Shown here piece after piece: positions 1 through 64,000 of a stretch of DNA of 64,000 nucleotides. Numbering within the stretch: the first letter of the stretch is position 1; every line of letters begins with the position of its first letter. The position numbers and the translations under genes are program-made. This stretch comes from Actinosynnema sp. ALI-1.44 (GTDB lineage Bacteria; Actinomycetota; Actinomycetes; Mycobacteriales; Pseudonocardiaceae), in contig NZ_MTQO01000045.1 in assembly GCF_001984155.1 (NCBI RefSeq), forward strand, positions 372,001 to 436,000. The letters run 5' to 3'. Under the pieces are notes generated by a model. It was not told where the DNA came from. It made no database searches and saw only the letters and a list, made by a program, of their open reading frames with translations.

Positions 1-2
1 GT

Positions 3-1046
3 CTCGCGCCGGGCGCGTTCGGCGCGATGATCCTGGCCGACCTCGGCGCGGACGTGCTGCGGATCGACCGGCGCAGCCGGGCGCGCGGGCTGGACCTGCC
101 CGTCGGTGTGCTCGACCGGGGCCGCAGCACGATCGCGCTGGACCTCAAGGACCCCGGGGACCTGGCCACGGTGACGCGGATCGTGGAGTCGGCCGACGTG
201 TTCGTCGAGGGGTTCCGGCCCGGCGTCGCCGAGCGGCTCGGGGTCGGCCCGGACGACCTGCTCGAGCGCAACCCCCGGCTGGTGTACGCCAGGATGACCG
301 GGTGGGGGCAGGACGGTCCGCTGGCGCCGCGAGCCGGCCACGACATCAACTACCTGGCGATCTCCGGTGCGCTCGACCCGATCGGCCCGGCCGGGCACCG
401 GCCCGTGCCGCCGCTGAACCTGGTCGGCGACTTCGGCGGCGGCGGAATGCTGCTGGCGCTCGGCGTGCTGGCCGCGCTGCTGGAACGCCAGTCCTCCGGC
501 CAGGGCCAGGTCGTGGACGCCGCGATGGTCGACGGTTCGTCACTGCTGATGACGTTCATCCACGGCATGCGCGACACGGGTCTCTGGCCGAACCCGCGCG
601 GCGGGAACCTCTTCGACTCCGGTGCGCCCTTCTACGACACGTACGAATGCGCCGACGGCCGGTTCGTCGCAGTCGGCGCGGTCGAGACGGAGTTCTACGA
701 CCAACTGGTGTCCACATTGGGCATCGAGGACGCGCCACACCAGTACGACTTCGGCCAATGGCCGCGGCTGCGGGAACAGTTGGCAGCCGCGTTCAAACAG
801 CGCACCATGCACGAGTGGGCCGAGGTCTTCGCGGACGTCGACGCCTGCGTCGCGCCGGTGCTCACCCCGCAGGAAGCGCCGGACCACCCGCACAACACGG
901 CCCGCGCGGCGTTCGTCGACGTCGGTGACACCCGGCAACCCGCTCCCGCCCCCAGGTTCAGCCGCACACCAGCCGACCCGCCACGGCCGTTGAACACCGT
1001 GGACGCCAGGGCGATGCTGGACAGCTGGGCCGTCGACCACGTCTAG
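3..1046 (+). CDS. alpha-methylacyl-CoA racemase / CaiB-BaiF CoA-transferase family, 5' truncated by window
   Basis: The reading frame is open to the first base of the window. Its first codons read LAPGAFGAMILADLGADV, the usual N-terminal segment of the CaiB/BaiF fold, so only a few residues are missing. The residues that mark racemases of this family can be matched: His in GHDINY, Asp in DAAMVDG and Glu in VETEFYD. That favours 2-methylacyl-CoA epimerisation in branched-chain or sterol side-chain beta-oxidation over CoA transfer. The neighbouring operon on the opposite strand (MaoC, thiolase, SDR) fits the same acyl-CoA theme. It converges on the AraC gene, with a short repeat between. The substrate cannot be read from sequence. 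Confidence 0.88.
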   Translation, partial: LAPGAFGAMILADLGADVLRIDRRSRARGLDLPVGVLDRGRSTIALDLKDPGDLATVTRIVESADVFVEGFRPGVAERLGVGPDDLLERNPRLVYARMTGWGQDGPLAPRAGHDINYLAISGALDPIGPAGHRPVPPLNLVGDFGGGGMLLALGVLAALLERQSSGQGQVVDAAMVDGSSLLMTFIHGMRDTGLWPNPRGGNLFDSGAPFYDTYECADGRFVAVGAVETEFYDQLVSTLGIEDAPHQYDFGQWPRLREQLAAAFKQRTMHEWAEVFADVDACVAPVLTPQEAPDHPHNTARAAFVDVGDTRQPAPAPRFSRTPADPPRPLNTVDARAMLDSWAVDHV

Positions 1047-1062
1047 CCACCTTGCCGCACCC

Positions 1063-1111
1063 GTGCAACGAAGGCCACATTCGTAGCCGGTGGTGCAACA
1101 AAGGCCACATT
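1063..1111. repeat. two 19-bp direct repeats between convergent genes
   Basis: The sequence GTGCAACGAAGGCCACATT at 1063-1081 recurs at 1093-1111 with one change (G to A), with 30 bp between starts. It lies in the 78-bp gap between the stops of the racemase and AraC genes. No function is evident. It could be a short interspersed repeat of this lineage. Confidence 0.6.
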
Positions 1112-1124
1112 GGTTGCACGCGTG

Positions 1125-2129
1125 TCAGTGTTCGTCGGGCCGGTACGCACCGGGTGGGCTGCCGGTCCACCGCCGGAAAGCCCGCCGGAACGCGCTGGCC
1201 TCCGAGAACCCGAGCCGCACGGCCAGGTCGTCGACCGATTCGTCGCCGCGAACGAGGCTGGCGATCGCGGCGTCCCGCAGGATCTCCTCCTTGATCCCGC
1301 TGACCGACGTCTTCTCGTCCCGCAGCAGCCGCCGCAGGTGCTGCACGCTGACCGCCAGCCGGTCGGCGATCTCCTCGGCCGTCGGCCACGTCCCGCGCAG
1401 CCCGCGCTCCAAGATCCTGCGGACCCGGTCGGCGGTCGTGCTGCCGTAGTCGCGCCGGGCGTACCAGACGCCCGGCTGGTCGCTGAGGTAGTCGGCCAGG
1501 TCGTTCTCGTCACGCACGACCGGCGCGCCGAGCAACGCGGAGTCGAACTCCAGCGCGACCATGCCGTCCGGGCCGTCGAACACGGGCATCCGGCCGTACA
1601 TCGCGTGGTAGTCGGCGGCGTACGGCGGCACGGCATACGGCAGCTGCACACACCGCAGTGCGATCCGGCGTCCGATCAGCCAGCTCGTCCACCTGTGCAC
1701 CAGTGCGACGAGCAGTTCGGTGCCGAGGTGCTCCGGATCGTCCAGCTTGCTGACGTCCAACTCGACCCGCGTGGTCGATTCGCCGAACCGCGCCCTGATC
1801 CTGGGCACACCGGTCAGCACGCGGCTGGCCCCGCAGGTCCGGATGATGACCGTGCGCAGGTCCGGCGCGTGGATGATCGACAGGGTGACGAACTTGAGCG
1901 TGCCGAGCGGGATCGGCGGACCGATCCCGAACAGCTCGTCGTCGGTCAGCTTCCACAGGTCCTGGGTGACCTTGGCCATCTGCTCGACGGTGACGCGCGT
2001 CTTCGGCCGGTAGGCGATGTCGCCGGGGATGCCCGCCGCGCGCAGCAGCGGCGTGATGTCCACACCACGCCGCTGTGCCTGCTTGAGCAGCCGATGCACG
2101 ACATGGATCGGCACCGTCTGCGTGGACAT
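1125..2129 (-). CDS. AraC-family transcriptional regulator
   Basis: 334 aa starting MSTQTVPIHV. The N-terminal ~190 residues look like the arabinose-binding-type domain found in OruR/ArgR-like AraC proteins. The C terminus (about 235-330) carries the double helix-turn-helix, with an EEIADRLAVSVQHLRRLL first helix pair and a DLAVRLGFSEASAFRRAF second pair ending in the typical W-TG-PP-YR. The ATG at 2129 is preferred because the open frame upstream runs into the SDR coding region. The gene begins 7 bp after the SDR stop, so it is probably the last gene of the acyl-CoA operon and a local regulator of it. The inducer is unknown. Confidence 0.9.
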   Translation of the reverse strand: MSTQTVPIHVVHRLLKQAQRRGVDITPLLRAAGIPGDIAYRPKTRVTVEQMAKVTQDLWKLTDDELFGIGPPIPLGTLKFVTLSIIHAPDLRTVIIRTCGASRVLTGVPRIRARFGESTTRVELDVSKLDDPEHLGTELLVALVHRWTSWLIGRRIALRCVQLPYAVPPYAADYHAMYGRMPVFDGPDGMVALEFDSALLGAPVVRDENDLADYLSDQPGVWYARRDYGSTTADRVRRILERGLRGTWPTAEEIADRLAVSVQHLRRLLRDEKTSVSGIKEEILRDAAIASLVRGDESVDDLAVRLGFSEASAFRRAFRRWTGSPPGAYRPDEH

Positions 2130-2136
2130 GCGAACA

Positions 2137-2973
2137 CTATGCCCAAACAGCGAGCTTCTCGCCCAGTTCCGCGGCGTCCCACGGCCCGTCGCTCTCCACG
2201 TTGCCGACCGTCCGCCAGCCTTCCAGCAGTGAGATCGCGCCGCCCTGCACCGTGAAGACCTTGCCGGTGAAGGGGCATTTCTCACTCGCCAGGTACGCCA
2301 CGACCGGTGCGATGTTGGCCGGGTCGAACGCGTCGAACTCGCCATCGGGCACTTCGGCCGCGAACATCGCACCCATCCCGGGGGTGGCGAGGGTGAGCCG
2401 GGTCCGGGCGATCGGCGCGATCGCGTTCACGCGCACCCCGTACCGCTCCATTTCCATGGCCGCGACCAGCGTCATCGCCGCGATGCCCGCTTTCGCGGCG
2501 CCGTACACGGTCTGACCGGGGTTGGGCATCGTGGTGCCGGAGATGGACGACGTGTTGATGATCGCGCCGTTGGGCTGCCTGCCCGCCTTCGACTCCGCCT
2601 TCCAGTACGCGGCCGCGTGGTGCATCACGGCGAAATGCCCCTTCAGGTGCACCGCGATCACCGCGTCGAACTGGCTCTCCTCAGTGGAGGCGAGGAACGA
2701 GTCACGCAGGATGCCCGCGTTGTTGACCACGACGTCCAACCGGCCGAACGAGTCGACCGCCTGCTGGACGAGGGTTTTCGCGTTGTCCCAGTCGGCGATG
2801 CTGCCCGTGTGGGCGACCCCGCCGCATGCTTCGACGACCTCGGCCAGCGGCTCGGCCTCCACGTCGTTCACCACGACGCGTGCGCCTTGCTCGGCCAGCA
2901 GCAACGCGTGCTCACGGCCGATGCCGTGGGCCGCGCCGGTCACGATCGCGACGCGTCCGTCCAGGAGTCCCAT
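2137..2973 (-). CDS. short-chain dehydrogenase/reductase (3-hydroxyacyl-CoA dehydrogenase-like SDR)
   Basis: 278 aa, classical SDR. The nucleotide-binding motif TGAAHGIG is at residues 12-19, followed by NNAG and the catalytic Ser...Tyr-x-x-x-Lys (TSSISG, then VYGAAKAG). The N terminus and the long C-terminal section resemble the dehydrogenase unit of multifunctional enzyme type 2, which oxidises 3-hydroxyacyl-CoA. Together with the MaoC hydratase and the SCP2 thiolase upstream this would complete a beta-oxidation turn; that role is inferred from context. The ATG at 2973 shares an ATGA overlap with the SRPBCC stop, implying translational coupling. Cofactor preference is not assigned. Confidence 0.9.
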   Translation of the reverse strand: MGLLDGRVAIVTGAAHGIGREHALLLAEQGARVVVNDVEAEPLAEVVEACGGVAHTGSIADWDNAKTLVQQAVDSFGRLDVVVNNAGILRDSFLASTEESQFDAVIAVHLKGHFAVMHHAAAYWKAESKAGRQPNGAIINTSSISGTTMPNPGQTVYGAAKAGIAAMTLVAAMEMERYGVRVNAIAPIARTRLTLATPGMGAMFAAEVPDGEFDAFDPANIAPVVAYLASEKCPFTGKVFTVQGGAISLLEGWRTVGNVESDGPWDAAELGEKLAVWA

Positions 2974-3404
2974 CACGCCACCTGCTCCGCGAGGTTGGCC
3001 AACGAGGTGTCCAGCTCCTGCTTCGAAGCGCGCTCGATCGCTCCCGCGATCGCTCCGACGATCATCTGCCCGCCGAACGACGAGGTCACGACCAGCTTCG
3101 ATCCGTCGCCGTGCGACGAGACGGCCAGCGAGATGGACACCTCCACCCCGGCCATGCCCTTGCCGCTGATCGCCAGCTTGTTCGGCACGTCCCACTCGTC
3201 CACGGTCCACTCGATGGTGTTGGGCATGTTCAGCACGCTGGCCACGCCCGTGACCTTCGTCCCGAGGCCGATCTCGGCAGGCAAGTCGCTCTTCCACTTC
3301 TGGTGGATGGTGAGCCAGTCCTCCCAGCGGGCCAGGTCCGACACCGCGGCCCAGATCTTCTCGGCACTCGCGGGCAGGTCGGTGGTCTTCTCGATGGTGA
3401 TCAC
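2973..3404 (-). CDS. SRPBCC-family (polyketide cyclase/START-like) protein
   Basis: 143 aa from a GTG start ([13 protein letters not shown]), which overlaps the thiolase stop as GTGA. The pattern of an N-terminal strand, the ADKIW-like segment ([17 protein letters not shown]), a long run of beta strands and a C-terminal amphipathic helix is that of the SRPBCC helix-grip fold, which binds hydrophobic ligands. Small SRPBCC proteins are common in actinobacterial lipid-degradation operons. Here it could bind an acyl or steroid intermediate. No catalytic residues can be named, and a purely binding role is equally possible. Confidence 0.82.
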
Positions 3405-4582
3405 GCGGCGGCTCCCCGGTAGGCGGTGACGACGGCGGCGCCGCCGAGTCCGATGTTGTGCGAGAGTGCGACCTTGACGCCCGGCACCTGGCGGGCGTCC
3501 GCGGTTCCCCTGATCTGCCAGGTCATCTCGGCGCACTGGGCGAGGCCGGTCGCGCCGAGCGGGTGCCCCTTGGAGATCAGGCCGCCGGACGGGTTGACCA
3601 CCCACTTGCCGCCGTACGTGGTGTCGCCGTCGTCGACGAGCTTCCCGCCGTCACCGGGGCCGCACAGGCCGAGAGCCTCGTAGGTGAGCAGTTCGTTGAC
3701 CGAGAAGCAGTCGTGCAACTCGATCACGCCGATGTCCTCGGGGCCGATCCCGGCCTGCTCGTAGACGTCCAGCGCGGCGGCCCTGGTCATGTGCAGGCCG
3801 ACGATGCCCGCGGCGGTGCCGTCGAAGGTGTTCTCCAGGTCGGTGACCATCGACTGGCCGATGATCTCCACGGCCTGCCCGGCGAGCCCGTGCTTGTCCA
3901 CAAAGGATTCGCTGGCGACGACGGCCGCGGCCGAGCCGTCCGAGGTCGGCGAGCACTGCAACCTGGTCAACGGGTCGACGATCGGCTTGGCCCCGAGGAT
4001 GTCGTCGAGCGTGTACTCGTCCTGGAACTGCGCGTACGGGTTGTTGACCGAGTGCTTGTGGTTCTTCAGGCCGATCTTGGCGAACTGCTCCGCGGTCGTG
4101 CCGTACTTCGCCATGTGTTCACGCCCGGCGGCGGCGAACATCCACGGCGCGACCGGCATCTGGAACTCGTGCAACCGGGCCAGGCGCTCGATGTGCCGCA
4201 GCAGCGGCTGTTCCCTGTCGGTGTACCCGGCCTCGAGCGACCCGGACTTCATCTTCTCGAAGCCCAACGCCAGCGCGCAGTCCGCGAGGCCGCCGCGCAC
4301 GGCACGGGCCGCGAGGTACAACGCGGTGGACGCGGTCGAGCAGTTGTTGTTGACGTTGACCACCGGGATCCCGGTCATGCCCAGTTCGTAGACCGCGCGC
4401 TGGCCGGACGTCGAATCGCCGTAGCAGAAGCCGACGTACGCCTCCCGCACCTTGTCGTAGGCGATCCCGGCGTCCTCGAGCGCTTTGGTGCCCGCCTCCT
4501 TGGCCATGGCCGGGTAGTCCCGGTCCCCGCCGGGCTTCTCGAACTTGGTCATCCCGACGCCGACCACGTAGACCTTGTTCAC
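3401..4582 (-). CDS. SCP2-type thiolase (acetyl-CoA acetyltransferase-like)
   Basis: 393 aa. The start is the GTG at 4582, which gives [13 protein letters not shown] and a 4-bp GTGA overlap with the MaoC stop; the longer frame upstream lies inside MaoC. The nucleophilic Cys81 lies in NNNCSTAS. The family signatures HDCFSVNE and [10 protein letters not shown] are present, giving the Cys-His-His/Asn arrangement of SCP-x thiolases. It would cleave 3-ketoacyl-CoA, probably a branched or steroid side-chain substrate as for other members of this subfamily. Its place between a hydratase and an SDR supports a degradative role. Confidence 0.92.
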
Positions 4583-5406
4583 GATGTGGCTCCCGCGTAC
4601 CGGGCCAGGCCGTCCTTGATCACTGTTGTCCCCTCGTCGGTGACGGTTTCGAAGGTGTACCCGCCGTCCGTGCGCCAGCCGGACGTGGTGATCGTGTTGC
4701 GCGGCAACGCCGGTGCGCTGAACCGCACCGCCAGGCGCGCCAGCTTGTCCGGCTCCGGCAGCGCGTGGGAGACGAACGCCATCGTGCACAGCCCGTGCAC
4801 GATGATCCCCGGCAACCCCACCGACCTGGCGAAGTCGTCGTCGAGGTGGATGGGCATCGGATCGCCTGCCGCGTCGGCGTACCGGAAGGTCTGGTCGTCG
4901 TCGTACTTCTGGTCCACGACCAGGTCCGGCGCACGCCCGCGCAGGCTCTCGTCGAAGACGTGGCCGGGAGCGGGCTCACCGAGCGCGTCGCCGAACTGCC
5001 CGCCGCGGAAGAAACCGACGAAGAACTGCTCGTTGACCAGGCCGTCGTCGGCGTCACGCGTTTCGAGCTTGGTGGTCACCACGACACCGGAGGACTTGCC
5101 GTGGACGCCGGTCACCTTGGCCCGGCAGGTGAGCACGTCACCGGGCACGATCGGCCGGTGGAAGTGGAAATCGTGCTCGCCGTGCAGGATTCGCACCATC
5201 AGCTCGTCCGGCACGGCCGACAGCGTGACGTCGGCCATCGTGCGGAACGCGGGCACGACCGCGTACACCGGTGGCGCCTGGCTCCCCGAGAGGTGCACGT
5301 CGACCGGGTCGTTGGTCGCCTTGGCGTACGCGACGACGTGGTCCCGGGTGACCGGGAACTCGACAGGTTCGCCCCACACGCCGATCACTTCGCGGTGAAA
5401 GCCCAT
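4579..5406 (-). CDS. MaoC-family enoyl-CoA hydratase, double hot-dog
   Basis: 275 aa, long enough for two tandem hot-dog folds, as in eukaryotic-type hydratase 2. The C-terminal half carries the R-hydratase motif as [16 protein letters not shown], with Asp and His expected to activate water. The N-terminal half (residues 1-140) is the degenerate fold that accommodates long acyl chains in this family. It is the first gene of a four-gene overlapping set (MaoC, thiolase, SRPBCC, SDR), so a promoter is expected just upstream in the 75 bp before 5482. The likely reaction is hydration of trans-2-enoyl-CoA. Confidence 0.9.
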
Positions 5407-5481
5407 GTCACCCAGGCTATGAACTCCCGGAGCCGAAGCGAATGACCGCGCCTCGCGCAGTTCGTGACCGCGACGCGCACG

Positions 5482-6684
5482 TCAGCGCCTACGGCGGCGC
5501 CTTCCCTGCTTGCGGGCATGCGAGTGCTCCACCCACGGCTGTTCGACTTCCTCGTCGGTCGGCGCGGGGAAAGCCTCGATGTAGTCCTGTCCGAGCCAGA
5601 ATTCCACGTACCGCTCGCGCAACACCCGCATCACGAAGAAGGCACCGACACCGAACGCGATCGTTCCCAGGAAGGCGAGAATTCTCGGTCGATAGACGAA
5701 GGGCCCGGTATCGATACCGAAAATCCAGGCAACGAGGTACCAGACCGGCGAAACGAACGCTTCGACGCACACCAGCGCGGCGAACGCGAGTCCCCACGGC
5801 CGGTAGCTTCCGCGGCGGCGCGCCGTGCTCCCTCGTAGATCGGCCGAAGCCTCCCACCGCCGCTCGGTCACCCGCTCGCGGTAGCGCGGCACATCTCGCG
5901 AACGAGTCTCGATCGCCAACACGATCTTCTCGGCGTCACGCTCCCTGACCGGCAGGAGCAGGTCCCTGGCCGTCCCGACGACCCGCACAGCGGGACCTTG
6001 CCGGACCGTGTACTCGATCACCCGCGGTTGCACAGATCCTGAGTACACACGCACTTGCCAAGCAGTGTCCTGCTCCACCTGTTCCACTGCGACCGACTGC
6101 AAGGTGTGCCACGGCACCGTCACTCGATCACGTGAGCGCCGCCACCGTGACGACATGCTGTCGACCGCGAGCCGATCGCCGCGTACGCACACCCTCGCCT
6201 TCCAGCCGCGTGTGCCGAACAGAACGTCCAGCTTCGACGCGATCAGCCCAGGCGTGACCGGAGTCGTCAAAACCCAGCTCAGCACCTGGTTCAGGACCCA
6301 GACGACCCCGACCATCACGACGGTCACCGCGATGATGGCCCACTCGCGCCCGGACCCGCGGTACTTCGTCGCGGTGTAGACACAAGCAGCGAGTAGTGCC
6401 AAGAAGCCGCATCCGGCGAGCCACCATCCGAGCACCGGCCAGGCGCTCGTGCGGTGCCAGATCAGCGCGATCGCGGGTATCAGGAAGCAGAAGACGCCCG
6501 CGCCACCGAAGAAGTAATACGCATTGTCGGCGAGTGCCGCAGTGTAATCCCCACCGGCGATGTGCTTGTCCCACGCTCGCTCGACAACTAGTGCGCTGAT
6601 CGGAGCCGCTGCGATGACGACGAGCATCACCAGTCCGGCCGCCCGGTGCAATGCAGCGGTCACAGCTCCCCTTCGGCCCGCCAT
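5482..6684 (-). CDS. multi-pass membrane protein of unknown function, in the T7SS-like operon
   Basis: 400 aa. Four hydrophobic helices lie in the first ~140 residues (around 17-38, 56-78, 82-104, 112-138). Then comes a ~170-residue soluble, strand-rich section, two further helices (about 312-333 and 347-368) and a very basic C-terminal tail ending in a run of Arg. The soluble part contains YTVRQGPAVRVVG and looks like a small cytoplasmic beta domain, but I do not recognise the family. Its start overlaps the end of the preceding secretion-type gene by 25 bp, so it belongs to that operon. A role as a membrane partner is only suggested by position. Confidence 0.75.
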   Translation of the reverse strand: MAGRRGAVTAALHRAAGLVMLVVIAAAPISALVVERAWDKHIAGGDYTAALADNAYYFFGGAGVFCFLIPAIALIWHRTSAWPVLGWWLAGCGFLALLAACVYTATKYRGSGREWAIIAVTVVMVGVVWVLNQVLSWVLTTPVTPGLIASKLDVLFGTRGWKARVCVRGDRLAVDSMSSRWRRSRDRVTVPWHTLQSVAVEQVEQDTAWQVRVYSGSVQPRVIEYTVRQGPAVRVVGTARDLLLPVRERDAEKIVLAIETRSRDVPRYRERVTERRWEASADLRGSTARRRGSYRPWGLAFAALVCVEAFVSPVWYLVAWIFGIDTGPFVYRPRILAFLGTIAFGVGAFFVMRVLRERYVEFWLGQDYIEAFPAPTDEEVEQPWVEHSHARKQGRRRRRR

Positions 6685-7961
6685 TTCTCGTCGTCCGGCT
6701 CAGACCGTACCGTGCTGTGCGGGCCGTGGACCGGCGGTTGTTCCCCGGCCTTGCGCCGCTCCTCCTCCCAGTGCTCGCGCCATTCCTTGTCCCGCTTGTC
6801 CTGCTTGACCTGACCGTCCTGCTCGCGGTGGGTCTGGTCGCTCGTGGCCTGGGTGACGCCGGTCGCCGCGACCTTCGGCACCTTCGGCAGTGTCACGTCA
6901 CCGCGCTCGAACTCGAACTTGTCCTTGATCCCCGCGAGCTTGGGACTGTCCACACCGCCAAGGCCAGCGTTGTCGATCTTGGTCTTGCTCAGGGACTCGG
7001 CGGCTTCCTTGTGCGCCTGCTTCAGCGCGTCACCCTGCTTGCCAAGGTCCTTGACCTTGTCGAGCTCGTCCGGCTTGAGCTTGCCCGCCGCCGCCTTCTT
7101 CACCGTGTTCAGCGATTTCCTCGCGTGATCCACGGCATCCTTCGTGTAGTCGTCCGCGTTCTTTCCGAGGTTCCGGACGGTACCCTTGATCATCCTGCGT
7201 GATTCCTTGGCGTCGTCGGCCACCTTCTCCAACTGCTTGACCATCTTGGTGACCTTCTTGGCGTTCTTGCCCGCCAGAACGGCGCCGGACGCCACCGTGT
7301 CGGCGATGAACGCGGCCTGCGAGGCACCGAACGTGATCGGGGTCAACGCCGAAGCGGCGGCGAACTTGATGATCACCTTCGAGAGGAAGCTCGAAATCGC
7401 GTCCCGGATGGTGCCGCGGATGACGCCGACCACCGACGCGGCCACCGTCATCGCCTGCGCGGCCGACTGCGCGTGACCGGCTCCCCCGGCGACGACCGCC
7501 GAGAAGTCCTTGACGGCCTTGCGGTAGCCGTCGATGGCCTGGCCGCTCTCGCCACTGAGCGCGCTGAGCGTGGTCGAGTACTTCTCCGACGTCTGCCGCA
7601 GCCGGGTGGAGATGTTCGTCCAGGTCGTGGCCATCGCGGTGACCGCGTCCGGGTCACCCGCGAGATGGTCGAGCGGCTCCTTGAGGAAGCCGATGTGCTC
7701 GATCAGCCAGTTGATCACCCCGGACAGGATGCTGCCGATCGGGTCCATCACCACACCGAGCAGGTCGAGACCGACGCCGACCATGTCACCGGCCAACGCG
7801 CCCCAATTGCCGTTGAAACCGTCGTAGATCGCGTTCGCCGCACTGCCGAAGATGCCGGACGAGTCCCATGCCTGCGTCGGGCTGTCGAAGTTGGCGGGCT
7901 TCGCCAGATTCGACCACGCGAACTCCTCGGTGGCCTTCAGCGGGCTTTCCGGTTGCGTCAC
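6660..7961 (-). CDS. large WXG100/PPE-like type VII secretion substrate candidate
   Basis: 433 aa from the GTG at 7961, which makes a GTGA overlap with the EspC-like gene. The first ~130 residues are hydrophobic and glycine-rich. Residues ~130-190 form the alpha-helical hairpin-like stretch with regularly spaced aromatic and Ala residues typical of WXG100-related folds (TTWTNISTRLRQTSEKY). Then come a hydrophobic helix pair and a highly charged Lys/Asp/Glu-rich C-terminal half without Cys. The order YbaB-like, EspC-like, large WXG-like protein is common in Pseudonocardiaceae loci connected with ESX secretion. No toxin motif is visible, so the activity of the C-terminal half is unassigned. Confidence 0.75.
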   Translation of the reverse strand: MTQPESPLKATEEFAWSNLAKPANFDSPTQAWDSSGIFGSAANAIYDGFNGNWGALAGDMVGVGLDLLGVVMDPIGSILSGVINWLIEHIGFLKEPLDHLAGDPDAVTAMATTWTNISTRLRQTSEKYSTTLSALSGESGQAIDGYRKAVKDFSAVVAGGAGHAQSAAQAMTVAASVVGVIRGTIRDAISSFLSKVIIKFAAASALTPITFGASQAAFIADTVASGAVLAGKNAKKVTKMVKQLEKVADDAKESRRMIKGTVRNLGKNADDYTKDAVDHARKSLNTVKKAAAGKLKPDELDKVKDLGKQGDALKQAHKEAAESLSKTKIDNAGLGGVDSPKLAGIKDKFEFERGDVTLPKVPKVAATGVTQATSDQTHREQDGQVKQDKRDKEWREHWEEERRKAGEQPPVHGPHSTVRSEPDDEKWRAEGEL

Positions 7962-8290
7962 GGCTTCTTCCCGCCCATCCCCTCGGCAAGCTGGTGGAAA
8001 GCTTGTTTGAGCGCGGCGTCGTTGTCGTTGTACGCCTGGCGCATGAGCCCGAACTTGGCGACCACGTCGTCGCCCGCCTCCTTGACCTTGCCGAGGTAGT
8101 TCTCGGCCTCGCTGGTCCACTCGCTGAGGATCGCGGCGGCGAGGAACTGGCCGAGCACCCCGAAGGCATCCGTGTTGCCGACGTAGTCCGACGCGGCGTC
8201 CGAAGCCGCAGGCAGGCTCCCCACGAGGGCCTTGAGCTCGCGTTCGTGGGCTTCGAGGACCTTGAGGTCCACTGAGTACCCGCTCGGCAT
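7958..8290 (-). CDS. EspC-like (ESX secretion-associated) small helical protein
   Basis: 110 aa beginning MPSGYSVDLKVLEAHEREL. The pattern of a GY-VD start, a long helix, the DAFGVLGQFLA turn and a second long helix matches the T7SS_ESX_EspC family of WXG100-like secreted proteins. The ATG at 8290 overlaps the upstream stop as ATGA. A GTG one codon earlier is possible but would break the coupling pattern. The expected partner for a heterodimer or co-secretion is the 433-aa protein encoded next, with which it shares a 4-bp overlap. No ESX ATPase or core gene lies in this window, so secretion would rely on machinery elsewhere. Confidence 0.83.
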   Translation of the reverse strand: MPSGYSVDLKVLEAHERELKALVGSLPAASDAASDYVGNTDAFGVLGQFLAAAILSEWTSEAENYLGKVKEAGDDVVAKFGLMRQAYNDNDAALKQAFHQLAEGMGGKKP

Positions 8291-8811
8291 CACCGATCAC
8301 CGTCCCGCTTGAGGAAGTCCTGCTGGTCGAAGTCCGTGTCGTCGTCGGAGGTCGGACGCGCGGGGCGGCGCGGTGGTTCCGGCTGGGTGGGCGGCTGGTC
8401 CTGGTCGTCCTCGTTGAGCACGGCCAGGCGGGACGTTTCCTGCTCCGGTTCCGGTTCGTCCGGAACGTCGATGTCCGGGATCTGCTCCCGCACGAAACGC
8501 ATCGCGTCGCTGTCGTCGCCGACCACCGGCGCCATGATCACCGCGATCTGGCTGACGGCCTGCGCCTGCGCGCGCTTCGCGGTGGTCATGACCAGCGCGG
8601 CCAGGCGGTCCTTCGGCATCTCGTCGGCGCGCGCGCCGAACGTGAGGTCGAGCAGGGCACCGCTCGCGCCGACGGTGACCTTGACCGCGCCGTCCTGGCT
8701 CGTCGCCGTGCCCGTCAGCTCCTGGATCCGGGCCTTCGCCTCCTCGGCGCGGTCCAGCAACGCCGCCGTGCGCTGCTCGTACTCAGCGATCGTCTGGTGT
8801 GGATCAGTCAT
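8290..8811 (-). CDS. YbaB/EbfC-family (EspL-like) protein with acidic tail
   Basis: 173 aa starting MTDPHQTIAEYEQRT. Residues ~1-100 give the YbaB fold: a helix, then the GAVKVTVGASGALLDLTFG beta segment, then a long helix. The last ~65 residues are acidic and proline-rich (EPEPEQE, DDDTDFDQQDF). YbaB-type proteins next to EspC genes are known in mycobacterial ESX-1 (EspL), where they act as cytosolic partners of secreted proteins. This is the first gene of the operon. A G-rich Shine-Dalgarno sequence (GGGGGG) lies just upstream of the start. Confidence 0.82.
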   Translation of the reverse strand: MTDPHQTIAEYEQRTAALLDRAEEAKARIQELTGTATSQDGAVKVTVGASGALLDLTFGARADEMPKDRLAALVMTTAKRAQAQAVSQIAVIMAPVVGDDSDAMRFVREQIPDIDVPDEPEPEQETSRLAVLNEDDQDQPPTQPEPPRRPARPTSDDDTDFDQQDFLKRDGDR

Positions 8812-8842
8812 CACGCCCCCCCAACCCGGTTTTCAGGTCACG

Positions 8843-9850
8843 TTACTCCGTGTGTCCGGTTCGACGCGGCGAGAGGTCGGCCGGTTCCCGGTCCGGAGCT
8901 GACACTTCGCCACAAGAAGTACGCACGGCCAGAGCCGGTTCGAACACGACAGCCGCCGGCTCGTCGACCGGGTCGACGACGAGTTCGGCGGCCTTGCGGC
9001 CCATCTCGTACGTCGGCTGCACGACGACAGTGATGCCGAGCGCGGCTGCCCACGGGAAGTCGTCCATGGTCAGGAAAGCCACGTCGTCCGGGATGGACAG
9101 CCCGCTGGCCGTCAGTGCCGTGTGGACGGCCACGGTCAGGCGGCTGCTCATGCAGGCGATCGCGTCCAGCTTCGGGTTGCTCGCGAGCAGTGCGCCGACC
9201 GCTGCGGCGGCTTCGGCGTCGTTCTCCGCCGATGCCGGGACTGTGCCGGGCATGCCTCGTCGCAGGCCTTCGACGCGTTCGTTCTGAGCGGGCCTGTCGC
9301 CCGCGGTGATCACGCCGACGGACGACCGTCCACACGCGGTCAGGTGCGCGGCCATGAGCTGACCGGCGGCGACGTTGTCCAGGCTGATCGAGTGCATCCC
9401 CGGCACGGTTCGCGAGACGATCACGCAGGGCGTGCCGTTCTCGGCCATCCGGCGGGCGTGCGGATCCGCCGCTTCGCCCGTCGTGACGATCAGGCCGCGG
9501 ACGCGCTGCTCGTCCATCGCACGGACCTGGGCGGCTTCCCTGTCGTGCATGCGGTAGGTGTTGCCGAGCATGACCAGACTGCCGTCGGCGGCCGCCACCT
9601 CGTCGACGCCCCGGATCAGGTCGAGGTAGAACGGGCTGCTCAGATCCCGGATGACCACGCCGATCGTGCTGGCCCGCCCGGCGAAGATGCTCTTGGTCAG
9701 CGCGTTCGGGCTGTAGCCGAGGCCGTCGACCGCCGCCCACACCTTGGCCGCGGTCGCGCCCGAGACCACACCTCCGTTGATGACACGGGAAACCGTCGCC
9801 GTGGACACGCCTGCCCGCGCGGCGACGTCACCGATGGTCGCCCGTCTCAT
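8843..9850 (-). CDS. LacI-family transcriptional regulator
   Basis: 335 aa. The N-terminal helix-turn-helix TIGDVAARAGVSTATVSRV (residues ~5-23) and hinge are followed by a periplasmic-binding-protein-like effector domain of the usual length. The gene starts 2 bp after the stop of the FAD oxidoreductase, so it is co-transcribed with it and probably controls the same small operon. LacI regulators generally bind near-palindromic sites of ~16-20 bp; the 16-bp palindrome at 10908-10923 upstream of the FAD gene is a candidate. The ligand is unknown; an amine or amino acid derived compound is plausible from neighbours. Confidence 0.93.
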   Translation of the reverse strand: MRRATIGDVAARAGVSTATVSRVINGGVVSGATAAKVWAAVDGLGYSPNALTKSIFAGRASTIGVVIRDLSSPFYLDLIRGVDEVAAADGSLVMLGNTYRMHDREAAQVRAMDEQRVRGLIVTTGEAADPHARRMAENGTPCVIVSRTVPGMHSISLDNVAAGQLMAAHLTACGRSSVGVITAGDRPAQNERVEGLRRGMPGTVPASAENDAEAAAAVGALLASNPKLDAIACMSSRLTVAVHTALTASGLSIPDDVAFLTMDDFPWAAALGITVVVQPTYEMGRKAAELVVDPVDEPAAVVFEPALAVRTSCGEVSAPDREPADLSPRRTGHTE

Positions 9851-9852
9851 CT

Positions 9853-10875
9853 CTACAACCGCTCGAACCGGAACGGCCCCAGCACGTCGTCCCTGTCCTC
9901 GCCGAGCACCTCGGCGGCCACCTGGTCACCGACGTACGCGCTCAGCGTCACGCCGCTGTGCGAGACGGCGAAATGGAAGTTGGGCAGGTCGAGCACACGC
10001 CCGAGCACCGGCAGCCCGTCGACCGGGATCGGGCGCTCGCCCGTCCGCACGCTTTCCACCGCACCGTCCCTGAGCCCGGGGTACACCGCACGAGCGGCCG
10101 CGAGCATCTGGCCGACGTCGAGATCCTCGTTGTGCAGCAACAGCCTCCCGCCGCCGTCTGGTCGCAAGTGGACCTGCGGTGCGTGGATGACACGAGCGAT
10201 CGACACCGCGACAGGCGAGGTGTACGCGAGCACGCCCGGTTTGTTGCGCATCGGCAGGCGCAATCCGGCCAGTTTCGCCACGTCGGCCGCACGCGCTCCG
10301 GCGCAGTTGACCACGGCGTCGACGGCGATGTCCTGCCCTGAGGCCAATCGCACCGAGCTGACCCGGCCGCCGCGCACCGCCACACCGACGACGGCGTCCC
10401 GGATCACCTCGATCCCGGACAGCAGGTGCGCGATCATCCGGGTCGGCTCGACCCAGCCTTCACCGGGGAAGTACGCGATCTCCCCGTCGGGCAGCACAGC
10501 GGGGTCGATGTCCGGTTCGAGCCGCAGGGCGTCCGCCTTGTCGAGCCACCGCGCCGGATAGCCGTACTCGACGAGACCGGCGACCTTGTGGCGCAACCAC
10601 TCGATGCCGGTGTCGTCGGCCCACTCCAGGTTGCCGCCGTCGTGGAACCAGTCGCCGCCCGTCTCCCGGTGCGCGCGCATGCCCGCGACGTTCAGATCGT
10701 GGTACGCCCGGGGCTGCTTGCCGCACGAGTTGACCCACGAGAAGGTCGCGCCGGACGTCCCGCCGCCGGGCGGGCCGGAGTCCACGACGGTGACGCCGGC
10801 ACCTCGTCTGACCAGCGACGCGGACACCGCGGCCCCGTAGACACCGGCCCCGATCACGACCACCCGCGCGACCAT
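9853..10875 (-). CDS. FAD-dependent oxidoreductase (DAO/glycine-oxidase-like)
   Basis: 340 aa. The dinucleotide-binding motif VVVIGAGVYGAAVSASLVRR is at the extreme N terminus. The later NCAGARAADVAKLAG segment and a C-terminal GVTLSAYVGDQVAAEVLG are typical of D-amino acid oxidase-type flavoenzymes. I chose the ATG at 10875 because GGAGG sits 6 bp upstream; a GTG at 10902 would add nine residues. It likely oxidises an amine or amino acid, with the decarboxylase upstream providing or competing for substrate. It lies in the same direction as that decarboxylase, 185 bp downstream of it, with a palindrome in the gap. Confidence 0.88.
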   Translation of the reverse strand: MVARVVVIGAGVYGAAVSASLVRRGAGVTVVDSGPPGGGTSGATFSWVNSCGKQPRAYHDLNVAGMRAHRETGGDWFHDGGNLEWADDTGIEWLRHKVAGLVEYGYPARWLDKADALRLEPDIDPAVLPDGEIAYFPGEGWVEPTRMIAHLLSGIEVIRDAVVGVAVRGGRVSSVRLASGQDIAVDAVVNCAGARAADVAKLAGLRLPMRNKPGVLAYTSPVAVSIARVIHAPQVHLRPDGGGRLLLHNEDLDVGQMLAAARAVYPGLRDGAVESVRTGERPIPVDGLPVLGRVLDLPNFHFAVSHSGVTLSAYVGDQVAAEVLGEDRDDVLGPFRFERL

Positions 10876-10907
10876 CCGCGCCTCCGAAGATCCGCTGGTC
10901 ACGAGCT

Positions 10908-10923
10908 ATGTAACTAGTTACAT
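10908..10923. promoter_or_regulatory. perfect 16-bp palindrome, candidate operator
   Basis: ATGTAACTAGTTACAT is a perfect inverted repeat lying 32 bp upstream of the FAD oxidoreductase start. It is a plausible operator for the LacI protein encoded in the same transcript, or for a GntR-type factor elsewhere (GT...AC spacing). The AT-rich patch stands out in this GC-rich region. Confidence 0.6.
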
Positions 10924-11060
10924 GCTATGCGCGGTGTCAACCGGTCACGGCCGACTCGGCCGGGAGGGCCGCCCTGGCCGGCTTGTCGACGATGTCGGCG
11001 CCGCAGGCACCCGGCTACCAGGGGACGGTGTCCGCAGGACCCAGGAAGACTTCCCGGTGG

Positions 11061-12470
11061 TCACCGCCGCGACATGGCGATACCGGTGAGCCGGTCGACG
11101 ACCAGGTCGATGTCGGCCTTGGTGGTGCGGTAGTTGGTGACACAGGCGCGGATGCCGTCGCGGCCGTCGAGCGTGACCGGTCCGAGCAACGCGGTGCCTT
11201 CCGCACTGAGTGTGCTCAGCACGTCGTCGTGAGCGGACTCGGTGATCGTGGTGATCCGAAGGCACACGGCGGTCAAGGTGACCGGGGCCATCAACTCCAT
11301 GACCGGACTGGCCGACACGCGTTCGGCGAAATACCGTGCGAGGTCAAGGTTGTCGTCGACAGCGGACCGGAACGCGCCGACGCCGAACGCGCGCAAAGCG
11401 CCCCACACCTTGAAAGCCTTGAAACCACGCGACAACTGCGGCCCGTAGTCCATGTAGTCGATCATCAGCGAATCGTCGCCGTCCGGCAGGTAGGACGACT
11501 TGAACGAGTACGCGTCGGCGAGCTTGCGCCGATCGCGAACGAGAAGACACCCGGCCTCCAACGGCGCGAACAGCAACTTGTGCGGGTCGACGCTGATCGA
11601 ATCCGCACGTGTGCACGCCGCAAGCGATCCCCGCACACGCTCACTGAGGACGAACAGTCCACCGTAGGCACCGTCGATGTGCAGCCACAACCCGTGGTCC
11701 GCGCAGATGTCGGCGATCTCGTCGACCGGATCGATGGCGCCGGTGGCGACCGTGCCGCTGGTTGCCACGACGCAGAACGGCCGCAGCCCGGCGACACGGT
11801 CGGCTTCGACGGTCTGCCGGAGCACGTCAGCCCGCAGCCGGAAATCGGCGTCGGTGGCGATGGAGCGGACGTTGTCCACGCCGAGTCCCAGGATGGCGGC
11901 GGCCTTCTGCACGCTGCGGTGCGCCTCCCGCGAGGTGTAGAGCACGAGCGCGGGCCGACCGGCCTGCAGCCCGGTCGCCCGGAAGTCCGGGCAGTGGTCG
12001 TGCAGGGCCGTGGTCAGCGCGTTGAGCGTGGCCATCGAACCGCCGTCGGTGATGAGCCCGCCGGCGCCCGTCCCCCACCCGAACAGCCCGGCCAGCCAAC
12101 GCACGACGGACTGTTCGATGACGCTCGCGGCCGGGGACAGCTGCGAGAAGTTGCAGTTCTGGTTGATGGCCGCGGCGATGGCCTCCACGTACGGCGCGAT
12201 GCCGTTGGGCGGGCCGAGGACGTACGCGAGATTGCGGGGATGCGCGATGGTGGTGGAGTTCGGCAACACCTTGTCCCTGATGTCCCGCAACAGCCGCGCG
12301 ACACCCACTCCCTGCTCCGGGAAGGGATCCTCGCGCAGTCCGAGGAGGACATCGCGGTCCAGCGCGGGGACGATGGGCCGCGCCGGGATGGACCGCTCGT
12401 AGGAGTCGAGCAGCGCCACCAGCTCGCGCCCGGCGTCGGCCCGCTCGGGGTCGGTGAGAGTAAGAGACAT
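11061..12470 (-). CDS. pyridoxal-phosphate-dependent aromatic-L-amino-acid decarboxylase-like (group II)
   Basis: 469 aa. The family core is clear: LHIDGAYGG holds the Asp that contacts the pyridine nitrogen, and SVDPHKLLF holds the PLP Lys298. The N-terminal PRNLAYVLGPPN and FNFSQLSPA-type segments also match group II decarboxylases (DOPA, tyrosine, tryptophan). The product would be an aryl-ethylamine or similar amine. Divergent transcription from an Lrp/AsnC gene across an 80-bp gap with an inverted repeat suggests amino-acid-responsive control. The downstream FAD oxidase may oxidise the amine. Exact substrate is unresolved. Confidence 0.9.
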   Translation of the reverse strand: MSLTLTDPERADAGRELVALLDSYERSIPARPIVPALDRDVLLGLREDPFPEQGVGVARLLRDIRDKVLPNSTTIAHPRNLAYVLGPPNGIAPYVEAIAAAINQNCNFSQLSPAASVIEQSVVRWLAGLFGWGTGAGGLITDGGSMATLNALTTALHDHCPDFRATGLQAGRPALVLYTSREAHRSVQKAAAILGLGVDNVRSIATDADFRLRADVLRQTVEADRVAGLRPFCVVATSGTVATGAIDPVDEIADICADHGLWLHIDGAYGGLFVLSERVRGSLAACTRADSISVDPHKLLFAPLEAGCLLVRDRRKLADAYSFKSSYLPDGDDSLMIDYMDYGPQLSRGFKAFKVWGALRAFGVGAFRSAVDDNLDLARYFAERVSASPVMELMAPVTLTAVCLRITTITESAHDDVLSTLSAEGTALLGPVTLDGRDGIRACVTNYRTTKADIDLVVDRLTGIAMSRR

Positions 12471-12494
12471 GTGAACAAACTAGCCACGATCGAC

Positions 12495-12509
12495 TAGCAT
12501 GCGATGCTA
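12495..12509. promoter_or_regulatory. TAGCAT-GCG-ATGCTA inverted repeat, probable Lrp operator
   Basis: A 6-3-6 perfect inverted repeat lies midway in the 79-bp divergent region between the decarboxylase and the Lrp/AsnC gene. Lrp/AsnC proteins commonly bind such sites and regulate both the divergent neighbour and themselves. A related half-site (CATGCTATG) overlaps the Lrp start codon. Confidence 0.65.
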
Positions 12510-12549
12510 AACATTCCGCGATGACCGGCTACTAGTAGAGATACATGCT

Positions 12550-13002
12550 ATGGATTCGATTGACAAAGCAATAATTGACCAGCTGACTCGTAACGGCCGA
12601 TTGACGAACCTCGAACTGGCCGACCGGGTGGGCCTGTCGCCGTCGCCCTGCCTGCGTCGCGTGCGCAACCTGGAAAACAGCGGGGTGATCACCGGCTACC
12701 ACGCCGCCGTCTCCGCCACGGCCGTCGGCCGCGGCTTCCAGGTCCTGCTGCACGTGGAGATGGCCGCACAGGACAAGAAGACGATCGAGGCTTTCGAGGC
12801 GGAGATCCGCGAGATCGACGAAGCGGTGGAGTGCCGCAGGATGTTCGGCCACCCCGACTACCTGATCTGGATAGCCGTACCCGACCTGGAAGGCTACGAG
12901 GCCCTGTACATGTCGAAGTTGACGGCGTTGCCGGGCGTCGCGCGCACCCACTCCCAGTTCACGATGAGCACGGTGAAGTCGCGGCCTCACCCCCGCTGGT
13001 GA
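12550..13002 (+). CDS. Lrp/AsnC-family transcriptional regulator
   Basis: 150 aa. Residues 1-45 give the winged helix-turn-helix (DKAIIDQLTRNGRLTNLELADRVGLSPS), followed by the RAM/AsnC ligand domain (VLLHVEMAAQDKKTIEAF onward) that forms octamers and binds amino acids. It diverges from the decarboxylase, with an inverted repeat between, and is followed in the same direction by an MFS transporter after 52 bp. A local amino-acid sensor controlling decarboxylation and export is the simplest reading. The start ATG itself lies in an ACATGCTATG motif also present upstream of the FAD oxidase. Confidence 0.93.
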   Translation: MDSIDKAIIDQLTRNGRLTNLELADRVGLSPSPCLRRVRNLENSGVITGYHAAVSATAVGRGFQVLLHVEMAAQDKKTIEAFEAEIREIDEAVECRRMFGHPDYLIWIAVPDLEGYEALYMSKLTALPGVARTHSQFTMSTVKSRPHPRW

Positions 13003-13054
13003 GGCGCGGGTCACCATTGACCTCAAGCTCACTTGCAGTCTTACGTTCCTGCCC

Positions 13055-14452
13055 ATGGCGACGACACAAGCGGACGCGGCTCCCGCAGGCGGTACCTTCC
13101 GCGAACTGCTGGGGCACGGCCGGTTCGCGACTTCCTTCGTGCTGGCCGGTGGGGTCGCGCTGCACGCGACCAACCTGTTCCTCACCACCAGCCTGCTGCC
13201 GACGGCCATCGGTGAGATCGGTGGCGAACGGCTCTACGCGTGGAGCAGCACGGTATTCATGATCACGTCGGTGATCGCGTCCATGTTCGTCAGCCGGTTG
13301 GTGGCCGGGCGCGGGCCTCGGCAGGCCTATCTCATCGCGATCATGCCGTTCCTGCTGGGGACGGTCGTGGCCGCGCTGAGCCCGACCATGGTCGTGATGC
13401 TCGTCGGACGTGCCGTCCAGGGCGTCGGCGGCGGGTTGCTGGCCGGCCTCGGGTACGCCGTCGTGCAGGCCGCGTATCCCGAACGGCTGTGGGCCAAGGC
13501 CACCGCTCTCATCTCGGCGATGTGGGGCTTCGGCACGCTGGCCGGGCCCGCGATCGGCGGCGCGTTCGCCCAGTTCGGCGCCTGGCGGCTGGCGTTCTGG
13601 CTGCTGGCCGTCCTCGGCGTGGCGATCGCGGTGATCGTCCCGCGTGCGTTGCCCCGGACGGCGCAGGCGGAGGTTGCCGAGCCCGTGCCGTTCCTGTCCC
13701 TGATCGTGCTGGCGGTGGCGGCCTCGTTGATCAGCGTCGCCAGTGTGCTGACCAACCTCGCGCTGGTCGCCGTGACGATCGCGGTGGCGCTGGTCGTGAT
13801 CGCCTGGTTCGTCCGGCGCGAACGCACCAGCGCGGTCCGCGTACTGCCCGCGTCCACCTACAGTGCGAGCTCACCGCTGAAGTGGATGTACCTGTCCATC
13901 GGCATTCTCGCCATCGGCACGGTTTCCGAGGCGTTCGCGCCGCTGTTCGGCCAGCGGCTGGCCGGGCTGGAACCGCTGGTGGCCGGGTTCCTCGGCGCCG
14001 CCGTGTCGGTCGGCTGGTCGGTCACGATGCTGTTCAGCTCCAACGCGACCCGTCCGGCGACGCTGCGGCGGATGCGGATCGGCGGACCGGCCATCCTGGC
14101 GGCCGGGCTCATCGTGGCCGGGGTGTTCCAGCAGCACGACGCCGGTCCGTGGCTGGTCGTGGTGTGGTTCGTGGCGCTGGCCGTCGCGGGCGCGGGGATC
14201 GGCATCGCGTTCCCGCACCAGTTGGTGGCGGTCATGGGCAGTACGAAAGACCCTGTCGAGGCGGGGAAGGCGTCGGCGGGCATCAACACCGTCGAACTGA
14301 TCGGGTTGTCGTTCGGCTCGGCTCTCGGCGGGCTGCTGGTCAACCTCGGTGCGCCTTCGATGCAGCGCTCGGCGCAGTTCCTGCTGTTCGGCCTCGCCGC
14401 GATCGCCGTGATCGGCGTGTTCGCCGCCCGGCGCACCGACCCCGTCCGGTAG
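13055..14452 (+). CDS. major facilitator superfamily drug/metabolite exporter
   Basis: 465 aa with at least 12 hydrophobic helices, and an MFS motif region (SRLVAGRGPRQAYL) between helices 2 and 3. The sequence LVGRAVQGVGGGLLAG matches the conserved helix-4 motif of multidrug antiporters of the DHA type. It follows the Lrp gene closely and may export the amine product of the decarboxylase or a related compound. The stop lies only 4 bp from the stop of the convergent hydrolase. No clear Shine-Dalgarno sequence precedes the ATG, so a leaderless or coupled start is possible. Confidence 0.88.
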   Translation: MATTQADAAPAGGTFRELLGHGRFATSFVLAGGVALHATNLFLTTSLLPTAIGEIGGERLYAWSSTVFMITSVIASMFVSRLVAGRGPRQAYLIAIMPFLLGTVVAALSPTMVVMLVGRAVQGVGGGLLAGLGYAVVQAAYPERLWAKATALISAMWGFGTLAGPAIGGAFAQFGAWRLAFWLLAVLGVAIAVIVPRALPRTAQAEVAEPVPFLSLIVLAVAASLISVASVLTNLALVAVTIAVALVVIAWFVRRERTSAVRVLPASTYSASSPLKWMYLSIGILAIGTVSEAFAPLFGQRLAGLEPLVAGFLGAAVSVGWSVTMLFSSNATRPATLRRMRIGGPAILAAGLIVAGVFQQHDAGPWLVVVWFVALAVAGAGIGIAFPHQLVAVMGSTKDPVEAGKASAGINTVELIGLSFGSALGGLLVNLGAPSMQRSAQFLLFGLAAIAVIGVFAARRTDPVR

Positions 14453-14456
14453 CGGA

Positions 14457-14999
14457 TCAGCCGAAGACGATCTCCGCCGCGGGCACGACGCGCACCGAGC
14501 CACCCGGGTGCATCCCCGTGCTGAGGATCCGGTTGTGCCGCTCCACGATCTGCTCGGGAGCGAGCCCCGCGGCGGGGTCCCCTTCGGCGACGGGGGCGTG
14601 CCCGTCTTCGACCAGCACGACGTCGAGCCCGTGGCTCTGGGACGACCGCACGGTCGCGTCGACGCAGTAGTCGGTGGCGACCCCGGTGATCACCACGGTG
14701 TCGACTTCCCGCTTCAGCAGCACAGCGGCGAGGTCGGTGCCGTAGAAGGCGTCCGTGGCCGTCTTGCGGATCACCGTGTCGGCGGGTTCCAGCGCCAGAC
14801 CGTCCGCGGGACGGGTCCGCGGCTGCTCGGGGTCGAAGAACGACCCGGTCTCGCCGATCTGCTGGAAGGCGATCACCGGAACGCCGTCCTTGCGCGCCTG
14901 ACGTGCCAGTGCCGCGATCCGGCCGACCAGTTCCTCGCTGCGCCAGATCAGCGGGAGGAGTAGTTCCTGCACGTCGAGGATGACCAGTGCCGCCTTCAT
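14457..14999 (-). CDS. isochorismatase-like cysteine hydrolase
   Basis: 180 aa. The catalytic triad of the superfamily is visible: Asp in ILDVQE near residue 9, Lys in RKTATDAFYG and Cys in VATDYCVDATVR. The cis-peptide segment GVAT precedes the Cys as usual. The start at 14999 is supported by AAGGTGG 6 bp upstream. Members act as amidases (nicotinamidase, carbamoylases) or vinyl-ether hydrolases. The nearby context (UvrA-like protein, MFS) does not identify a substrate. Confidence 0.9.
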   Translation of the reverse strand: MKAALVILDVQELLLPLIWRSEELVGRIAALARQARKDGVPVIAFQQIGETGSFFDPEQPRTRPADGLALEPADTVIRKTATDAFYGTDLAAVLLKREVDTVVITGVATDYCVDATVRSSQSHGLDVVLVEDGHAPVAEGDPAAGLAPEQIVERHNRILSTGMHPGGSVRVVPAAEIVFG

Positions 15000-15087
15000 G
15001 CCGTCCACCTTAGCCGCGGATTCCGTTGGCGCAGCGGCATTTCTCCCCAGGTGTAGGGAATTCACCACACCGGGGAGGGTGCGCGGG

Positions 15088-17475
<2,388 letters not shown>

Positions 17476-17518
17476 CCCTGCCTCCATCTGTCCGCGCACG
17501 GGCACCGAGCTGATCTAA

Positions 17519-17929
17519 TCAGGGCAGTTCCTGGATACGAAGAAGGTTGCCCGCGGGATCACGCACAGCGAAGTCGCGAACACCGTACGGCTGGTCGATC
17601 GGCTCCTGGACGATGTCGGCGCCGTTGGCCTGCAACTGGGCGAAGACACCGTCGAGGTCCTTGGCGGCGAGGTTGATGCCCCCGTAGGTGCCCTTCGCCA
17701 TCATCTCGACGATGGTGCGCCGCTCGTCCTCGGTGATGCCGGGGTCGGCAGCGGGCGGGTGCAGCACGATGGCGATGTCCGGCTGGCCTGCCGGGCCGAC
17801 CGTGATCCACCGCATGCCTTCGTAGCCGACGTCCATCCGGACCTCGAAGCCGAGGGTGTCGCGGTAGAAGGCCAGCGCCTTGTCCGGGTCGTCGTGCGGC
17901 AGGAAGCTGGAGTGAATGCTGATGTCCAT
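17519..17929 (-). CDS. VOC-superfamily (glyoxalase/bleomycin-resistance-like) protein
   Basis: 136 aa starting MDISIHSSFLPH. Two beta-alpha-beta-beta-beta units are visible, with AFYRDTLGFEVR in the first and the family ending VRDPAGNLLRIQELP in the second. Such small proteins are metal-dependent lyases/dioxygenases or drug-binding resistance proteins. It is encoded 43 bp upstream of the UvrA-like gene in the same direction, so the two may form a resistance pair; that is inference. The ATG at 17929 is chosen over a TTG two codons earlier. Confidence 0.87.
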   Translation of the reverse strand: MDISIHSSFLPHDDPDKALAFYRDTLGFEVRMDVGYEGMRWITVGPAGQPDIAIVLHPPAADPGITEDERRTIVEMMAKGTYGGINLAAKDLDGVFAQLQANGADIVQEPIDQPYGVRDFAVRDPAGNLLRIQELP

Positions 17930-17985
17930 GCGCAAAGGCTAGGGCGCACCCCGGACCGGCGCTTCTCGATTCCTGATCGGTCAGA

Positions 17986-19164
17986 TCACCGCTTCGCCCG
18001 GCCGCTTCTCTGCCACAGTCCGGCCGCGGCGACCACCGCGCCGACGGCGAGGGCCGCGCCGGCCCAGATGAAGGCGGTGCCGACGCCGGTGGCGGCGATC
18101 AGCGGCTGCACGGCCAGTGGTGACAGGAACTGCCCGAGGAAGATGCCCGTGACCAGTCCACTCAGGACCCGGCCGCGCCGGTCCGGCGGGGCCAGCTCGC
18201 TGAGCCGCATGGTGAAGTTCGGCACCGCGGTCCCGACACCGAAGCCGCCGACCAGCAACCCGGCCGTGACGGCGACGACACTGCCCGCCACCCCGACCAG
18301 CAACCAGCCCACACCGAGCAGGACGATGCTCACCGTGGTGATCGCCGAGGCGGTCAACCGCTTGCGCAGCGCCGGGTACGCGAGCGCGCCGAGTGCACTG
18401 GTCAGCGTGCTGCCTGCGATCACCACGCCGACGACCACAGGACTCGCGCCGAAGCCGCCGAGCAAGAACGGCAACTGCGTCGGCGCCATGTAGAACACCA
18501 GCGTCGCGACGAGCGCCAACACGTATACGCCGAGCACAGGGCCGGTCATTGCCCGTCCGCTGCTGGCCCCTCTTGGGCGCATGTCTCGCGGAGCGTCTCG
18601 TACGGCGAGGACAGCGAACAACGCGACGGCTGCCGACACGGCGTAGATCCAGAACGGTGCCCGCCAGCTCACCGAGGCCAACAGGCCGGCCAGCGGCAGG
18701 AACACGACACCGCCCAGGCTCGCGAAGGCTTGTTGCAGGCCCAGGAACGCCGCCCGGCGTGGCCCGTCGAACCAGTCGGTGATCGTCGCGCTGACGGCCG
18801 TCATGACACCGCCGACGGCGATACCGAGCAGCGCCCTGGTGACCAGCAACAGGTAGATGTCGCCGACGAAGTACCCGGCGGTGCCGCAGATGGCGTACAG
18901 CACGAGGCTGGACACCAGCAGCGGCCGACGGCCGACACGGTCGGCGATCATCCCGGAGACCGGGGCGCTGACGGCGATCATGAGCGAGGTGACGGTCAGC
19001 GCGAGGCGAACCAGCAAATCCGCCCCCGGGCCAGCGAAGACCTTGCCCATCTCCGGCAGGCTGGGTGCGATGATCGCCGCCGCCATGATGGTCAGCGCCG
19101 CCGCGGCCAGTATGGTTCCGCGAGCGAGGAGGCTCGGCGTCGTGACAGTGGGTCGAGTTGTCAT
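17986..19164 (-). CDS. major facilitator superfamily transporter
   Basis: 392 aa, twelve predicted hydrophobic helices. The loop motif GMIADRVGRRPLL between helices 2 and 3 is the canonical MFS signature. The N terminus MTTRPTVTTPSLLARGTIL runs into helix 1, which contains an APSLPEMG sequence typical of the DHA1-type multidrug/arabinose-efflux group. It is encoded 56 bp upstream of the VOC gene in the same direction. Efflux of a toxic small molecule is likely; the substrate is unknown. Confidence 0.9.
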   Translation of the reverse strand: MTTRPTVTTPSLLARGTILAAAALTIMAAAIIAPSLPEMGKVFAGPGADLLVRLALTVTSLMIAVSAPVSGMIADRVGRRPLLVSSLVLYAICGTAGYFVGDIYLLLVTRALLGIAVGGVMTAVSATITDWFDGPRRAAFLGLQQAFASLGGVVFLPLAGLLASVSWRAPFWIYAVSAAVALFAVLAVRDAPRDMRPRGASSGRAMTGPVLGVYVLALVATLVFYMAPTQLPFLLGGFGASPVVVGVVIAGSTLTSALGALAYPALRKRLTASAITTVSIVLLGVGWLLVGVAGSVVAVTAGLLVGGFGVGTAVPNFTMRLSELAPPDRRGRVLSGLVTGIFLGQFLSPLAVQPLIAATGVGTAFIWAGAALAVGAVVAAAGLWQRSGRAKR

Positions 19165-19218
19165 GGGAACACCTTCACGCCACGGCAGTCGCCTTCGCGT
19201 CGGTGACGGTCACCTACA

Positions 19219-20313
19219 TCACCGGCCAACCCGCAGGCGCATGAGGTCCTGCCCCACGGTCACCCTTCCTCGGTACCGGCCCCGGCGTGCACCGAGGTCG
19301 GCGCGCTGCTGCCATTGGCGTTGCGGCTGGAAGTCGCCGATGTGGCTGAGCACAAGTGAGTCCACTTCGGACTGACGGGCCACCGCGCCGAGATCGAGGA
19401 CGTCCGTGTGCGTCTCGCGCATGTGTTCCACGAACTCGTCCGACGCACCGTGGTCGTGCCACCACTGCGGGTCGCTGGCCTCGTGCACGAGGACGTTCGC
19501 GCGGTGGGCGAGCGTGGGGATGTTCGGCGTCAGCGTTGTGTCCCCGGAGAAGACAACGCTGCCGTGCTCGGTTTCGAACCGGTACGCCAGGCTGGGGAAC
19601 ACGACGCCGTGCGACACCAGGATCGCCGTGACTTCCACGTGTTCGTCGCGCATCACCGGGAACGGCTTCATCACCGGGGCGGTCTCGCCGATCGGCGACG
19701 CGCCGACGTCCGGGATCTTGATCTCGTGCACGCGCAACGCGGTCACCGGGTCGTATCCGATGTGCTCGGCTATGAAGGTGTTGCTGGAGTAGGCGAAGGC
19801 CTCGTTCGACAGCCTCGTCAGGTCCGCGATGCCGGGTGTGGGGTGGTGGGGCGCGACCCATTTCGCGCCGGGGACGTCGGGGAGCGCGCCCGCGCTGGGC
19901 GGCCCGTAGACGTCGATCGTGGGCACACGCCCGGTCGTCGACATGACCGTCGGCGCAAGGAATGCCGGGATGTTGAAGTAGTCGGCGACGTGGTCGGCGT
20001 GCAGGTGCGTGACGAACACGCCCTTGAGCCGCGCCGGATCGAGGCCCGCCCGCATGTACTGCGAGATCGAACCACGGCCGCAGTCGACGATGTAGACGTT
20101 GCCTCGAACGACAAGCGCGGTCGAGATGCCGTACCGGCCGCTGGTGAGAGCGGGACCAGCAGCAGTGCCGAGCAGTACGAGTTCTGTCCCGTTGGTGGAG
20201 GTGCGCGCGTCCGTCGCCACCGCTGTGCTGGGCGACAGCGCGCCGACAGTGGCCACACCTGCTGCGAGGGCACCGGAACGCAGGATCGCCCGTCGTGATA
20301 CCTGGGGGTTCAT
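19219..20313 (-). CDS. Tat-exported metallo-beta-lactamase-fold hydrolase
   Basis: 364 aa. The N terminus has a twin-arginine signal (VSRRAILRSGALAAGVA) and an Ala-x-Ala cleavage region near residue 33. The zinc motif HLHADH is at residues 103-108, with further ligand candidates in VSHGV, FSGDTT and LSHIGDF, giving a two-metal site. The overall pattern resembles exported arylsulfatase/RNase-Z-like MBL enzymes. It would fold in the cytoplasm with its metals and be exported. It is encoded 54 bp upstream of the MFS gene and may or may not be co-transcribed. The substrate is unassigned; ester or sulfate hydrolysis is possible. Confidence 0.88.
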   Translation of the reverse strand: MNPQVSRRAILRSGALAAGVATVGALSPSTAVATDARTSTNGTELVLLGTAAGPALTSGRYGISTALVVRGNVYIVDCGRGSISQYMRAGLDPARLKGVFVTHLHADHVADYFNIPAFLAPTVMSTTGRVPTIDVYGPPSAGALPDVPGAKWVAPHHPTPGIADLTRLSNEAFAYSSNTFIAEHIGYDPVTALRVHEIKIPDVGASPIGETAPVMKPFPVMRDEHVEVTAILVSHGVVFPSLAYRFETEHGSVVFSGDTTLTPNIPTLAHRANVLVHEASDPQWWHDHGASDEFVEHMRETHTDVLDLGAVARQSEVDSLVLSHIGDFQPQRQWQQRADLGARRGRYRGRVTVGQDLMRLRVGR

Positions 20314-20461
20314 GGTCTCTCCCTTCCGGGAAGGACCGTCCCACGAACGGGCGCGCGTTCGCGTAGGCAGAGATTACCTAACCTTGACTCGCGGTTGAGG
20401 TCGGGCAGTCGCCGAACTGGTTCACTGGCGGCCGCCCGGCCTCATTCGTGGGAGCACCGGA

Positions 20462-22222
20462 TCAGCAGGCGCCCTGGTCCTGCCAGACCGCCCACGAGCC
20501 GGGCGCACCCGGCTCCGCGCCGGACGAGTACCAGGTGGACTTCCACTTGTGCTCGTTGTACGAGACCAGGTCATCCGGCACGTAGGACGCCGTCGCGTCC
20601 CATGCCGGAACACCGTCGCAGCCAGTGCTACCACCGGTCACGGTCAACGCGTACGTCGCCGTCCGGGTCACCGAACCGGTGCCCGTCACGGTGATCGTGT
20701 AGTTGCCCGCTGCCGCGGACGCGTCGACTGTGACTGTTGCCGTGGAGGACGAACCAGACTGCACAGTCGCCGGACTGAACGACACACTCACACCCGCAGG
20801 CGCCCCCGACGCCGACAACGTGACATCCTGCGCCGGACCAGACGTGGTCGCCGTGTTCACCGTGAACGAGCCCGAGTTGCCGACCGGGACAGTCCCCGAA
20901 GCCGGGCTCAGCGAGACGGAGAAGTCGGGAACAGGCGTGTCCGTGGTAACTGTCAGGCCGTAGTTGGCCGTGTGCACCTTGGCCCCCGTGCCCGTTCCCG
21001 TGCCTATCACCGTGATCTGGGACGTACCCGGTGACGCCGACGAACTGACCGTGACCGTCGCCGTGGACGACGAACCGGACCGCACGGTCGCCGGACTGAA
21101 CGACACACTCACACCCGCAGGCGCCCCCGACGCCGACAACGTGACATCCTGCGCCGAACCGGACGTGGTCGCCGTGTTCACCGTGAACGAGCCCGAGTTG
21201 CCGACCTTGACCGAGCCGGACGTCGGGGACAGCGACACCGAGAAGTCGTTCTGCGGTGTCTCGCTGACCGCTTGCTTCCAGATGGTGTAGGCGACGCCGT
21301 CCGCGGACCGGTTGAGCGCGGTGGCGCTGATGTTGCTCGTCGTGTCGCACCGGCTGTGGTAGCACGGGTCGTAGGCGGAGTTGGCCGTGCCGCCCCACTT
21401 CTGCGCCTGCGAGCTGGACTTGCGGGCGGACGCACCCGTGGCGTACCCGGAGGCCGGGATGCCCGCCTGCTGGAAGGAGTAGTCGTCGGAACGGCCCCGG
21501 CCCTCGACGTTCTCCTCCGGCTGCAGGTTCAACGACTGCCAGTACTCACGCAACGGCGCCGACGCGGTGGTGTTGATGTTGTTGATGAAGTAGCCGGCGT
21601 TGGTGGAGGCCACCATGTCGAAGTTGTAGTACGCCTTGATGGCCGTGCGCTGGGCACCGGTCAGCTGGCCGACGTAGAACTCGGAGCCGTTGAGACCCTG
21701 TTCCTCGTCGGTCCACCAGCCGAACCGGACGTGCTTGGTCATCGTCGGGTTCTTCGCGGCGAGCTGCAGCGCGTTCTCCAACAGCACCCCCGACCCCGAG
21801 CCGTTGTCGTTGATGCCGGGACCGGCCGACACGCTGTCGAGGTGCGCGCCGAACATGATGGTCTGGTTGGTGTCGCCGCCGGGCCAGTCCGCGATCAGGT
21901 TGTTCGACACGTAGGTGCAGGTCGTGCAGCGCTGCTCGACGACCTGGTAACCGGCCGCTTGGAGCTTGCCCTTGATGTACGCGAGGGACTGGGTGTACCC
22001 GGCACTGCCGGCCCGCCGGTGGCCGCCGCCACTGGTGGCGAAGTTGTTGAACTGGGTCAAGTGGCCCTGCACCGCGGCCACGTCGATGTCCGGCGCGGCG
22101 AGCGCGGCCACGGCGGTGGCGCCGCCGGGCGGACCTTCGGTGGCCGACGCCGGCCCCACAGCCGTGGTAACCCAGGCGAGGGCCGCTAACGCGACCGCCG
22201 CGCCCAGTGTCTTGTGCTTCAT
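20462..22222 (-). CDS. secreted M28-family aminopeptidase with two Ig-like repeats and a CBM5/12-type C-terminal module
   Basis: 586 aa. A Sec signal peptide (~1-27) precedes an M28 catalytic domain (~45-330) related to Streptomyces griseus aminopeptidase. Its zinc ligands appear as His in GAHLDS, Asp in INDNGSGSG, Glu-Glu in DEEQGL, Asp in NFDMV and His in CYHSRCDT. Two Ig-like repeats of 107 codons follow, and then ~50 residues with the Trp-rich pattern of chitin-binding CBM5/12 modules ([16 protein letters not shown]...WKSTWYSSG). AAGGAG precedes the ATG. It probably trims peptides extracellularly while tethered to chitin or another polymer. Confidence 0.92.
20633..21247 (-). repeat. tandem intragenic repeat of 321-bp period inside the M28 peptidase gene
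   Basis: Unit A starts at 21247 and unit B at 20926; both begin with the codons for DFSVSLSP. For about 150 bp the two units are almost identical in DNA as well as protein, which indicates recent duplication or gene conversion. Divergence is concentrated in the C-terminal third of each unit. Confidence 0.85.
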
Positions 22223-22885
22223 CCGATGCTCCTTGTAAGGCAGGGAAAGCGTGGCCGCTCCCCGCCCCGCAGAAGCTTGGGCTGCACGTTCGGGGCACGG
22301 CCGAGCCAGCGAAGCGTCGCACCACGGAAACCCGAAAATTAGGGCTACCAGTAGGTACCGGCGAAGCGGTACCGCGGCAACACTTCAGGGTTGCGCACTG
22401 GTCCATACCAATCGCGGCCCACCTCGGCGAGACCGTACATCGACCACCAGACCGCCCCAACAGGACACAACAAAACCCCATAAACCCCGCCACTCACCCG
22501 AGAAAACCACCCCCACCGAAGAAACACCGCCCCGGCCGACCCGCCCGACCGAAGCCCCACCGGTCCGGCGTGCTGATCTGCTCGGGACGGGACAGCTCCC
22601 ACCGCCCGTCCACATAGGTCGGTTCGGTCAGCTCGCGCCGCCGGCCTCCACACTCACGACCAGCGTGCCGAACACGCGTTCGGCGAACCCCGCTTGAACC
22701 GAGGATTTGCCCCGAGTCCGAAGCCGGGTTAGATTCATGGTGTCGCGAAAAACGATGTCCTGCGGCGTTGCTCGCCGGACATCGCGCACACATCGATGCA
22801 GGACGGTTCCTATCGGTGAGCGTCTCCGTGCCGAGATCGGGCTTCCCGCCCGCTCCCGGCGTCGACCGCAACCGAGGAGCACACC
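22223..22885. other. intergenic region, no convincing gene
   Basis: 663 bp separate the M28 peptidase and the TetX-like gene, which diverge. It must hold both promoters. Between ~22490 and 22560 the plus strand is strikingly C-rich and G-poor with runs of CCCC and AAAA, unlike neighbouring coding DNA. A 102-codon minus frame (22345-22653) ends in [16 protein letters not shown]. It looks protein-like but lacks a supported start and I do not recognise it. Confidence 0.5.
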
Positions 22886-24007
22886 ATGCGGAAAACCGTC
22901 ACCATCGTCGGAGCGGGACTGGGCGGCCTGATGCTCGCCCGGGTACTCCAAACCCACGGCGTCGCCGCCACGATCTACGAGGGTGAGGCGTCGGCGACGG
23001 CGCGCACCCAGGGCGGCCTACTCGACATCCACGAAGAAACCGGTCAGGTCGCGCTCCGCGCGGCGGGCTTGTACGACGAGTTCCGCGCCCTGGTCCGGCC
23101 AGGCGAGGACGCCAAGCGCGTCGTCGACCGCCACGGCACGATCCTGCTCGACCGGCCCACGGACTCCCGTTCGGCCCGCCCCGAGGTGGATCGCGGCGAG
23201 CTCCGGCGCCTGCTCATCGACTCGCTCGCCCCCGGCACCATCCAGTGGGGCCACAAGCTCACCGCGCTCCGGCACCACCCGACGGGCGGCTTCGACCTCA
23301 CCTTCACGGCAGGTTCCCCCGTCCGTGCCGACGTCGTCGTCGGAGCGGACGGCGCCTGGTCGAAGGTGCGGCCGCTGCTCACCCAGGCCGAGCCGCGCTA
23401 CAGCGGCACCTGCTTCGTCGAGATCGCCCTCGCCCCGGGCAGCCGGGAGCACCGGGCAAGCGTGGCCACGATCGGCAGCGGCACACTGATGGCGGTCGCG
23501 CCGGGCCAGGGCATCATCGTCCACCGCGACGCGGACGGCGGTGTGCGCGGTTACGTAGCGCTGAACAAGCCCGAGGAGTGGATGCGGTCGATCGACTTCG
23601 GTGACCCGGCCGCCGGACTCCGCCGCCTCGCCCACGAGTTCGATGGCTGGTCGCCGCTGCTCACCGCGTTCGTGACAGGCAGCGACGCGGAGCCGTGGCT
23701 CCGGCCGATCCACGCGCTCCCTGTCGGGCTCAGCTGGGACCGGGTGCCGGGCGTGACGCTCGTCGGCGACGCCGCGCACCTGATGTCGCCCTTCGCTGGC
23801 GAAGGCGCCAACCTCGCCATGTTCGACGGCGCCGACCTGGCGCTCGAACTGGCCGGGCACCCCGACGTCGAGACCGCGCTCGCCGCCTACGAGAAGCGGC
23901 TTTTCCCCCGCAGCCGCGAGGTCGCCGCCCACTCGGCGCACAATCTCGAGACCTTCTTCGGCCAGGAGGCGCCGAACAGCGTGGTCACGCTGTTCCAACG
24001 CTTGTGA
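22886..24007 (+). CDS. TetX-like FAD-dependent monooxygenase
   Basis: 373 aa. The FAD motif VTIVGAGLGGLMLARVLQTHG is at residues 5-25. The segment GGLLDIHEETGQVALRAAGL is close to the equivalent region of Tet(X). The second FAD motif is GDAAHLMSPFAGEGANLAMFDG near residue 295. GAGGAGC just before the start gives the ribosome site. Class A flavoprotein monooxygenases of this type hydroxylate aromatic or tetracycline-like polyketide substrates with NADPH. Substrate cannot be predicted, and resistance to an antibiotic is one possibility among several. The gene is followed directly by a VOC gene remnant. Confidence 0.88.
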   Translation: MRKTVTIVGAGLGGLMLARVLQTHGVAATIYEGEASATARTQGGLLDIHEETGQVALRAAGLYDEFRALVRPGEDAKRVVDRHGTILLDRPTDSRSARPEVDRGELRRLLIDSLAPGTIQWGHKLTALRHHPTGGFDLTFTAGSPVRADVVVGADGAWSKVRPLLTQAEPRYSGTCFVEIALAPGSREHRASVATIGSGTLMAVAPGQGIIVHRDADGGVRGYVALNKPEEWMRSIDFGDPAAGLRRLAHEFDGWSPLLTAFVTGSDAEPWLRPIHALPVGLSWDRVPGVTLVGDAAHLMSPFAGEGANLAMFDGADLALELAGHPDVETALAAYEKRLFPRSREVAAHSAHNLETFFGQEAPNSVVTLFQRL

Positions 24008-24151
24008 GGGCGGGTCCGGGACCTGTGTGAAGACCTTTCCCATGGTCGCCCCCAGAGCAGCGAGGTCGAGGACCTCGGCGGAGTGTTCTACGCGTACTTC
24101 GCCGACCCCGACGGCAATACCTGGTGCCTTCAGCACATGCCCTGGCGTTAA
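24008..24151 (+). pseudogene. C-terminal remnant of a VOC/glyoxalase gene
   Basis: In the frame continuing after the stop of the TetX-like gene, codons to the TAA at 24149-24151 read ...GGVFYAYFADPDGNTWCLQH and MPWR. That is the unmistakable last beta strands of a VOC protein, with the metal-ligand Glu position replaced or lost. Only ~45 codons remain and no start or first VOC half is present, so the gene has been truncated by a deletion. Confidence 0.7.
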
Positions 24152-24171
24152 CCCCACGCGGGCCGGGTCGA

Positions 24172-25233
24172 TCACGGCGATTCGATGAGTCGTGTGGCGT
24201 GCAGAGCGGCAGAAAGGACACCCGGGTCACCGGTGTGGTCGAAGACGTCAAGGGCAGTGTCGACGAATTTGATGACATGCTCGTCTCCGTGCTGAGCGGC
24301 CCGGTCGAGTACCTCGGCCGCTGGATCGGACCCGACCAGTGGTACCGACACGGTTGCTGGTTGCGCAGGGGCGTATGCGGCGGTGATAGCCGCACTGGCG
24401 TACCAGACCGCGGCCAAGCTGGGCACCCACATCGATGGGGGCAACACGGGCAGGACGTGCCGGACGGCGTTGGGGGCGGTCGCGGTGTGGACCAGCAGCA
24501 CCGGGCTTGCCTGGCCATACGACAGATAGCCGAGCACAGCGGCCTGGACCAGGTCGGCCAGGCGAGCAGGCACGTCGCCCGGGCTGGCCGCCGGGCGCAG
24601 GGCTACCAGCGCGGCCAGCCATCCGGGAAGCTCGGCGAGCCGGTTCAGGCGGTGCGCGATGAATCCGCTTTGCTCGGTCAGCCGGGGAACTGCGGCCAAC
24701 GCGGCACGAGCAGGCAGGACACCGGCGGGCGTGGTGACGCCGGGCAGGGTGCGCCACCTGGCGGCCCAAAAGGCCAGCCCGTAGCCCAGTTCGGCGGCCG
24801 CCACGCGGTCTTGGTCCGCGGCGCGCAGGGCACGCACCGCATGACTGACGCGGATGACACCATGCGTTGAGCCGGCGACGATGCCGGGTAGCAGCCGTGG
24901 CCACCAAGTCGCCAGTACCTGCCGCCATGGTCGCTCCGCGATGCGCTGGGTGAAGTAGGCCGTCCAGTCACCGATCCGCCGCGGGTCACCGAGAGCGGCG
25001 CGCCAGTTGTGCGCGGTGATCCGCTGGGTGGTGCCGGGCAGTTCGGTCAGCCGGTCAATGTAATGGTCCAGCCAGCTGTGCACATCCACATCAAGACCGC
25101 GGCGCACCATCACTTCGACCGCCATCGGGCCATGATTGGTCAGCCCGTGGTTGCCCTCCTCGTCTCCGCCGAACTCCGGCCCCTTGCTGTGCAGCCGCTG
25201 ATACGCCTCATCGAGAACCGCGTTGGATGTCAT
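24172..25233 (-). CDS. questin oxidase-family protein
   Basis: 353 aa from the ATG at 25233, with GAGGCGAG just upstream. The segments GNHGLTNHGPMAVEVMV, GDPRRIGDWTAYF and GIVAGSTHGVIRVSHAVRAL are those of the questin oxidase-like family. In fungi this family carries out Baeyer-Villiger type cleavage of anthraquinones; in actinomycetes it is widespread but mostly uncharacterised. No classical cofactor-binding motif is visible; conserved His residues (NHGP, STHG, VSHA) may form the active site. It is transcribed divergently from an ArsR-type regulator with a 94-bp gap, a typical regulator-target pair. Confidence 0.8.
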   Translation of the reverse strand: MTSNAVLDEAYQRLHSKGPEFGGDEEGNHGLTNHGPMAVEVMVRRGLDVDVHSWLDHYIDRLTELPGTTQRITAHNWRAALGDPRRIGDWTAYFTQRIAERPWRQVLATWWPRLLPGIVAGSTHGVIRVSHAVRALRAADQDRVAAAELGYGLAFWAARWRTLPGVTTPAGVLPARAALAAVPRLTEQSGFIAHRLNRLAELPGWLAALVALRPAASPGDVPARLADLVQAAVLGYLSYGQASPVLLVHTATAPNAVRHVLPVLPPSMWVPSLAAVWYASAAITAAYAPAQPATVSVPLVGSDPAAEVLDRAAQHGDEHVIKFVDTALDVFDHTGDPGVLSAALHATRLIESP

Positions 25234-25327
25234 CACTCGCCTCACTGGACCACCTGTCGCCGGGTCACGAGCATGCGCGGCCAACAAGGAAACGGTCCAG
25301 GATTAGCTTCTGGCCTAATCTCGTTAC

Positions 25328-26332
25328 GTGATTCGACTGCGATTCGGCGTCGAGGACCTCAGCCAGGTGCGATTCGCCACATCCCCGCTCTGGGAGGCCG
25401 TGACGAGCCTGCGGGCACTGACCATCGGTTCGAATACCGGACTGCACGCGCCCTGGCTCACACAGGTTCGGCGGCACCTTGGCGATCTCGACGACCTGGA
25501 CCTGCTCACCACCGTGGTACGCCCCGTCGGCTACCTCCCGGACTTCCTGCACCCGATCCCACCGCGCCGGGCACCGAGCTTCGACACCAGCCTGAAGACG
25601 TTGGCCGCCACCGATCCCCGTCTGGTCGCCACCGAGTTGGCACACCTCGCCCAGCACCCGATGGCCATGCGTGGACCGGGACGCATTCACCGCCGCGCGG
25701 TGCTGGACGACCTGATCTCCGACCCTCAGTCCGGACTCGCCCGGATCGTGGCTGCCCTCGACAGCTACTGGCGGGTGAGCATCGCGCCCTACTGGCCGCG
25801 CATGCGGGCGCTGCTCCACGCTGATCTGGCCCACCGGTTGCAGGAACTCGCCTCCGGCGGCGTACGCCAGCTGTTGCGGACCCTGCACCCAGCGGTCAGC
25901 TTCAACCGCGACACCCTCAGCATCGTCAAGTACTACGACGGAACTGCTGATCTGCGACAACGCGGCCTGCTGTTGATCCCCTGCGTTTTCGCCTGGCCCG
26001 ACGTCATCGTCCGCACCGCCAACCCGCAACCGGCGGTCACCTACGCTCCGCGCGGACTCGGCCGGCTGTGGGAATCCCATCCCGGCACACACGGCTCCCC
26101 ACTGGCAGGCGTGCTCGGCGACAGCCGCGCCGCGATCCTCGCCCACCTCGATCTGCCGATGTCCACCACGCACCTGGCCGGTCAGCTCGACCTGGCCGCA
26201 CCCACAGTCAACGTGCACCTCAAAGCGCTCAGCCGAGCCGGCATCGTGACCTCCCGCCGCGACGGACACACCGTGTTCTACCAACGCACCCCGCTCGGCG
26301 ACCAGCTCATCGCCGCCGCAGCACCACAGTGA
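25328..26332 (+). CDS. ArsR-like winged-helix regulator with N-terminal DUF5937-type domain
   Basis: 334 aa from a GTG start (VIRLRFGVEDLSQVRFATSPLWE). The N-terminal ~240 residues resemble the DUF5937 region found in many actinobacterial ArsR-type proteins. The C-terminal ~80 residues form the winged helix (MSTTHLAGQLDLAAPTVNVHLKAL, then GHTVFYQRTPLG as the wing). No metal-binding Cys pair is seen, so it is unlikely to sense arsenic or other metals. It diverges from the questin oxidase-like gene, which is its most likely target. Confidence 0.87.
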   Translation: MIRLRFGVEDLSQVRFATSPLWEAVTSLRALTIGSNTGLHAPWLTQVRRHLGDLDDLDLLTTVVRPVGYLPDFLHPIPPRRAPSFDTSLKTLAATDPRLVATELAHLAQHPMAMRGPGRIHRRAVLDDLISDPQSGLARIVAALDSYWRVSIAPYWPRMRALLHADLAHRLQELASGGVRQLLRTLHPAVSFNRDTLSIVKYYDGTADLRQRGLLLIPCVFAWPDVIVRTANPQPAVTYAPRGLGRLWESHPGTHGSPLAGVLGDSRAAILAHLDLPMSTTHLAGQLDLAAPTVNVHLKALSRAGIVTSRRDGHTVFYQRTPLGDQLIAAAAPQ

Positions 26333-26491
26333 CACCTGGCAAGGCCCAAGCGTCGCCCTCTCCCCTCCGGCCGCCCAGTTGCCTCAGCATTCCCGACCGT
26401 CCAGTGGTCATTGCACGCATGGACCGGGCTCTACCCCGTCGACCGCGCCTCACACCTGTGCTTCAGCCCAGTACCCGAAGAGGTGGGGTGG

Positions 26492-27397
26492 TCAGGCCAT
26501 GGCGCCACGTTCGGCCAGCGCGGGCAGGCTGAGACGATCCCGGGTGGTCTCGTCGAACTCGTCCAGGACCTCGTGCAGGGCGTCCGAAAGGTGGTCGAGT
26601 GAACGGACCGCGTACAGCACCGGCTGGTAGCCCGCGGCCTGGTAAGCCTGGGCGGCGATGGCGTGGATGTCCCAGGGGCGGATCTCAGCGTGGCGCAGGT
26701 GCCGCAGCTCGCCCCAGGACGACAACAGGGCCGCGCCATAGGCCTTGACCTCGTCATCCTGGATGGTGACGCCGTACTCCAGACTGAACCAGTAGACACG
26801 GCTGAGCAGGTCCAGGGCGTCCTCGCTGTCCACTCGGGCGGCGGCGCGGCCGAACATCCGGTACAGACCGGCGAACCACGGGCAGCTCAGGTGCGTGCCG
26901 TGCCCGAACACATCGTGCAGCACGTCCGGCTCCGGCGTGTACAACGGCACCGCCGGGTGACGGACGTACTGCACGGCGTGGAAGTAGCCACGAGCCATCG
27001 AGCCCAGGAACCTCTTGTTCGGCACCAACCCCCCGGCCAAGGTGAAGCGGAACCCGGTCAGCTCGTGCAGCCGGTCGCCGACCTCGGCGTGCTGCGGAAC
27101 GTGGTCGGCGGGGATCGGCGCCGCGTCACGCGCGTGCAGCACCTCGCGGCACACCGTCTCCTCATGGACGTTGTGCAACGCGGCGTGCACACGACGCCAG
27201 GTCGCATGCTCCGACTCGGTGTAGTGCACCAGCGGCGAGGGCGCACCTACCTGGTGGCCGACGGCGAGGGCCACCACCGCGTCCCGCCGCCGGGCGTAGA
27301 CGACGTCGCGGAAACCCGGGTGCTGCCGGGCGGCACCCAGATGACCGTCCGGTGCGACCGGAGCCCGTCCAGGCTGGAGCGTGGTGTGGCTGTCCAT
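26492..27397 (-). CDS. phenylalanine 4-monooxygenase-like aromatic amino acid hydroxylase
   Basis: 301 aa, single-domain bacterial length. The iron facial triad is visible as His161 and His166 in PDVLHDVFGHGTH and Glu207 in WFSLEYG. The pterin-binding region precedes it (FRFTLAGGLVPNKRFLGSMA). It would convert Phe to Tyr (or act on a related amino acid) with tetrahydropterin and O2. No pterin-carbinolamine dehydratase is adjacent. It stands alone between convergent neighbours. The ATG at 27397 is chosen; a TTG upstream coincides with a TTGACA that may instead be the -35 box. Confidence 0.92.
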   Translation of the reverse strand: MDSHTTLQPGRAPVAPDGHLGAARQHPGFRDVVYARRRDAVVALAVGHQVGAPSPLVHYTESEHATWRRVHAALHNVHEETVCREVLHARDAAPIPADHVPQHAEVGDRLHELTGFRFTLAGGLVPNKRFLGSMARGYFHAVQYVRHPAVPLYTPEPDVLHDVFGHGTHLSCPWFAGLYRMFGRAAARVDSEDALDLLSRVYWFSLEYGVTIQDDEVKAYGAALLSSWGELRHLRHAEIRPWDIHAIAAQAYQAAGYQPVLYAVRSLDHLSDALHEVLDEFDETTRDRLSLPALAERGAMA

Positions 27398-27506
27398 GCC
27401 CGGAGGCCTACCCGGACAGGACCTTGTCAAGCGATGGCCAGGTCAGACCAACCCGATCGAGCGACAAGGGCGGTCGGTCACTGTGGTGTGTGGCTCGTGT
27501 CCAGCA

Positions 27507-29291
27507 TCAGCGTGGCAGTTTGGCGGCGGCTGCGGCGGACAGATTCGTCGCCGCGGTGCAGTATTCCTTGCCGGGCCGGTCGCCCTTCACCGTCAGCACC
27601 ATCAGGTCGATCGCGCTTCGCCATTGTTCGTTCGCCGGTTGATGGCGCACGTGCACGGTGCAACTGGTGCCTGAGTCGATATCCAGTCTGACGTACGCGG
27701 TGTGGTGGCCCAACTGGATCTTCTGCCCTGAGATCGCCTCTTTTGCGGCGTGCTGGTCGTAACGGAGGTGGACCTGGGTGGGCGTGGTGGGGCTGTACCA
27801 CTTGCACGCCCAATCGCCGAAGTCGGGAATCGCGGTCTTCGGATCGATCGCGGGTAGTTCGGCCAGTGCCGTGTTGTCCAGCAACCGGCATGCGTCGACC
27901 TGGGCCAGGGAATCGGCGGGGAGGGGCGCGGCGCGACGGGGAAGACGGCCGCGCTGTTTCACGACAACGTCCTTCACCATGAGCACGCCTGTGTCGGCGA
28001 TGACACACAGGTCGGCAGAGGGGTTGGGCATGTTCGCGGTGATTCGGATGGCGTACTTCTCATCGAGGACCATGGAGCGGTCGCATTCGTCGCTGTCCGC
28101 GGGTCTCTCCACGATCACGTCGAGCGGCTTTCCCTGGATGTCGGCCGCGGTGCGGGTGACGATCTGCACCTCGAGGTCGACCGATTCCCGGCCGCCTGTG
28201 TTGATCAAGACGTCGCAGCGGTTGAAGTTTCCGTAGGTGGGATCCAGTTTGGCCGGTCCCAGTCGCTCCAGCGCCTTCCGGTCCAGCAGTGCGCAGGGGT
28301 CGACTGTTCGCTCATCGCCGATGAGGTCCGTGCCGGGTGTTGAGAAGTTGCTTGGTTCGGGCAGCGGTGGGCCGGACGGCAGGAGCACGGCAGCGCCTGC
28401 GGCAACACCCACCACCACTACGGCGATCGCTTGATACCGCCGACGGCGCCAGTGCGGCACGCTTGAGGTAGCAGCCCGCGCCGGTGGCGCAGGTCCCACT
28501 ACGTCGCCGGCGATGCCGTGCAGCAACTGTCGCGCCTCGTCAGCGGTCGGCCGCTGTCCTGGCTCGGTCGACAGCAGGCGCGACAGCAGCGGCGCCAGCG
28601 GACCCGCGTGTCGCATGGGAAGCACGTCGCCCTGGCGCACCCGTGTCAACACGTCGTCCGGTTCGCCGGTGCCGAACGGTGGGGTGCCTTCCACCGCGGC
28701 GAACAGGGTCGCGCCGAGGGAGAACATGTCCGAGGCTTCCGTTGCCGGTTGACCGGCGGCCACCTCGGGCGCGGCGTAGGCGGGGGTCCCGGTGAACGTC
28801 CCGTCGCTGGTCCGCGTCACCGCATGCCAGATGGAGATGCCGAAGTCGGTGAGTTTCGCGAAGTCCTGCTCGTCCACCAGGATGTTGCCCGGCTTGATGT
28901 CCCGGTGCACGATCCGCTGGGCGTGCAGGGCGGCCAGTGCCGCCGCGATCTGCGCCCCGATCCTGCTCACCCTGTCGGCGGGCAACGGCCCCCGAGTCGC
29001 CAGCACCCTGTCCAGGCTCTGCGCCGGGGAGTACTCCATCACCAACCAGCACTCGTCGTCGTCCACGGTGTCGTACACCGAGATCGCGTTCGGGTGGTGC
29101 ACCTGCGCCGCGATTTCGGCTTCCCTGCGGAACCGGAGCCGGTCGGCTTGGCTTGCCACGGTGTGCGGCTTCTTGAGAGCCACGGTCCGTTTCAGTTTGC
29201 GATCGAACGCAGCCCAGACAATGCCGCCAGAACCGGACCCTTGAGCGTCTTCGAGTTGGTATCGCCCGTCTACGATGTCCCCGGTACGCAC
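27507..29291 (-). CDS. PknB-like receptor Ser/Thr kinase with extracellular DUF3558-like pair
   Basis: 594 aa. Kinase domain residues ~10-265: glycine loop QGSGSGGIVWAA, Lys40 in VALKKP, HRDIKPGN with catalytic Asp131, DFG at 149-151 and APE in AYAAPEVA. A single transmembrane helix follows at ~287-305. The outside part has two similar units that begin VDPCALLDRKAL and VDACRLLDNTAL, each with paired Cys, resembling the DUF3558 lipoprotein domain. PASTA repeats are absent, so the ligand differs from muropeptide-sensing PknB. The GTG start has no separated Shine-Dalgarno sequence, suggesting a leaderless message. The bait and kinase target are unknown. Confidence 0.92.
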   Translation of the reverse strand: MRTGDIVDGRYQLEDAQGSGSGGIVWAAFDRKLKRTVALKKPHTVASQADRLRFRREAEIAAQVHHPNAISVYDTVDDDECWLVMEYSPAQSLDRVLATRGPLPADRVSRIGAQIAAALAALHAQRIVHRDIKPGNILVDEQDFAKLTDFGISIWHAVTRTSDGTFTGTPAYAAPEVAAGQPATEASDMFSLGATLFAAVEGTPPFGTGEPDDVLTRVRQGDVLPMRHAGPLAPLLSRLLSTEPGQRPTADEARQLLHGIAGDVVGPAPPARAATSSVPHWRRRRYQAIAVVVVGVAAGAAVLLPSGPPLPEPSNFSTPGTDLIGDERTVDPCALLDRKALERLGPAKLDPTYGNFNRCDVLINTGGRESVDLEVQIVTRTAADIQGKPLDVIVERPADSDECDRSMVLDEKYAIRITANMPNPSADLCVIADTGVLMVKDVVVKQRGRLPRRAAPLPADSLAQVDACRLLDNTALAELPAIDPKTAIPDFGDWACKWYSPTTPTQVHLRYDQHAAKEAISGQKIQLGHHTAYVRLDIDSGTSCTVHVRHQPANEQWRSAIDLMVLTVKGDRPGKEYCTAATNLSAAAAAKLPR

Positions 29292-29436
29292 TCTCCGTAC
29301 TCTAACCGACTCGAGCCGGGCACACTATGTACGTTTCGCACATTTCGAATCAGCGTGCGACAGCGGCTTTATGGTTTCCCCTCTGCTTACCGGGGACGCT
29401 GTCTGGTGTGGACCGCGCGAACGTTCGGCGCCCGTG

Positions 29437-29634
29437 CTACTCCACGGCGAGCGCGAGCGCAGCCGCCTCCCGCAGGGACGCCCGAACGTGTTCGGCCTCG
29501 ACCGCGTCGAGTACAGCGATCTCGCCCGGAGGGGCGATGACCAGGACTTCGCCGTCTCGAACCATGACACGCAGTGTGCGAGGGCGACCTGCGATGTCAC
29601 GACAGGAGATCGACCATTCATCGGTGTCGATCAC
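29437..29634 (-). CDS. small conserved-looking hypothetical protein
   Basis: 65 aa from the GTG at 29634, with GAAGGTG about 6 bp upstream; a longer frame exists but lacks a ribosome site. Two beta strands (TLRVMVRDGEVLVIAPPG) are followed by one helix (AEHVRASLREAAALAL). This resembles short proteins often found singly in Pseudonocardiaceae genomes. No function is assigned. It lies 145 bp downstream of the kinase start on the opposite side of that gene's promoter and after a terminator. Confidence 0.55.
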   Translation of the reverse strand: MIDTDEWSISCRDIAGRPRTLRVMVRDGEVLVIAPPGEIAVLDAVEAEHVRASLREAAALALAVE

Positions 29635-29683
29635 ATTTTCACCTTCATACGGCGGCACTCCGGTGAGTGCCACGTTGCGTCAC

Positions 29684-29730
29684 CGGTTCCGGCTTCACCG
29701 CCGTGACGGGCACGGGTGAAGCCGGAACCG
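29684..29730. terminator. strong hairpin, factor-independent terminator-like
   Basis: Perfect 16-bp arms (CGGTTCCGGCTTCACC at 29684-29699 and its complement at 29715-29730) enclose a 15-nt loop. It sits 60 bp downstream of the PL7-PL6 lyase stop on the minus strand. There is no clear U-run, as is common in actinomycetes. Confidence 0.7.
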
Positions 29731-29789
29731 CGTGTGGACGGCGTTTCAGCGAACTCCATTCCCCCCGAAGACCGAGGCGACGTCGGTCG

Positions 29790-32294
29790 TCATGCGCTGC
29801 CTGGCCCGACGTCTGCCGCGATGAGCGGGCCGCGCAGAACTGCGGACGACGAGTGCTCGTCCGCACCTGTGTCGGGTTTTCCGGTACGGGCCTGGCCGTC
29901 CATGTCGTCGGCCACGAACGGATAGCCACCACTGCCGGCGTCGACGGCCGGGCTTGCCGACCCGATCCGGTATACCGGTCCGCTGCGGGCCAACTGCGGA
30001 TCCACAGCCCGCACGCCACGGGTGACTCCCACGTTCGCCGACCCCGTCGGCCATGCGATGTTCCCGGCGTAGGTGAGGTTCACCGGTGCCTTGACTTCGT
30101 TGAACAGCGTGCCCTGGCTGCCGGTGACCACGTTGTCGGCGATCACCGAGTCGACCGGGGCGTACTTGTAGTTGGCGCCGATCTCGACGTTGGAGATGTT
30201 GTTGACGAAGGTGTTGTTCACCACAGTCGCCCGGTAGACGCGCCAGTGCGCGTTGAGCGCGCCCGAGGTGTCCACGTCACCGCCGTCGAGTTGCAGCGCC
30301 GCGTCGTAGCCGGTGCCCGTCAGGCCTTCGAAGTAGTTGTTGTAGATCTTGTGGTCCTGGCCGTACACCCGGATTCCGCCGGTTCCCGGCTTGCCCTCGC
30401 CGAGGAAGAAGTTGCCGTGGAACGCACCGCGGTTGCCGTGCCGATGGGACAACGTGCCCTGCGAGGAGCGGAAGGTGTTGTAGCGGACCGTGTTGTCGTT
30501 GCTCTTCACGGAGATGATCTCCGGGTCGCCGTCGCAGTCCTCGAACAGGTTCGATTCGATCACCGTGAAGCCGCTCGAGCGGGAGATCTCGCTCCAGCCG
30601 ACCCGGATGGCCTCCATCTCGTTCTGCGCGCGCGGGCCGATCGCGCGGAAGTGGTTGTGATCGATCAGGTCGTGTTGCGACTGTTGGGTTTCCGATCCGT
30701 CGATGGTGATGAAGTTGCCGAGCTGGTGTTTCTCCTCGAACAGGTTGTGGTCGATCCGGTTGTGGTGGCTGCCGGCGCCCTGGATGATCACCCATTTCAG
30801 CGAGGAGCTCTCGGTCAGCCGGAAGTGGTTGCGGGTCAGTCGTACGTTGTTCGAGCCGGTGATCTTCAGCGTGTTGCTGTTGGTCCACTTCAGACCGTCG
30901 ACGACCACGTGCGAGGAGTTCGCGACCTCCAGCTGTCCGCCGGTGATCACGGCCTTGCCCCGGTTGGCCGCGGCGACGGTGATGGGCCGGTCGGCGGTGG
31001 CGTTCTTGCCGGTCAGTTTGCCGATGGTGTACTGCCCGTCGGCGAGCACGATCCGGTCCCCGGGCTGTGCGCTGGTGAACGCGCTCTGCAGCTGGGACGA
31101 GTTGGCCACCGGCACAGTCCGGCCAGGACCAGGTTGCTCGTCGCCTTCGTGCGAAACGACCAGGCGGTGGATCTTCACCTCGCCGTAGTTGCTGTCACTG
31201 CACGGCGACGCGTTGCCGCAGTTGGCTTGCGTGTATGCGCCTGCCTTGAAGTAGCCTCCGGTGAAGCTCTTCGAGAGCGTGGCCTTCAGCACTCCGTTGT
31301 AGTAGGCCTTGATTTTGCCGTCACTGACCACGAACTTCGCCTCGAACCTCGTGCCCAGTTCGTAGTCGTCGGTCACCAGCGTGTGCTTGTCGTTCCCGTC
31401 GGTGATGTAGAGCTTGCGGCCTTCCAGCCGGAACACCGAGACGTCGTCCTTGGCGTCGTGGATCTGGCCGGCGACGACGTTGGGCCGACCGCTGGGCGCC
31501 GCGGTGATGGCCTGGTCGATCACCATCGTGTGCGTGCCCGACGTCGACGACCAACTGGCCTTCGCACTGCCCGACATCTCGCGCAGTTCCGAGCGCGGGT
31601 AGTTCGACCCGCTGGTGGTCACGCCGTTGACCGCGGCGCGGAACTGGACCGCCTTGCAGTCCGGGGTCGCGCGGAACCACGGGTCGATGGAGTACGTGGC
31701 CAGTTCCGGCTGTTCGACGTTGAGCGGCTTCTCCTCCTCGCCGATCGGCAGCCCGATGTACCAGTTTCGCAGGTCCAGCACGTCAGCCGGATACTTGCAC
31801 TCACCTCCGCCGCCTCCGTCGGCACCGTTGACGGTCGTCTCGGTGATGCTGGTCCAGTTGTTGGAAGTGTTGCCGTGCCCGACGACGCGCAGATAGCGAC
31901 CGGAAGCGTCGGCGAAGTCGTAGTTCTGAAGCTGGAGTGTGTTGCCGCTGCTGGTTCTCCTGCTCAGCACCGTGGTCCACGACGATCCGTCGGCCGAGAG
32001 CTGGACATCGAAGGTGTCGCGCCGGGTGTCCCCCTTGTGCCAGGCGAGGGACACCGAACCGATGGTTTGTGGTCTGCCGAGGTCGTACCGGATCCACACG
32101 CCGTCGCCCTCGGCCGACCAGCGGGTGCTCAAGTTGTTGTCGAGAGTGTTGGCGGCGACGTTGCCGTCGTCCCCGACGGCCACCACTTCCGTCACCGGCA
32201 ACGGTGCACCCGCCGCCGCGGCGACCGTGCCAGAGGCCCCGACCAGTCCGGCCGCGAGCACCACGGCCAAGCCCACGTGACAAGCTCGTTTCAT
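29790..32294 (-). CDS. secreted discoidin-PL7-PL6 polysaccharide (alginate) lyase fusion
   Basis: 834 aa. Signal peptide ~1-28; F5/8 C (discoidin) carbohydrate-binding domain ~35-148; a Gly-rich linker; a PL7 alginate-lyase domain ~155-385 with its three signature motifs (RSELREM, QIHDA and YFKAGAYTQ); then a PL6 chondroitinase-B/alginate-lyase beta-helix ~395-830 with EAIRVG, CDGDPEIISVKS and GTLSHRHGN. Both catalytic domains look complete, so the enzyme probably combines endo-acting and exo- or differently specific uronate cleavage. It is encoded 6 bp downstream of the GH16-like gene. Alginate is the best substrate guess from the two families. Confidence 0.9.
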   Translation of the reverse strand: MKRACHVGLAVVLAAGLVGASGTVAAAAGAPLPVTEVVAVGDDGNVAANTLDNNLSTRWSAEGDGVWIRYDLGRPQTIGSVSLAWHKGDTRRDTFDVQLSADGSSWTTVLSRRTSSGNTLQLQNYDFADASGRYLRVVGHGNTSNNWTSITETTVNGADGGGGGECKYPADVLDLRNWYIGLPIGEEEKPLNVEQPELATYSIDPWFRATPDCKAVQFRAAVNGVTTSGSNYPRSELREMSGSAKASWSSTSGTHTMVIDQAITAAPSGRPNVVAGQIHDAKDDVSVFRLEGRKLYITDGNDKHTLVTDDYELGTRFEAKFVVSDGKIKAYYNGVLKATLSKSFTGGYFKAGAYTQANCGNASPCSDSNYGEVKIHRLVVSHEGDEQPGPGRTVPVANSSQLQSAFTSAQPGDRIVLADGQYTIGKLTGKNATADRPITVAAANRGKAVITGGQLEVANSSHVVVDGLKWTNSNTLKITGSNNVRLTRNHFRLTESSSLKWVIIQGAGSHHNRIDHNLFEEKHQLGNFITIDGSETQQSQHDLIDHNHFRAIGPRAQNEMEAIRVGWSEISRSSGFTVIESNLFEDCDGDPEIISVKSNDNTVRYNTFRSSQGTLSHRHGNRGAFHGNFFLGEGKPGTGGIRVYGQDHKIYNNYFEGLTGTGYDAALQLDGGDVDTSGALNAHWRVYRATVVNNTFVNNISNVEIGANYKYAPVDSVIADNVVTGSQGTLFNEVKAPVNLTYAGNIAWPTGSANVGVTRGVRAVDPQLARSGPVYRIGSASPAVDAGSGGYPFVADDMDGQARTGKPDTGADEHSSSAVLRGPLIAADVGPGSA

Positions 32295-32300
32295 CGGTCC

Positions 32301-33530
32301 TCACTTCCCGTCGTACGCGGCTCGGACGTCGTAGAGGCGGACCCAGTCGACTTCGAAGACCGCCGGGCGCAGGCCGCTGCTCCCGGTGAAGTTGTCGAGC
32401 TGGATGTTGAGATGGCCGGACGGCATGTCCTGGATGTTGCCCCGGTCGGCGTTCGCGCCGCCGGACAGGCGGAACCACTCGACGCCGTCGACGTAGCCGA
32501 CCAGGCCAGCCGGACTCCACTCGAACGCGAAGTTGTGCCACTGGGTCATGTCGACCGGACAGAGCTCACGCCGCTCCTTCTTGTCCGACGGGCTCTTCGG
32601 GTAGTGCAGGAACGCCTGCAGGCACTGCGCGTCCGGGTTGGAGTACTCCACCCAGTCGTACTCGCCGTCCTCCAGCCGCTTGCCCGAGGTCGGCCAGATC
32701 AGGTGCAGCGGGTGGTACAGGCCACCGGACGCGCCGGTGTTGCGTGAGCGGGAACGGATCTCCCACCGGCCGTACTGGCGATCCAGCTTCTGCCGCAACC
32801 ACCCGGTGTCGCCGTTGGCCTCCCCGCGCATCGTCATGATGCCGTTGGCCACGGTGCTGTTCTTCGCGCATCGGCGGCCGTTCTCGGCGTGCCCTTTCCA
32901 GCACCCGGGCGTACCGCCTTCGTTCCCTGAGGGCACGCCCCACTTCACTGGGTCCACCGGCCCGGTGTAGCCGAACTCGTCGGAGATCGGCAACGGCGTG
33001 CCCCACCCGTACCGCACCGCCGCCTGGCTCTGGTCTCCCCCACCACCGCCGTCGGCGCTGTTGACCTTTGTCTCGGCGATGCTGGTCCAGTCGTTGGAGG
33101 TGTTGCCGTGACCGACGATGCGCAGATACCGGCTCGGTGTGTCGGTGAAGTCGTAGTTCTGGAGCTGGAGCGTGGTGCCGCTGCTGGTCCTGTTGCTCAG
33201 TACGGTCGTCCATGACGTCGCGTCGTTGGACAGGCGTACGTCGAAGGTGTCGCGTCTGGTGTCGCCCTTGTGCCAGGCGATGGAGACCGAGCCGATGTCC
33301 TGCGGTCGGCCGAGGTCGTACTGAATCCACACGCCGGCGCCTTCGGCTGACCAACGGGTGTTCAGGTTGTTGTCCAGCGTGTTGGCCGCGACGTTGCCGT
33401 CGTCCGCACTGGCCATCACCGCTTCGACGGGCAACGGCGAACCGGCCGCCGCCGCTACGCCCGATGTTCCTGCCATGCCGGCCGTAAGCACTACGGCCAT
33501 GAACAACCGACGAGCTCGTTGTGGTTTCAC
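32301..33530 (-). CDS. secreted discoidin-GH16-like glycosidase
   Basis: 409 aa from the GTG at 33530, with GGAGAGAC upstream. Signal peptide ~1-29, discoidin domain ~35-150 (nearly a copy of the one in the downstream lyase), Gly linker, then a GH16-like jelly roll ~165-405. The E-x-D-x-x-E catalytic pattern reads GEYDWVEY. The segments GRWEIRSRSRN and WHNFAFEWSPAGLVGYVDG are typical GH16 strands. The substrate is probably a beta-linked or sulfated glucan/galactan; laminarin, agar and others cannot be distinguished. It is the first gene of a two-gene transcript that diverges from the ABC ATPase. Confidence 0.87.
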   Translation of the reverse strand: MKPQRARRLFMAVVLTAGMAGTSGVAAAAGSPLPVEAVMASADDGNVAANTLDNNLNTRWSAEGAGVWIQYDLGRPQDIGSVSIAWHKGDTRRDTFDVRLSNDATSWTTVLSNRTSSGTTLQLQNYDFTDTPSRYLRIVGHGNTSNDWTSIAETKVNSADGGGGGDQSQAAVRYGWGTPLPISDEFGYTGPVDPVKWGVPSGNEGGTPGCWKGHAENGRRCAKNSTVANGIMTMRGEANGDTGWLRQKLDRQYGRWEIRSRSRNTGASGGLYHPLHLIWPTSGKRLEDGEYDWVEYSNPDAQCLQAFLHYPKSPSDKKERRELCPVDMTQWHNFAFEWSPAGLVGYVDGVEWFRLSGGANADRGNIQDMPSGHLNIQLDNFTGSSGLRPAVFEVDWVRLYDVRAAYDGK

Positions 33531-33689
33531 GCGTCTCTCCACGTGTTCTCGATGCTCATGCCGGGGTCTACACTGTCGCTGACACCTCGGGACCAGTCCC
33601 GAGCACCGGTTTCTGCCACACTCTGTGAACGAACCAGCCGTTGGTCGCGCGAGCACCGGCCCGGCGCCGCTCGCTGCCGGGGAGGCCGC

Positions 33690-34433
33690 ATGGTGACTGC
33701 CGAACTGCGCGATCTCACCGTCCACATCGACACGGGCCAGTGGAGCGAGACCGTCCTCGCCGCGGTGAACCTCACCGTGCCGGAAGGCCAGATGACCGCG
33801 CTGCTCGGCGAATCCGGGTGTGGCAAATCCATGATCGCCGCCGCACTGACTGGCCGGCTACCCGCGTCGGCCCAGATCACCGGGCAAGTGCACATCAACG
33901 ACGCACACGTACAGGACCAGCGTCAGTGGCGGCAACTGCGCGGCCACACCATCGGCCTGGTGCCTCAGTCGGGAGCCACCGCCTTCACCGCGGCAGACCC
34001 AGTCGGCGCGCAGTTACTGGCGCTGGAACGTTCTCATCAGCGATGGACCGTCGACCGCGCGTGCGCCGCGGCCCGCTATCCCGTGGAAGCGTTCGATCTG
34101 TACCCGCAGCAGCACTCCAGCGGGCAGATCCAGCGGGCCGCGCTGGCAGCGGCGCTCCTGCCGGAACCCGATCTGCTCATCGCCGACGAACCCACCGCGT
34201 CCCTGGACACAGCCACCGCGTACGAAGTGTGGGGCACCCTGCGCGAGTACGCGGACGCCGGTGCCGCAGTGCTCGCCATCACGCAGGAAGTGCCCTTGCT
34301 GACCGCCATCGGCGTCGCCGACCGCATGGTGTTCATGCGCGACGGCCGAATCACCGTCGCCGGGCCCGCGACCGAGATCCCCTCCCTCGCCGACCCGTAC
34401 GTACAAGGCTTCTTCCAAGAGATCGGACAGTAA
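33690..34433 (+). CDS. solitary ABC transporter ATP-binding protein (oligopeptide/DppD-like) lacking the H-loop His
   Basis: 247 aa. Walker A GESGCGKS, a Q-loop (LVPQSG), signature HSSGQIQRAALA and Walker B LLIADEPTASLD are present, and resemblance is closest to the Dpp/Opp ATPases. The switch His is replaced by Gln: the segment reads LAITQEV where LLITHD is expected. No permease or binding-protein gene lies nearby and the protein is shorter than usual for DppD, without the C-terminal oligopeptide-binding extension. GGGGAGG precedes the ATG. It may partner with a distant permease or be decaying. Confidence 0.85.
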   Translation: MVTAELRDLTVHIDTGQWSETVLAAVNLTVPEGQMTALLGESGCGKSMIAAALTGRLPASAQITGQVHINDAHVQDQRQWRQLRGHTIGLVPQSGATAFTAADPVGAQLLALERSHQRWTVDRACAAARYPVEAFDLYPQQHSSGQIQRAALAAALLPEPDLLIADEPTASLDTATAYEVWGTLREYADAGAAVLAITQEVPLLTAIGVADRMVFMRDGRITVAGPATEIPSLADPYVQGFFQEIGQ

Positions 34434-34548
34434 CGCGCGGGGACCCCTCCCCAACCTGGTTGCTACCAACGAACCCAAAACCCCTCATGAGTGTTCACCG
34501 GGGTTCTGCCCCCGACGAGCACTCACGACGAGAGGAAAGGGTGCATCG

Positions 34549-35835
34549 GTGAAACGCATTCTGATCACCGTGCTGTGCGGGTGCGTGGCCCTCTGCTCGG
34601 TGGCGTTGCTCAGCTCACCGGCAACAGCGGCGACACTGTCCATCATCGCGGCGACGGCCAGCTCGGACGACGGCAACGGACCGGCCAACGCGATCGACGG
34701 CGACTTGTCCACCCGGTGGTCCGCAGCCGGTGACGGGGTCTGGATCCGCTTCGACCTCGGCTCGGTCGCCACCGTCGACTCGGTATCGCTGGCCTGGTAC
34801 GACGGGGACAAGCGGCGGGCGACGTTCGACATCCAGCTGTCCCGCGACGGCTCGGCGTGGTCGACCGTGGTGTCCCGGGCAAGCAGCAGCGGCACCACGC
34901 GCGGTCTCGAAGCGTACGGCTTCACCGGCGGGTCAGCCCGTTACGTGCGAATCGTCGGGTACGGCAATTCTTCCCCGGACTCGGGCAAGTGGACGAGCAT
35001 CACCGAGTCGACCGTATCCGGATCGCCCGGTGTTCCGCCCAAGCAGACCCTCGGAGTCGGCGGTGTGGCGACGCCGCCCGGTGCGGTCCTGGTCGCGGGT
35101 CGAAATTCCAAGTACACCATCGACTCCGGCGGCACGGCGGTCGCGCCCAAGGTCTACGACTGCCAGGGCAACACCATTCGCGGCGGCGTACTGATCAAAG
35201 CCGACCACGTGGTGATCCAGAACTGCCGCGTGGACGCCGCGCAGCAATACGGCATCTACTCGGACAACAACACCGACGTCACGATCCAGAACAACGACAT
35301 CAAGGGCGTCAAGGGTCCCGGTGACCTGAACGCCGTCACGTTCTTCGGCGACGGTCACAGAATCCTCTACAACACCGCCATCAACTTCGTGACCGGCGAC
35401 CCTGGCGACAGCCACACTGACTTCATCCAGACGTGGGTGTCCAGCTCGCACCCGACCGCCAGCGACAACGTGCAGATTCGCGGCAACAAGGCCATCGGCC
35501 CGGCCAACCCCGACCGTGACAACAGCATCCCCAGCATCCACCAGTTCCTGATGGCCGAGGACTACGGCCGCGGCGGCAACACCGGCGGCAACACAGACGG
35601 CATGAAGAACTGGATCGTGGCCGACAACGAGATCGGCGACAGCTGGAACCAGGCGATCAAGATAGACGGGCCGGACAACGTGTCGATCACCCGCAACAAG
35701 TTCGTGGGCTCCTCGACGTACGTCATGGACGTCACCTCGGCCTCGGCCGGTGTGAAGTTCTACAGCGACAACCAGGTGAGCTCCGACTACACATCACTCG
35801 GCATGGCGATCACCGCGGGCCCTGGACCCGCTTGA
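34549..35835 (+). CDS. secreted discoidin plus right-handed beta-helix protein
   Basis: 428 aa from a GTG start (VKRILITVLCGCVALCS); GGAAAGGG lies upstream. Signal peptide ~1-26, discoidin domain ~30-155 related to those in the two enzymes on the other strand, then a parallel beta-helix ~165-428 (repeated strands such as VVIQNCRVDAAQQYGIYSDNN and VTIQNNDIKG). Beta-helix proteins of this kind include uronate epimerases and polysaccharide lyases; no specific catalytic signature is evident. Being the third discoidin protein in 6 kb, it probably acts on the same polysaccharide as its neighbours. Confidence 0.85.
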   Translation: MKRILITVLCGCVALCSVALLSSPATAATLSIIAATASSDDGNGPANAIDGDLSTRWSAAGDGVWIRFDLGSVATVDSVSLAWYDGDKRRATFDIQLSRDGSAWSTVVSRASSSGTTRGLEAYGFTGGSARYVRIVGYGNSSPDSGKWTSITESTVSGSPGVPPKQTLGVGGVATPPGAVLVAGRNSKYTIDSGGTAVAPKVYDCQGNTIRGGVLIKADHVVIQNCRVDAAQQYGIYSDNNTDVTIQNNDIKGVKGPGDLNAVTFFGDGHRILYNTAINFVTGDPGDSHTDFIQTWVSSSHPTASDNVQIRGNKAIGPANPDRDNSIPSIHQFLMAEDYGRGGNTGGNTDGMKNWIVADNEIGDSWNQAIKIDGPDNVSITRNKFVGSSTYVMDVTSASAGVKFYSDNQVSSDYTSLGMAITAGPGPA

Positions 35836-35904
35836 AGCCACAATTCCGCAAGCACAGAGCACAGTGCGCCTGGCATGTGCGTGAATCGGGGCCTGGGCAA
35901 GCCT

Positions 35905-36190
35905 GGTGGTCAGTTCCTTTTGCCCTGCTCCGACTGCTCCCGATGAGTGACCGCCACAAGGACGTCGAGATCCTCGTGTTGCGTCACCAGATCGTGGTAC
36001 TCCAGCGGCAGCTCGGCGACACGCGAGCGCAGTTCACCACGGCCGACCGGGCGTTGCTCGCCGCGCTCCTACACCGCGTGCCACGCCAGACCTTGCACAG
36101 CCTTCGGCTGCCGGTACGTCCAGACACGATCCTGCGTTGGCATCGCGATCTGCTCCGCCGTCGGCACGCCAGGGTGTCTCGACCTCGGCA
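35905..36190 (+). pseudogene. N-terminal remnant of an integrase-type (DDE) transposase
   Basis: The frame reads PFALLRLLPMSDRHKDVEIL and continues LRHQIVVLQRQLG ... LRWHRDLLRRRHARVSRP. This is the conserved first ~95 residues of an actinobacterial integrase-core transposase. The coding then runs out and no catalytic core follows, so only a 5' fragment remains. It marks a rearrangement point between the polysaccharide genes and the radical SAM island. Confidence 0.75.
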
Positions 36191-36230
36191 AGCTACCTGT
36201 TCCCGAAGTGCGGCCAGGAGAAGCCCGCTG

Positions 36231-36716
36231 TCAACCGGTCCACCAGCTGGTGCGGCGGAGCGCGCCGGACCAGCTGAACGAGAAGTGCACGTGATCGGTG
36301 TGCGGATCCGGGCCGAAGTAGGTCCGCCAGCCCTCGGCGGCGGCGTAGGCCCCCCAGATCCTGTTGTCCCAGATCATGTACATGATGCCGAACCGTCTGG
36401 CCATGGCGTGCTCGTTCCCGCAGGCATCGGCTTCCAGCAGCTGGTTGAGGACCGCGTCGACGGCGTGCCGTTGTGAGTCGGCCGCGATTCCCCAATCCCA
36501 GGCGCGGCCCTCCTTGTGTTCGCTGGTGCCCCTCGACCCACACGGTCTGGTGATGCCACGATCGACCGTGTCCGGGAACCTCGTCAGAATGATCGTGCGG
36601 AAGCCGACCACGCCGGGCTTGGGCACGGGGTGGCATATCCGCTGCTCGTCCAGCGCGGCGTAGTCGTCGATGTGCCCACTGACGTACGACCGTCGCGGGA
36701 ACGTGAAAGACGTCAA
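36231..36716 (-). CDS. ARB_07466-type C-terminal domain protein, last gene of the radical SAM operon
   Basis: 161 aa if the TTG at 36716 is used. It overlaps the S9 peptidase stop as TTGA and has GGGAGAG a few bases upstream. The body (YAALDEQRICHPVPKPGVVG ... EHKEGRAWDWG ... MARRFGIMYMIWDNRIWGAY ... HTDHVHFSFSWSGA) is the domain found at the C terminus of many secreted actinobacterial proteins. His residues in SEHKEGRAWD and HTDHVHFS suggest a metal-dependent peptidase- or lysozyme-like site. No signal peptide is present, so it may be a cytoplasmic single-domain version or a truncated gene. Function in the operon is unknown. Confidence 0.65.
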   Translation of the reverse strand: MTSFTFPRRSYVSGHIDDYAALDEQRICHPVPKPGVVGFRTIILTRFPDTVDRGITRPCGSRGTSEHKEGRAWDWGIAADSQRHAVDAVLNQLLEADACGNEHAMARRFGIMYMIWDNRIWGAYAAAEGWRTYFGPDPHTDHVHFSFSWSGALRRTSWWTG

Positions 36717-38803
36717 CGGCTCTCCCAGTGACCACGCACCGTCTCGAGCAGGAAGGCGAGGAGCTCGGCCCGGAAGGACAGCTTGCCCAGATACGTCGCG
36801 GGCCCCTGGTGGGCACCATCGGACAGTTCCGCGCGCAGCAGGATTCGGTTGCCGTGGCTGTCGGCATGCCGGAGCGCGGCGACCCACTTGGCCGGCTTGT
36901 CCACCATCACCCTCGGGTCCCGGTACGTCGCCGTCACCAGCAGCGGAGGTCTCGGCGCGTCGGACACGCACTCATATGCGACGTAGGACCTCATGCAGTC
37001 GTATGTTGTCCGGTCGCGGGGGTCTCCGTACTCATCCCACTCGTTCGGCGTGAGCGGGATGCCGGGATCCAGCATGGAATTCAGGATGTCGACGGCAGGC
37101 GCCTCGGCGACCACGCCGGCCCACCGATCCGCGTAAGCGGTATAGACCGACGACACCACGATCCCTCCCGCGCACAGCCCCTCGCACACCACACCGTCAG
37201 GCGCCGCCCACCCCTCGGACACCAGGTGATCGCGCACGGCCACCAGGTCCGCGATGGAGTTCACCTTCTTATTGAGCCTCCCATCGAGCCACCACCTCCG
37301 GCCGCGCTCGCCGCCACCCCGCACATGAGCGATGGCACAGACGAAGCCCCGGTTCAGCAAACTCACGAGGACGGGGTCGAACGCCGGGTCCTTGGAGACC
37401 TCATAGGCGCCATAGACGGAGATGTGGCACGGGTTGGTGCCGTCCGGCACCACGTCCGAACGGTGGGCGATCGTCACCGGCACCTCGACACCATCCGCGC
37501 TCCGGGCCCACAACCTGCTGGTGACATAGCGATCGGCGGAGTAGAACCGGGAATCGCCACGATGGACCACTCGGCGTTCACCCGACCGGAGATCGACGCT
37601 CCACCTGCGCGGCGGATGGATCATCGATTCCGAGATCACGTCCACATGGTGGCTCTCATAGGGTGTCTTGAGGTCGAGGAATATGTCGCCGGCGGCCGTG
37701 TCCGGACTCACCACGAAGGACCGGCCGCCCGGGATCACCACCTCGAGAAACTGCCGGGCGTCGTCCTGCCGGCAGGACAGCACCATTCCTTCGGAGAACA
37801 CGTCGACCCGGCTGATGCGAACTCCGTCCCTGGCAGGAACGACTTCCCGCCAGGCGGATCTGTCCGGGGAAGCCACGGGTGCGGCCATCACACGGAACTC
37901 CGGCGCACCGTCGTTCGTCAGGATGATGAACTCCCCGCCGGACGCGCCTCTCACGTGCTCGACGAAGTACTGCAGACCTCGCCGCCGTTCCTTGATCAGC
38001 ATGGGCCGACCGCCACTGGCGGTGGCCGGGATCACGCGCTGCTCCGAGGTGTCGCGGTTCGCCGACGACACCACCACCCAGTCCCTGCTCCTGGTCAGTC
38101 GCAAGTGGACATGATGGCTCCGCTCACGCTCCTCATGGACCAGCACCCCGGGACCGTCGTCACCCGGGCGGTATCGGTAGGCACGGAACGGCCGATTGCA
38201 GTCGTCGATCTCGGTGAAGTAGAACTCCCGCGAATCAGCGCTCCACGCGCTTCCGTAGTACGTCCGCTCGAACCGCACGTCCAGGTCCCGGCCGCTGCGC
38301 AGGTCCCGAAACCGCAGTACATACGCTTCGCCCCCGGTCGTGTCCACCGAGTACGCCAGCCACCGCCCGTCCGGGCTCGGTTCGCACAAGCCCAGACGGA
38401 TGAACTCGCCGCCGGACGCCATCTCGTTCAGGTCGAGCGCGACCGTGGATGTGCCGTCACTCGTCCGTCGTTGTACGAGTCGCCTGTGGCGGCCGCCTTT
38501 CGGCACGCTCTCCATGGAGTACTCGTAGCACCCCAGTAGCCGAGGCGGTCCCGCGTACCCTGTGGGCGCGACGGTCAACGCTTCCGATACGAGGTCCCGA
38601 ACCAGTTTCCTCGACCGCAGCGTCTGGCTGTCGTAGTACGAGCGCTCGTCACGCAGGTAGGCGACGAAGTCGGGGGCATCGTGATCCCGCATCCACGCGT
38701 ACGGGTCGTTTCGTCGTTCGCCGTGCAGGTCGACGACATCGTCCACCCGTTTGGCGATGGGCGGGCCTGGGGACACGTTGTCCGTGTCTGTTCGGCTATC
38801 CAC
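36713..38803 (-). CDS. prolyl-oligopeptidase family (S9) protein with Cys at the nucleophile position
   Basis: 696 aa from the GTG at 38803, preceded by GGGAGA. The N-terminal beta-propeller (~60-410) is followed by the alpha/beta hydrolase domain. In the nucleophile elbow, where oligopeptidase B-like enzymes have G-x-S-x-GG, this protein reads GLCAGG, with Cys544 encoded by TGC at 37172-37174. The other triad parts can be matched: Asp in YRDPRVMVDKPAKW and His in GAHQGP. Thus it is either a Cys-dependent peptidase or acyl transferase/ligase, or a non-hydrolytic relative. It overlaps the MFS stop by 8 bp. In this operon it may trim or ligate the modified peptide. Confidence 0.88.
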   Translation of the reverse strand: MDSRTDTDNVSPGPPIAKRVDDVVDLHGERRNDPYAWMRDHDAPDFVAYLRDERSYYDSQTLRSRKLVRDLVSEALTVAPTGYAGPPRLLGCYEYSMESVPKGGRHRRLVQRRTSDGTSTVALDLNEMASGGEFIRLGLCEPSPDGRWLAYSVDTTGGEAYVLRFRDLRSGRDLDVRFERTYYGSAWSADSREFYFTEIDDCNRPFRAYRYRPGDDGPGVLVHEERERSHHVHLRLTRSRDWVVVSSANRDTSEQRVIPATASGGRPMLIKERRRGLQYFVEHVRGASGGEFIILTNDGAPEFRVMAAPVASPDRSAWREVVPARDGVRISRVDVFSEGMVLSCRQDDARQFLEVVIPGGRSFVVSPDTAAGDIFLDLKTPYESHHVDVISESMIHPPRRWSVDLRSGERRVVHRGDSRFYSADRYVTSRLWARSADGVEVPVTIAHRSDVVPDGTNPCHISVYGAYEVSKDPAFDPVLVSLLNRGFVCAIAHVRGGGERGRRWWLDGRLNKKVNSIADLVAVRDHLVSEGWAAPDGVVCEGLCAGGIVVSSVYTAYADRWAGVVAEAPAVDILNSMLDPGIPLTPNEWDEYGDPRDRTTYDCMRSYVAYECVSDAPRPPLLVTATYRDPRVMVDKPAKWVAALRHADSHGNRILLRAELSDGAHQGPATYLGKLSFRAELLAFLLETVRGHWESR

Positions 38804-40112
38804 CGGCGGGTCTCCCTGTTCGATGCTGACGAGAATCCCCGTCAGCCGCCACCTCTCCACCGAACGTGCGCACACCCCGGACCAGGAATGGGAGGCCTGT
38901 GGTCAGCAGCAGTGCGGCCAGGCACACCACGCTCCCCGCCGGGATACCGATGAGGGCGACGACGGGCGCGGTCATGGCGAGCCCGACGGGCTCGAGGCCG
39001 AGTTGGCCGACGTAGTCCACCGAGACGACCCTCGCGAGTGCCTGTTCCGGCACCCTGCGCTGCAGTGCACTCGTCCACAGCACGGCGAAGATCGTTCCCC
39101 CCGCCCCCGACACCATGGCGCTTCCCATCAGCAGCGGCACTGGGAGGTGGAAAACCAGTACCAGCAGGGTAGGCAACGACGTCAGCATGCTGAGGAGCGC
39201 AACGGTGCCCGGCTCCCGCGGAGTCCAGCGTGCGACGAGGAAGGCGCCGGCCAGCGAGCCGACCGACTGCAACGCCAGAATGACCCCGTAGGCGTCCAGC
39301 GCACCGTAGTCGCGCAACGCCAGAGGCACCAGAATGGTCATGGGCGCGTGGACTAGCAGTACCTGCGACCCACCCTGGATGATCACCGTCGCCACCCACG
39401 GCCGGTCCCGGAGGACTCTCACGGTCTCCGACCCGCCCCGAAGGAGCGTGGGCTTCGGTGTCCGATCGTCCCCGGTCGCGCCTTCGCGAGGCCTGCCGGT
39501 CCGGATCGTCAGCAGGATCACGGCGGAGACGACGAAGGTCACGCCGTCGATGGCGAACGCGATGCGTGGATCGAACGCCGCCGCCAGCACACCTCCGAGT
39601 GGCGGTCCGACGAGCGTCCCGACCTTGGCGGTCATGACGTTGAGCGCGTTGGCCGGCTGCAGATCCTCATCGGGCACCAGTGACGGCAACAGTGCCCGCG
39701 CCGCCGGCGTGAACATCGCCGCACCCGCTCCCATGGCGAGAGCGAGCAGCACGAACACGGGCAGGCCGATGAAGGGCGCCAGCAACGCGAACCCGAACGC
39801 GGCACCTGCACGCAACAGATCGGACGCCGCCATCACCCTCGTACGACGCATGCGGTCCGCGAGGTAGCCACCCACCAGGACAAGTCCTATGAGGCCGATG
39901 CTCTGCGCACTCAGCACCACACCGAGTTGCACGCCGTTCCCGTCCTGGGACAGGAGCAGCAACGTGAGTGCGACCGGTGAGATGCCATTGCCGAGTGCGC
40001 TGAGCGCTTGCCCCACCCACAGTTTCCGGAAGTCCTGATGCCGGAGCGGTGAGAAGACGCGTGCGACGCTCTCCAGCCTACTCAGTGTCCTCCCCCCTTG
40101 TCCCGAACACAT
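38796..40112 (-). CDS. MFS exporter of the radical SAM operon
   Basis: 438 aa from the ATG at 40112. Twelve helices with the loop motif GGYLADRMRRTRVM place it in the enterobactin-exporter-like/MFS_3 group (VFSPLRHQDFRKLWVGQALS at the start). The ATG overlaps the SUMF1-type gene by 31 bp. A CTG at 40085 overlapping that gene's stop as CTGA would give the more family-typical LSRLESV start. Position in the operon, between modification and peptidase genes, suggests export of the product or self-protection. Confidence 0.87.
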   Translation of the reverse strand: MCSGQGGRTLSRLESVARVFSPLRHQDFRKLWVGQALSALGNGISPVALTLLLLSQDGNGVQLGVVLSAQSIGLIGLVLVGGYLADRMRRTRVMAASDLLRAGAAFGFALLAPFIGLPVFVLLALAMGAGAAMFTPAARALLPSLVPDEDLQPANALNVMTAKVGTLVGPPLGGVLAAAFDPRIAFAIDGVTFVVSAVILLTIRTGRPREGATGDDRTPKPTLLRGGSETVRVLRDRPWVATVIIQGGSQVLLVHAPMTILVPLALRDYGALDAYGVILALQSVGSLAGAFLVARWTPREPGTVALLSMLTSLPTLLVLVFHLPVPLLMGSAMVSGAGGTIFAVLWTSALQRRVPEQALARVVSVDYVGQLGLEPVGLAMTAPVVALIGIPAGSVVCLAALLLTTGLPFLVRGVRTFGGEVAADGDSRQHRTGRPAGG

Positions 40113-40936
40113 CGGATACCGATGCCCAGGGAGCACCACCACGGCGGATGGTGTCCCCGCTCCGCGGCACGCAGCGAGAAACCGAAGTAGCCGAACGACC
40201 CACCACGGCATACCTTGTCGCCCGGAGGCACCCCGTCACCGTTGCGGGCGTATGGCGAACCGGCGTACAGGCGGTAGTCGTCGGCACACCATTCCCAGAT
40301 GTTTCCCGCCATGTCGAGGATCCCGTAGGGCGACGCACCCTCGGGAAAGCTCCCGACAGGTGTCGTCAAACAACGACTCTGCCACGGCCGCGCTCCGTTG
40401 AAGCTTTCCAGCCAGTCGGCGAGGTCGGTGATCTCGCGACCCAGCCAGTAGTCGGCGCTGTTGCAGAGACCCTGCCGGAACTCCTCTCCCCAGGGAAACC
40501 GCCGTTCGTCCGTGCCCCTGGCCGCCTTCTCCCATTCCACTTCGGTGGGAAGTCGCATGCCTGCCCACCGCGCGTAGGCATCCGCCTCCCACCACGTCAC
40601 ACCGACGACCGGGTGCTCGTCCCGGGCCCACTCCTCCCACCGCGGGTCTTCCCAGAACATCGGCCGACGACGCCGTACGGTCGACAACCAGCGGCGGCCG
40701 CCGGGCGACCACCAGCGCTCGTCGCCGTAGCCGTTCGCGGACACGAACAGCCGGTACTGGGAGTTGGTCACGGGTACGCGGCAGACGTCCACCGCGTCGA
40801 CCCACACCGTCTCGGCACCCACTTCGTGCCGGAACCAGTCGGCCGACATGCCGCGGTAGCGGCTACGCAGCCATGCCAGTTCGTGCGTCGTGGAACCCCT
40901 CGTGTACGTGCCGGCGGGCACCGTTACCTTGTCCAC
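40082..40936 (-). CDS. SUMF1/formylglycine-generating-enzyme-fold protein without the FGE cysteine pair
   Basis: 284 aa from the GTG at 40936 (VDKVTVPAGTYTRGS, the normal family start). Core motifs are present: HPVVGVTWWEADAYARWAGMRLPTEVEWEKAARG, ILDMAGNIWEWCADDY and VCRGGSF near the end. In true FGE a Cys pair lies in the segment after RGGSW; here it reads GYFGFSLRAAERG without Cys, so aldehyde formation by the FGE copper chemistry is unlikely. Other members (EgtB, PvdO, cyclase-like proteins) do different chemistry on amino acids or peptides. It begins 7 bp after the SPASM protein stop. Confidence 0.87.
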   Translation of the reverse strand: MDKVTVPAGTYTRGSTTHELAWLRSRYRGMSADWFRHEVGAETVWVDAVDVCRVPVTNSQYRLFVSANGYGDERWWSPGGRRWLSTVRRRRPMFWEDPRWEEWARDEHPVVGVTWWEADAYARWAGMRLPTEVEWEKAARGTDERRFPWGEEFRQGLCNSADYWLGREITDLADWLESFNGARPWQSRCLTTPVGSFPEGASPYGILDMAGNIWEWCADDYRLYAGSPYARNGDGVPPGDKVCRGGSFGYFGFSLRAAERGHHPPWWCSLGIGIRCVRDKGGGH

Positions 40937-40943
40937 CGCGGAG

Positions 40944-42407
40944 CTACCGGGACCTTGCCGACCGCAGTCCGACCTGGCCGAGCGAGATGAACGTCGTCGA
41001 ACCCCGGGTGGGCTTCGGCGGGCTGGCACTCGCAGCGAGCTCCTCGCTCGTCAGTGGCCGCATCCCGAGTGCCTCGAGTTCGGTACGAAAGCGCACGAGG
41101 TGCCTCTTGAAGTGAAACTCCGCCAGGTACTGCTTCGTGCAGAACCGTAGGTCGTGGCGTCCGGTGCGCACTGCCGACTCGTACGCACATCCTCCCGCGC
41201 AGACGGGTATGTACGCACACTCCTCCTCATAGCAGTCCGTCAGGCGTTTCGCCGCGTTCATCTGTTCGTCGTACGCGGCGGTGTCGTACTCCTCCTCGAA
41301 CACGGTGCCGACGGCGTAGTCCTTCCGGCCGACGAAGCTGATGCACTTGTAGATCTCGCCTTCCGGACCGATGAGCACACCGTGTTCGGACGAGAACATG
41401 CACGGCGTCGTGTGTGCCGTGTCGCTGGACACGGCGATGTCGCGTTCTCGTGCCTGGAGCATGAGTTGCACGTACGCGTCGGCCAACTCGACACTCTCCG
41501 GGGGAATCGGCAGTCCCTTGTCGTGCGCGACCTTGCTGTCCGGGAACTGGTAGGCGATCGCCTCCAGTTTGACGTTGACCCGGTCAGCGAGACCCTCGTG
41601 GTGCAGAGTGTCGAACAGGTCCGCGATGAACTCCCTGTTCTGCCGGTCGAAGTTCACCTTGACCGTGACGTTCCTGATGTGTCGCACCGCGATCTTGATG
41701 GCCGACAGTGACTCGTCGAACGACGGTTGCCCCCGGTGCCCGACACGCCGCTTGTCATGGATCTCGGCCGGCCCGTCGAGAGAGATCTGGATCTGCGTCA
41801 ACTTCCGCGCGGCGAGCTCCCGCGCCAGGTCGTCGGTGAGCAGCAGCCCGTTGGACGAACAGTAGAACTCACCTCGCGCACCGTGTCGTTCGGTCAGCCG
41901 GGCGAACCCGTCCATGATGGCGAACAGAATCTTCGGCACCATCAACGGTTCACCCCCGAACAGGCCAGGGTAGATCTCCCTGATGCCGTCTCTGGTGATA
42001 CGGCGTTCCATCCAGCGCAGGCATCCGTCGACCACGTCGGGAGTCATCGTCTTGCCGCGCACGCCTGACTCGTAGCAGTAAGTACAGGCGATGTTGCACC
42101 CGGAGGTCACGGCGAGCAGGGGAAGGATCCGGCCCGGATTGCGGCGTTGCCGGTCGAACGTCGCCTGGAAGCGCGCCGCTTGGTCCTCCTCGGTGGGCAC
42201 GATGATGCGGTCCTTGGCCAATCGGTCGATCGCGGCCCTCACGTCACCCGCGCTGTCGCTCGAGACCATGCCCGCCATGATGCGCCGCCAGTCGGCGTCC
42301 CGGACGGTCATGCACTTCGAGGTCTCGGTGTTGAAGATCAGGTTGTGCGACGGGAGGTCCCGGTCGCCGAGGTTGCGCACGACAGTGAACTGGCTCAGTT
42401 TCCACAC
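40944..42407 (-). CDS. radical SAM/SPASM maturase-type protein
   Basis: 487 aa from a GTG start within the preceding small gene. The radical SAM cluster motif is CNIACTYCYE (Cys104, Cys108, Cys111), followed by GGEPL. A C-terminal SPASM/twitch region has about seven Cys (in TPCMFSS, IYKCISF, DCYEEECAYIPVCAGGC and RFCTKQY), for auxiliary clusters. The N-terminal ~90 residues (FTVVRNLGDRDLPSHNLIFN) match the domain seen in peptide-modifying SPASM enzymes. Such enzymes install thioether, C-C or epimer modifications in ribosomal peptides. The overlapping 61-aa product upstream is the obvious partner or substrate. Confidence 0.92.
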   Translation of the reverse strand: MWKLSQFTVVRNLGDRDLPSHNLIFNTETSKCMTVRDADWRRIMAGMVSSDSAGDVRAAIDRLAKDRIIVPTEEDQAARFQATFDRQRRNPGRILPLLAVTSGCNIACTYCYESGVRGKTMTPDVVDGCLRWMERRITRDGIREIYPGLFGGEPLMVPKILFAIMDGFARLTERHGARGEFYCSSNGLLLTDDLARELAARKLTQIQISLDGPAEIHDKRRVGHRGQPSFDESLSAIKIAVRHIRNVTVKVNFDRQNREFIADLFDTLHHEGLADRVNVKLEAIAYQFPDSKVAHDKGLPIPPESVELADAYVQLMLQARERDIAVSSDTAHTTPCMFSSEHGVLIGPEGEIYKCISFVGRKDYAVGTVFEEEYDTAAYDEQMNAAKRLTDCYEEECAYIPVCAGGCAYESAVRTGRHDLRFCTKQYLAEFHFKRHLVRFRTELEALGMRPLTSEELAASASPPKPTRGSTTFISLGQVGLRSARSR

Positions 42408-42580
42408 GACAGCTCGCCTCCGTCCGTGGTACGCAGTCGAAAGGAATCGATCTCGACAGGCTCGCCGTCACACTCGAGTTGTACGACGCGCAAGATCGCA
42501 CGAAGGCGCTCCGCGATCAGGTCACCCAACGCGGCTTCGGACACCGCACTCGATTCCGTTGAACTCTCCGCTTCACTCAT
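42395..42580 (-). CDS. 61-aa small protein carrying the shared DG-P-V-SFrL module; candidate precursor or partner
   Basis: 61 aa, ATG at 42580 with an ideal GGAGGAAGAC ribosome site. It overlaps the peptidase stop upstream and the radical SAM start downstream (13 bp). Residues 1-18 are Ser/Glu-rich. Residues 21-50 form a module (helix, then QLECDGEPVEIDSFRLR) with 19 of 30 residues identical to residues 60-89 of the PDZ radical SAM protein of the same operon. The tail is TTDGGELSCGN with a Cys three residues from the end. It could be a RiPP precursor (module as leader, tail as core) or an adaptor for the maturase. Confidence 0.8.
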   Translation of the reverse strand: MSEAESSTESSAVSEAALGDLIAERLRAILRVVQLECDGEPVEIDSFRLRTTDGGELSCGN

Positions 42581-44690
42581 GTCTTCCTCCAGTCGGACCG
42601 TCCACCGGCGACATCGCGAACAACCGGGAGTCAGGATCGACCGTGACCCGAACGGGTTCCGCGTCCAGCCGGACGGTCAGCCAGCCGACACCGGCGTCGA
42701 CGTCGACGTCGTGGCGCACCGTTGTGCCTGTGGCGTCCTCGATCTCCACCACCACCGGTACGCCGCAGGTATGGGTGCCTCGCAGTGTTGTCTCGACCGT
42801 CGTTTCGATCCCCCTCCGTGATCTCCGTGTCGCCACGTCGCCAACGGCCGGCTCGAGCACGCCGTCCGCGTGCACCCACTGGTTCACGAACCACCGGACA
42901 GAGCTGCCGTGAAACCAGCTCGCGAGCGCGAAGAAGGTGTACGTGTCGAGCTCGTGGCGGCTGCCGTACTCGAAGGCCGCGCGAAGGAGCTCGCCGAAGG
43001 CGGTCTCCCCCAGGAGTTGCCGCAGCATGCCCATGACGAACCCACCCTTGACCCGCAGGGCGAACATGGCGACGGTGTCGGTCCGTCCGGCCAGCCGATC
43101 CATGCCGTGGCGTGCCGACACACCGCCGTCGACGTCCCTCAGTGCCGCCAGCGCACGCGCCCGGTACCCGCGGTGCTCTCCGCGATCCTCGAGCAGATGA
43201 TGTGTGTACTCCGCGAGAGCCTCGCCGAGCCAGTGGTTCTCCGGCGTGAAGCGGGCCTTGACGCCCCACCACAGGTGTCCGACCTCGTGCGCGATCTGCC
43301 TGATCTGGACGGCGTCCCTGGCCAGACCCGAAGCGATCCGGAGGTAGTTCTGCCTGGCGTACGCATACCGGGACCTCGGACGGTCGACCACGACGATCGG
43401 CGGGATCGGCAGCGGGCACAACAACTCGCTCCAGCACTCCGCCGCACGCGATGCCCAGCGCGCCGCCGCGCCGAACAGCAGATCCTCGCGGGAGCTCACC
43501 ACGGTGACCCGCGACGGCGTCCGTCCGCCGGTGAGCGTCGCCCTGTCCGTACCCCGAGTCGCCAGGACTCCGACGGTCCCCGGTCTGTCCTCGGTTGTGC
43601 CGACCCGCAGGACGTACCCGGGAGGAGCGTCGAGCCGGACGTCCCAACGCAGCGGAACCGGAGGTACCGGGAGCGGCAGCCACCCGGAGATCCCGTCGAG
43701 TTCCATCTCCGTCGGTGACAGGTGTACCGCCGGCGGAAGCGGCACACCACGCAGCCGGATCCGAACCTCGTCGTCACCACCTGCCGTGTCCGGGAGGTTG
43801 ACCAGGACGGCGGGTGCGACGACAAAAACCCCGGAACCCCGGGGATCGAACTCGGCGGTACTGGCGATCTCACCGTCCATCCGGATGTCGTAGCCCGCGT
43901 TCACCGCGATCGCCTGTTGCCGGTAACCACTCGGGAACTTCAGGCGAACCGCCAGATCCACGGTGCCGGGAGAGACCGTTCCCCGGACGACCGCTCGGCC
44001 GGCTGGCGGTGTCCGCAGGACGTCTTCCCATCCCGGGACGGACGCCAGGCACTGCCGGCGAAGACGGGCGCGGGACAGCATGTCTGTGGCCAGCGACGGG
44101 TTTCCGGACCGGGACAGGACGCGGGACAGGATGACGAACGGCTCGTGCTTGTGGGGCGCGCGCCGGATCGCCTCGCCCAACAAGGCCCACGCCCGCACGG
44201 GATCGGCTTCCGCGCCCGCGCTCACCAGGTTGACCAGGGCGTCACCGTCGACGGGATCGATGCGGGCCGCCTGGTGGAACCGCTCGATCGCTTCGCCCTT
44301 CCGCCCCGCACGCCACAGCACCACCCCTTCGGCGTTCAGTGCCCGGCTGCGCCCGGGTCCGGTCCGTCCGACCCGCCCCAGTCTTGCCAGGCCGGCCGCG
44401 ATCGCGCCTTGCTCGGCGAGCACCCTGCCCATCATGTAGTCGATCTCGTCATCCGGAGCACCTTCTCGGCACGCGCGGTTCAACCACGTCGCGCCGTCGC
44501 CGATCTCGCCCAGTGACAGCAACGCACTCGCCACCTTCAGCTCCACCGTCCCGGCCGGGAGGGCATCGGCAGGCAGGCTCTGCCAGAGCATGGCCGCCTG
44601 TCTGTAGAGACCGTCCACATGCCACGCCTCGGCCAGGGCGGCTGCGGCGGCACGGTCGGGTACGTCGATGAACCGCTGCTCGGTGGTCAT
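42573..44690 (-). CDS. TPR-containing gluzincin (M1-like) metallopeptidase-type protein
   Basis: 705 aa. The N-terminal ~220 residues are tetratricopeptide-like helical repeats (e.g. GRKGEAIERFHQAARIDPVDGDALVNL). A beta-rich section ~230-400 follows, then an M1-like catalytic domain with the zinc motif HEVGH at 468-472 and Glu490 in WLGEALAEY. The spacing after HExxH is 17 rather than the canonical 18 residues. The rest resembles the M1 helical part (RVKGGFVMGMLRQLLGE). It could cleave a leader peptide, with the TPR part recruiting substrate. Next gene overlaps by 8 bp; the upstream radical SAM stop is 19 bp away. Confidence 0.85.
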   Translation of the reverse strand: MTTEQRFIDVPDRAAAAALAEAWHVDGLYRQAAMLWQSLPADALPAGTVELKVASALLSLGEIGDGATWLNRACREGAPDDEIDYMMGRVLAEQGAIAAGLARLGRVGRTGPGRSRALNAEGVVLWRAGRKGEAIERFHQAARIDPVDGDALVNLVSAGAEADPVRAWALLGEAIRRAPHKHEPFVILSRVLSRSGNPSLATDMLSRARLRRQCLASVPGWEDVLRTPPAGRAVVRGTVSPGTVDLAVRLKFPSGYRQQAIAVNAGYDIRMDGEIASTAEFDPRGSGVFVVAPAVLVNLPDTAGGDDEVRIRLRGVPLPPAVHLSPTEMELDGISGWLPLPVPPVPLRWDVRLDAPPGYVLRVGTTEDRPGTVGVLATRGTDRATLTGGRTPSRVTVVSSREDLLFGAAARWASRAAECWSELLCPLPIPPIVVVDRPRSRYAYARQNYLRIASGLARDAVQIRQIAHEVGHLWWGVKARFTPENHWLGEALAEYTHHLLEDRGEHRGYRARALAALRDVDGGVSARHGMDRLAGRTDTVAMFALRVKGGFVMGMLRQLLGETAFGELLRAAFEYGSRHELDTYTFFALASWFHGSSVRWFVNQWVHADGVLEPAVGDVATRRSRRGIETTVETTLRGTHTCGVPVVVEIEDATGTTVRHDVDVDAGVGWLTVRLDAEPVRVTVDPDSRLFAMSPVDGPTGGRHE

Positions 44691-44709
44691 GGGGGAAGCA
44701 CGATGTGCG

Positions 44710-46467
44710 CTAGAAGACCAGCGGGGAACACTCGACGATCTCGACAGGCACCCCGGTGAGTCGCTCGATGTCGGTCCAGGGCTTCCCGGTCAGGTCACGA
44801 ACCCACGGCGACGTCGCGAAGGGCGATGCCGGGATCAGCACGAGATCCGGGGTGTCTCCCGTCTCCTCGACGAACTGTCCTATCGCATGGACGAAATCCT
44901 CCACGACCAGGAGATCACCGATATTGATGTTGCCGCCGAAGTACCTGTTCTCCGCGACCCGCACGTGCACGTCGAATCCGGCGAACGCCCCGGTCTTGTC
45001 GATCATGTACCGCAGGATCGGAAGGATGAGCTCCGAGGTCAGTACCAGCGCTCGGCGCGCTTTCCGGTGTTCCAGGATCCGGCGGGCGGACTTCAGCGAC
45101 GAGTAACGCAAGGTGTCGGTGACGATCAGGCCGAGCACGAAGTCGTCGAACGACGAGATCTGGCCGTACGGATAGGTGCCGATCGACCTGGGATCGTGGC
45201 GTTCCAGCGTGTAGGTGCGGTCCACACCGTCACGACGCACACCCAACAGGACGGTCTCGCGGCCGCGGGAGTGGACCTGAGCGGTCATCCCGACCACTCC
45301 GGGCGGCCGGAACATGTTCTTCGCCCCGCGCCGCAGCTCACTGATGAGCTGCATGCGGGAGCCGATCGCGACACCGTTCACCGAATGGATCCGGTCACCC
45401 CGGCGGATCCCGGCCAGATCGGCAGGCGAGTCGCGGATCACCCCGTCGACGACCGCCTCCGTGTCGCGCCGCACGAAGGAGTTCGGCTCGATCAGGATGG
45501 GAATGGGGTATCGGTCGCGGATGCGTTCGACCTCGGCGACCACCTTCGGCCAGTAGTCCGCGATGCGGAAGTCCTCCCAGTCACCTGGGAGGTACCGGGA
45601 GTTTCCCCCGAGGCAGACCCGCACCACCGCGGCGCGGTTCTCGGCCACGTGCGCGATCGTGTTCTCCATGTCGGAGAACGGGATGGACGGCCACATGACC
45701 AGATTGGTCATGAACGGGATGCGGTGCTGCGCGAGCAGTTCGACAGCGCGAACCGCCGTATCTCCTTTTCGGTCACGGAGAACCGTACGCCGGACGTACG
45801 GATCCACGCTGTAGATGGAGAGGTTGAAGAAGAGTGGCTGCAGGTCCCCGAGACCTTTCACCACCTCCTCGGTCAGGTAGGACCCGTTGGTGACGAACGA
45901 GATGAGCTCGTCCGGCGCTTTCTCACGCATGAGGCGCAGGTAGTCGATCGCGCGCGGGTTCGCGAACGGCTCGTTGATCGCCGTCCGCAGGGAGAATATG
46001 CCACGACCACTCCGTGGGTCGTAGTGCCGCAGCCTGGTGACGATCTCCTCGTGGGTGGCCATGCGTGGCATGTTCTGGATCGGCAGATCCGCCGGGTTCC
46101 CTTTTTCGTAGCAGAACTCACAACTGAAGTTGCACACCGACGACAGGTGCCAGAATATGTCGGACAGGCTTGTCGGGTAGTCGGCCCAGTCCGCGATCTC
46201 ACGAAGCCGGAAGCCGTCCACCTCGACAGCCTGCCCGTCACACTCCAGCTGGGCGACCTTCAGTATCGCCTGCAACTCTTTCCGGATCGCCTCGATCCGG
46301 GGTTCGGTCAGGATGATTCCGTCGACACTCTCGTAACCTCGCGGCACCCTGCGACGGCGCGTCGGGGTGGGCAGGAACGACCGGCCCGTCTTGTGCCCGG
46401 GAGACCGATCCCGCACAGGTTCGACACGGTCGCCGGCCGTCGTGGCGTCGAGAGTGCGTCCACCCAT
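44710..46467 (-). CDS. radical SAM protein with N-terminal shared module, internal PDZ and C-terminal DUF512-like domain
   Basis: 585 aa. A basic N-terminal tail, then the shared 30-residue module at 60-89 (QLECDGQAVEVDGFRLR), radical SAM core with CNFSCEFCYE (Cys112, Cys116, Cys119), a PDZ-like segment around residue 320-365 (DSPADLAGIRRGDRIHSVNG), and a C-terminal region (ENRYFGGNINIGDLLVVEDF ... PDLVLIPASPF) matching DUF512. PDZ-radical SAM-DUF512 proteins are known from clostridia and cyanobacteria with unknown function, there with PDZ first. No SPASM Cys cluster is seen. The ATG at 46467 is 8 bp after the stop of the 78-aa gene; GGAG lies 10 bp upstream. Confidence 0.88.
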   Translation of the reverse strand: MGGRTLDATTAGDRVEPVRDRSPGHKTGRSFLPTPTRRRRVPRGYESVDGIILTEPRIEAIRKELQAILKVAQLECDGQAVEVDGFRLREIADWADYPTSLSDIFWHLSSVCNFSCEFCYEKGNPADLPIQNMPRMATHEEIVTRLRHYDPRSGRGIFSLRTAINEPFANPRAIDYLRLMREKAPDELISFVTNGSYLTEEVVKGLGDLQPLFFNLSIYSVDPYVRRTVLRDRKGDTAVRAVELLAQHRIPFMTNLVMWPSIPFSDMENTIAHVAENRAAVVRVCLGGNSRYLPGDWEDFRIADYWPKVVAEVERIRDRYPIPILIEPNSFVRRDTEAVVDGVIRDSPADLAGIRRGDRIHSVNGVAIGSRMQLISELRRGAKNMFRPPGVVGMTAQVHSRGRETVLLGVRRDGVDRTYTLERHDPRSIGTYPYGQISSFDDFVLGLIVTDTLRYSSLKSARRILEHRKARRALVLTSELILPILRYMIDKTGAFAGFDVHVRVAENRYFGGNINIGDLLVVEDFVHAIGQFVEETGDTPDLVLIPASPFATSPWVRDLTGKPWTDIERLTGVPVEIVECSPLVF

Positions 46468-46474
46468 GATCGTT

Positions 46475-46711
46475 CTACTCCGGATCATCAGGGAATATGG
46501 CAATGTGCTTTTCTGGAGCTCGCATCAGAGCAAAGCTGCTCACCTTCACCGGCTGTCCGTCGTGCAACGGCACACATAATCTCAACAGTTGCTCCCACTG
46601 CACGCGAAGCAGCTCCACAGTGGGATCGGCGATCACCTCGGACGCGGGTTTCTCGTCGAGCAAGAATCGCCACACGTATGGCTCGCCGCTCTGGTCATCG
46701 GGCAGGGACAA
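46475..46711 (-). CDS. 78-aa small protein with a diverged copy of the shared module
   Basis: 78 aa from a TTG start; TTTGGAGGGCGA directly upstream gives a strong ribosome site, which decides for TTG over a GTG at 46675. Residues 34-63 align without gaps to the modules of the 61-aa protein and the PDZ radical SAM protein (LHDGQPVKVSSFALM; 9 of 30 identical to the latter). The tail RAPEKHIAIFPDDPE has no Cys. It lies 8 bp upstream of the radical SAM gene. Either substrate or adaptor role is possible. Confidence 0.72.
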   Translation of the reverse strand: MSLPDDQSGEPYVWRFLLDEKPASEVIADPTVELLRVQWEQLLRLCVPLHDGQPVKVSSFALMRAPEKHIAIFPDDPE

Positions 46712-46770
46712 TCGCCCTCCAAATGCACGCGGTGGCAGATCCCGATCAGTTCGGCGCCGATCGCCCCCGG

Positions 46771-47043
46771 TCAGGGTGCCGCCTGGGCGGCGCCCTTCTG
46801 CAGGCTCACCCGCTCGGCGTGTTGATACAACGTTCCCATGTCGACCTTGCCATCGGACACGAGTCCCTCGATGAGCGAGACAAGGCCAGCCTGGTCGAAA
46901 TCATAGAAGCCGATCAGTTCCGCCGGTGATATCTCTTCCACCCGCGCAGACGGAACCAGGCGGCAACCCGCTGCCATGAGGTCCACATCGAACTCATCTT
47001 CGCTGGAGGCCAATTCATTGAGCAGGTCCCGATTTTCGGACAT
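46771..47043 (-). CDS. 90-aa small acidic protein, first gene of the radical SAM operon; candidate precursor
   Basis: 90 aa starting MSENRDLLNELASSEDEFDVD; AAAGGGG lies 9-10 bp upstream of the ATG at 47043. The N-terminal half is acidic, with a single Cys (MAAGCRLV). The rest is a helical stretch (LIGFYDFDQAGLVSLIEGLVSDG) and a QHAERVSLQKGAAQAAP tail. I recognise no family. As the promoter-proximal small gene it is the classical place for a RiPP precursor, but the sequence also fits a small helical regulator or chaperone. Confidence 0.65.
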   Translation of the reverse strand: MSENRDLLNELASSEDEFDVDLMAAGCRLVPSARVEEISPAELIGFYDFDQAGLVSLIEGLVSDGKVDMGTLYQHAERVSLQKGAAQAAP

Positions 47044-47086
47044 CAGCCTGCACCCCTTTGATAGAGCTGACACGACCGCGCGCGAT

Positions 47087-47100
47087 GTGAGGTACCTCAC
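47087..47100. promoter_or_regulatory. perfect 14-bp palindrome upstream of the radical SAM operon
   Basis: GTGAGGTACCTCAC lies 44 bp upstream of the first start codon of the operon, just downstream of an AT-rich ATGCAAATTA stretch that may contain the -10 region. It is the only strong dyad in this gap and a good candidate operator. No regulator gene is found in the operon itself. Confidence 0.6.
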
Positions 47101-47131
47101 TAATTTGCATACACGGCTACCTGGTGGGTTG

Positions 47132-47535
47132 TCAACAGCCCTTCACGGCGCCGGCGAGGCCGCTGACGATCCGGCGTTCGAAGAGGGAGAAGAAGATGAG
47201 TGTGGGGATCATCGACAGCGAGACGAACGCCAGCACGCGCGCGGTGCCGATCGAGGACTGCGACGCGCACGACCGCACCCCGAGCGGCAGCGTGTACAAG
47301 TCGTTGTCGCCGAGCAGGAACAGCGGCAGCAGATAACTGTTCCAGCTCGCCACGAACGCCAGGATCCTACGGTCATGACACCGGACAGAGACGGCGGGAC
47401 CACCCATCCGGACGAAGAAGCCGAGGGCCGCCTCCTCCAGTTCCTTCGGGATGGCGCGCAGAAATGGCACGAGAATGATGACGGTGGTCGGCATGGCGAA
47501 CGCGAACGGCCATCCTCCAGATTTCCTCCACCCCA
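47132..47535 (-). pseudogene. C-terminal remnant of a sugar ABC transporter permease (MalG/AraQ type)
   Basis: The frame reads AFAMPTTVIILVPFLRAIPKELEEAA, then FFVRM, then AFVASWNSYLLPLFLLGDND and SLFERRIVSGLAGAVKG at the end, the conserved C-terminal half of carbohydrate permeases. Between FFVRM and ILAF the proper sequence VVPPSLSGVMTVG is found one frame over, so an inserted G and a later 1-bp loss break the gene. The EAA-loop segment after ELEEAA has also lost about seven codons, and the N-terminal half is missing. Confidence 0.8.
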
Positions 47536-47884
47536 ACAGGTGTGAAACGAGACAAGCACCATCCATCCTCTTTGGACAAATAGGGCATGCGCATCCGCAT
47601 CTACTCTCTCACTTGGCTGCAACCCTCGCTGCTCGTTGCGTCCCAGCGCTGCGTGCTGCGGTGGTGTTATCGGGGTTGTCGCCACTGGTGATCGAGAGTG
47701 TGACCGACAAGGGTGAACGCATCGACGTGCTGCCCGCCGCAAGTCCGACACCGTGGCGTCAGGCCCGGACCGAGCGGATCGTGCGACGGGCCGGGTGGGT
47801 CGCTCATGTGTTCCGCCTCCTGGTGGCGTGCGCTTTGCCGGATATGACGACGGACCACAGCCGGATGTGAGGTCACCGAGCGCC
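47536..47884. other. gene-poor stretch with a possible ISL3 transposase start fragment
   Basis: No intact gene. On the plus strand around 47655-47735 a frame reads LSGLSPLVIESVTDKGERIDVL, like the beginning of ISL3-family transposases. It then loses similarity, suggesting a short broken fragment. It separates the permease remnant from the flavin reductase gene. Confidence 0.35.
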
Positions 47885-48427
47885 TCACATCCGGTGGGGC
47901 GGTGTCGTCGTAGTGCTGAGGTCGCGGTAGCTCTGGTGGACGAAGACCAACGGGTGCCCCGTCCGGTTCGGCGCGCTCCGCACGTGCAGCACGGCACCGA
48001 GGAACAAGGTGTGGTCCGCGACCCGAACACGGTCGCTGATCCTGCACTCGATCGTTGCCAGACCTCCGGCGAGCACTGGATCGCCGGTCGCTGGAGACGG
48101 CATCCAGTCCAGGCCCTCGAACCCGCGGCGCGGTCCGGAGAAGCGGGCTGCCAGCTCGGCCTGGTCGGCGCCCAGGATGGTGACCGCGTACGAGGCGGCT
48201 TGGCTCAGCAGGGCGTGCGTTCGTGTGCTGTGCCCTATGGCCACCAGCAGTGTGGGTGGGTTCAGTGACACCGACAGCAGAGAGTTGATGGTGACGCCGT
48301 GTGGCCCGCTCGGTCCGCTGACGGTGAGGACCGAGACCCCGGTGGGCAGGTGCCGCATCGCCTGCCGGAACGTCTCACCATCCGGCGAACGGGGAGAGGT
48401 CTCGGGCCGTGCCGGGCGCGGTGTCAC
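47885..48427 (-). CDS. flavin reductase-like FMN-binding protein
   Basis: 180 aa from the GTG at 48427, which overlaps the LLM stop as GTGA. The core MRHLPTGVSVLTVSGPSGPHG, then SLNPPTLLVAIG and FAVTILGADQAELAARFSG-like strands, and the LFLGAVLHV ending, identify the flavin reductase domain of two-component monooxygenases (HpaC/ActVB type). It would supply reduced FMN to the LLM oxygenase encoded by the preceding gene. The long open frame upstream belongs to the LLM gene region and is not used. Confidence 0.9.
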   Translation of the reverse strand: MTPRPARPETSPRSPDGETFRQAMRHLPTGVSVLTVSGPSGPHGVTINSLLSVSLNPPTLLVAIGHSTRTHALLSQAASYAVTILGADQAELAARFSGPRRGFEGLDWMPSPATGDPVLAGGLATIECRISDRVRVADHTLFLGAVLHVRSAPNRTGHPLVFVHQSYRDLSTTTTPPHRM

Positions 48428-49440
48428 CACACGAGTTCCCGTGGCGCTGGTGCGGGCAACGCCGGGAAGTGCGGTACGACTTCCTCGGCGAGCTGGGCCA
48501 CGACTTCCGCCGCCGGACGCCGACCGTGTTGGACTCCGAGTGCCCCGTGGTTGATGCCCGCTTCCTGCCAGCGGTGCAGGAGGTCGAGCAACCCTTCGAC
48601 ACCGGTGCGCAGCACGAATCCGCCCCGCAGCGGCGTCGGTGGGTGGTGCGGGTCGTCCACGAGGTCGATCCACTCGTTGGTGGCCACCGGCTTGAACCCG
48701 CCGCCCGGAATGAGGGCACGCCATGCGGCAGCTCGCTGACCAAGTGCGGAGGTGCCCTCGGCGGTGGCTGTGGCGCCCGGGTAGATCAGCCAGCCGTCGG
48801 CGTGTTCGGCGATCCACTCCGGCGTCTGCTGCGAAGAACCTGTGACCAGCAGTGGGATCCGGCCGCTGACCGGCTTGGGCAGCAGATCCGCGCCCTGCGA
48901 ACGGCCAAGCGAGGACGTGATGGTGGGTTTCACCGACTCCAGCAGTGTCCGGAACAACCGCACCGACTCGCGGTAGCGCGCGCCGCGGGACTCGAAGTCG
49001 ATCCCATAAGCGGGGAACTCGACCGGGCGGTCTCCTGACGCGGCGCCCAGCACCAGACGGCCACCGGAGAGGTGGTCGAGGGACGCTGCCTGTTTCGCCA
49101 GGTCGATCGGGTGGCGCAGCGGGAAGACCGCACTGCCCGTGGCCAGCGCGGCGGTGCGGGTGTGCGCGCCCAGCCAGGCCAGGTACGTCCACGGGTCGAA
49201 GACCTGTCCGACGTCTCCGAAACCCGGGTCGAACAGGGGGACGTCACGTACCCAGATGGCCGCGAAACCGGCGCGGTCGGCCATCTGGATCGTTTCACCC
49301 TGCCCGGCCATGGCCGCCATGTCTCCGGTGTAGGGCCACAACGGGAGGAACAATCCCACCGTGAGTCGACCGGGAGCGAACATCGTGCGAAAACCGGGAT
49401 GTTCGGCGAACAGATCTGCTTCGGGCACACCGACCTCCAT
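48424..49440 (-). CDS. LLM-class flavin-dependent monooxygenase
   Basis: 338 aa. The luciferase-like TIM barrel is clear: GLFLPLWPY, AGFAAIWVRDVPLFDP, LATGSAVFPLRHPIDLAKQAASLDHLSGGRLVLGAASGDRP and a late PLLVTGSSQQTPEW. Together with the overlapping flavin reductase it forms a two-component monooxygenase. The gene is divergent from a TetR regulator, with two operator-like repeats in the 71-bp gap, so substrate-induced expression is likely. No ribosome site precedes the ATG, and a downstream start (MFAPGRLTVG) cannot be excluded. Confidence 0.9.
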   Translation of the reverse strand: MEVGVPEADLFAEHPGFRTMFAPGRLTVGLFLPLWPYTGDMAAMAGQGETIQMADRAGFAAIWVRDVPLFDPGFGDVGQVFDPWTYLAWLGAHTRTAALATGSAVFPLRHPIDLAKQAASLDHLSGGRLVLGAASGDRPVEFPAYGIDFESRGARYRESVRLFRTLLESVKPTITSSLGRSQGADLLPKPVSGRIPLLVTGSSQQTPEWIAEHADGWLIYPGATATAEGTSALGQRAAAWRALIPGGGFKPVATNEWIDLVDDPHHPPTPLRGGFVLRTGVEGLLDLLHRWQEAGINHGALGVQHGRRPAAEVVAQLAEEVVPHFPALPAPAPRELVW

Positions 49441-49444
49441 TGGA

Positions 49445-49492
49445 GTAAACGTTCAACTAGGACGCTAGCGCACTCTAGAGTGAACGTTCAAC
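49445..49492. promoter_or_regulatory. two TetR-operator-like repeats
   Basis: GTAAACGTTCAAC (49445-49457) and GTGAACGTTCAAC (49480-49492) differ at one base and are 35 bp apart. The second contains the perfect palindrome TGAACGTTCA. They fill the divergent LLM/TetR promoter region and are the expected binding sites of the adjacent TetR protein. Confidence 0.75.
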
Positions 49493-49511
49493 CGGCTCGA
49501 GTTAGACTGGC

Positions 49512-50135
49512 GTGGTGCCATCCCCAAGGACGACAGGCGACGCACCGGCCACAGCGGCAACCGACACCCGGACCCGGATCCTGCGGGCTACCGCCATGCT
49601 CCTGCAGCGCCAGGGCTATGAGGGCACCTCGATCAAGCGGATCAGCGGCGATGCCGGAGTCACGCAGGGCTCGGTCTACCACTTCTTCCCCGGAGGCAAG
49701 GAACAACTTGCCGTCGAGGCTCTGCGTTACGGCGCGGACGAGTTCACCGAACTGCTGCGGTCAGGCCTCGACAGCGCCGAAGATCCCGCCGAGGCGGTGG
49801 CGGCGTGCGCCGTGCTGCTCGCTGACACCTTGCTGACGTCAGGCTGGACCGACGGCTGCCCGGTCGCAGCCACCGCGCTGGAGACCATCGGCGCCTCGCC
49901 GGACATCCAGCGCGCCGCCGAGCAGGCTTTGCGCCAATGGCAGGACCTGCTGACGACCAAGCTCACCACCGGTGGCATCCCGGACGAAGCGGCCGTCGAC
50001 CTCGCCTCCACCATTCTCAGCACACTGGAGGGAGCCGAGCTGCTTTGCCGGGTTTCCGCCAGCGACAAGGCATTGCACACCGCGGCACAGCACCTGGCCC
50101 AACTTGTCAGGCTGCACACCGCAAGGCCTGACTGA
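49512..50135 (+). CDS. TetR-family regulator
   Basis: 207 aa. Helix-turn-helix at ~20-65 (TRTRILRATAMLLQRQGYEG, SIKRISGDAGVTQGSVYHFF). The C-terminal domain with a LTSGWTDGCPVAATALE segment is of the TetR_C type seen in LmrA/YxaF-like repressors. It is divergent from the LLM monooxygenase and flanked by two operator-like repeats, which makes it their probable repressor. The GTG start is supported by the family-typical N terminus; the ribosome site is weak. Confidence 0.92.
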   Translation: MVPSPRTTGDAPATAATDTRTRILRATAMLLQRQGYEGTSIKRISGDAGVTQGSVYHFFPGGKEQLAVEALRYGADEFTELLRSGLDSAEDPAEAVAACAVLLADTLLTSGWTDGCPVAATALETIGASPDIQRAAEQALRQWQDLLTTKLTTGGIPDEAAVDLASTILSTLEGAELLCRVSASDKALHTAAQHLAQLVRLHTARPD

Positions 50136-50207
50136 CCGCGGGATGTCACAACGCCGGTGCCCCCTTCGTCTCCTTGAATGAACGTTGGCAAGGACGGAAG
50201 GCATCCA

Positions 50208-51095
50208 GTGACCGAGCACACCACAGACCGGCAAGCGGCTGTCGCCGCATTCAACGAGTACCGGAACCTGCTGTTCACGGCCGCGTACGACATTCTCGGC
50301 AGCGTGTCCGACGCTGAGGACGTAGTGCAGGACACCTGGCTGCGCTGGGAAAAAGTCGACCACGCGAAGGTCGAGCATCCGCGCATCTACATGATGCGGA
50401 TCACGGTGCATCGCGCGGTCGACCAACTGCGCAAGGCGCGCAGGTCGCGTGTGGACTACGTCGGGCCGTGGTTGCCTGAACCGTTGGTGACCGAGCAGGA
50501 CGCCGCGGATCGGCTGGAGCGCCAGGGTGGTGTCGCCCTCGGCCTGCTGGTCGTGCTGGAGACGTTGTCACCGCTCGAACGGGCCGCGTTCGTGCTGCGG
50601 GAGGCATTCGCCTTCGAGTACGCCGAGATCGCCGGGATGCTGGACAAGTCGCCCGCCGCGGTACGGCAACTGGTGCATCGGGCCCGCGGGCACGTGCATG
50701 CCCGGCGTCCGCGCTTCGTCGCGGATCACGAGAACGCGCGGATCGCGGCCGAGCGATTCGTCAACGCGGCCATCGGAGGCAGCCTGTCCGACCTGCTGGA
50801 CGTGCTCGCTCCGGACGCCACCCTGTGGAACGACGGAGGTGGCAGGGTTCGTGCCGCGTTGCGACCCGTGCACGGTGCGGCCAAGGTAGCTCACTTGATG
50901 GCCGCGGTTGGTCCCCGGTTCTCCGACCACGAGATCCGTTGGGTGCACTCCGGCGGTACGCCGACCGCGCTGCTCAGCACAGGTGGCATGCCGGCCGTGG
51001 TGGTGACCGTCGAGACCGACCCGTCCGGGAAATGGGTACGCGACATCTACGGCATGGCCAATCCGGACAAGCTCGCTCACCTGACCGGCAGGTGA
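50208..51095 (+). CDS. ECF RNA polymerase sigma factor, SigJ type with C-terminal SnoaL-like domain
   Basis: 295 aa from the GTG at 50208, with GGAAGG 7 bp upstream; an ATG at 50178 would add ten residues. Sigma region 2 (FNEYRNLLFTAAYDILGSVSDAEDVVQDTWLRW) and region 4 (LSPLERAAFVLREAFAFEYAEIAGMLDKSPAAVRQLVHRAR) are followed by a ~115-residue SnoaL/NTF2-like domain, as in SigJ/ECF41-type factors where it modulates activity. The DNA before it (AATGAACGTTGGC at ~50176) resembles the TetR operator half-sites. The next gene may be its target. Confidence 0.92.
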   Translation: MTEHTTDRQAAVAAFNEYRNLLFTAAYDILGSVSDAEDVVQDTWLRWEKVDHAKVEHPRIYMMRITVHRAVDQLRKARRSRVDYVGPWLPEPLVTEQDAADRLERQGGVALGLLVVLETLSPLERAAFVLREAFAFEYAEIAGMLDKSPAAVRQLVHRARGHVHARRPRFVADHENARIAAERFVNAAIGGSLSDLLDVLAPDATLWNDGGGRVRAALRPVHGAAKVAHLMAAVGPRFSDHEIRWVHSGGTPTALLSTGGMPAVVVTVETDPSGKWVRDIYGMANPDKLAHLTGR

Positions 51096-51125
51096 GGCGT
51101 GGAGAGAGGAAGAGAGGACAAGTCG

Positions 51126-51686
51126 ATGACAGACGTCCTGGGGGACTTCGTGCCGCTGCCGCTGGGCACCGAACGCCATGAGCTGCACATCCGGCAGAGC
51201 CCGGAATCTGTCTGGACCGCGCTGACGACCCTGTCGCCCGGGGAACTCTCGACGGTTCGACTGCTCATGGGTGTCCGAACGCTGCTTGCCAGACCAGGCA
51301 CGGGTTTCACCGCCGAGGCACCGAGCATTCTCGACACGATGGCCGACCGGGGCTGGTTCGAACTGGCCAACGAGCCGCACCGCCACGTCGTGCTCGGCTC
51401 GATCAGCCAGTTCTGGCGACTGCGGCCAGAGGAATGGCGCCGCAAGTGCACGCCGGAGCAGTTCCGCGACTACGACGAACCCGGCTTCGCCAAGTCGGCG
51501 TCGGTCTTCGAACTGATCCCGACAGCGAACGGCACCCTGCTGCGCACAGAGACCCGGGTCACCGCCGCAACCGCGGCCACTAGACGAAAGATGTTGACGT
51601 ACTGGCGGCTGATCCGCCCGTTCAGCGGAGCGATCCGGCGGGTCATGCTGCGCGCCGTGGCCAGGAAGGCAGCGACCCTCTCGTAA
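51126..51686 (+). CDS. SRPBCC-like hypothetical protein downstream of SigJ
   Basis: 186 aa from the ATG at 51126 (MTDVLGDFVPLPLGTERHELHI), with AGAGGACA upstream. The alternation of strands, an SPESVWTALTTLSPGELSTVRL segment early and TETRVTAATAATRRKMLTYWRLIRPF at the end resemble actinobacterial SRPBCC/DUF2867-like proteins. The last helix is basic. It follows the sigma gene by 30 bp and is probably co-transcribed. ECF41-type sigma factors are often encoded beside small oxidoreductase or carboxymuconolactone genes, so this partner is less usual. Function unknown. Confidence 0.7.
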   Translation: MTDVLGDFVPLPLGTERHELHIRQSPESVWTALTTLSPGELSTVRLLMGVRTLLARPGTGFTAEAPSILDTMADRGWFELANEPHRHVVLGSISQFWRLRPEEWRRKCTPEQFRDYDEPGFAKSASVFELIPTANGTLLRTETRVTAATAATRRKMLTYWRLIRPFSGAIRRVMLRAVARKAATLS

Positions 51687-51780
51687 CCCAGCTCGACTTC
51701 GTGCCGGACTGCCGGGTACTTCCACACTGGCCACAGTAGACTCTGTCACGCCGTGGGAAGTCCCGGCAAGCTCACCCGAA

Positions 51781-52191
51781 TCACTTGAGGTGCCGCGTGC
51801 GCACCACCTTCAACTGCCTGCGGTGCACCACAAGGCCTGCCAGCGCGAGCAACGAGACGATCCCGAGCTGCCACCAGGTCTGCGGGCTGCCACCCAGCTC
51901 CAGATCGGTTGCGTGGTTGACCGCGTGCAGCGTGTTGGTGATGAAGAACCCGCTCAACGCGATCGACAGCACGTCACGCCACACCAATGCGGCCAGCAGC
52001 ACGAGGCCGATGCCGATCTGGAAAACCCCCGCGTCGTGCAGGAAGTGCACGTGGTTGGGGAACTGGGCGAACTGCGCGAACCCCGCCGGGTCGATCCGCA
52101 TCCACACACCGAACACCAGCATCACCATCGCACCGACCACAGTGGCCGATCGAACGAACACCTTGGCTGACAGGCTGTAGCCATCCATCAT
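51781..52191 (-). CDS. four-helix membrane protein (DoxX/DUF4345-like size), function unknown
   Basis: 136 aa with four hydrophobic helices (about 12-30, 48-68, 72-92, 108-125). GGAGGT is 5 bp before the ATG at 52191. The conserved-looking FPNHVHFLHDAGVFQIGIGLVLLAAL and NTLHAVNHATDLE segments, with His residues near the membrane, recall small actinobacterial membrane proteins. No enzymatic function can be assigned. Its start overlaps the stop of a PfpI-type gene remnant, so it was once the second gene of a regulator-led transcript. Confidence 0.7.
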   Translation of the reverse strand: MMDGYSLSAKVFVRSATVVGAMVMLVFGVWMRIDPAGFAQFAQFPNHVHFLHDAGVFQIGIGLVLLAALVWRDVLSIALSGFFITNTLHAVNHATDLELGGSPQTWWQLGIVSLLALAGLVVHRRQLKVVRTRHLK

Positions 52192-52373
52192 CTTCTACCT
52201 CCTTGCACTCGAACGTCACATGAGTTCCGCGGCACTTCGGACCTCCGCCACACCGTGCCGCGCTGCTCGTGTTCCATGAGCAGTTCCACCGCGTGCGCGG
52301 CATCCGCATTCGACGCGCGCTCCAGCAGGTAAAGCCCAAGGTCCAAGCCGGATGGCACACCACATTTCGTTCG
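52188..52373 (-). pseudogene. C-terminal remnant of a DJ-1/PfpI-like (GATase1) protein
   Basis: Downstream of an in-frame TAG at 52374-52376 the frame reads CGVPSGLDLGLYLLERASNA, then HAVELLMEHEQRGTVWRRSE. This is the last helices of a PfpI/ThiJ-type domain as found in GlxA-like proteins and stand-alone amidotransferase folds. Only ~55 codons survive, without the Cys elbow. The TGA overlaps the ATG of the next membrane protein gene. Confidence 0.6.
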
Positions 52374-52414
52374 CTACCAGGACGCGAGGCCGACGCGACA
52401 TGTGACAGTCGAGC

Positions 52415-53722
52415 TCACCCGGTGGACACCAGGGCGATGCCAAGACCCGTGTACACCAGCATGAGCATGAGCATCGGGTAGTGCCCAGCACGCGACTCAC
52501 CCGCGCGTACCACCCGCAATACCCTGTCGTGTGCGCTGACCACGGCGGCGACATGGCCGAGTACGATCGCGCCGACTTGAACCACGGCGATCAGTGCGGG
52601 CGTCAGCATCCGGTAGTCGACGGCGGCCTCACCGACACCGAGAAGGTCCCAGCCCATGCCGAACGGGTCGGTGGCCAGCAGCCAACCTCGCTGCCCCTCG
52701 AAGAAGGCGAACGAGAAGTAGTGCGCCACACTGTATCCGACCATGATCGGCACCAGCGAACGCGTGAACTCGTTGTCCACAGCGGACACCTCAGGCCGGA
52801 GGTACGGCCTGGTCATCCTGATCGCGTCCCGGTAGGCCAGGAGGTTCAGGACCAGCACGCCCCCGAGCACCACCGACGCAAGCACAGCGGACGGCGGACG
52901 CCCGATGACCCGGATGACATCGGTCCACGACGAAAGCCTGCTGATACCGTCGAACATCGTCCCGCCCAGCACCACGAGTGCGAGCACGGTGTGGCCGCGG
53001 CTGGCACGGCCGTCACGGGATCCGGCCAGCGGGCCGCGCAACACCAGGCGTCCGTCAGCGCTCCGGCCGAGCGGGGAAAGCGAGGCCAGCAACCCCGAGT
53101 ACATCTCGAAGGTATCCGCACGGGCGAACCACCGCGGTCCGAACAACGCCCCACCCACCGTGTGCGTCACGGCGTAGACCGTCGCGAAGGTCGCCACCGC
53201 CCGCGGGGAATCCGAGTGTGGGAAGGCCAACTCCAGCCACAGGAAAACGACCATGCCGGCAACCGCGAAGGCGTGTCCGGCATCGTCGGACCGCAGATCC
53301 CGACGCATGCGGCGAGGGACGCATCGGCGAGCGAGCGCGGCCAGCGACCGCAACGGGTTCACCACCCGCCAGATCGGCCCGAATATCAGCGACACCGGTA
53401 TCAGGCCGACCCAGAACCACACGTAAAACCATGCCGGTGCGGGATTGCGCGACGAGTCATTCGCGCCGAACCACGCCGTAGCCAGCAAGGCACCGAACGC
53501 GACGAGACCGACGGCTCGTAGCAGCGCACGAGTGCTCCTCGCGTCCGTGACTGTCATCAGTGCAATGGGAAGCGGCATCCCTGGCGAGGTGGAACGCGGT
53601 CGTGGTCTCAGGGCCGAGACCACGAAGAGCGCGACCAGAACCGCCGCCACACCGGCGTAGAGCGCCAGCCAGAGCGGTACCGGCAGGTCCGACCGTCCAC
53701 CGATCCCGTGTGCCACAGTCAT
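52415..53722 (-). CDS. multi-pass membrane protein (fenitrothion-hydrolase-annotated family)
   Basis: 435 aa with roughly nine hydrophobic helices. The sequence features WRVVNPLRSLAALARR, VFLWLELAFPHSDSPRAVATFATVYAVTH, DTFEMYSGLLASLSPLGR and a late VGYSVAHYFSFAFFEGQRG. I associate this pattern with a family of uncharacterised actinobacterial membrane proteins often labelled fenitrothion hydrolase; the label rests on little and no hydrolase motif is visible. The paired His/Tyr residues in helices could bind metal or heme. It follows the epimerase gene at 53825 in the same direction after 100 bp. Confidence 0.75.
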   Translation of the reverse strand: MTVAHGIGGRSDLPVPLWLALYAGVAAVLVALFVVSALRPRPRSTSPGMPLPIALMTVTDARSTRALLRAVGLVAFGALLATAWFGANDSSRNPAPAWFYVWFWVGLIPVSLIFGPIWRVVNPLRSLAALARRCVPRRMRRDLRSDDAGHAFAVAGMVVFLWLELAFPHSDSPRAVATFATVYAVTHTVGGALFGPRWFARADTFEMYSGLLASLSPLGRSADGRLVLRGPLAGSRDGRASRGHTVLALVVLGGTMFDGISRLSSWTDVIRVIGRPPSAVLASVVLGGVLVLNLLAYRDAIRMTRPYLRPEVSAVDNEFTRSLVPIMVGYSVAHYFSFAFFEGQRGWLLATDPFGMGWDLLGVGEAAVDYRMLTPALIAVVQVGAIVLGHVAAVVSAHDRVLRVVRAGESRAGHYPMLMLMLVYTGLGIALVSTG

Positions 53723-53824
53723 AACCGCTCCTCTCTCATCGCGTCCAAGAACGGACGGTTGTGACTGTGTGCCTCATCGGGTCACTGGCCATAGTGGATC
53801 CATCGGCGCGGCGTGGGCGGGCGC

Positions 53825-54763
53825 TCAGCTCCGGACAGCGGAATCGAGGCCGAGTCCGATGCGGAGGTTGGGTACCAGCGGGCTCCAGCCGAGCTCGCGT
53901 GTCGCCTTGGCATGGGAAACCCGCATGGTGGTGTCGATGAGCAGGCAGCCGAGGTAAGGCACCATCATCCGGATCAACCAGCCGGGGGCCGAGATCGGCC
54001 GTGGTGTGCCGTGCGCGGCGGCCACCGTGTCGATGAACTCCTGCCAACTGGCGGGCTGGTCGTCGACGATGTTGTAGGCCGTTCCCGGGTTTCCCTTGGT
54101 CAGGGCCACGACGGCGGCCGTGGCCGCGTCGTCCACGTGCACGAAACACGTGGTGCCACACCGCCCGGCCGGCCGGATCGGAGCGCGCTTGCGCAGCAGA
54201 CCGGCGAACATGTCGCTGAACGCGTTCGGGCCGTAGAACATCCCGTAGCGCAACGCGATTCCCTCGATCCCTTCGGCTTCGAACACCTGCTGCTCGGTCG
54301 CCACGGAGCCGTCGACGACCAGGTCCGCGACACTGCCCACGTGCACGCCGAACGGTGCGTCTTCGGTCAGCACGGTCGTACCGTGGTCCCGGTATCCGTA
54401 GCCGGTGATCAGCGATTGGGTGACGAACCGGCGAGCCCCCACCACCCGCGCTGCGGCGAGCAGGTGTTCGGTGCCTTGCTTGCGCAGTACGGTGGTCGGG
54501 TCGTCCGGACGCAGCTTTCGCTTCGCACTGCGCAGCGCGGTGGCCTGGTGCATCACCGCGTCGATCGCGAGCCCGTCGACCGCTCGGAGCAGACCGTCCC
54601 GGTCCACCACGTCGGCCACCACCGGGATCGCACCGAGTTCGGTCACCATCGACCGGTGGGCGGGGTTCCGGATGATCGCGTAGGCCTGATGGCCCTGGGC
54701 GGCCATCGCGGTCAGCAACGGCCGCCCGATCGCCCCGGTCCCGCCCGCGACGAGAACCTTCAT
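53825..54763 (-). CDS. NAD(P)-dependent epimerase/dehydratase (atypical extended SDR)
   Basis: 312 aa from the ATG at 54763, with GGGAGGAAGAAGG upstream. Rossmann motif MKVLVAGGTGAIGRPLL at 1-17. The Tyr-x-x-x-Lys of extended SDRs is not obvious; the equivalent region reads SLITGYGYRDHG. The proline-poor C terminus ends with a typical substrate helix (ATRELGWSPLVPNLRIGL). It is paralogous to the protein encoded at 55158-56090 and probably arose by local duplication. Substrate unknown, possibly a nucleotide sugar or a small isoprenoid. Confidence 0.85.
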   Translation of the reverse strand: MKVLVAGGTGAIGRPLLTAMAAQGHQAYAIIRNPAHRSMVTELGAIPVVADVVDRDGLLRAVDGLAIDAVMHQATALRSAKRKLRPDDPTTVLRKQGTEHLLAAARVVGARRFVTQSLITGYGYRDHGTTVLTEDAPFGVHVGSVADLVVDGSVATEQQVFEAEGIEGIALRYGMFYGPNAFSDMFAGLLRKRAPIRPAGRCGTTCFVHVDDAATAAVVALTKGNPGTAYNIVDDQPASWQEFIDTVAAAHGTPRPISAPGWLIRMMVPYLGCLLIDTTMRVSHAKATRELGWSPLVPNLRIGLGLDSAVRS

Positions 54764-54810
54764 TCCTTCTTCCTCCCTAGTAGGACGGTTGGTACACAGT
54801 GGACTGCGGG

Positions 54811-55161
54811 TCATCGCCGCACGCGCAGCCGGGTCAGCTCCATGCCGCTCTGGTGCAGTTCGACCTCGAAGACCCCGGGAACGTCGGTGACGAGGGCCAG
54901 CGTCGACGGGCGTCCCGCAACGAGAGCGGCCGTGCGGTCGTAACCGTGCAGGTGCAGTTCGTCTGCGACATCGGAGGTCACGACGATCTGGACCGAGTCA
55001 CCGGTGCGTGCCTCGATCCGGTCAGGCCCGGTGACCTTGTCCCCTTCAACCACGACGAACAGGTGTCGCTGATCCGAGGTGACCGCAGTGTGGTCCTGTC
55101 CACAGGCTGAGCTCGCCAGCAGCCCGGCAGCGAGCAAGGCCGTGCCGAATCCACGCTTCAT
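54811..55161 (-). CDS. cupredoxin-like lipoprotein
   Basis: 116 aa. Signal peptide with lipobox LASSAC (Cys20), so it is anchored on the outside of the membrane. The remainder is a single beta sandwich with RIEARTGDSVQIVVTSDVADELHLHGYDRTA and GVFEVELHQSGMELTRLRV. This resembles plastocyanin-like domains but lacks the usual Cys copper ligand; only the His residues in ELHLHGYD and ELHQSGM remain. The start overlaps the upstream epimerase stop as ATGA, so the two are co-translated. A structural or copper-binding role is open. Confidence 0.82.
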   Translation of the reverse strand: MKRGFGTALLAAGLLASSACGQDHTAVTSDQRHLFVVVEGDKVTGPDRIEARTGDSVQIVVTSDVADELHLHGYDRTAALVAGRPSTLALVTDVPGVFEVELHQSGMELTRLRVRR

Positions 55162-56090
55162 TTGCCCGCCATGTGCACGTGCCGCAGGCCTTCGTGGCAA
55201 CTCGGATACTCGGGTTCCCACCCAAGTTCCCGCTTGGCCTTCTCGTTGGACAGCCGAATCCGCGTACCCACCATCAGCGCGTGCATGTACGGCGTCGCCC
55301 GAAGCAAACAGTCCGGCAGTGTGCGTGGTGCTGGCGCATTGGCCGCCTTCGCGACAGCGGCGACGAAACCGGCGAAGGGGATGGGGTTGTCGTCAACGAT
55401 GTTGTATGCCTGACCGGCCCGACCCCGTTCGAGGGCCGCGACAGTGGCCGCGGCCGCATCGGCGATGTGGATCGGGCACGTGATCCCGGACGGTCTCGGC
55501 ATCGGCAGCATCCGTCGTGCGGCCATCGCCATCAGTTTGCGGGTGCTCGGCTCAGGGCCGTAGAACAACCCGTACCGCAGCGCGATCCCCTCGATACCCG
55601 TGGCGGCGAACGTCTGCCGCTCGTTGGACCGCATCGACCGCATGTGCCGCTCGAACGCGCCCTTGCCAGGAGGGGCGAACGGATGGTCTTCTGTGAGCGC
55701 CGTCTCGCCGTGGTCATGGTAGCCGTAGCCAAGGAAGAACGACTGCGTGACGAACCGGCGTGCGCCGACCGACTCGGCCGCGCGCAACAGGTTCGCCGTC
55801 CCCTTCTCGCGCAGATCGTCGGTCGCGTGGAGATCCCGGTGCCGAAGCGGCATGCCGGTGATGGCGGTCGCCTGGTGTATCACCGCGTCGGCGCGACAGC
55901 TGTCGAGCGCCTCGAGCAGCCGCTGCTCGTCCATCACGTCGACCACCCGCATCTGGACACCCGCATCCTGCAGCCGACGCGCCCGATCCGCCGACCGAGT
56001 CAGTCCGACAACCGTGTGACCGGCTGCACGAAGCCGCGGCACGAGGACACTTCCGAGCGTGCCCGTCGCACCGGCAAGCACGACTCTCAT
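55158..56090 (-). CDS. NAD(P)-dependent epimerase/dehydratase, paralogue of 53825-54763
   Basis: 310 aa from the ATG at 56090, with GAGGTGG upstream. Rossmann motif MRVVLAGATGTLGSVLVPRL at 1-20. The mid-section RRFVTQSFFLGYGYHDHGETALTEDHPFAP and LRYGLFYGPEPS match the downstream paralogue closely. Again the classical catalytic Tyr/Lys pair is replaced (GYGYHDHG). First gene of a probable four- or five-gene transcript (epimerase, lipoprotein, epimerase, membrane proteins). Confidence 0.87.
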   Translation of the reverse strand: MRVVLAGATGTLGSVLVPRLRAAGHTVVGLTRSADRARRLQDAGVQMRVVDVMDEQRLLEALDSCRADAVIHQATAITGMPLRHRDLHATDDLREKGTANLLRAAESVGARRFVTQSFFLGYGYHDHGETALTEDHPFAPPGKGAFERHMRSMRSNERQTFAATGIEGIALRYGLFYGPEPSTRKLMAMAARRMLPMPRPSGITCPIHIADAAAATVAALERGRAGQAYNIVDDNPIPFAGFVAAVAKAANAPAPRTLPDCLLRATPYMHALMVGTRIRLSNEKAKRELGWEPEYPSCHEGLRHVHMAGK

Positions 56091-57199
56091 CGCGCCACCT
56101 CGTTCCAGCCGGTAGCACACCACATCCGATTACCCCTGAGGCGCATCTGAGGATGATCCTTCCCGCACTGCGGCCTGCGGGTCGGGCCGCTCGATCATTC
56201 AGACGAACCAGCGCGGCCACGTGTGACATCCGAAGACGACCGCTTGTTCGCGTGGTGTCACTGAACGGCTGGAAGAGTGCTTGGGTTGACTTACCAGTTC
56301 GCTCGACGCGATTCCCAGCGCGGCCCGCGACGACGCCTCGTGTTCGTAGGCCTCAGTGTCGTCACCCGATCAAGGGGCACAACGACCACGTCGGCATCGG
56401 CTCAACCGACATCGCCGCCTCGATGCTCGCCTTCCTCAGGCGCCACAACACCCACGCCGAGACCATCGAGTCCCACCGGGGTGCCCTGCCGCCCTACCCA
56501 CTCCTGCTGCATCGCCTCCACCACGCCCGGCGGATGATCAACGGCTCATTAGCAGCACGACCGACCACGAACCGTGGCTACCAGACCACTTCTGACACGA
56601 GTCACGGCATGGCCGTCGACGTCAAGACTCACCACCGTCAAGACTCACCGCGGACGCGCCGTCGTCGGTTGGCGCCAAGTTCTGGACGGTCACGAGCACT
56701 GATGGTGGACCGATGGCGCCGGATACCAGATCCAACCTCCACGAGGCGTCAGCGCTGACGCTTCTGGCACAGAGTGGCGGACGGTGACGTGGGCGTTGGC
56801 GTTGACGACCACCACCGCGCCGGAGTTTGTGCCGCCGAGTCAGCGTTGCCCCCTGTGCTGGTGCCCACGGGTGTGGCAGTGCTCTGTGTTTGCTGCAGTT
56901 TCTTTGATTGCGATCGTCGGCCGGTAATCCGCAATTCAATCTACGGAGCCGTCGAGAAAGGCGTGACGGTCGTTCACCCCACACTTTCCGGGCCAGTTGG
57001 ATTGTTCGCTTCGAAACTGATCATCGCCTAAGTCGCCTCGACCAGCTGACGACATGTTCGTCTCAACGTTGCTTCAATACATGGCCGATGGTGTCATTTG
57101 TCGTCGCGTCATCAATGGCGCGTTGCTCCTCGAAAGATTCTTCACGCACATACTCACAGGTGACTGTGCCGAAGCCGTTCGTGACGCCTGTTCAGGGCA
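56091..57199. other. 1.1-kb gene-poor region
   Basis: No intact gene can be supported. A plus frame at ~56360-56460 contains KGHNDHVGIGSTDIAASMLAFLRRHN, which could be the end of an alpha/beta-hydrolase-like protein, but nothing complete surrounds it. GC falls noticeably at 56900-57130. The rest appears non-coding or decayed. Confidence 0.5.
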
Positions 57200-57450
57200 G
57201 CCGCCCGTCGAACACAGCCAGACACCGACCAGATCCAGGCCGCCATAGCCGCTGAGCACGCACGGGCCCCATCCGCTGAGGCCACCGAGTGGGTGGTCAT
57301 CGCCGAGCTTTATGCCGCGCTGGAGGAACTTGATCCGTCGCCGGTCGTGGCGCTCAACCGTACTGTCGCGCTCGCCATGGCGACCACGCCCCAGGCCGGT
57401 TTGGAGCTGCTCGCCAAGATCTGCGCGCTTGACCTGGTCGAACCCGGTCG
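57200..57450 (+). pseudogene. remnant of a sigma-70/ECF factor with DUF6596-type C-terminal region
   Basis: The frame reads DQIQAAIAAEHARAPSAEAT, then EWVVIAELYAALEELDPSPV and VALNRTVALAMATTPQAGLELL, the highly conserved C-terminal part of actinobacterial sigma factors of the SigG/ECF type with a TPR-like tail. The N-terminal sigma regions are absent and the similarity ends after LDLVEP, so only an internal piece remains. Confidence 0.75.
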
Positions 57451-57636
57451 AGAAGCGGCACCTGCAAGCGAGCAAGGCTTGCCGCCCTTGACTGGCTCGA
57501 AGACTTCGCTGTCGGTGTCGAGTTCTGCGATCGGTTGGCGTCCTTGCTGTGAACGCGGGTTGGAGCGAAGGTCTCCGACGCCTGCGCTGTCGGCGACAGG
57601 GCCCGCATCTCACACCGATGGAAAGGGAGATTTGTT

Positions 57637-57974
57637 ATGACAGCTCAATTGGTTTGGTTCGAGTTGGCCAACCCGGACACCAACCGTGCCCGCGAGTTTA
57701 CGGATCCTTGGTGGGCTGGAAGTTCAGCGACTTTGGCGGCATGGACTACCAGATGGTTGATGGCGCCCAGCCCGGGGGCGCAGTGACCGCTGGCGAGGGC
57801 AAACGCCCAGTTGTCCACTTCTCCACCGACGACATCGACGCTTCGGTAACCAAGGTCAAGGAACTCGGCGGCACCGCCGGCGACGTGCCGGAAATCCCTG
57901 GGGTCGGCCGGATGGCGCATTGCCAGGACGACCAGGGCACGACTATCGGCCTCTACCAGCCGACGCAGGCATGA
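57637..57974 (+). pseudogene. VOC-family gene broken by a single-base deletion
   Basis: GGAAAGGGAG precedes an ATG at 57637 that starts MTAQLVWFELANPDTNRAREF. The frame then leaves the family, while the next frame continues with YGSLVGWKFSDFGGMDYQMV and runs to the normal end IGLYQPTQA. Loss of one base near 57697-57699 (GAGTTTACGG where GAGTTCTACGG is expected) explains this. Everything else is intact, so the mutation is recent or could be a sequencing error. Confidence 0.8.
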
Positions 57975-58011
57975 CAAGCACAACCAACCAGTCAGGGAGG
58001 TACGTCGTCAC

Positions 58012-58479
58012 ATGACGAATCAAATTGAGCTCGTTGCGCGCACCCTTGCCGAGCGCCGTTCCGCAGCGCAGGAGCGCGTGCAGGCCAGCAGCCAGTTCTG
58101 GCTCGCATCGGGCAGCAGTCAGGGGCCACATCTCATCCCGGTCGCATACGTCTGGGACTCGGGCGAATTCGTCACGGCCACTTTCGAGAGAAGCCGCACC
58201 GTCAGCAACCTCAAGCGAACAAGCCACGCCCGGATCGCGCTCGGTGACACGACGGATGTCGTGATGGTCGACGCTCGCGCCCGGTTCGTCCCGGTTCCCG
58301 CGATCGATCCGAACCTCGCTGATCGATACGCTGAGGTCTCCCATGATCCGCGCAGTATGCCCGGGTTCGTCTATATTCGCCTAACGCCAGAACGGATCCA
58401 GGTTTGGAATGGATTTCACGAATTCTCCGGACGAACAGTCATGCAGAATTCTCAGTGGCTAACCGCTCCCGTCGACTAG
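58012..58479 (+). CDS. pyridoxamine 5'-phosphate oxidase-like flavin/F420-binding split-barrel protein
   Basis: 155 aa. The split beta barrel is recognisable: SQFWLASGSSQGPHLIPVAYVWDSGEFVTATFERSRTVSNL, then ARIALGDTTDVVMVDARARF, and a final RLTPERIQVWNG strand. Proteins of this group bind FMN, F420 or heme-degradation substrates; which one is not determinable. Start supported by GGGAGGT upstream of the ATG. It follows a broken VOC gene and abuts an IS1380 remnant on the other strand, whose stop overlaps this gene's stop. Confidence 0.85.
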   Translation: MTNQIELVARTLAERRSAAQERVQASSQFWLASGSSQGPHLIPVAYVWDSGEFVTATFERSRTVSNLKRTSHARIALGDTTDVVMVDARARFVPVPAIDPNLADRYAEVSHDPRSMPGFVYIRLTPERIQVWNGFHEFSGRTVMQNSQWLTAPVD

Positions 58480-58935
58480 ACCGAGAATTGTTTGCGGATC
58501 GCGCCACGGATATGTCTGCGCTCCAGAAGCCGCAGGCGTCTGGGCTCCCGCCGCCGGGCTTCGTGGTCGGTCAGGGCGAGCATCTGGGTCCAGGCGGTGA
58601 GGTTCCGGCGCGAGGGCGACGGTTGCGACCCAGATCCGGTTGTGGGCGAAGCCGTGCAAGGGCAGGTTGGTCAGCCCGGTGGTCTTGGCGGCGCGGATGC
58701 GGTCCTCGGCGCGGGCCCGGCGGCGGTGGCGCAGTTCCAGATCCGGCATCTGTCCGCGGGGTGTGTTGGTGGCGAACGCGGTCAGCCGGAGTCCATCCGC
58801 GTCGGTGAACCGCCACTGCGCGCGGGGGTGGGGTCGTTCCTTGCGGATCGACCCCGCATCCCTTTCGGCCATCCCGACAGGTCGAGCACGCCGGTGGCCT
58901 CGGCGCCCCAAGGGCAAAGTCACACGTTTCAACTC
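58476..58935 (-). pseudogene. C-terminal remnant of an IS1380-family transposase, frameshifted
   Basis: Pieces in different frames read LDLSGWPKGMR, then VRKERPHPRAQ-like, WRFTDADGLRLTAFATNTPR, LELRHRRRARAEDRIRAAK, TGLTNLPLHGFAHNRIWV, then in another frame NLTAWTQMLALTDHEARRRE and LLERRHIRGAIRKQFSV with a TAG at 58476. This is the conserved C-terminal third of IS1380-type transposases with at least two frameshifts. The N-terminal two thirds are missing. Confidence 0.8.
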
Positions 58936-59408
58936 CCGCTGTGGTGCAGCCGAACAGGGGGCAGCAGCTGGACGGCCTGGGCGAGCCGATCTGGAACGAC
59001 GGCGCGTCGCTGTACCTCGACGCGCACGAGGGTTTCCTGCGGGCTTCGCTGGCGCCCGTCGATGGACTTCGAACTGGACACAGGCATGCTCCTGCGTGAG
59101 GGCGATGTTCAGGAGTTTCTCCAGGCTGCCTACGACACCGAGATCGTGGACATACATATCTCGCATACCGCCACCGACCGTCTGATCCCGATCACGTGCG
59201 CGGCCCAGGGAATCCGCGCGGTGCTGAACGCCGAATTCGATCTGATCACCCGCCCGGCGCCAGCTTCGACGTCGATATCTAGTATCGACTCGGGCAGGTC
59301 GGTGCCGAGCCTGTCGGGGCGTACCTCGGTGTCGCACGCGACTCAGTTTGGTGGCATTTCTTCAGCGGTCCGGCGAATTCTGCCGAGGCGTATCCCGTGC
59401 CGCCGTGG
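58936..59408. other. 473-bp region without a supportable gene
   Basis: A plus frame from 59063 reads MDFELDTGMLLREGDVQEFL and continues for ~70 codons, but has no ribosome site or recognisable family. It may be another decayed insertion flanking the IS1380 fragment. Confidence 0.4.
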
Positions 59409-59837
59409 TTACCCAGCTGCGTCTTGGGCATGGCGCCGTTTCGGCGCGAGCACCCGCCGCCTCCAAAACTGCTGAACCGGCCGTCCACCACCGAAGCACC
59501 AGATGGCGATCACCGGATCGCAGATGGCACAGCCAAGGGACGAGGTGTGGGCGAAGGGGAGGATCGGGGTGCCCTTGATGTGGTGAACCACGTCCAAGGC
59601 GGTGTGCAGGAGCCAGGCGATCCCGATGTAGGTCCAGGACTCCAGGCCGCGGTACGCGCAGTAGGTCACTGCGGCGGTGAATGCGATCTCCCACGGCCCG
59701 AACCCGCCGCTGCTGAGATACGCGGCTCCGGCGCCCGCGACCATGATCGCGTTGAAGCGGCGGCGGTGCGGCTCGGCGATGAGGGAGTTGGCGAGGACGT
59801 AGAGGATGCCGATGAGGACGGCGGAAACGACGATCAC
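59409..59837 (-). CDS. DUF6010-family membrane protein
   Basis: 142 aa from a GTG start (VIVVSAVLIGILYVLANSLIAEPHRRRFNAIMVAG). Four to five hydrophobic helices. The sequences SSGGFGPWEIAFTAAVTYCAYRGL and AWLLHTALDVVHHIKGTPILPFAHTSSLGCAICDPVIA, with several intramembrane His and Cys, are the family signature. Function unknown in general. It is divergent from a GlxA-type regulator with an 82-bp gap, the arrangement commonly seen for DUF6010 genes, and is probably its target. Confidence 0.85.
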   Translation of the reverse strand: MIVVSAVLIGILYVLANSLIAEPHRRRFNAIMVAGAGAAYLSSGGFGPWEIAFTAAVTYCAYRGLESWTYIGIAWLLHTALDVVHHIKGTPILPFAHTSSLGCAICDPVIAIWCFGGGRPVQQFWRRRVLAPKRRHAQDAAG

Positions 59838-59919
59838 GACCTGAAGCTAACGGCGGCCACGCGCCACCGGAACGGGCTGAACTGCCATCTTCTACCGGAT
59901 TCTCGCCAGCTACAGTCCG

Positions 59920-60861
59920 GTGGTGCACACGGTGGCGGTTCTCGCGCTGGACCAGGTCATCCCGTTCGACCTGGCTACGCCGATCGAGGTCTTCACACGG
60001 ACCCGCCTGCCCGACGGCCGGGAGCCGTACCAGGTGCTGATCTGCGGCGTTACGCCGACCGTGCACGCGGGCGCGTTCACACTGCAGCCGCCGCACGGGC
60101 TGGACGCGCTGGCCGAGGCGGACACGATCGTCCTCCCCGGCTGTGCCGACCCCGCACCCGTGCCGGAAAAGGTCCTCGACGCGCTCCGACAGGCCGCTGC
60201 GCGGGGAGCCCGGCTCGCTTCGATCTGCTCTGGTGCCTTCGTCCTCGCCGCCACGGGACTGCTCGACGGGCTGCGAGCGACCACGCACTGGCGTGCCGCG
60301 GGTGCCCTCACCGCGCTCCGCCCCGCGATCGAGGTCGATTCCGGTGTGCTGTACGTGGACAACGGACAGTTCCTCACGTCGGCGGGTGCCGCGGCTGGGC
60401 TGGACCTGTGCCTGCACATGATCCGCCGTGACCACGGTTCGGCCGTCGCCGCCGACGCGGCCCGCCTGTCGGTGATGCCGCTCGAACGCGAGGGCGGGCA
60501 GGCGCAGTTCATCGTCCACGACCAGCCGCCCGCGCCGCGGGGCTCCGTGCTGGAACCGCTGCTGCGGTGGCTACAGGACAACGCCGCGCACAATCTCACA
60601 CTGGCGAAGATCGCGGACCACGCGGGAATGAGCCCGCGCACCCTCAACCGCCGTTTCCGCGAGCAGACTGGCACCACACCGCTGCAGTGGCTGCACCTGG
60701 CCCGCATCCGCCAGGCGCAGCACCTGCTGGAGACAACCGACCACGCGATCGACCGCATCGCCGGCGAAGTCGGCTTCGGCTCGCCGACCGCGTTCCGCGA
60801 CCGGTTCAGGCGCGTCGTCGGCACCAGCCCCCGTGGCTACCGCGCCGCCTTCCGGGGCTGA
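59920..60861 (+). CDS. GlxA-family regulator (DJ-1/PfpI domain plus AraC HTH)
   Basis: 313 aa from a GTG start. Residues ~5-175 form the DJ-1/PfpI fold with the elbow Cys in LASICSGAFVLAATG, and residues ~215-310 the AraC double HTH (LTLAKIADHAGMSPRTLNRRFREQ and IDRIAGEVGFGSPTAFRDRFRR, ending TSPRGYRAAF). These regulators respond to small molecules through the first domain. Divergent from DUF6010. Overall length and both domains are normal. Confidence 0.93.
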   Translation: MVHTVAVLALDQVIPFDLATPIEVFTRTRLPDGREPYQVLICGVTPTVHAGAFTLQPPHGLDALAEADTIVLPGCADPAPVPEKVLDALRQAAARGARLASICSGAFVLAATGLLDGLRATTHWRAAGALTALRPAIEVDSGVLYVDNGQFLTSAGAAAGLDLCLHMIRRDHGSAVAADAARLSVMPLEREGGQAQFIVHDQPPAPRGSVLEPLLRWLQDNAAHNLTLAKIADHAGMSPRTLNRRFREQTGTTPLQWLHLARIRQAQHLLETTDHAIDRIAGEVGFGSPTAFRDRFRRVVGTSPRGYRAAFRG

Positions 60862-60989
60862 GCCACGCACGTGCTCCGGTGAACGGCTCCAGGATGTCCG
60901 GCTTCGTGCGGTGCGGCGGGATCCACCAGCACCACCGGTCCGCTGCTGTTGGTGTCTCGCTGGGACCACCACGAACAGATCACCAGCCC

Positions 60990-61400
60990 GCTGATGCCGT
61001 TTGCGGGTCGCGCAGGGGAATGCCGTAGTCGGTGGCGAGTGCGACGAGCGACCAGCCACGGTTGACGTAAAGCTCCCGGAAAGTCTGTTCGGGCAGTCGT
61101 TCCCGCAGCTGTGTCTGAAGGGTGTCGACGGCGGTGGGTGGCTGGTGAGTGAGCAGGCAACGCGGCGTCGAAGGTGTCAGGATCGGCTCCAGGCAGGTCG
61201 AGCCCGTCGGCGAGCTCGTGGGGTGCGGCCGCGGTACGGGTCGAGCGCAGGACCATTGTGGCGACGGCCGTGATCTCCACACCGTAGTGCTGGATCGTGC
61301 GCCACTCCGTGCGCAGGAACTCCAGCGCCAAGTCCGGGTCGCGCGGCGATACCCCGATCGGGACCACCACATCGGCAGCAGCCGACGCAAAGATTCACGC
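60990..61400 (-). pseudogene. fragments of a Mu-type integrase/transposase C-terminal region
   Basis: One minus frame reads VSPRDPDLALEFLRTEWRTI and QHYGVEIT; the next frame continues HNGPALDPYRGRT. Together they recall the C-terminal region of actinobacterial Mu-type transposases (...GVEI-YDGPAL-PYR). Further on a frame reads LRERLPEQTFRELYVNRGWS, possibly from a second gene. The mixture of frames shows decay; family assignment is moderate. Confidence 0.5.
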
Positions 61401-61513
61401 CAACACCGTCAACACCCTGGAGCAGGCAGGTGACCCTATTTCGCGGTGTTGATCATCGTGCTCCAGATCTGCTCCAGATCCGTCAACAACCATCCACTAG
61501 GATAGAGAAAAAG

Positions 61514-61552
61514 ATCAGCCTCCGACCCTGCGCCCGCAGGTCGGAGGCTGAT
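61514..61552. terminator. bidirectional hairpin terminator
   Basis: Fourteen-bp perfect arms (ATCAGCCTCCGACC and its complement) enclose an 11-nt loop that can pair further. An A-run on the left and a T-rich stretch on the right allow termination in both directions. On the minus strand it lies directly after the tRNA/tmRNA 3'-end fragment, as expected for the terminator of that RNA gene. Confidence 0.85.
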
Positions 61553-61570
61553 TTCTGAAAATTCAACAAC

Positions 61571-61597
61571 TGTGGAGCTGAGGGGATTCGAACCTCT
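61571..61597 (-). other. tRNA/tmRNA 3'-end fragment, probable attachment site
   Basis: The minus strand reads AGAGGTTCGAATCCCCTCAG followed by CTCCACA: a T-arm with the invariant TTCGAAT loop, and the 3' half of an acceptor stem. No matching 5' acceptor strand (GGAGCTG or GGGGCTG) or D-arm is present in the expected 75 nt. The CAGCTCCAC end equals the tmRNA (ssrA) 3' end, a frequent island integration site. Followed by a terminator, it looks like the displaced 3' end left by an integrative element lying to the right. Confidence 0.6.
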
Positions 61598-61800
61598 GCC
61601 CCCACTACCAGCGTAGTTCGGGTAAGACCACTGACCAGTACCTTTTCGAATCCGCAGGAAAACACGGTTCCATTCGCTGCAATTGAGACCAGTTGAGTGC
61701 AGTTCAGGCCACATGTACTCTCCAGGTTTTCTCCACGTATAGCAGTGTGAAACTCCAACAGGCGCCAACTGCCACCAACGAGACGCTCTTAATCAACAGC

Positions 61801-62657
61801 TTAGTTTAGAGCGTGTCTCATGTGGCGGCTTTTTCGGAGTTTCTTGTAGCAGGTGAGCGTGGCGGCGAGGGTGAGGAAGGCGCAGAAGTGGTTGGCGTAG
61901 CGGTCGTAGCGGATGTTGAGTCGGTGATAGCCGAACAGCCAGGCGACGGATCGTTCGACCACCCAACGGTGTTTGCCCAGCTTGGTGCTCGATTCGATTC
62001 CTTTGCGAGCGATACGCACGACGATGCCCTGGTCCCGCACCCACCGTCGGAGGTCGATCTGGTCGTAGGCCTTGTCGCCGTGCAGCTTGGCGGGTGTGCG
62101 GCGGCGGGGTCCGCGCCGAGACCTGACCGCGGGGATCGCCATCACCAAGGGTTTGAGGGCGTAGGAGTCGTTGGTGTTGGCGGCGGACACCGCCACCGAC
62201 AACGGGATCCCAGCGCAGTCGGTCAGCACGTGGATCTTCGATCCGGTCTTGCCGCGGTCGACTGGGTTCGGCCCGGTCATAGGTCCCCTTTTTTGGCCCT
62301 GACCGATGCTCCGTCCAGGACCGCCCGTGACCAGTCGATCAGGCCCTGGCTGCCCAACTCGTCCAGCACCGCGCGGTGCAACCGACGCCACAAACCGGCT
62401 TTGGTCCACTCGGTGAACCGACGATGTGCCGTGGGCACGGTGACCCCGAACGACAACGGCAACAGCCGCCAGGCGCAACCACTGGTCAACACGAACACGA
62501 TCGCGGTGAACACCGCACGATCATCCACCGGCGCGGTCCCGCCGCCCTGCGGACGTACACCAAACCCTGGAATCAACGGCCGCGCCAACGCCCACAACTC
62601 ATCCGGCACCAACCGCCGCGACAGATCATCCACCACCTGAATGATCATGACACACAT
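61801..62657 (-). CDS. IS5-family transposase, two frames joined by probable -1 frameshift
   Basis: The first frame (62657 to the TGA at 62277) encodes the N-terminal domain, with DELWALARPLIPGFGVRPQG, TSGCAWRLLPLSFGVTVPTA and the DDE Asp region VLDGASVRAKKG. The second frame resumes at the same point with GPNPVDRGKTGSKIHVLTD and carries the rest of the DDE core (LHGDKAYDQIDLRRWV, then HRWVVERSVAWLFGYHRLNIRYDR). The joint is CAAAAAAGGGG (A-run at 62289-62294), a classical slippery site. The fused product is ~280 aa. The stop lies 6 bp outside the IS end. Confidence 0.85.
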
Positions 62658-62680
62658 GATCAACCACGTGAGACACCCTC
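61809..62680 (-). mobile_element. complete IS5-family (IS427-group-like) insertion sequence
   Basis: 872 bp. Imperfect terminal inverted repeats: GAGCGTGTCTCATGTGG at the left end and GAGGGTGTCTCACGTGG (reverse complement of the right end). They are flanked on both sides by TTA (61806-61808 and 62681-62683), a 3-bp target duplication. Contains one transposase split in two frames. Inserted between the att-like fragment and the unknown gene at 62775, so within the putative island. Confidence 0.85.
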
Positions 62681-62774
62681 TTAGTGCCTGGTCGGATACT
62701 CGATTCAGTGCCGGTGCGGGCCTTGCTGTCGCATCGCCAGCCCGGCCCCCGCGTCCGGCGGCTATTGTGGCCAC

Positions 62775-63908
62775 ATGTTCCGTCGCAAGCCGGTAGTGCA
62801 GAATGAGATCGTCGCACGCCACATGCAAAAGTTCATACGAGATCTTCGTAGGGTGCAGCGGCCAGATCCACAGAGGGTGGCGAGAAGCTACGGAGAATTC
62901 CTGTGGGACTATCGCGGTAATACTCTCGCTGAGGATAAGATACAATCAAGGTCGCGTTTTTATATTGGTTTGTCGATCGACGGCAACAATGGGTCCCTGA
63001 GTGATATCACCAAGCGCGCGACCCTCGTATCGGACACCCTCATGCTCACACATAATTGGACTGGAGATTATGACAGCCTCAACCGAACGATAAAATCACC
63101 CCCGGCTCCGGTGGTCCTATCGGCGATCGCCGGGAGAGATGCTGTCCGCGCTGCAGGTCACCGAGTGTCCGAGTGGGATCGGGAACACCTGGAAGAGAAT
63201 TACGGGATGTACTGTCCAAGCCTTGACGAGCTCGGGCGATGGATCCTCGACGCCGAACCACTGCTTGAGGCGGGACTGGTCTGGTACCTGCCCAGCTATG
63301 CGATCGCCAAGCATCGGGTAACAAACCGAGTCACAAGCTCAATCGAAAAATTGACGCGCGTGTGGGCGGTCGACTACTTGATCCGAGACGGTCGGGCGGT
63401 CGACGCTTCCGGCGCGGATCCCGTGAAAAGTCAGCTTGTCCGTCCCATAATCCGTATGGATCTGCCGTTCATCGAAGGGGTCTCTCTCCGAGAATTCAGT
63501 AAGATAACGACCGAGCAGTTCGCCGGCTACTCCGCGTTCCGCGACTTTCTTCGGCAGATTTTCCTGAACATGGACACGGCAGTGAACGACGTCCAGTCGG
63601 ACCGGGAGCTCCTCAAACTGGGTTTGCAGATCAACGACCAGGTCCGGTCGGTACGCGACCAGATGGAGACGGCGCGTAAGAGGACGGCGGTAGGTGCCAC
63701 AGGGGCCGTGCTCGGATCCGTGAGTGCGGTACTTGTGGCCGTGTACGGGCCTGCATTGGCAGGAGCTGTGGCAGCAGCCATCGGTGCGACCGGCGGTCTA
63801 TGGGGCATAGTGCATGCTGCGGCAGAGAACAGCAGAAAGGATCTCCGCGAAGACAAGTGGAACTACGTCTGGGTGTTGGCGAAAGAAGCCAATATTCCTG
63901 GCCGCTGA
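62775..63908 (+). CDS. unknown protein with C-terminal membrane helices, lower-GC gene
   Basis: 377 aa starting MFRRKPVVQNEIVARHMQKF. The first ~300 residues are soluble and mixed alpha/beta (YGEFLWDYRGNTLAEDKIQS, EENYGMYCPSLDELGRWILD), with a heptad-like coiled segment at ~285-312. Two hydrophobic helices follow at about 315-335 and 338-358, then a charged tail. Codon use is less GC-biased (many ATA, AGA, AAA codons) than in flanking genes, suggesting horizontal acquisition. I recognise no family. A membrane-tethered effector or defence protein is possible, but nothing proves it. Confidence 0.7.
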   Translation: MFRRKPVVQNEIVARHMQKFIRDLRRVQRPDPQRVARSYGEFLWDYRGNTLAEDKIQSRSRFYIGLSIDGNNGSLSDITKRATLVSDTLMLTHNWTGDYDSLNRTIKSPPAPVVLSAIAGRDAVRAAGHRVSEWDREHLEENYGMYCPSLDELGRWILDAEPLLEAGLVWYLPSYAIAKHRVTNRVTSSIEKLTRVWAVDYLIRDGRAVDASGADPVKSQLVRPIIRMDLPFIEGVSLREFSKITTEQFAGYSAFRDFLRQIFLNMDTAVNDVQSDRELLKLGLQINDQVRSVRDQMETARKRTAVGATGAVLGSVSAVLVAVYGPALAGAVAAAIGATGGLWGIVHAAAENSRKDLREDKWNYVWVLAKEANIPGR

Positions 63909-64000
63909 GCTTGTCTTTCGTCGCGGTTCTGGACAAAGGCCCGTACCGAAACGAGGACGAGCCGGAGCCCTCGTCGAACGGCGCGCACAGCCGAGCCTGC

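What the first reader, a model, noticed from the sequence alone, without database searches (positions are those of the whole stretch)
36231..47043. Undescribed ten-gene radical SAM operon resembling a RiPP or protein-modification system
Ten minus-strand genes, overlapping or separated by at most 60 bp, encode a 90-aa acidic protein, a 78-aa protein, a PDZ/DUF512 radical SAM protein, a TPR-gluzincin, a 61-aa protein, a SPASM radical SAM protein, a SUMF1-fold protein, an MFS exporter, an S9 protein with a Cys nucleophile and an ARB_07466-type domain protein. Two unrelated radical SAM enzymes plus two peptidase-type proteins, an exporter and small proteins fit a modified-peptide pathway. I know of no described class with this gene set.
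Basis: partly seen in the sequence, partly recalled or inferred. Interest (0 to 1): 0.92.

Follow-up and report, generated by a model that had tools for sequence, protein, structure and literature searches.

The report
Vitamin-B12 radical-SAM peptide-modifying operon
A tight ten-gene bacterial operon is built around a rare radical enzyme, predicted to use vitamin B12, that comes with small add-on modules; some of its distant relatives sit in gene clusters that look peptide-modifying, so it offers candidate targets for an enzyme family whose targets are unknown.

Summary
The ten minus-strand genes are there (36231-47043), tightly packed. The PDZ/DUF512 radical SAM protein is, by sequence and by the predicted fold of a homolog, a class-2 cobalamin-dependent radical SAM enzyme (best fold matches: DUF512 protein 9CG2 and protein-arginine methylase Mmp10). 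The 78-aa and 61-aa proteins are copies of an undescribed ~50-aa alpha-beta-beta module that this enzyme also carries at its N-terminus. Each of the 24 homologous loci in which I found the module has exactly two copies, fused to the enzyme in 20 and split onto a small gene in 4. The ten-gene set was found nowhere else. In 19 of 24 loci a methylmalonyl-CoA-mutase-type subunit lies in the fetched stretch. The window's enzyme groups outside the mutase-linked clade, with Sinorhizobium sojae; a Stahlbacteria enzyme also lies outside, in a locus with two tandem precursor-like peptides, an RRE-like protein, two M16 peptidases and an MFS exporter. Best reading: a RiPP-type or protein-modification pathway whose key enzyme is a DUF512 cobalamin radical SAM methylase working as a two-module complex, with the orphan 90-aa protein (less likely the 61-aa) as substrate. 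No cofactor, substrate or product has been shown. RiPP reading about 0.5; the module result is firm.

The parts
46771..47043 (-). 90-aa acidic orphan protein (pI 4.1), first gene of the operon; best candidate substrate/precursor
   Evidence: ORF, pI; no Pfam/NCBIfam match; no relative in plasmids or 59 other family genomes; a small gene also lies just upstream of the rSAM unit in L016 and L047, without detectable similarity to this one
46475..46711 (-). 78-aa protein = free-standing type-1 module (YVWRF... LLRLCVPLHDGQPVKVSSFAL), probable partner of the PDZ/DUF512 rSAM
   Evidence: separate 81-87-aa homologs next to rSAM1 in L032, L034, L043, L047; fused in the other 20 of 24 loci
44710..46503 (-). 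PDZ/DUF512 radical SAM protein (rSAM1): type-2 module, rSAM core CNFSCEFC, PDZ, DUF512 cobalamin domain; start uncertain
   Evidence: Pfam, homologs, AF2 model of homolog L039 and fold matches
42573..44690 (-). TPR-gluzincin (M1-like, HEVGH + Glu)
   Evidence: Pfam M1 2.6e-5, 24.4 bits against cut-off 27.7, and TPR; motif
42395..42580 (-). 61-aa protein = second type-2 module copy with tail TTDGGELSCGN; duplicate of the rSAM1 N-terminus; alternative substrate or partner of the SPASM rSAM
   Evidence: 61% aa identity over 31 residues and 74% nt identity over 57 bp to the rSAM1 N-terminus
40944..42407 (-). SPASM radical SAM protein, RiPP-maturase type
   Evidence: NCBIfam best geopeptide maturase 188 bits (cut-off 400), TIGR04463 169.6 (525); best solved relative 5wgg 2e-20 (CteB/SCIFF name recalled)
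40082..40936 (-). FGE-sulfatase (SUMF1-fold) protein; start uncertain
   Evidence: Pfam 2e-51; closest solved structure CalU17 6vqp 1e-38
38796..40112 (-). MFS exporter (start uncertain)
   Evidence: Pfam MFS_1 1.6e-39, MFS_3 7e-28
36713..38803 (-). S9 oligopeptidase-B-type protein with Cys in place of the catalytic Ser
   Evidence: Pfam S9; aligned to oligopeptidase B 7zjz 8e-91; Cys against Ser of GGSAGG in 7ywp, 7ne7, 7ne4
36231..36716 (-). 161-aa protein with LAS/M15-like metal-site motif, TTGA-coupled to the S9 gene
   Evidence: sequence; no family match; motif name recalled
47087..47100 (.). 14-bp perfect palindrome GTGAGGTACCTCAC upstream of the 90-aa gene; possible operator
   Evidence: once in the 11.7-Mb genome; the control pattern read backwards also occurs once, so no enrichment

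Best explanation
A RiPP-type (or dedicated protein-modification) operon whose signature enzyme is a class-2 (DUF512) cobalamin-dependent radical SAM methylase. SHOWN by sequence or model: the enzyme's architecture is [module]-rSAM-PDZ-DUF512; its homologs always come with two alpha-beta-beta modules, the second supplied here by the 78-aa protein; the 61-aa protein is a third module copy. INFERRED: the 78-aa protein docks on the rSAM1 N-terminus to complete a two-module platform; the PDZ domain and platform present a ribosomal substrate, most likely the 90-aa protein; rSAM1 C-methylates it with methylcobalamin; the SPASM enzyme adds a second modification (its relatives make thioether or similar links, recalled), perhaps with the 61-aa module as its own adaptor or substrate; the M1-like and S9 proteins trim or ligate the product (an S9 with a Cys nucleophile could favour ligation over hydrolysis, by analogy with subtiligase, recalled); the MFS protein exports it. 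The cluster is probably a horizontal acquisition.
Against: The ten-gene set recurs nowhere, so linkage of all genes to one pathway rests on operon structure in a single genome. The 90-aa protein shows no leader/core split and no relatives. In 19 of 24 homologous loci a mutase subunit is near, where a peptide product is unlikely. No RRE was demonstrated in the window. L016 has no peptidase or exporter that I recognised; L047's M16 and MFS genes could be chance neighbours, and its RRE-like match is 32.6 bits against a full-length cut-off of 562. In one search, 9cg1 (15.1) is tied with NifB (15.3-15.7) and SkfB (15.5). The tree has long branches (window 1.12, L016 1.79), and the branch separating L047 from the rest is not starred (93/87). 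L016's two modules were picked by eye before the HMM was built from them and others.
Confidence: 0.5

Rival explanations
1. Protein-maturation operon without a peptide product: rSAM1, the SPASM enzyme and the FGE-like protein modify or activate a resident protein (for example the S9 or M1-like enzyme), as Mmp10 modifies MCR; the small proteins are subunits only.
For: Two of three small proteins are enzyme modules; in 19 of 24 loci a mutase subunit lies near the enzyme, which suggests modification of a resident enzyme; Mmp10 is among the nearest folds.
Against: Exporter and three peptidase-like genes in the operon; precursor-like tandem peptides in L047; window enzyme lies outside the mutase clade.
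Confidence: 0.25
2. The 61-aa protein is itself the precursor: a leader that evolved from the enzyme's own N-terminal module followed by a short core TTDGGELSCGN cross-linked at its Cys by the SPASM enzyme.
For: Akin to the rSAM1 module (61% over 31 aa); placed directly before and overlapping the SPASM gene; tail carries a Cys near acidic residues; SPASM relatives act on Cys-containing peptides (families; chemistry recalled).
Against: One locus only, so no variable core can be seen; a simple truncated duplicate of the enzyme N-terminus explains it as well; the tail is 11 residues.
Confidence: 0.15
3. Patchwork of unrelated genes brought together by transfer, not one pathway; only the 78-aa/rSAM1 pair is a unit.
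For: Apart from an MFS in L047, none of the other genes was found with rSAM1 in 24 loci; a frame that looks like a degraded ABC permease lies just upstream (by eye).
Against: Continuous genes in one direction with start/stop overlaps; a module copy between the M1-like and SPASM genes ties both halves together.
Confidence: 0.1

Closest known systems
DUF512 cobalamin radical SAM proteins csDUF512 (9CG1) and pfDUF512 (9CG2)
   Same: rSAM core plus C-terminal DUF512 cobalamin-binding fold; csDUF512 also has a PDZ domain (PMC11659888 passages)
   Different: PDZ lies between rSAM and DUF512 here (model residues about 377-470 of L039), N-terminal in csDUF512; no module was found in the five DUF512 loci L028, L049, L051-L053
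Mmp10 (MCR arginine methylase)
   Different: no PDZ and no module known to me (recalled); one archaeal substrate
Geopeptide / TIGR04463 / CteB-type SPASM maturases
   Same: the SPASM enzyme is nearest to these
   Different: 188 bits against a cut-off of 400 for the best family; no Cys-rich precursor seen next to it
RiPP leader proteases AplP (M1), PttP1/PttP2 (M16 pair), FlaP (prolyl oligopeptidase by the title of the reference cited for it)
   Same: same peptidase families in the window (M1-like, S9) and in L047 (two M16) (PMC10885120 passages)
   Different: lanthipeptide pathways; the S9 here has Cys for Ser; the M1-like match is under the Pfam cut-off
CalU17 (calicheamicin cluster, recalled) FGE-fold protein
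   Same: closest solved relative of the FGE-like protein
   Different: not from a RiPP cluster (recalled); the paper library holds no paper naming it

Membership tests
Class-2 (DUF512/Mmp10-type) cobalamin radical SAM enzymes | CX3CX2C rSAM motif | tested here: met
   CNFSCEFC; the three Cys are invariant in 13 aligned homologs; Pfam Radical_SAM 6e-18
Class-2 (DUF512/Mmp10-type) cobalamin radical SAM enzymes | C-terminal DUF512 domain with the 4-stranded Cbl fold | tested here: met
   Pfam DUF512 29.7 bits against cut-off 25, residues 476-563; fold of homolog L039, not of the window protein itself, matches 9cg2, 9cg1, Mmp10
Class-2 (DUF512/Mmp10-type) cobalamin radical SAM enzymes | binds cobalamin and makes methylcobalamin, SAH and 5'-dA | not testable with these tools
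   needs protein
RiPP biosynthetic gene cluster | precursor peptide with leader and variable core | tested here: inconclusive
   no relatives of the 90-aa protein; 78-aa and 61-aa are modules; two precursor-like paralogs exist in the relative L047
RiPP biosynthetic gene cluster | maturase of a RiPP-type family | tested here: inconclusive
   the SPASM enzyme is nearest to RiPP maturase families, but below every curated cut-off shown (best 25 of 71 families); nearest solved structure 5wgg
RiPP biosynthetic gene cluster | leader protease and exporter | tested here: inconclusive
   M1-like, S9 and MFS present; no activity shown
RiPP biosynthetic gene cluster | RRE | not tested
   no RRE family appeared in the window scans, but the SPASM N-terminus was not folded; an RRE-like protein is in L047
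Geopeptide maturase TIGR04280 | score above curated cut-off | tested here: not met
   188 of 400 bits
SenA / EgtB sulfoxide or selenoxide synthases | score above curated cut-off | tested here: not met
   SenA 117.4 of 420 bits, EgtB 115.6 of 360
Formylglycine-generating enzyme | FGE-sulfatase domain and copper-binding Cys pair | tested here: inconclusive
   Pfam domain met (175.4 bits, cut-off 23.3); Cys pair judged absent from recall only, not aligned to an FGE
Oligopeptidase B (S9A) | catalytic Ser-Asp-His and family cut-off | tested here: not met
   Ser position is Cys, Asp and His aligned; PRK10115 318 of 1313 bits
M1 metallopeptidase | HEXXH plus Glu zinc site and Pfam cut-off | tested here: inconclusive
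   HEVGH and Glu present; 24.4 bits against 27.7

The most novel reading that the evidence does not exclude
A new class of RiPP in which a split-module DUF512 cobalamin radical SAM methylase acts on a leader-less or module-led ribosomal peptide, a SPASM enzyme cross-links it, and a natural Cys-nucleophile S9 enzyme works as a peptide ligase or macrocyclase; the same enzyme family in anaerobes would methylate acyl-CoA mutases.
Probability: 0.25. Interest if true: 0.85.

Novelty: new variant of a known kind. Interest (0 to 1): 0.62.

Why it matters
DUF512 radical SAM proteins (about 6000 sequences) were shown in 2024 to bind cobalamin, but the substrate of the enzyme studied is unknown (PMC11659888, passages). 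This locus and its relatives give a short list of candidate substrates, the first that I found in the searches made: a 90-aa and a 61-aa protein here, two tandem peptides in Stahlbacteria, and mutase subunits in anaerobes. It also points to an undescribed two-copy module that seems obligatory for this enzyme subfamily, and to a natural S9 protein with a cysteine at the nucleophile position.

Tried and rejected

Limits: the genome-contig scan used two peptide patterns and kept the best 80 of 95 relatives, so homologs can be missed (79 loci, 20 with modules). With the tools used, the genome search reached only the window's own phylum. The samples overlap. The 24 loci are those in which a module was found, so 'two in 24 of 24' means that none had just one; eight loci found by both routes were counted once; the HMM was built from 14 module sequences of which several lie in these loci. 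DUF512 loci without modules (L028, L049, L051-L053) were used only as outgroup; L054-L108 had only partial similarity and no module and were dropped. The tree uses 17 of the 24 loci (left out: L017, L018, L022, L023, L024, L027, L048). L048 is cut by its contig end; stretches of L032, L037, L038, L047 and L048 are short.
Full report
Observation. The ten genes are present on the minus strand between 36231 and 47043. Pfam gives S9 (two domains), MFS, FGE-sulfatase, two Radical_SAM proteins, one of them with PDZ and DUF512, and TPR plus a sub-threshold M1 match; the three small proteins and the last gene match nothing significant. Neighbouring genes mostly overlap or nearly touch; the S9 stop and the next start overlap at TTGA. 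The start of the PDZ/DUF512 gene is uncertain.

The signature enzyme. In 396 genomes sampled from the phylum (own included), 13 match the PDZ/DUF512 protein (rSAM1) at 1e-10: the own genome, 11 full-length relatives with modules, and one DUF512 protein without them. Close relatives: 1 of 59 others has a weak partial match (29% over 135 residues, E 2e-4) and none a full one. No match in 248 other genomes of the family at 1e-10 or 396 others of the order at 1e-20. Among plasmids only Sinorhizobium sojae pSJ05684b matches, with three different queries (30% over 90% for the window protein). A scan of one genome for each of about 85,000 species found 95 relatives and kept 79 loci, 20 of them with the architecture described below. 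Together these make 24 distinct loci: Solincola/Geothermincola-type actinobacteria, Dehalococcoidia and other Chloroflexota, deltaproteobacteria, Desulfobacteraceae and Desulfarculaceae, Peptococcaceae, Stahlbacteria, Sinorhizobium. Most of these groups are anaerobes (recalled).

The module. The first surprise was a match of the rSAM1 N-terminus to the 61-aa gene (59% over 32 residues). Homologs showed that a segment of about 50 residues with the pattern LLxxVxLxxxGxxVxVDGFRL occurs twice in each of the 24 loci in which it was found at all: as two tandem N-terminal copies in 20, and with the type-1 copy on a separate 81-87-aa gene in 4 (L032, L034, L043 upstream, L047 downstream). The window's 78-aa protein is that separate type-1 copy; the rSAM1 N-terminus is type 2; the 61-aa protein is a second type-2 copy, 61% identical over 31 residues to the rSAM1 module and 74% over 57 bp in DNA. 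An HMM built without window sequences hits exactly these three among 1126 six-frame segments of the window, the next at E 4.1; an HMM of type-1 copies scores the 78-aa protein best, one of type-2 copies the rSAM1 N-terminus and then the 61-aa protein. Modelled as a tandem pair without the enzyme, each copy is an alpha-beta-beta unit with block-mean pLDDT of 84-96; the best Foldseek PDB match has E 0.51, and no Pfam family matches more than one of 19 rows.

Contexts. In 18 of 24 loci a methylmalonyl-CoA-mutase-type large subunit, and in 19 of 24 at least one mutase subunit, lies in the fetched stretch, at up to about 10 kb; in 13 the enzyme gene lies between the two subunits; the five without are L016, L032, L037, L047 and L048, some of them on short contigs. 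A tree of 17 of these loci plus the window and 5 DUF512 outgroups puts 15 rows (13 with a mutase subunit) in one group (96/99), pairs the window with Sinorhizobium (96/93) and leaves Stahlbacteria outside (93/87); the window and Sinorhizobium branches are long. The relatives outside the mutase group differ in context. Stahlbacteria L047 has an M16 peptidase, a 127-aa protein matching the N-terminal part of the ThiF-like bacteriocin maturation family TIGR03693 (2.6e-8, 32.6 bits against a full-length cut-off of 562; that this part is RRE-like is recalled), two tandem paralogous peptides of 58 and 64 aa (38% identical, E 3e-13 in a five-sequence comparison), each with its own GGAGG-type ribosome site, rSAM1, the 87-aa module, a second M16 peptidase and an MFS exporter. 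Sinorhizobium L016 has an 80-aa gene, rSAM1 with two modules, a B12 radical SAM protein nearest to the MCR glutamine C-methyltransferase, an aldo-keto reductase, a methyltransferase and a second B12 radical SAM protein nearest to ApyD, all below curated cut-offs, with transposase-like genes on both sides (by eye). The window has the 90-aa gene in the same upstream place. M1 and M16 proteases and FlaP are known in RiPP leader removal (PMC10885120, passages).

The other genes. The SPASM protein is closest to RiPP maturases (geopeptide, TIGR04463, CefB, Clo7bot, PapB), below the curated cut-offs, and to 5wgg in the PDB; no relative at 1e-30 in 373 other class genomes, and one weak partial match in 99 other close relatives. 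The FGE-fold protein is closest to CalU17; from recall it lacks the copper-binding Cys pair of true FGEs, which I did not test by alignment. The S9 protein aligns over most of its length with oligopeptidase B; opposite the Ser of GGSAGG (7ywp, 7ne7, 7ne4) it has Cys. The last gene shows a LAS-like motif (recalled). No match to the M1-like, SPASM, FGE or S9 protein at 1e-6 was found in any of the 24 stretches; an MFS match was, in L047 (26%), and L030 has an MFS-like gene by eye.

Interpretation. I consider a RiPP-type or protein-modification pathway with a cobalamin methylase at its centre the best reading (0.5): enzyme family and module pairing are well supported, substrate and order of steps are inferred. 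The main rival is maturation of a resident protein, in line with the mutase operons and with Mmp10 (0.25). The 61-aa protein as an enzyme-derived leader with a Cys core is possible (0.15). Searches for papers joining DUF512 with radical SAM (11 papers), DUF512 with RiPP (3), PDZ and radical SAM with methylmalonyl-CoA mutase (0), radical SAM and methylmalonyl-CoA mutase (17, listing of 10 seen), or this kind of gene set (0 and 0) showed no description of such a system; of these I saw listings and, for PMC11659888 and PMC13331322, abstract or passages only (open-access library).

Verdict. Observation confirmed, interpretation partly supported. New variant of a known kind: a DUF512 cobalamin radical SAM subfamily with a split module, in a RiPP-like operon found in one genome so far.

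Noticed in passing
L017-L027, L030, L031, L033, L034, L038, L043, L044, L046: A module-bearing DUF512 radical SAM gene lies near methylmalonyl-CoA-mutase-type genes in 19 of 24 loci, in 13 between the two subunits; the paper searches (listings) showed nothing about it.
   Followed up: partly
L047:6085-6519: Two tandem small peptides with similar N-terminal and more variable C-terminal parts, beside an RRE-like protein and two M16 peptidases: a likely RiPP cluster in Stahlbacteria.
   Followed up: partly
window 47135-47608, minus: Reading frame that looks like the C-terminal part of a sugar ABC-transporter permease, apparently a remnant just upstream of the operon (by eye).
   Followed up: no
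window 47087-47100: 14-bp perfect palindrome in front of the operon, preceded on the minus strand by a TTGACA hexamer (by eye); single copy in the genome.
   Followed up: partly
window 32301-33725 (-) and 34549-35835 (+): Two secreted-type proteins share a similar discoidin-like domain beyond the operon's 3' end (by eye).
   Followed up: no
L031, from about 5.2 kb upstream of rSAM1: Glycyl-radical-activase-like gene, small cysteine-containing subunit-like genes and a mutase B12 subunit near rSAM1, reminiscent of anaerobic alkane or aromatic activation (likeness recalled).
   Followed up: no
L120:7983-13047: Methylovirgula pHY1 carries a radical SAM protein (27% to the SPASM protein) near a CbpA/CbpB pair and pqq genes.
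   Followed up: no
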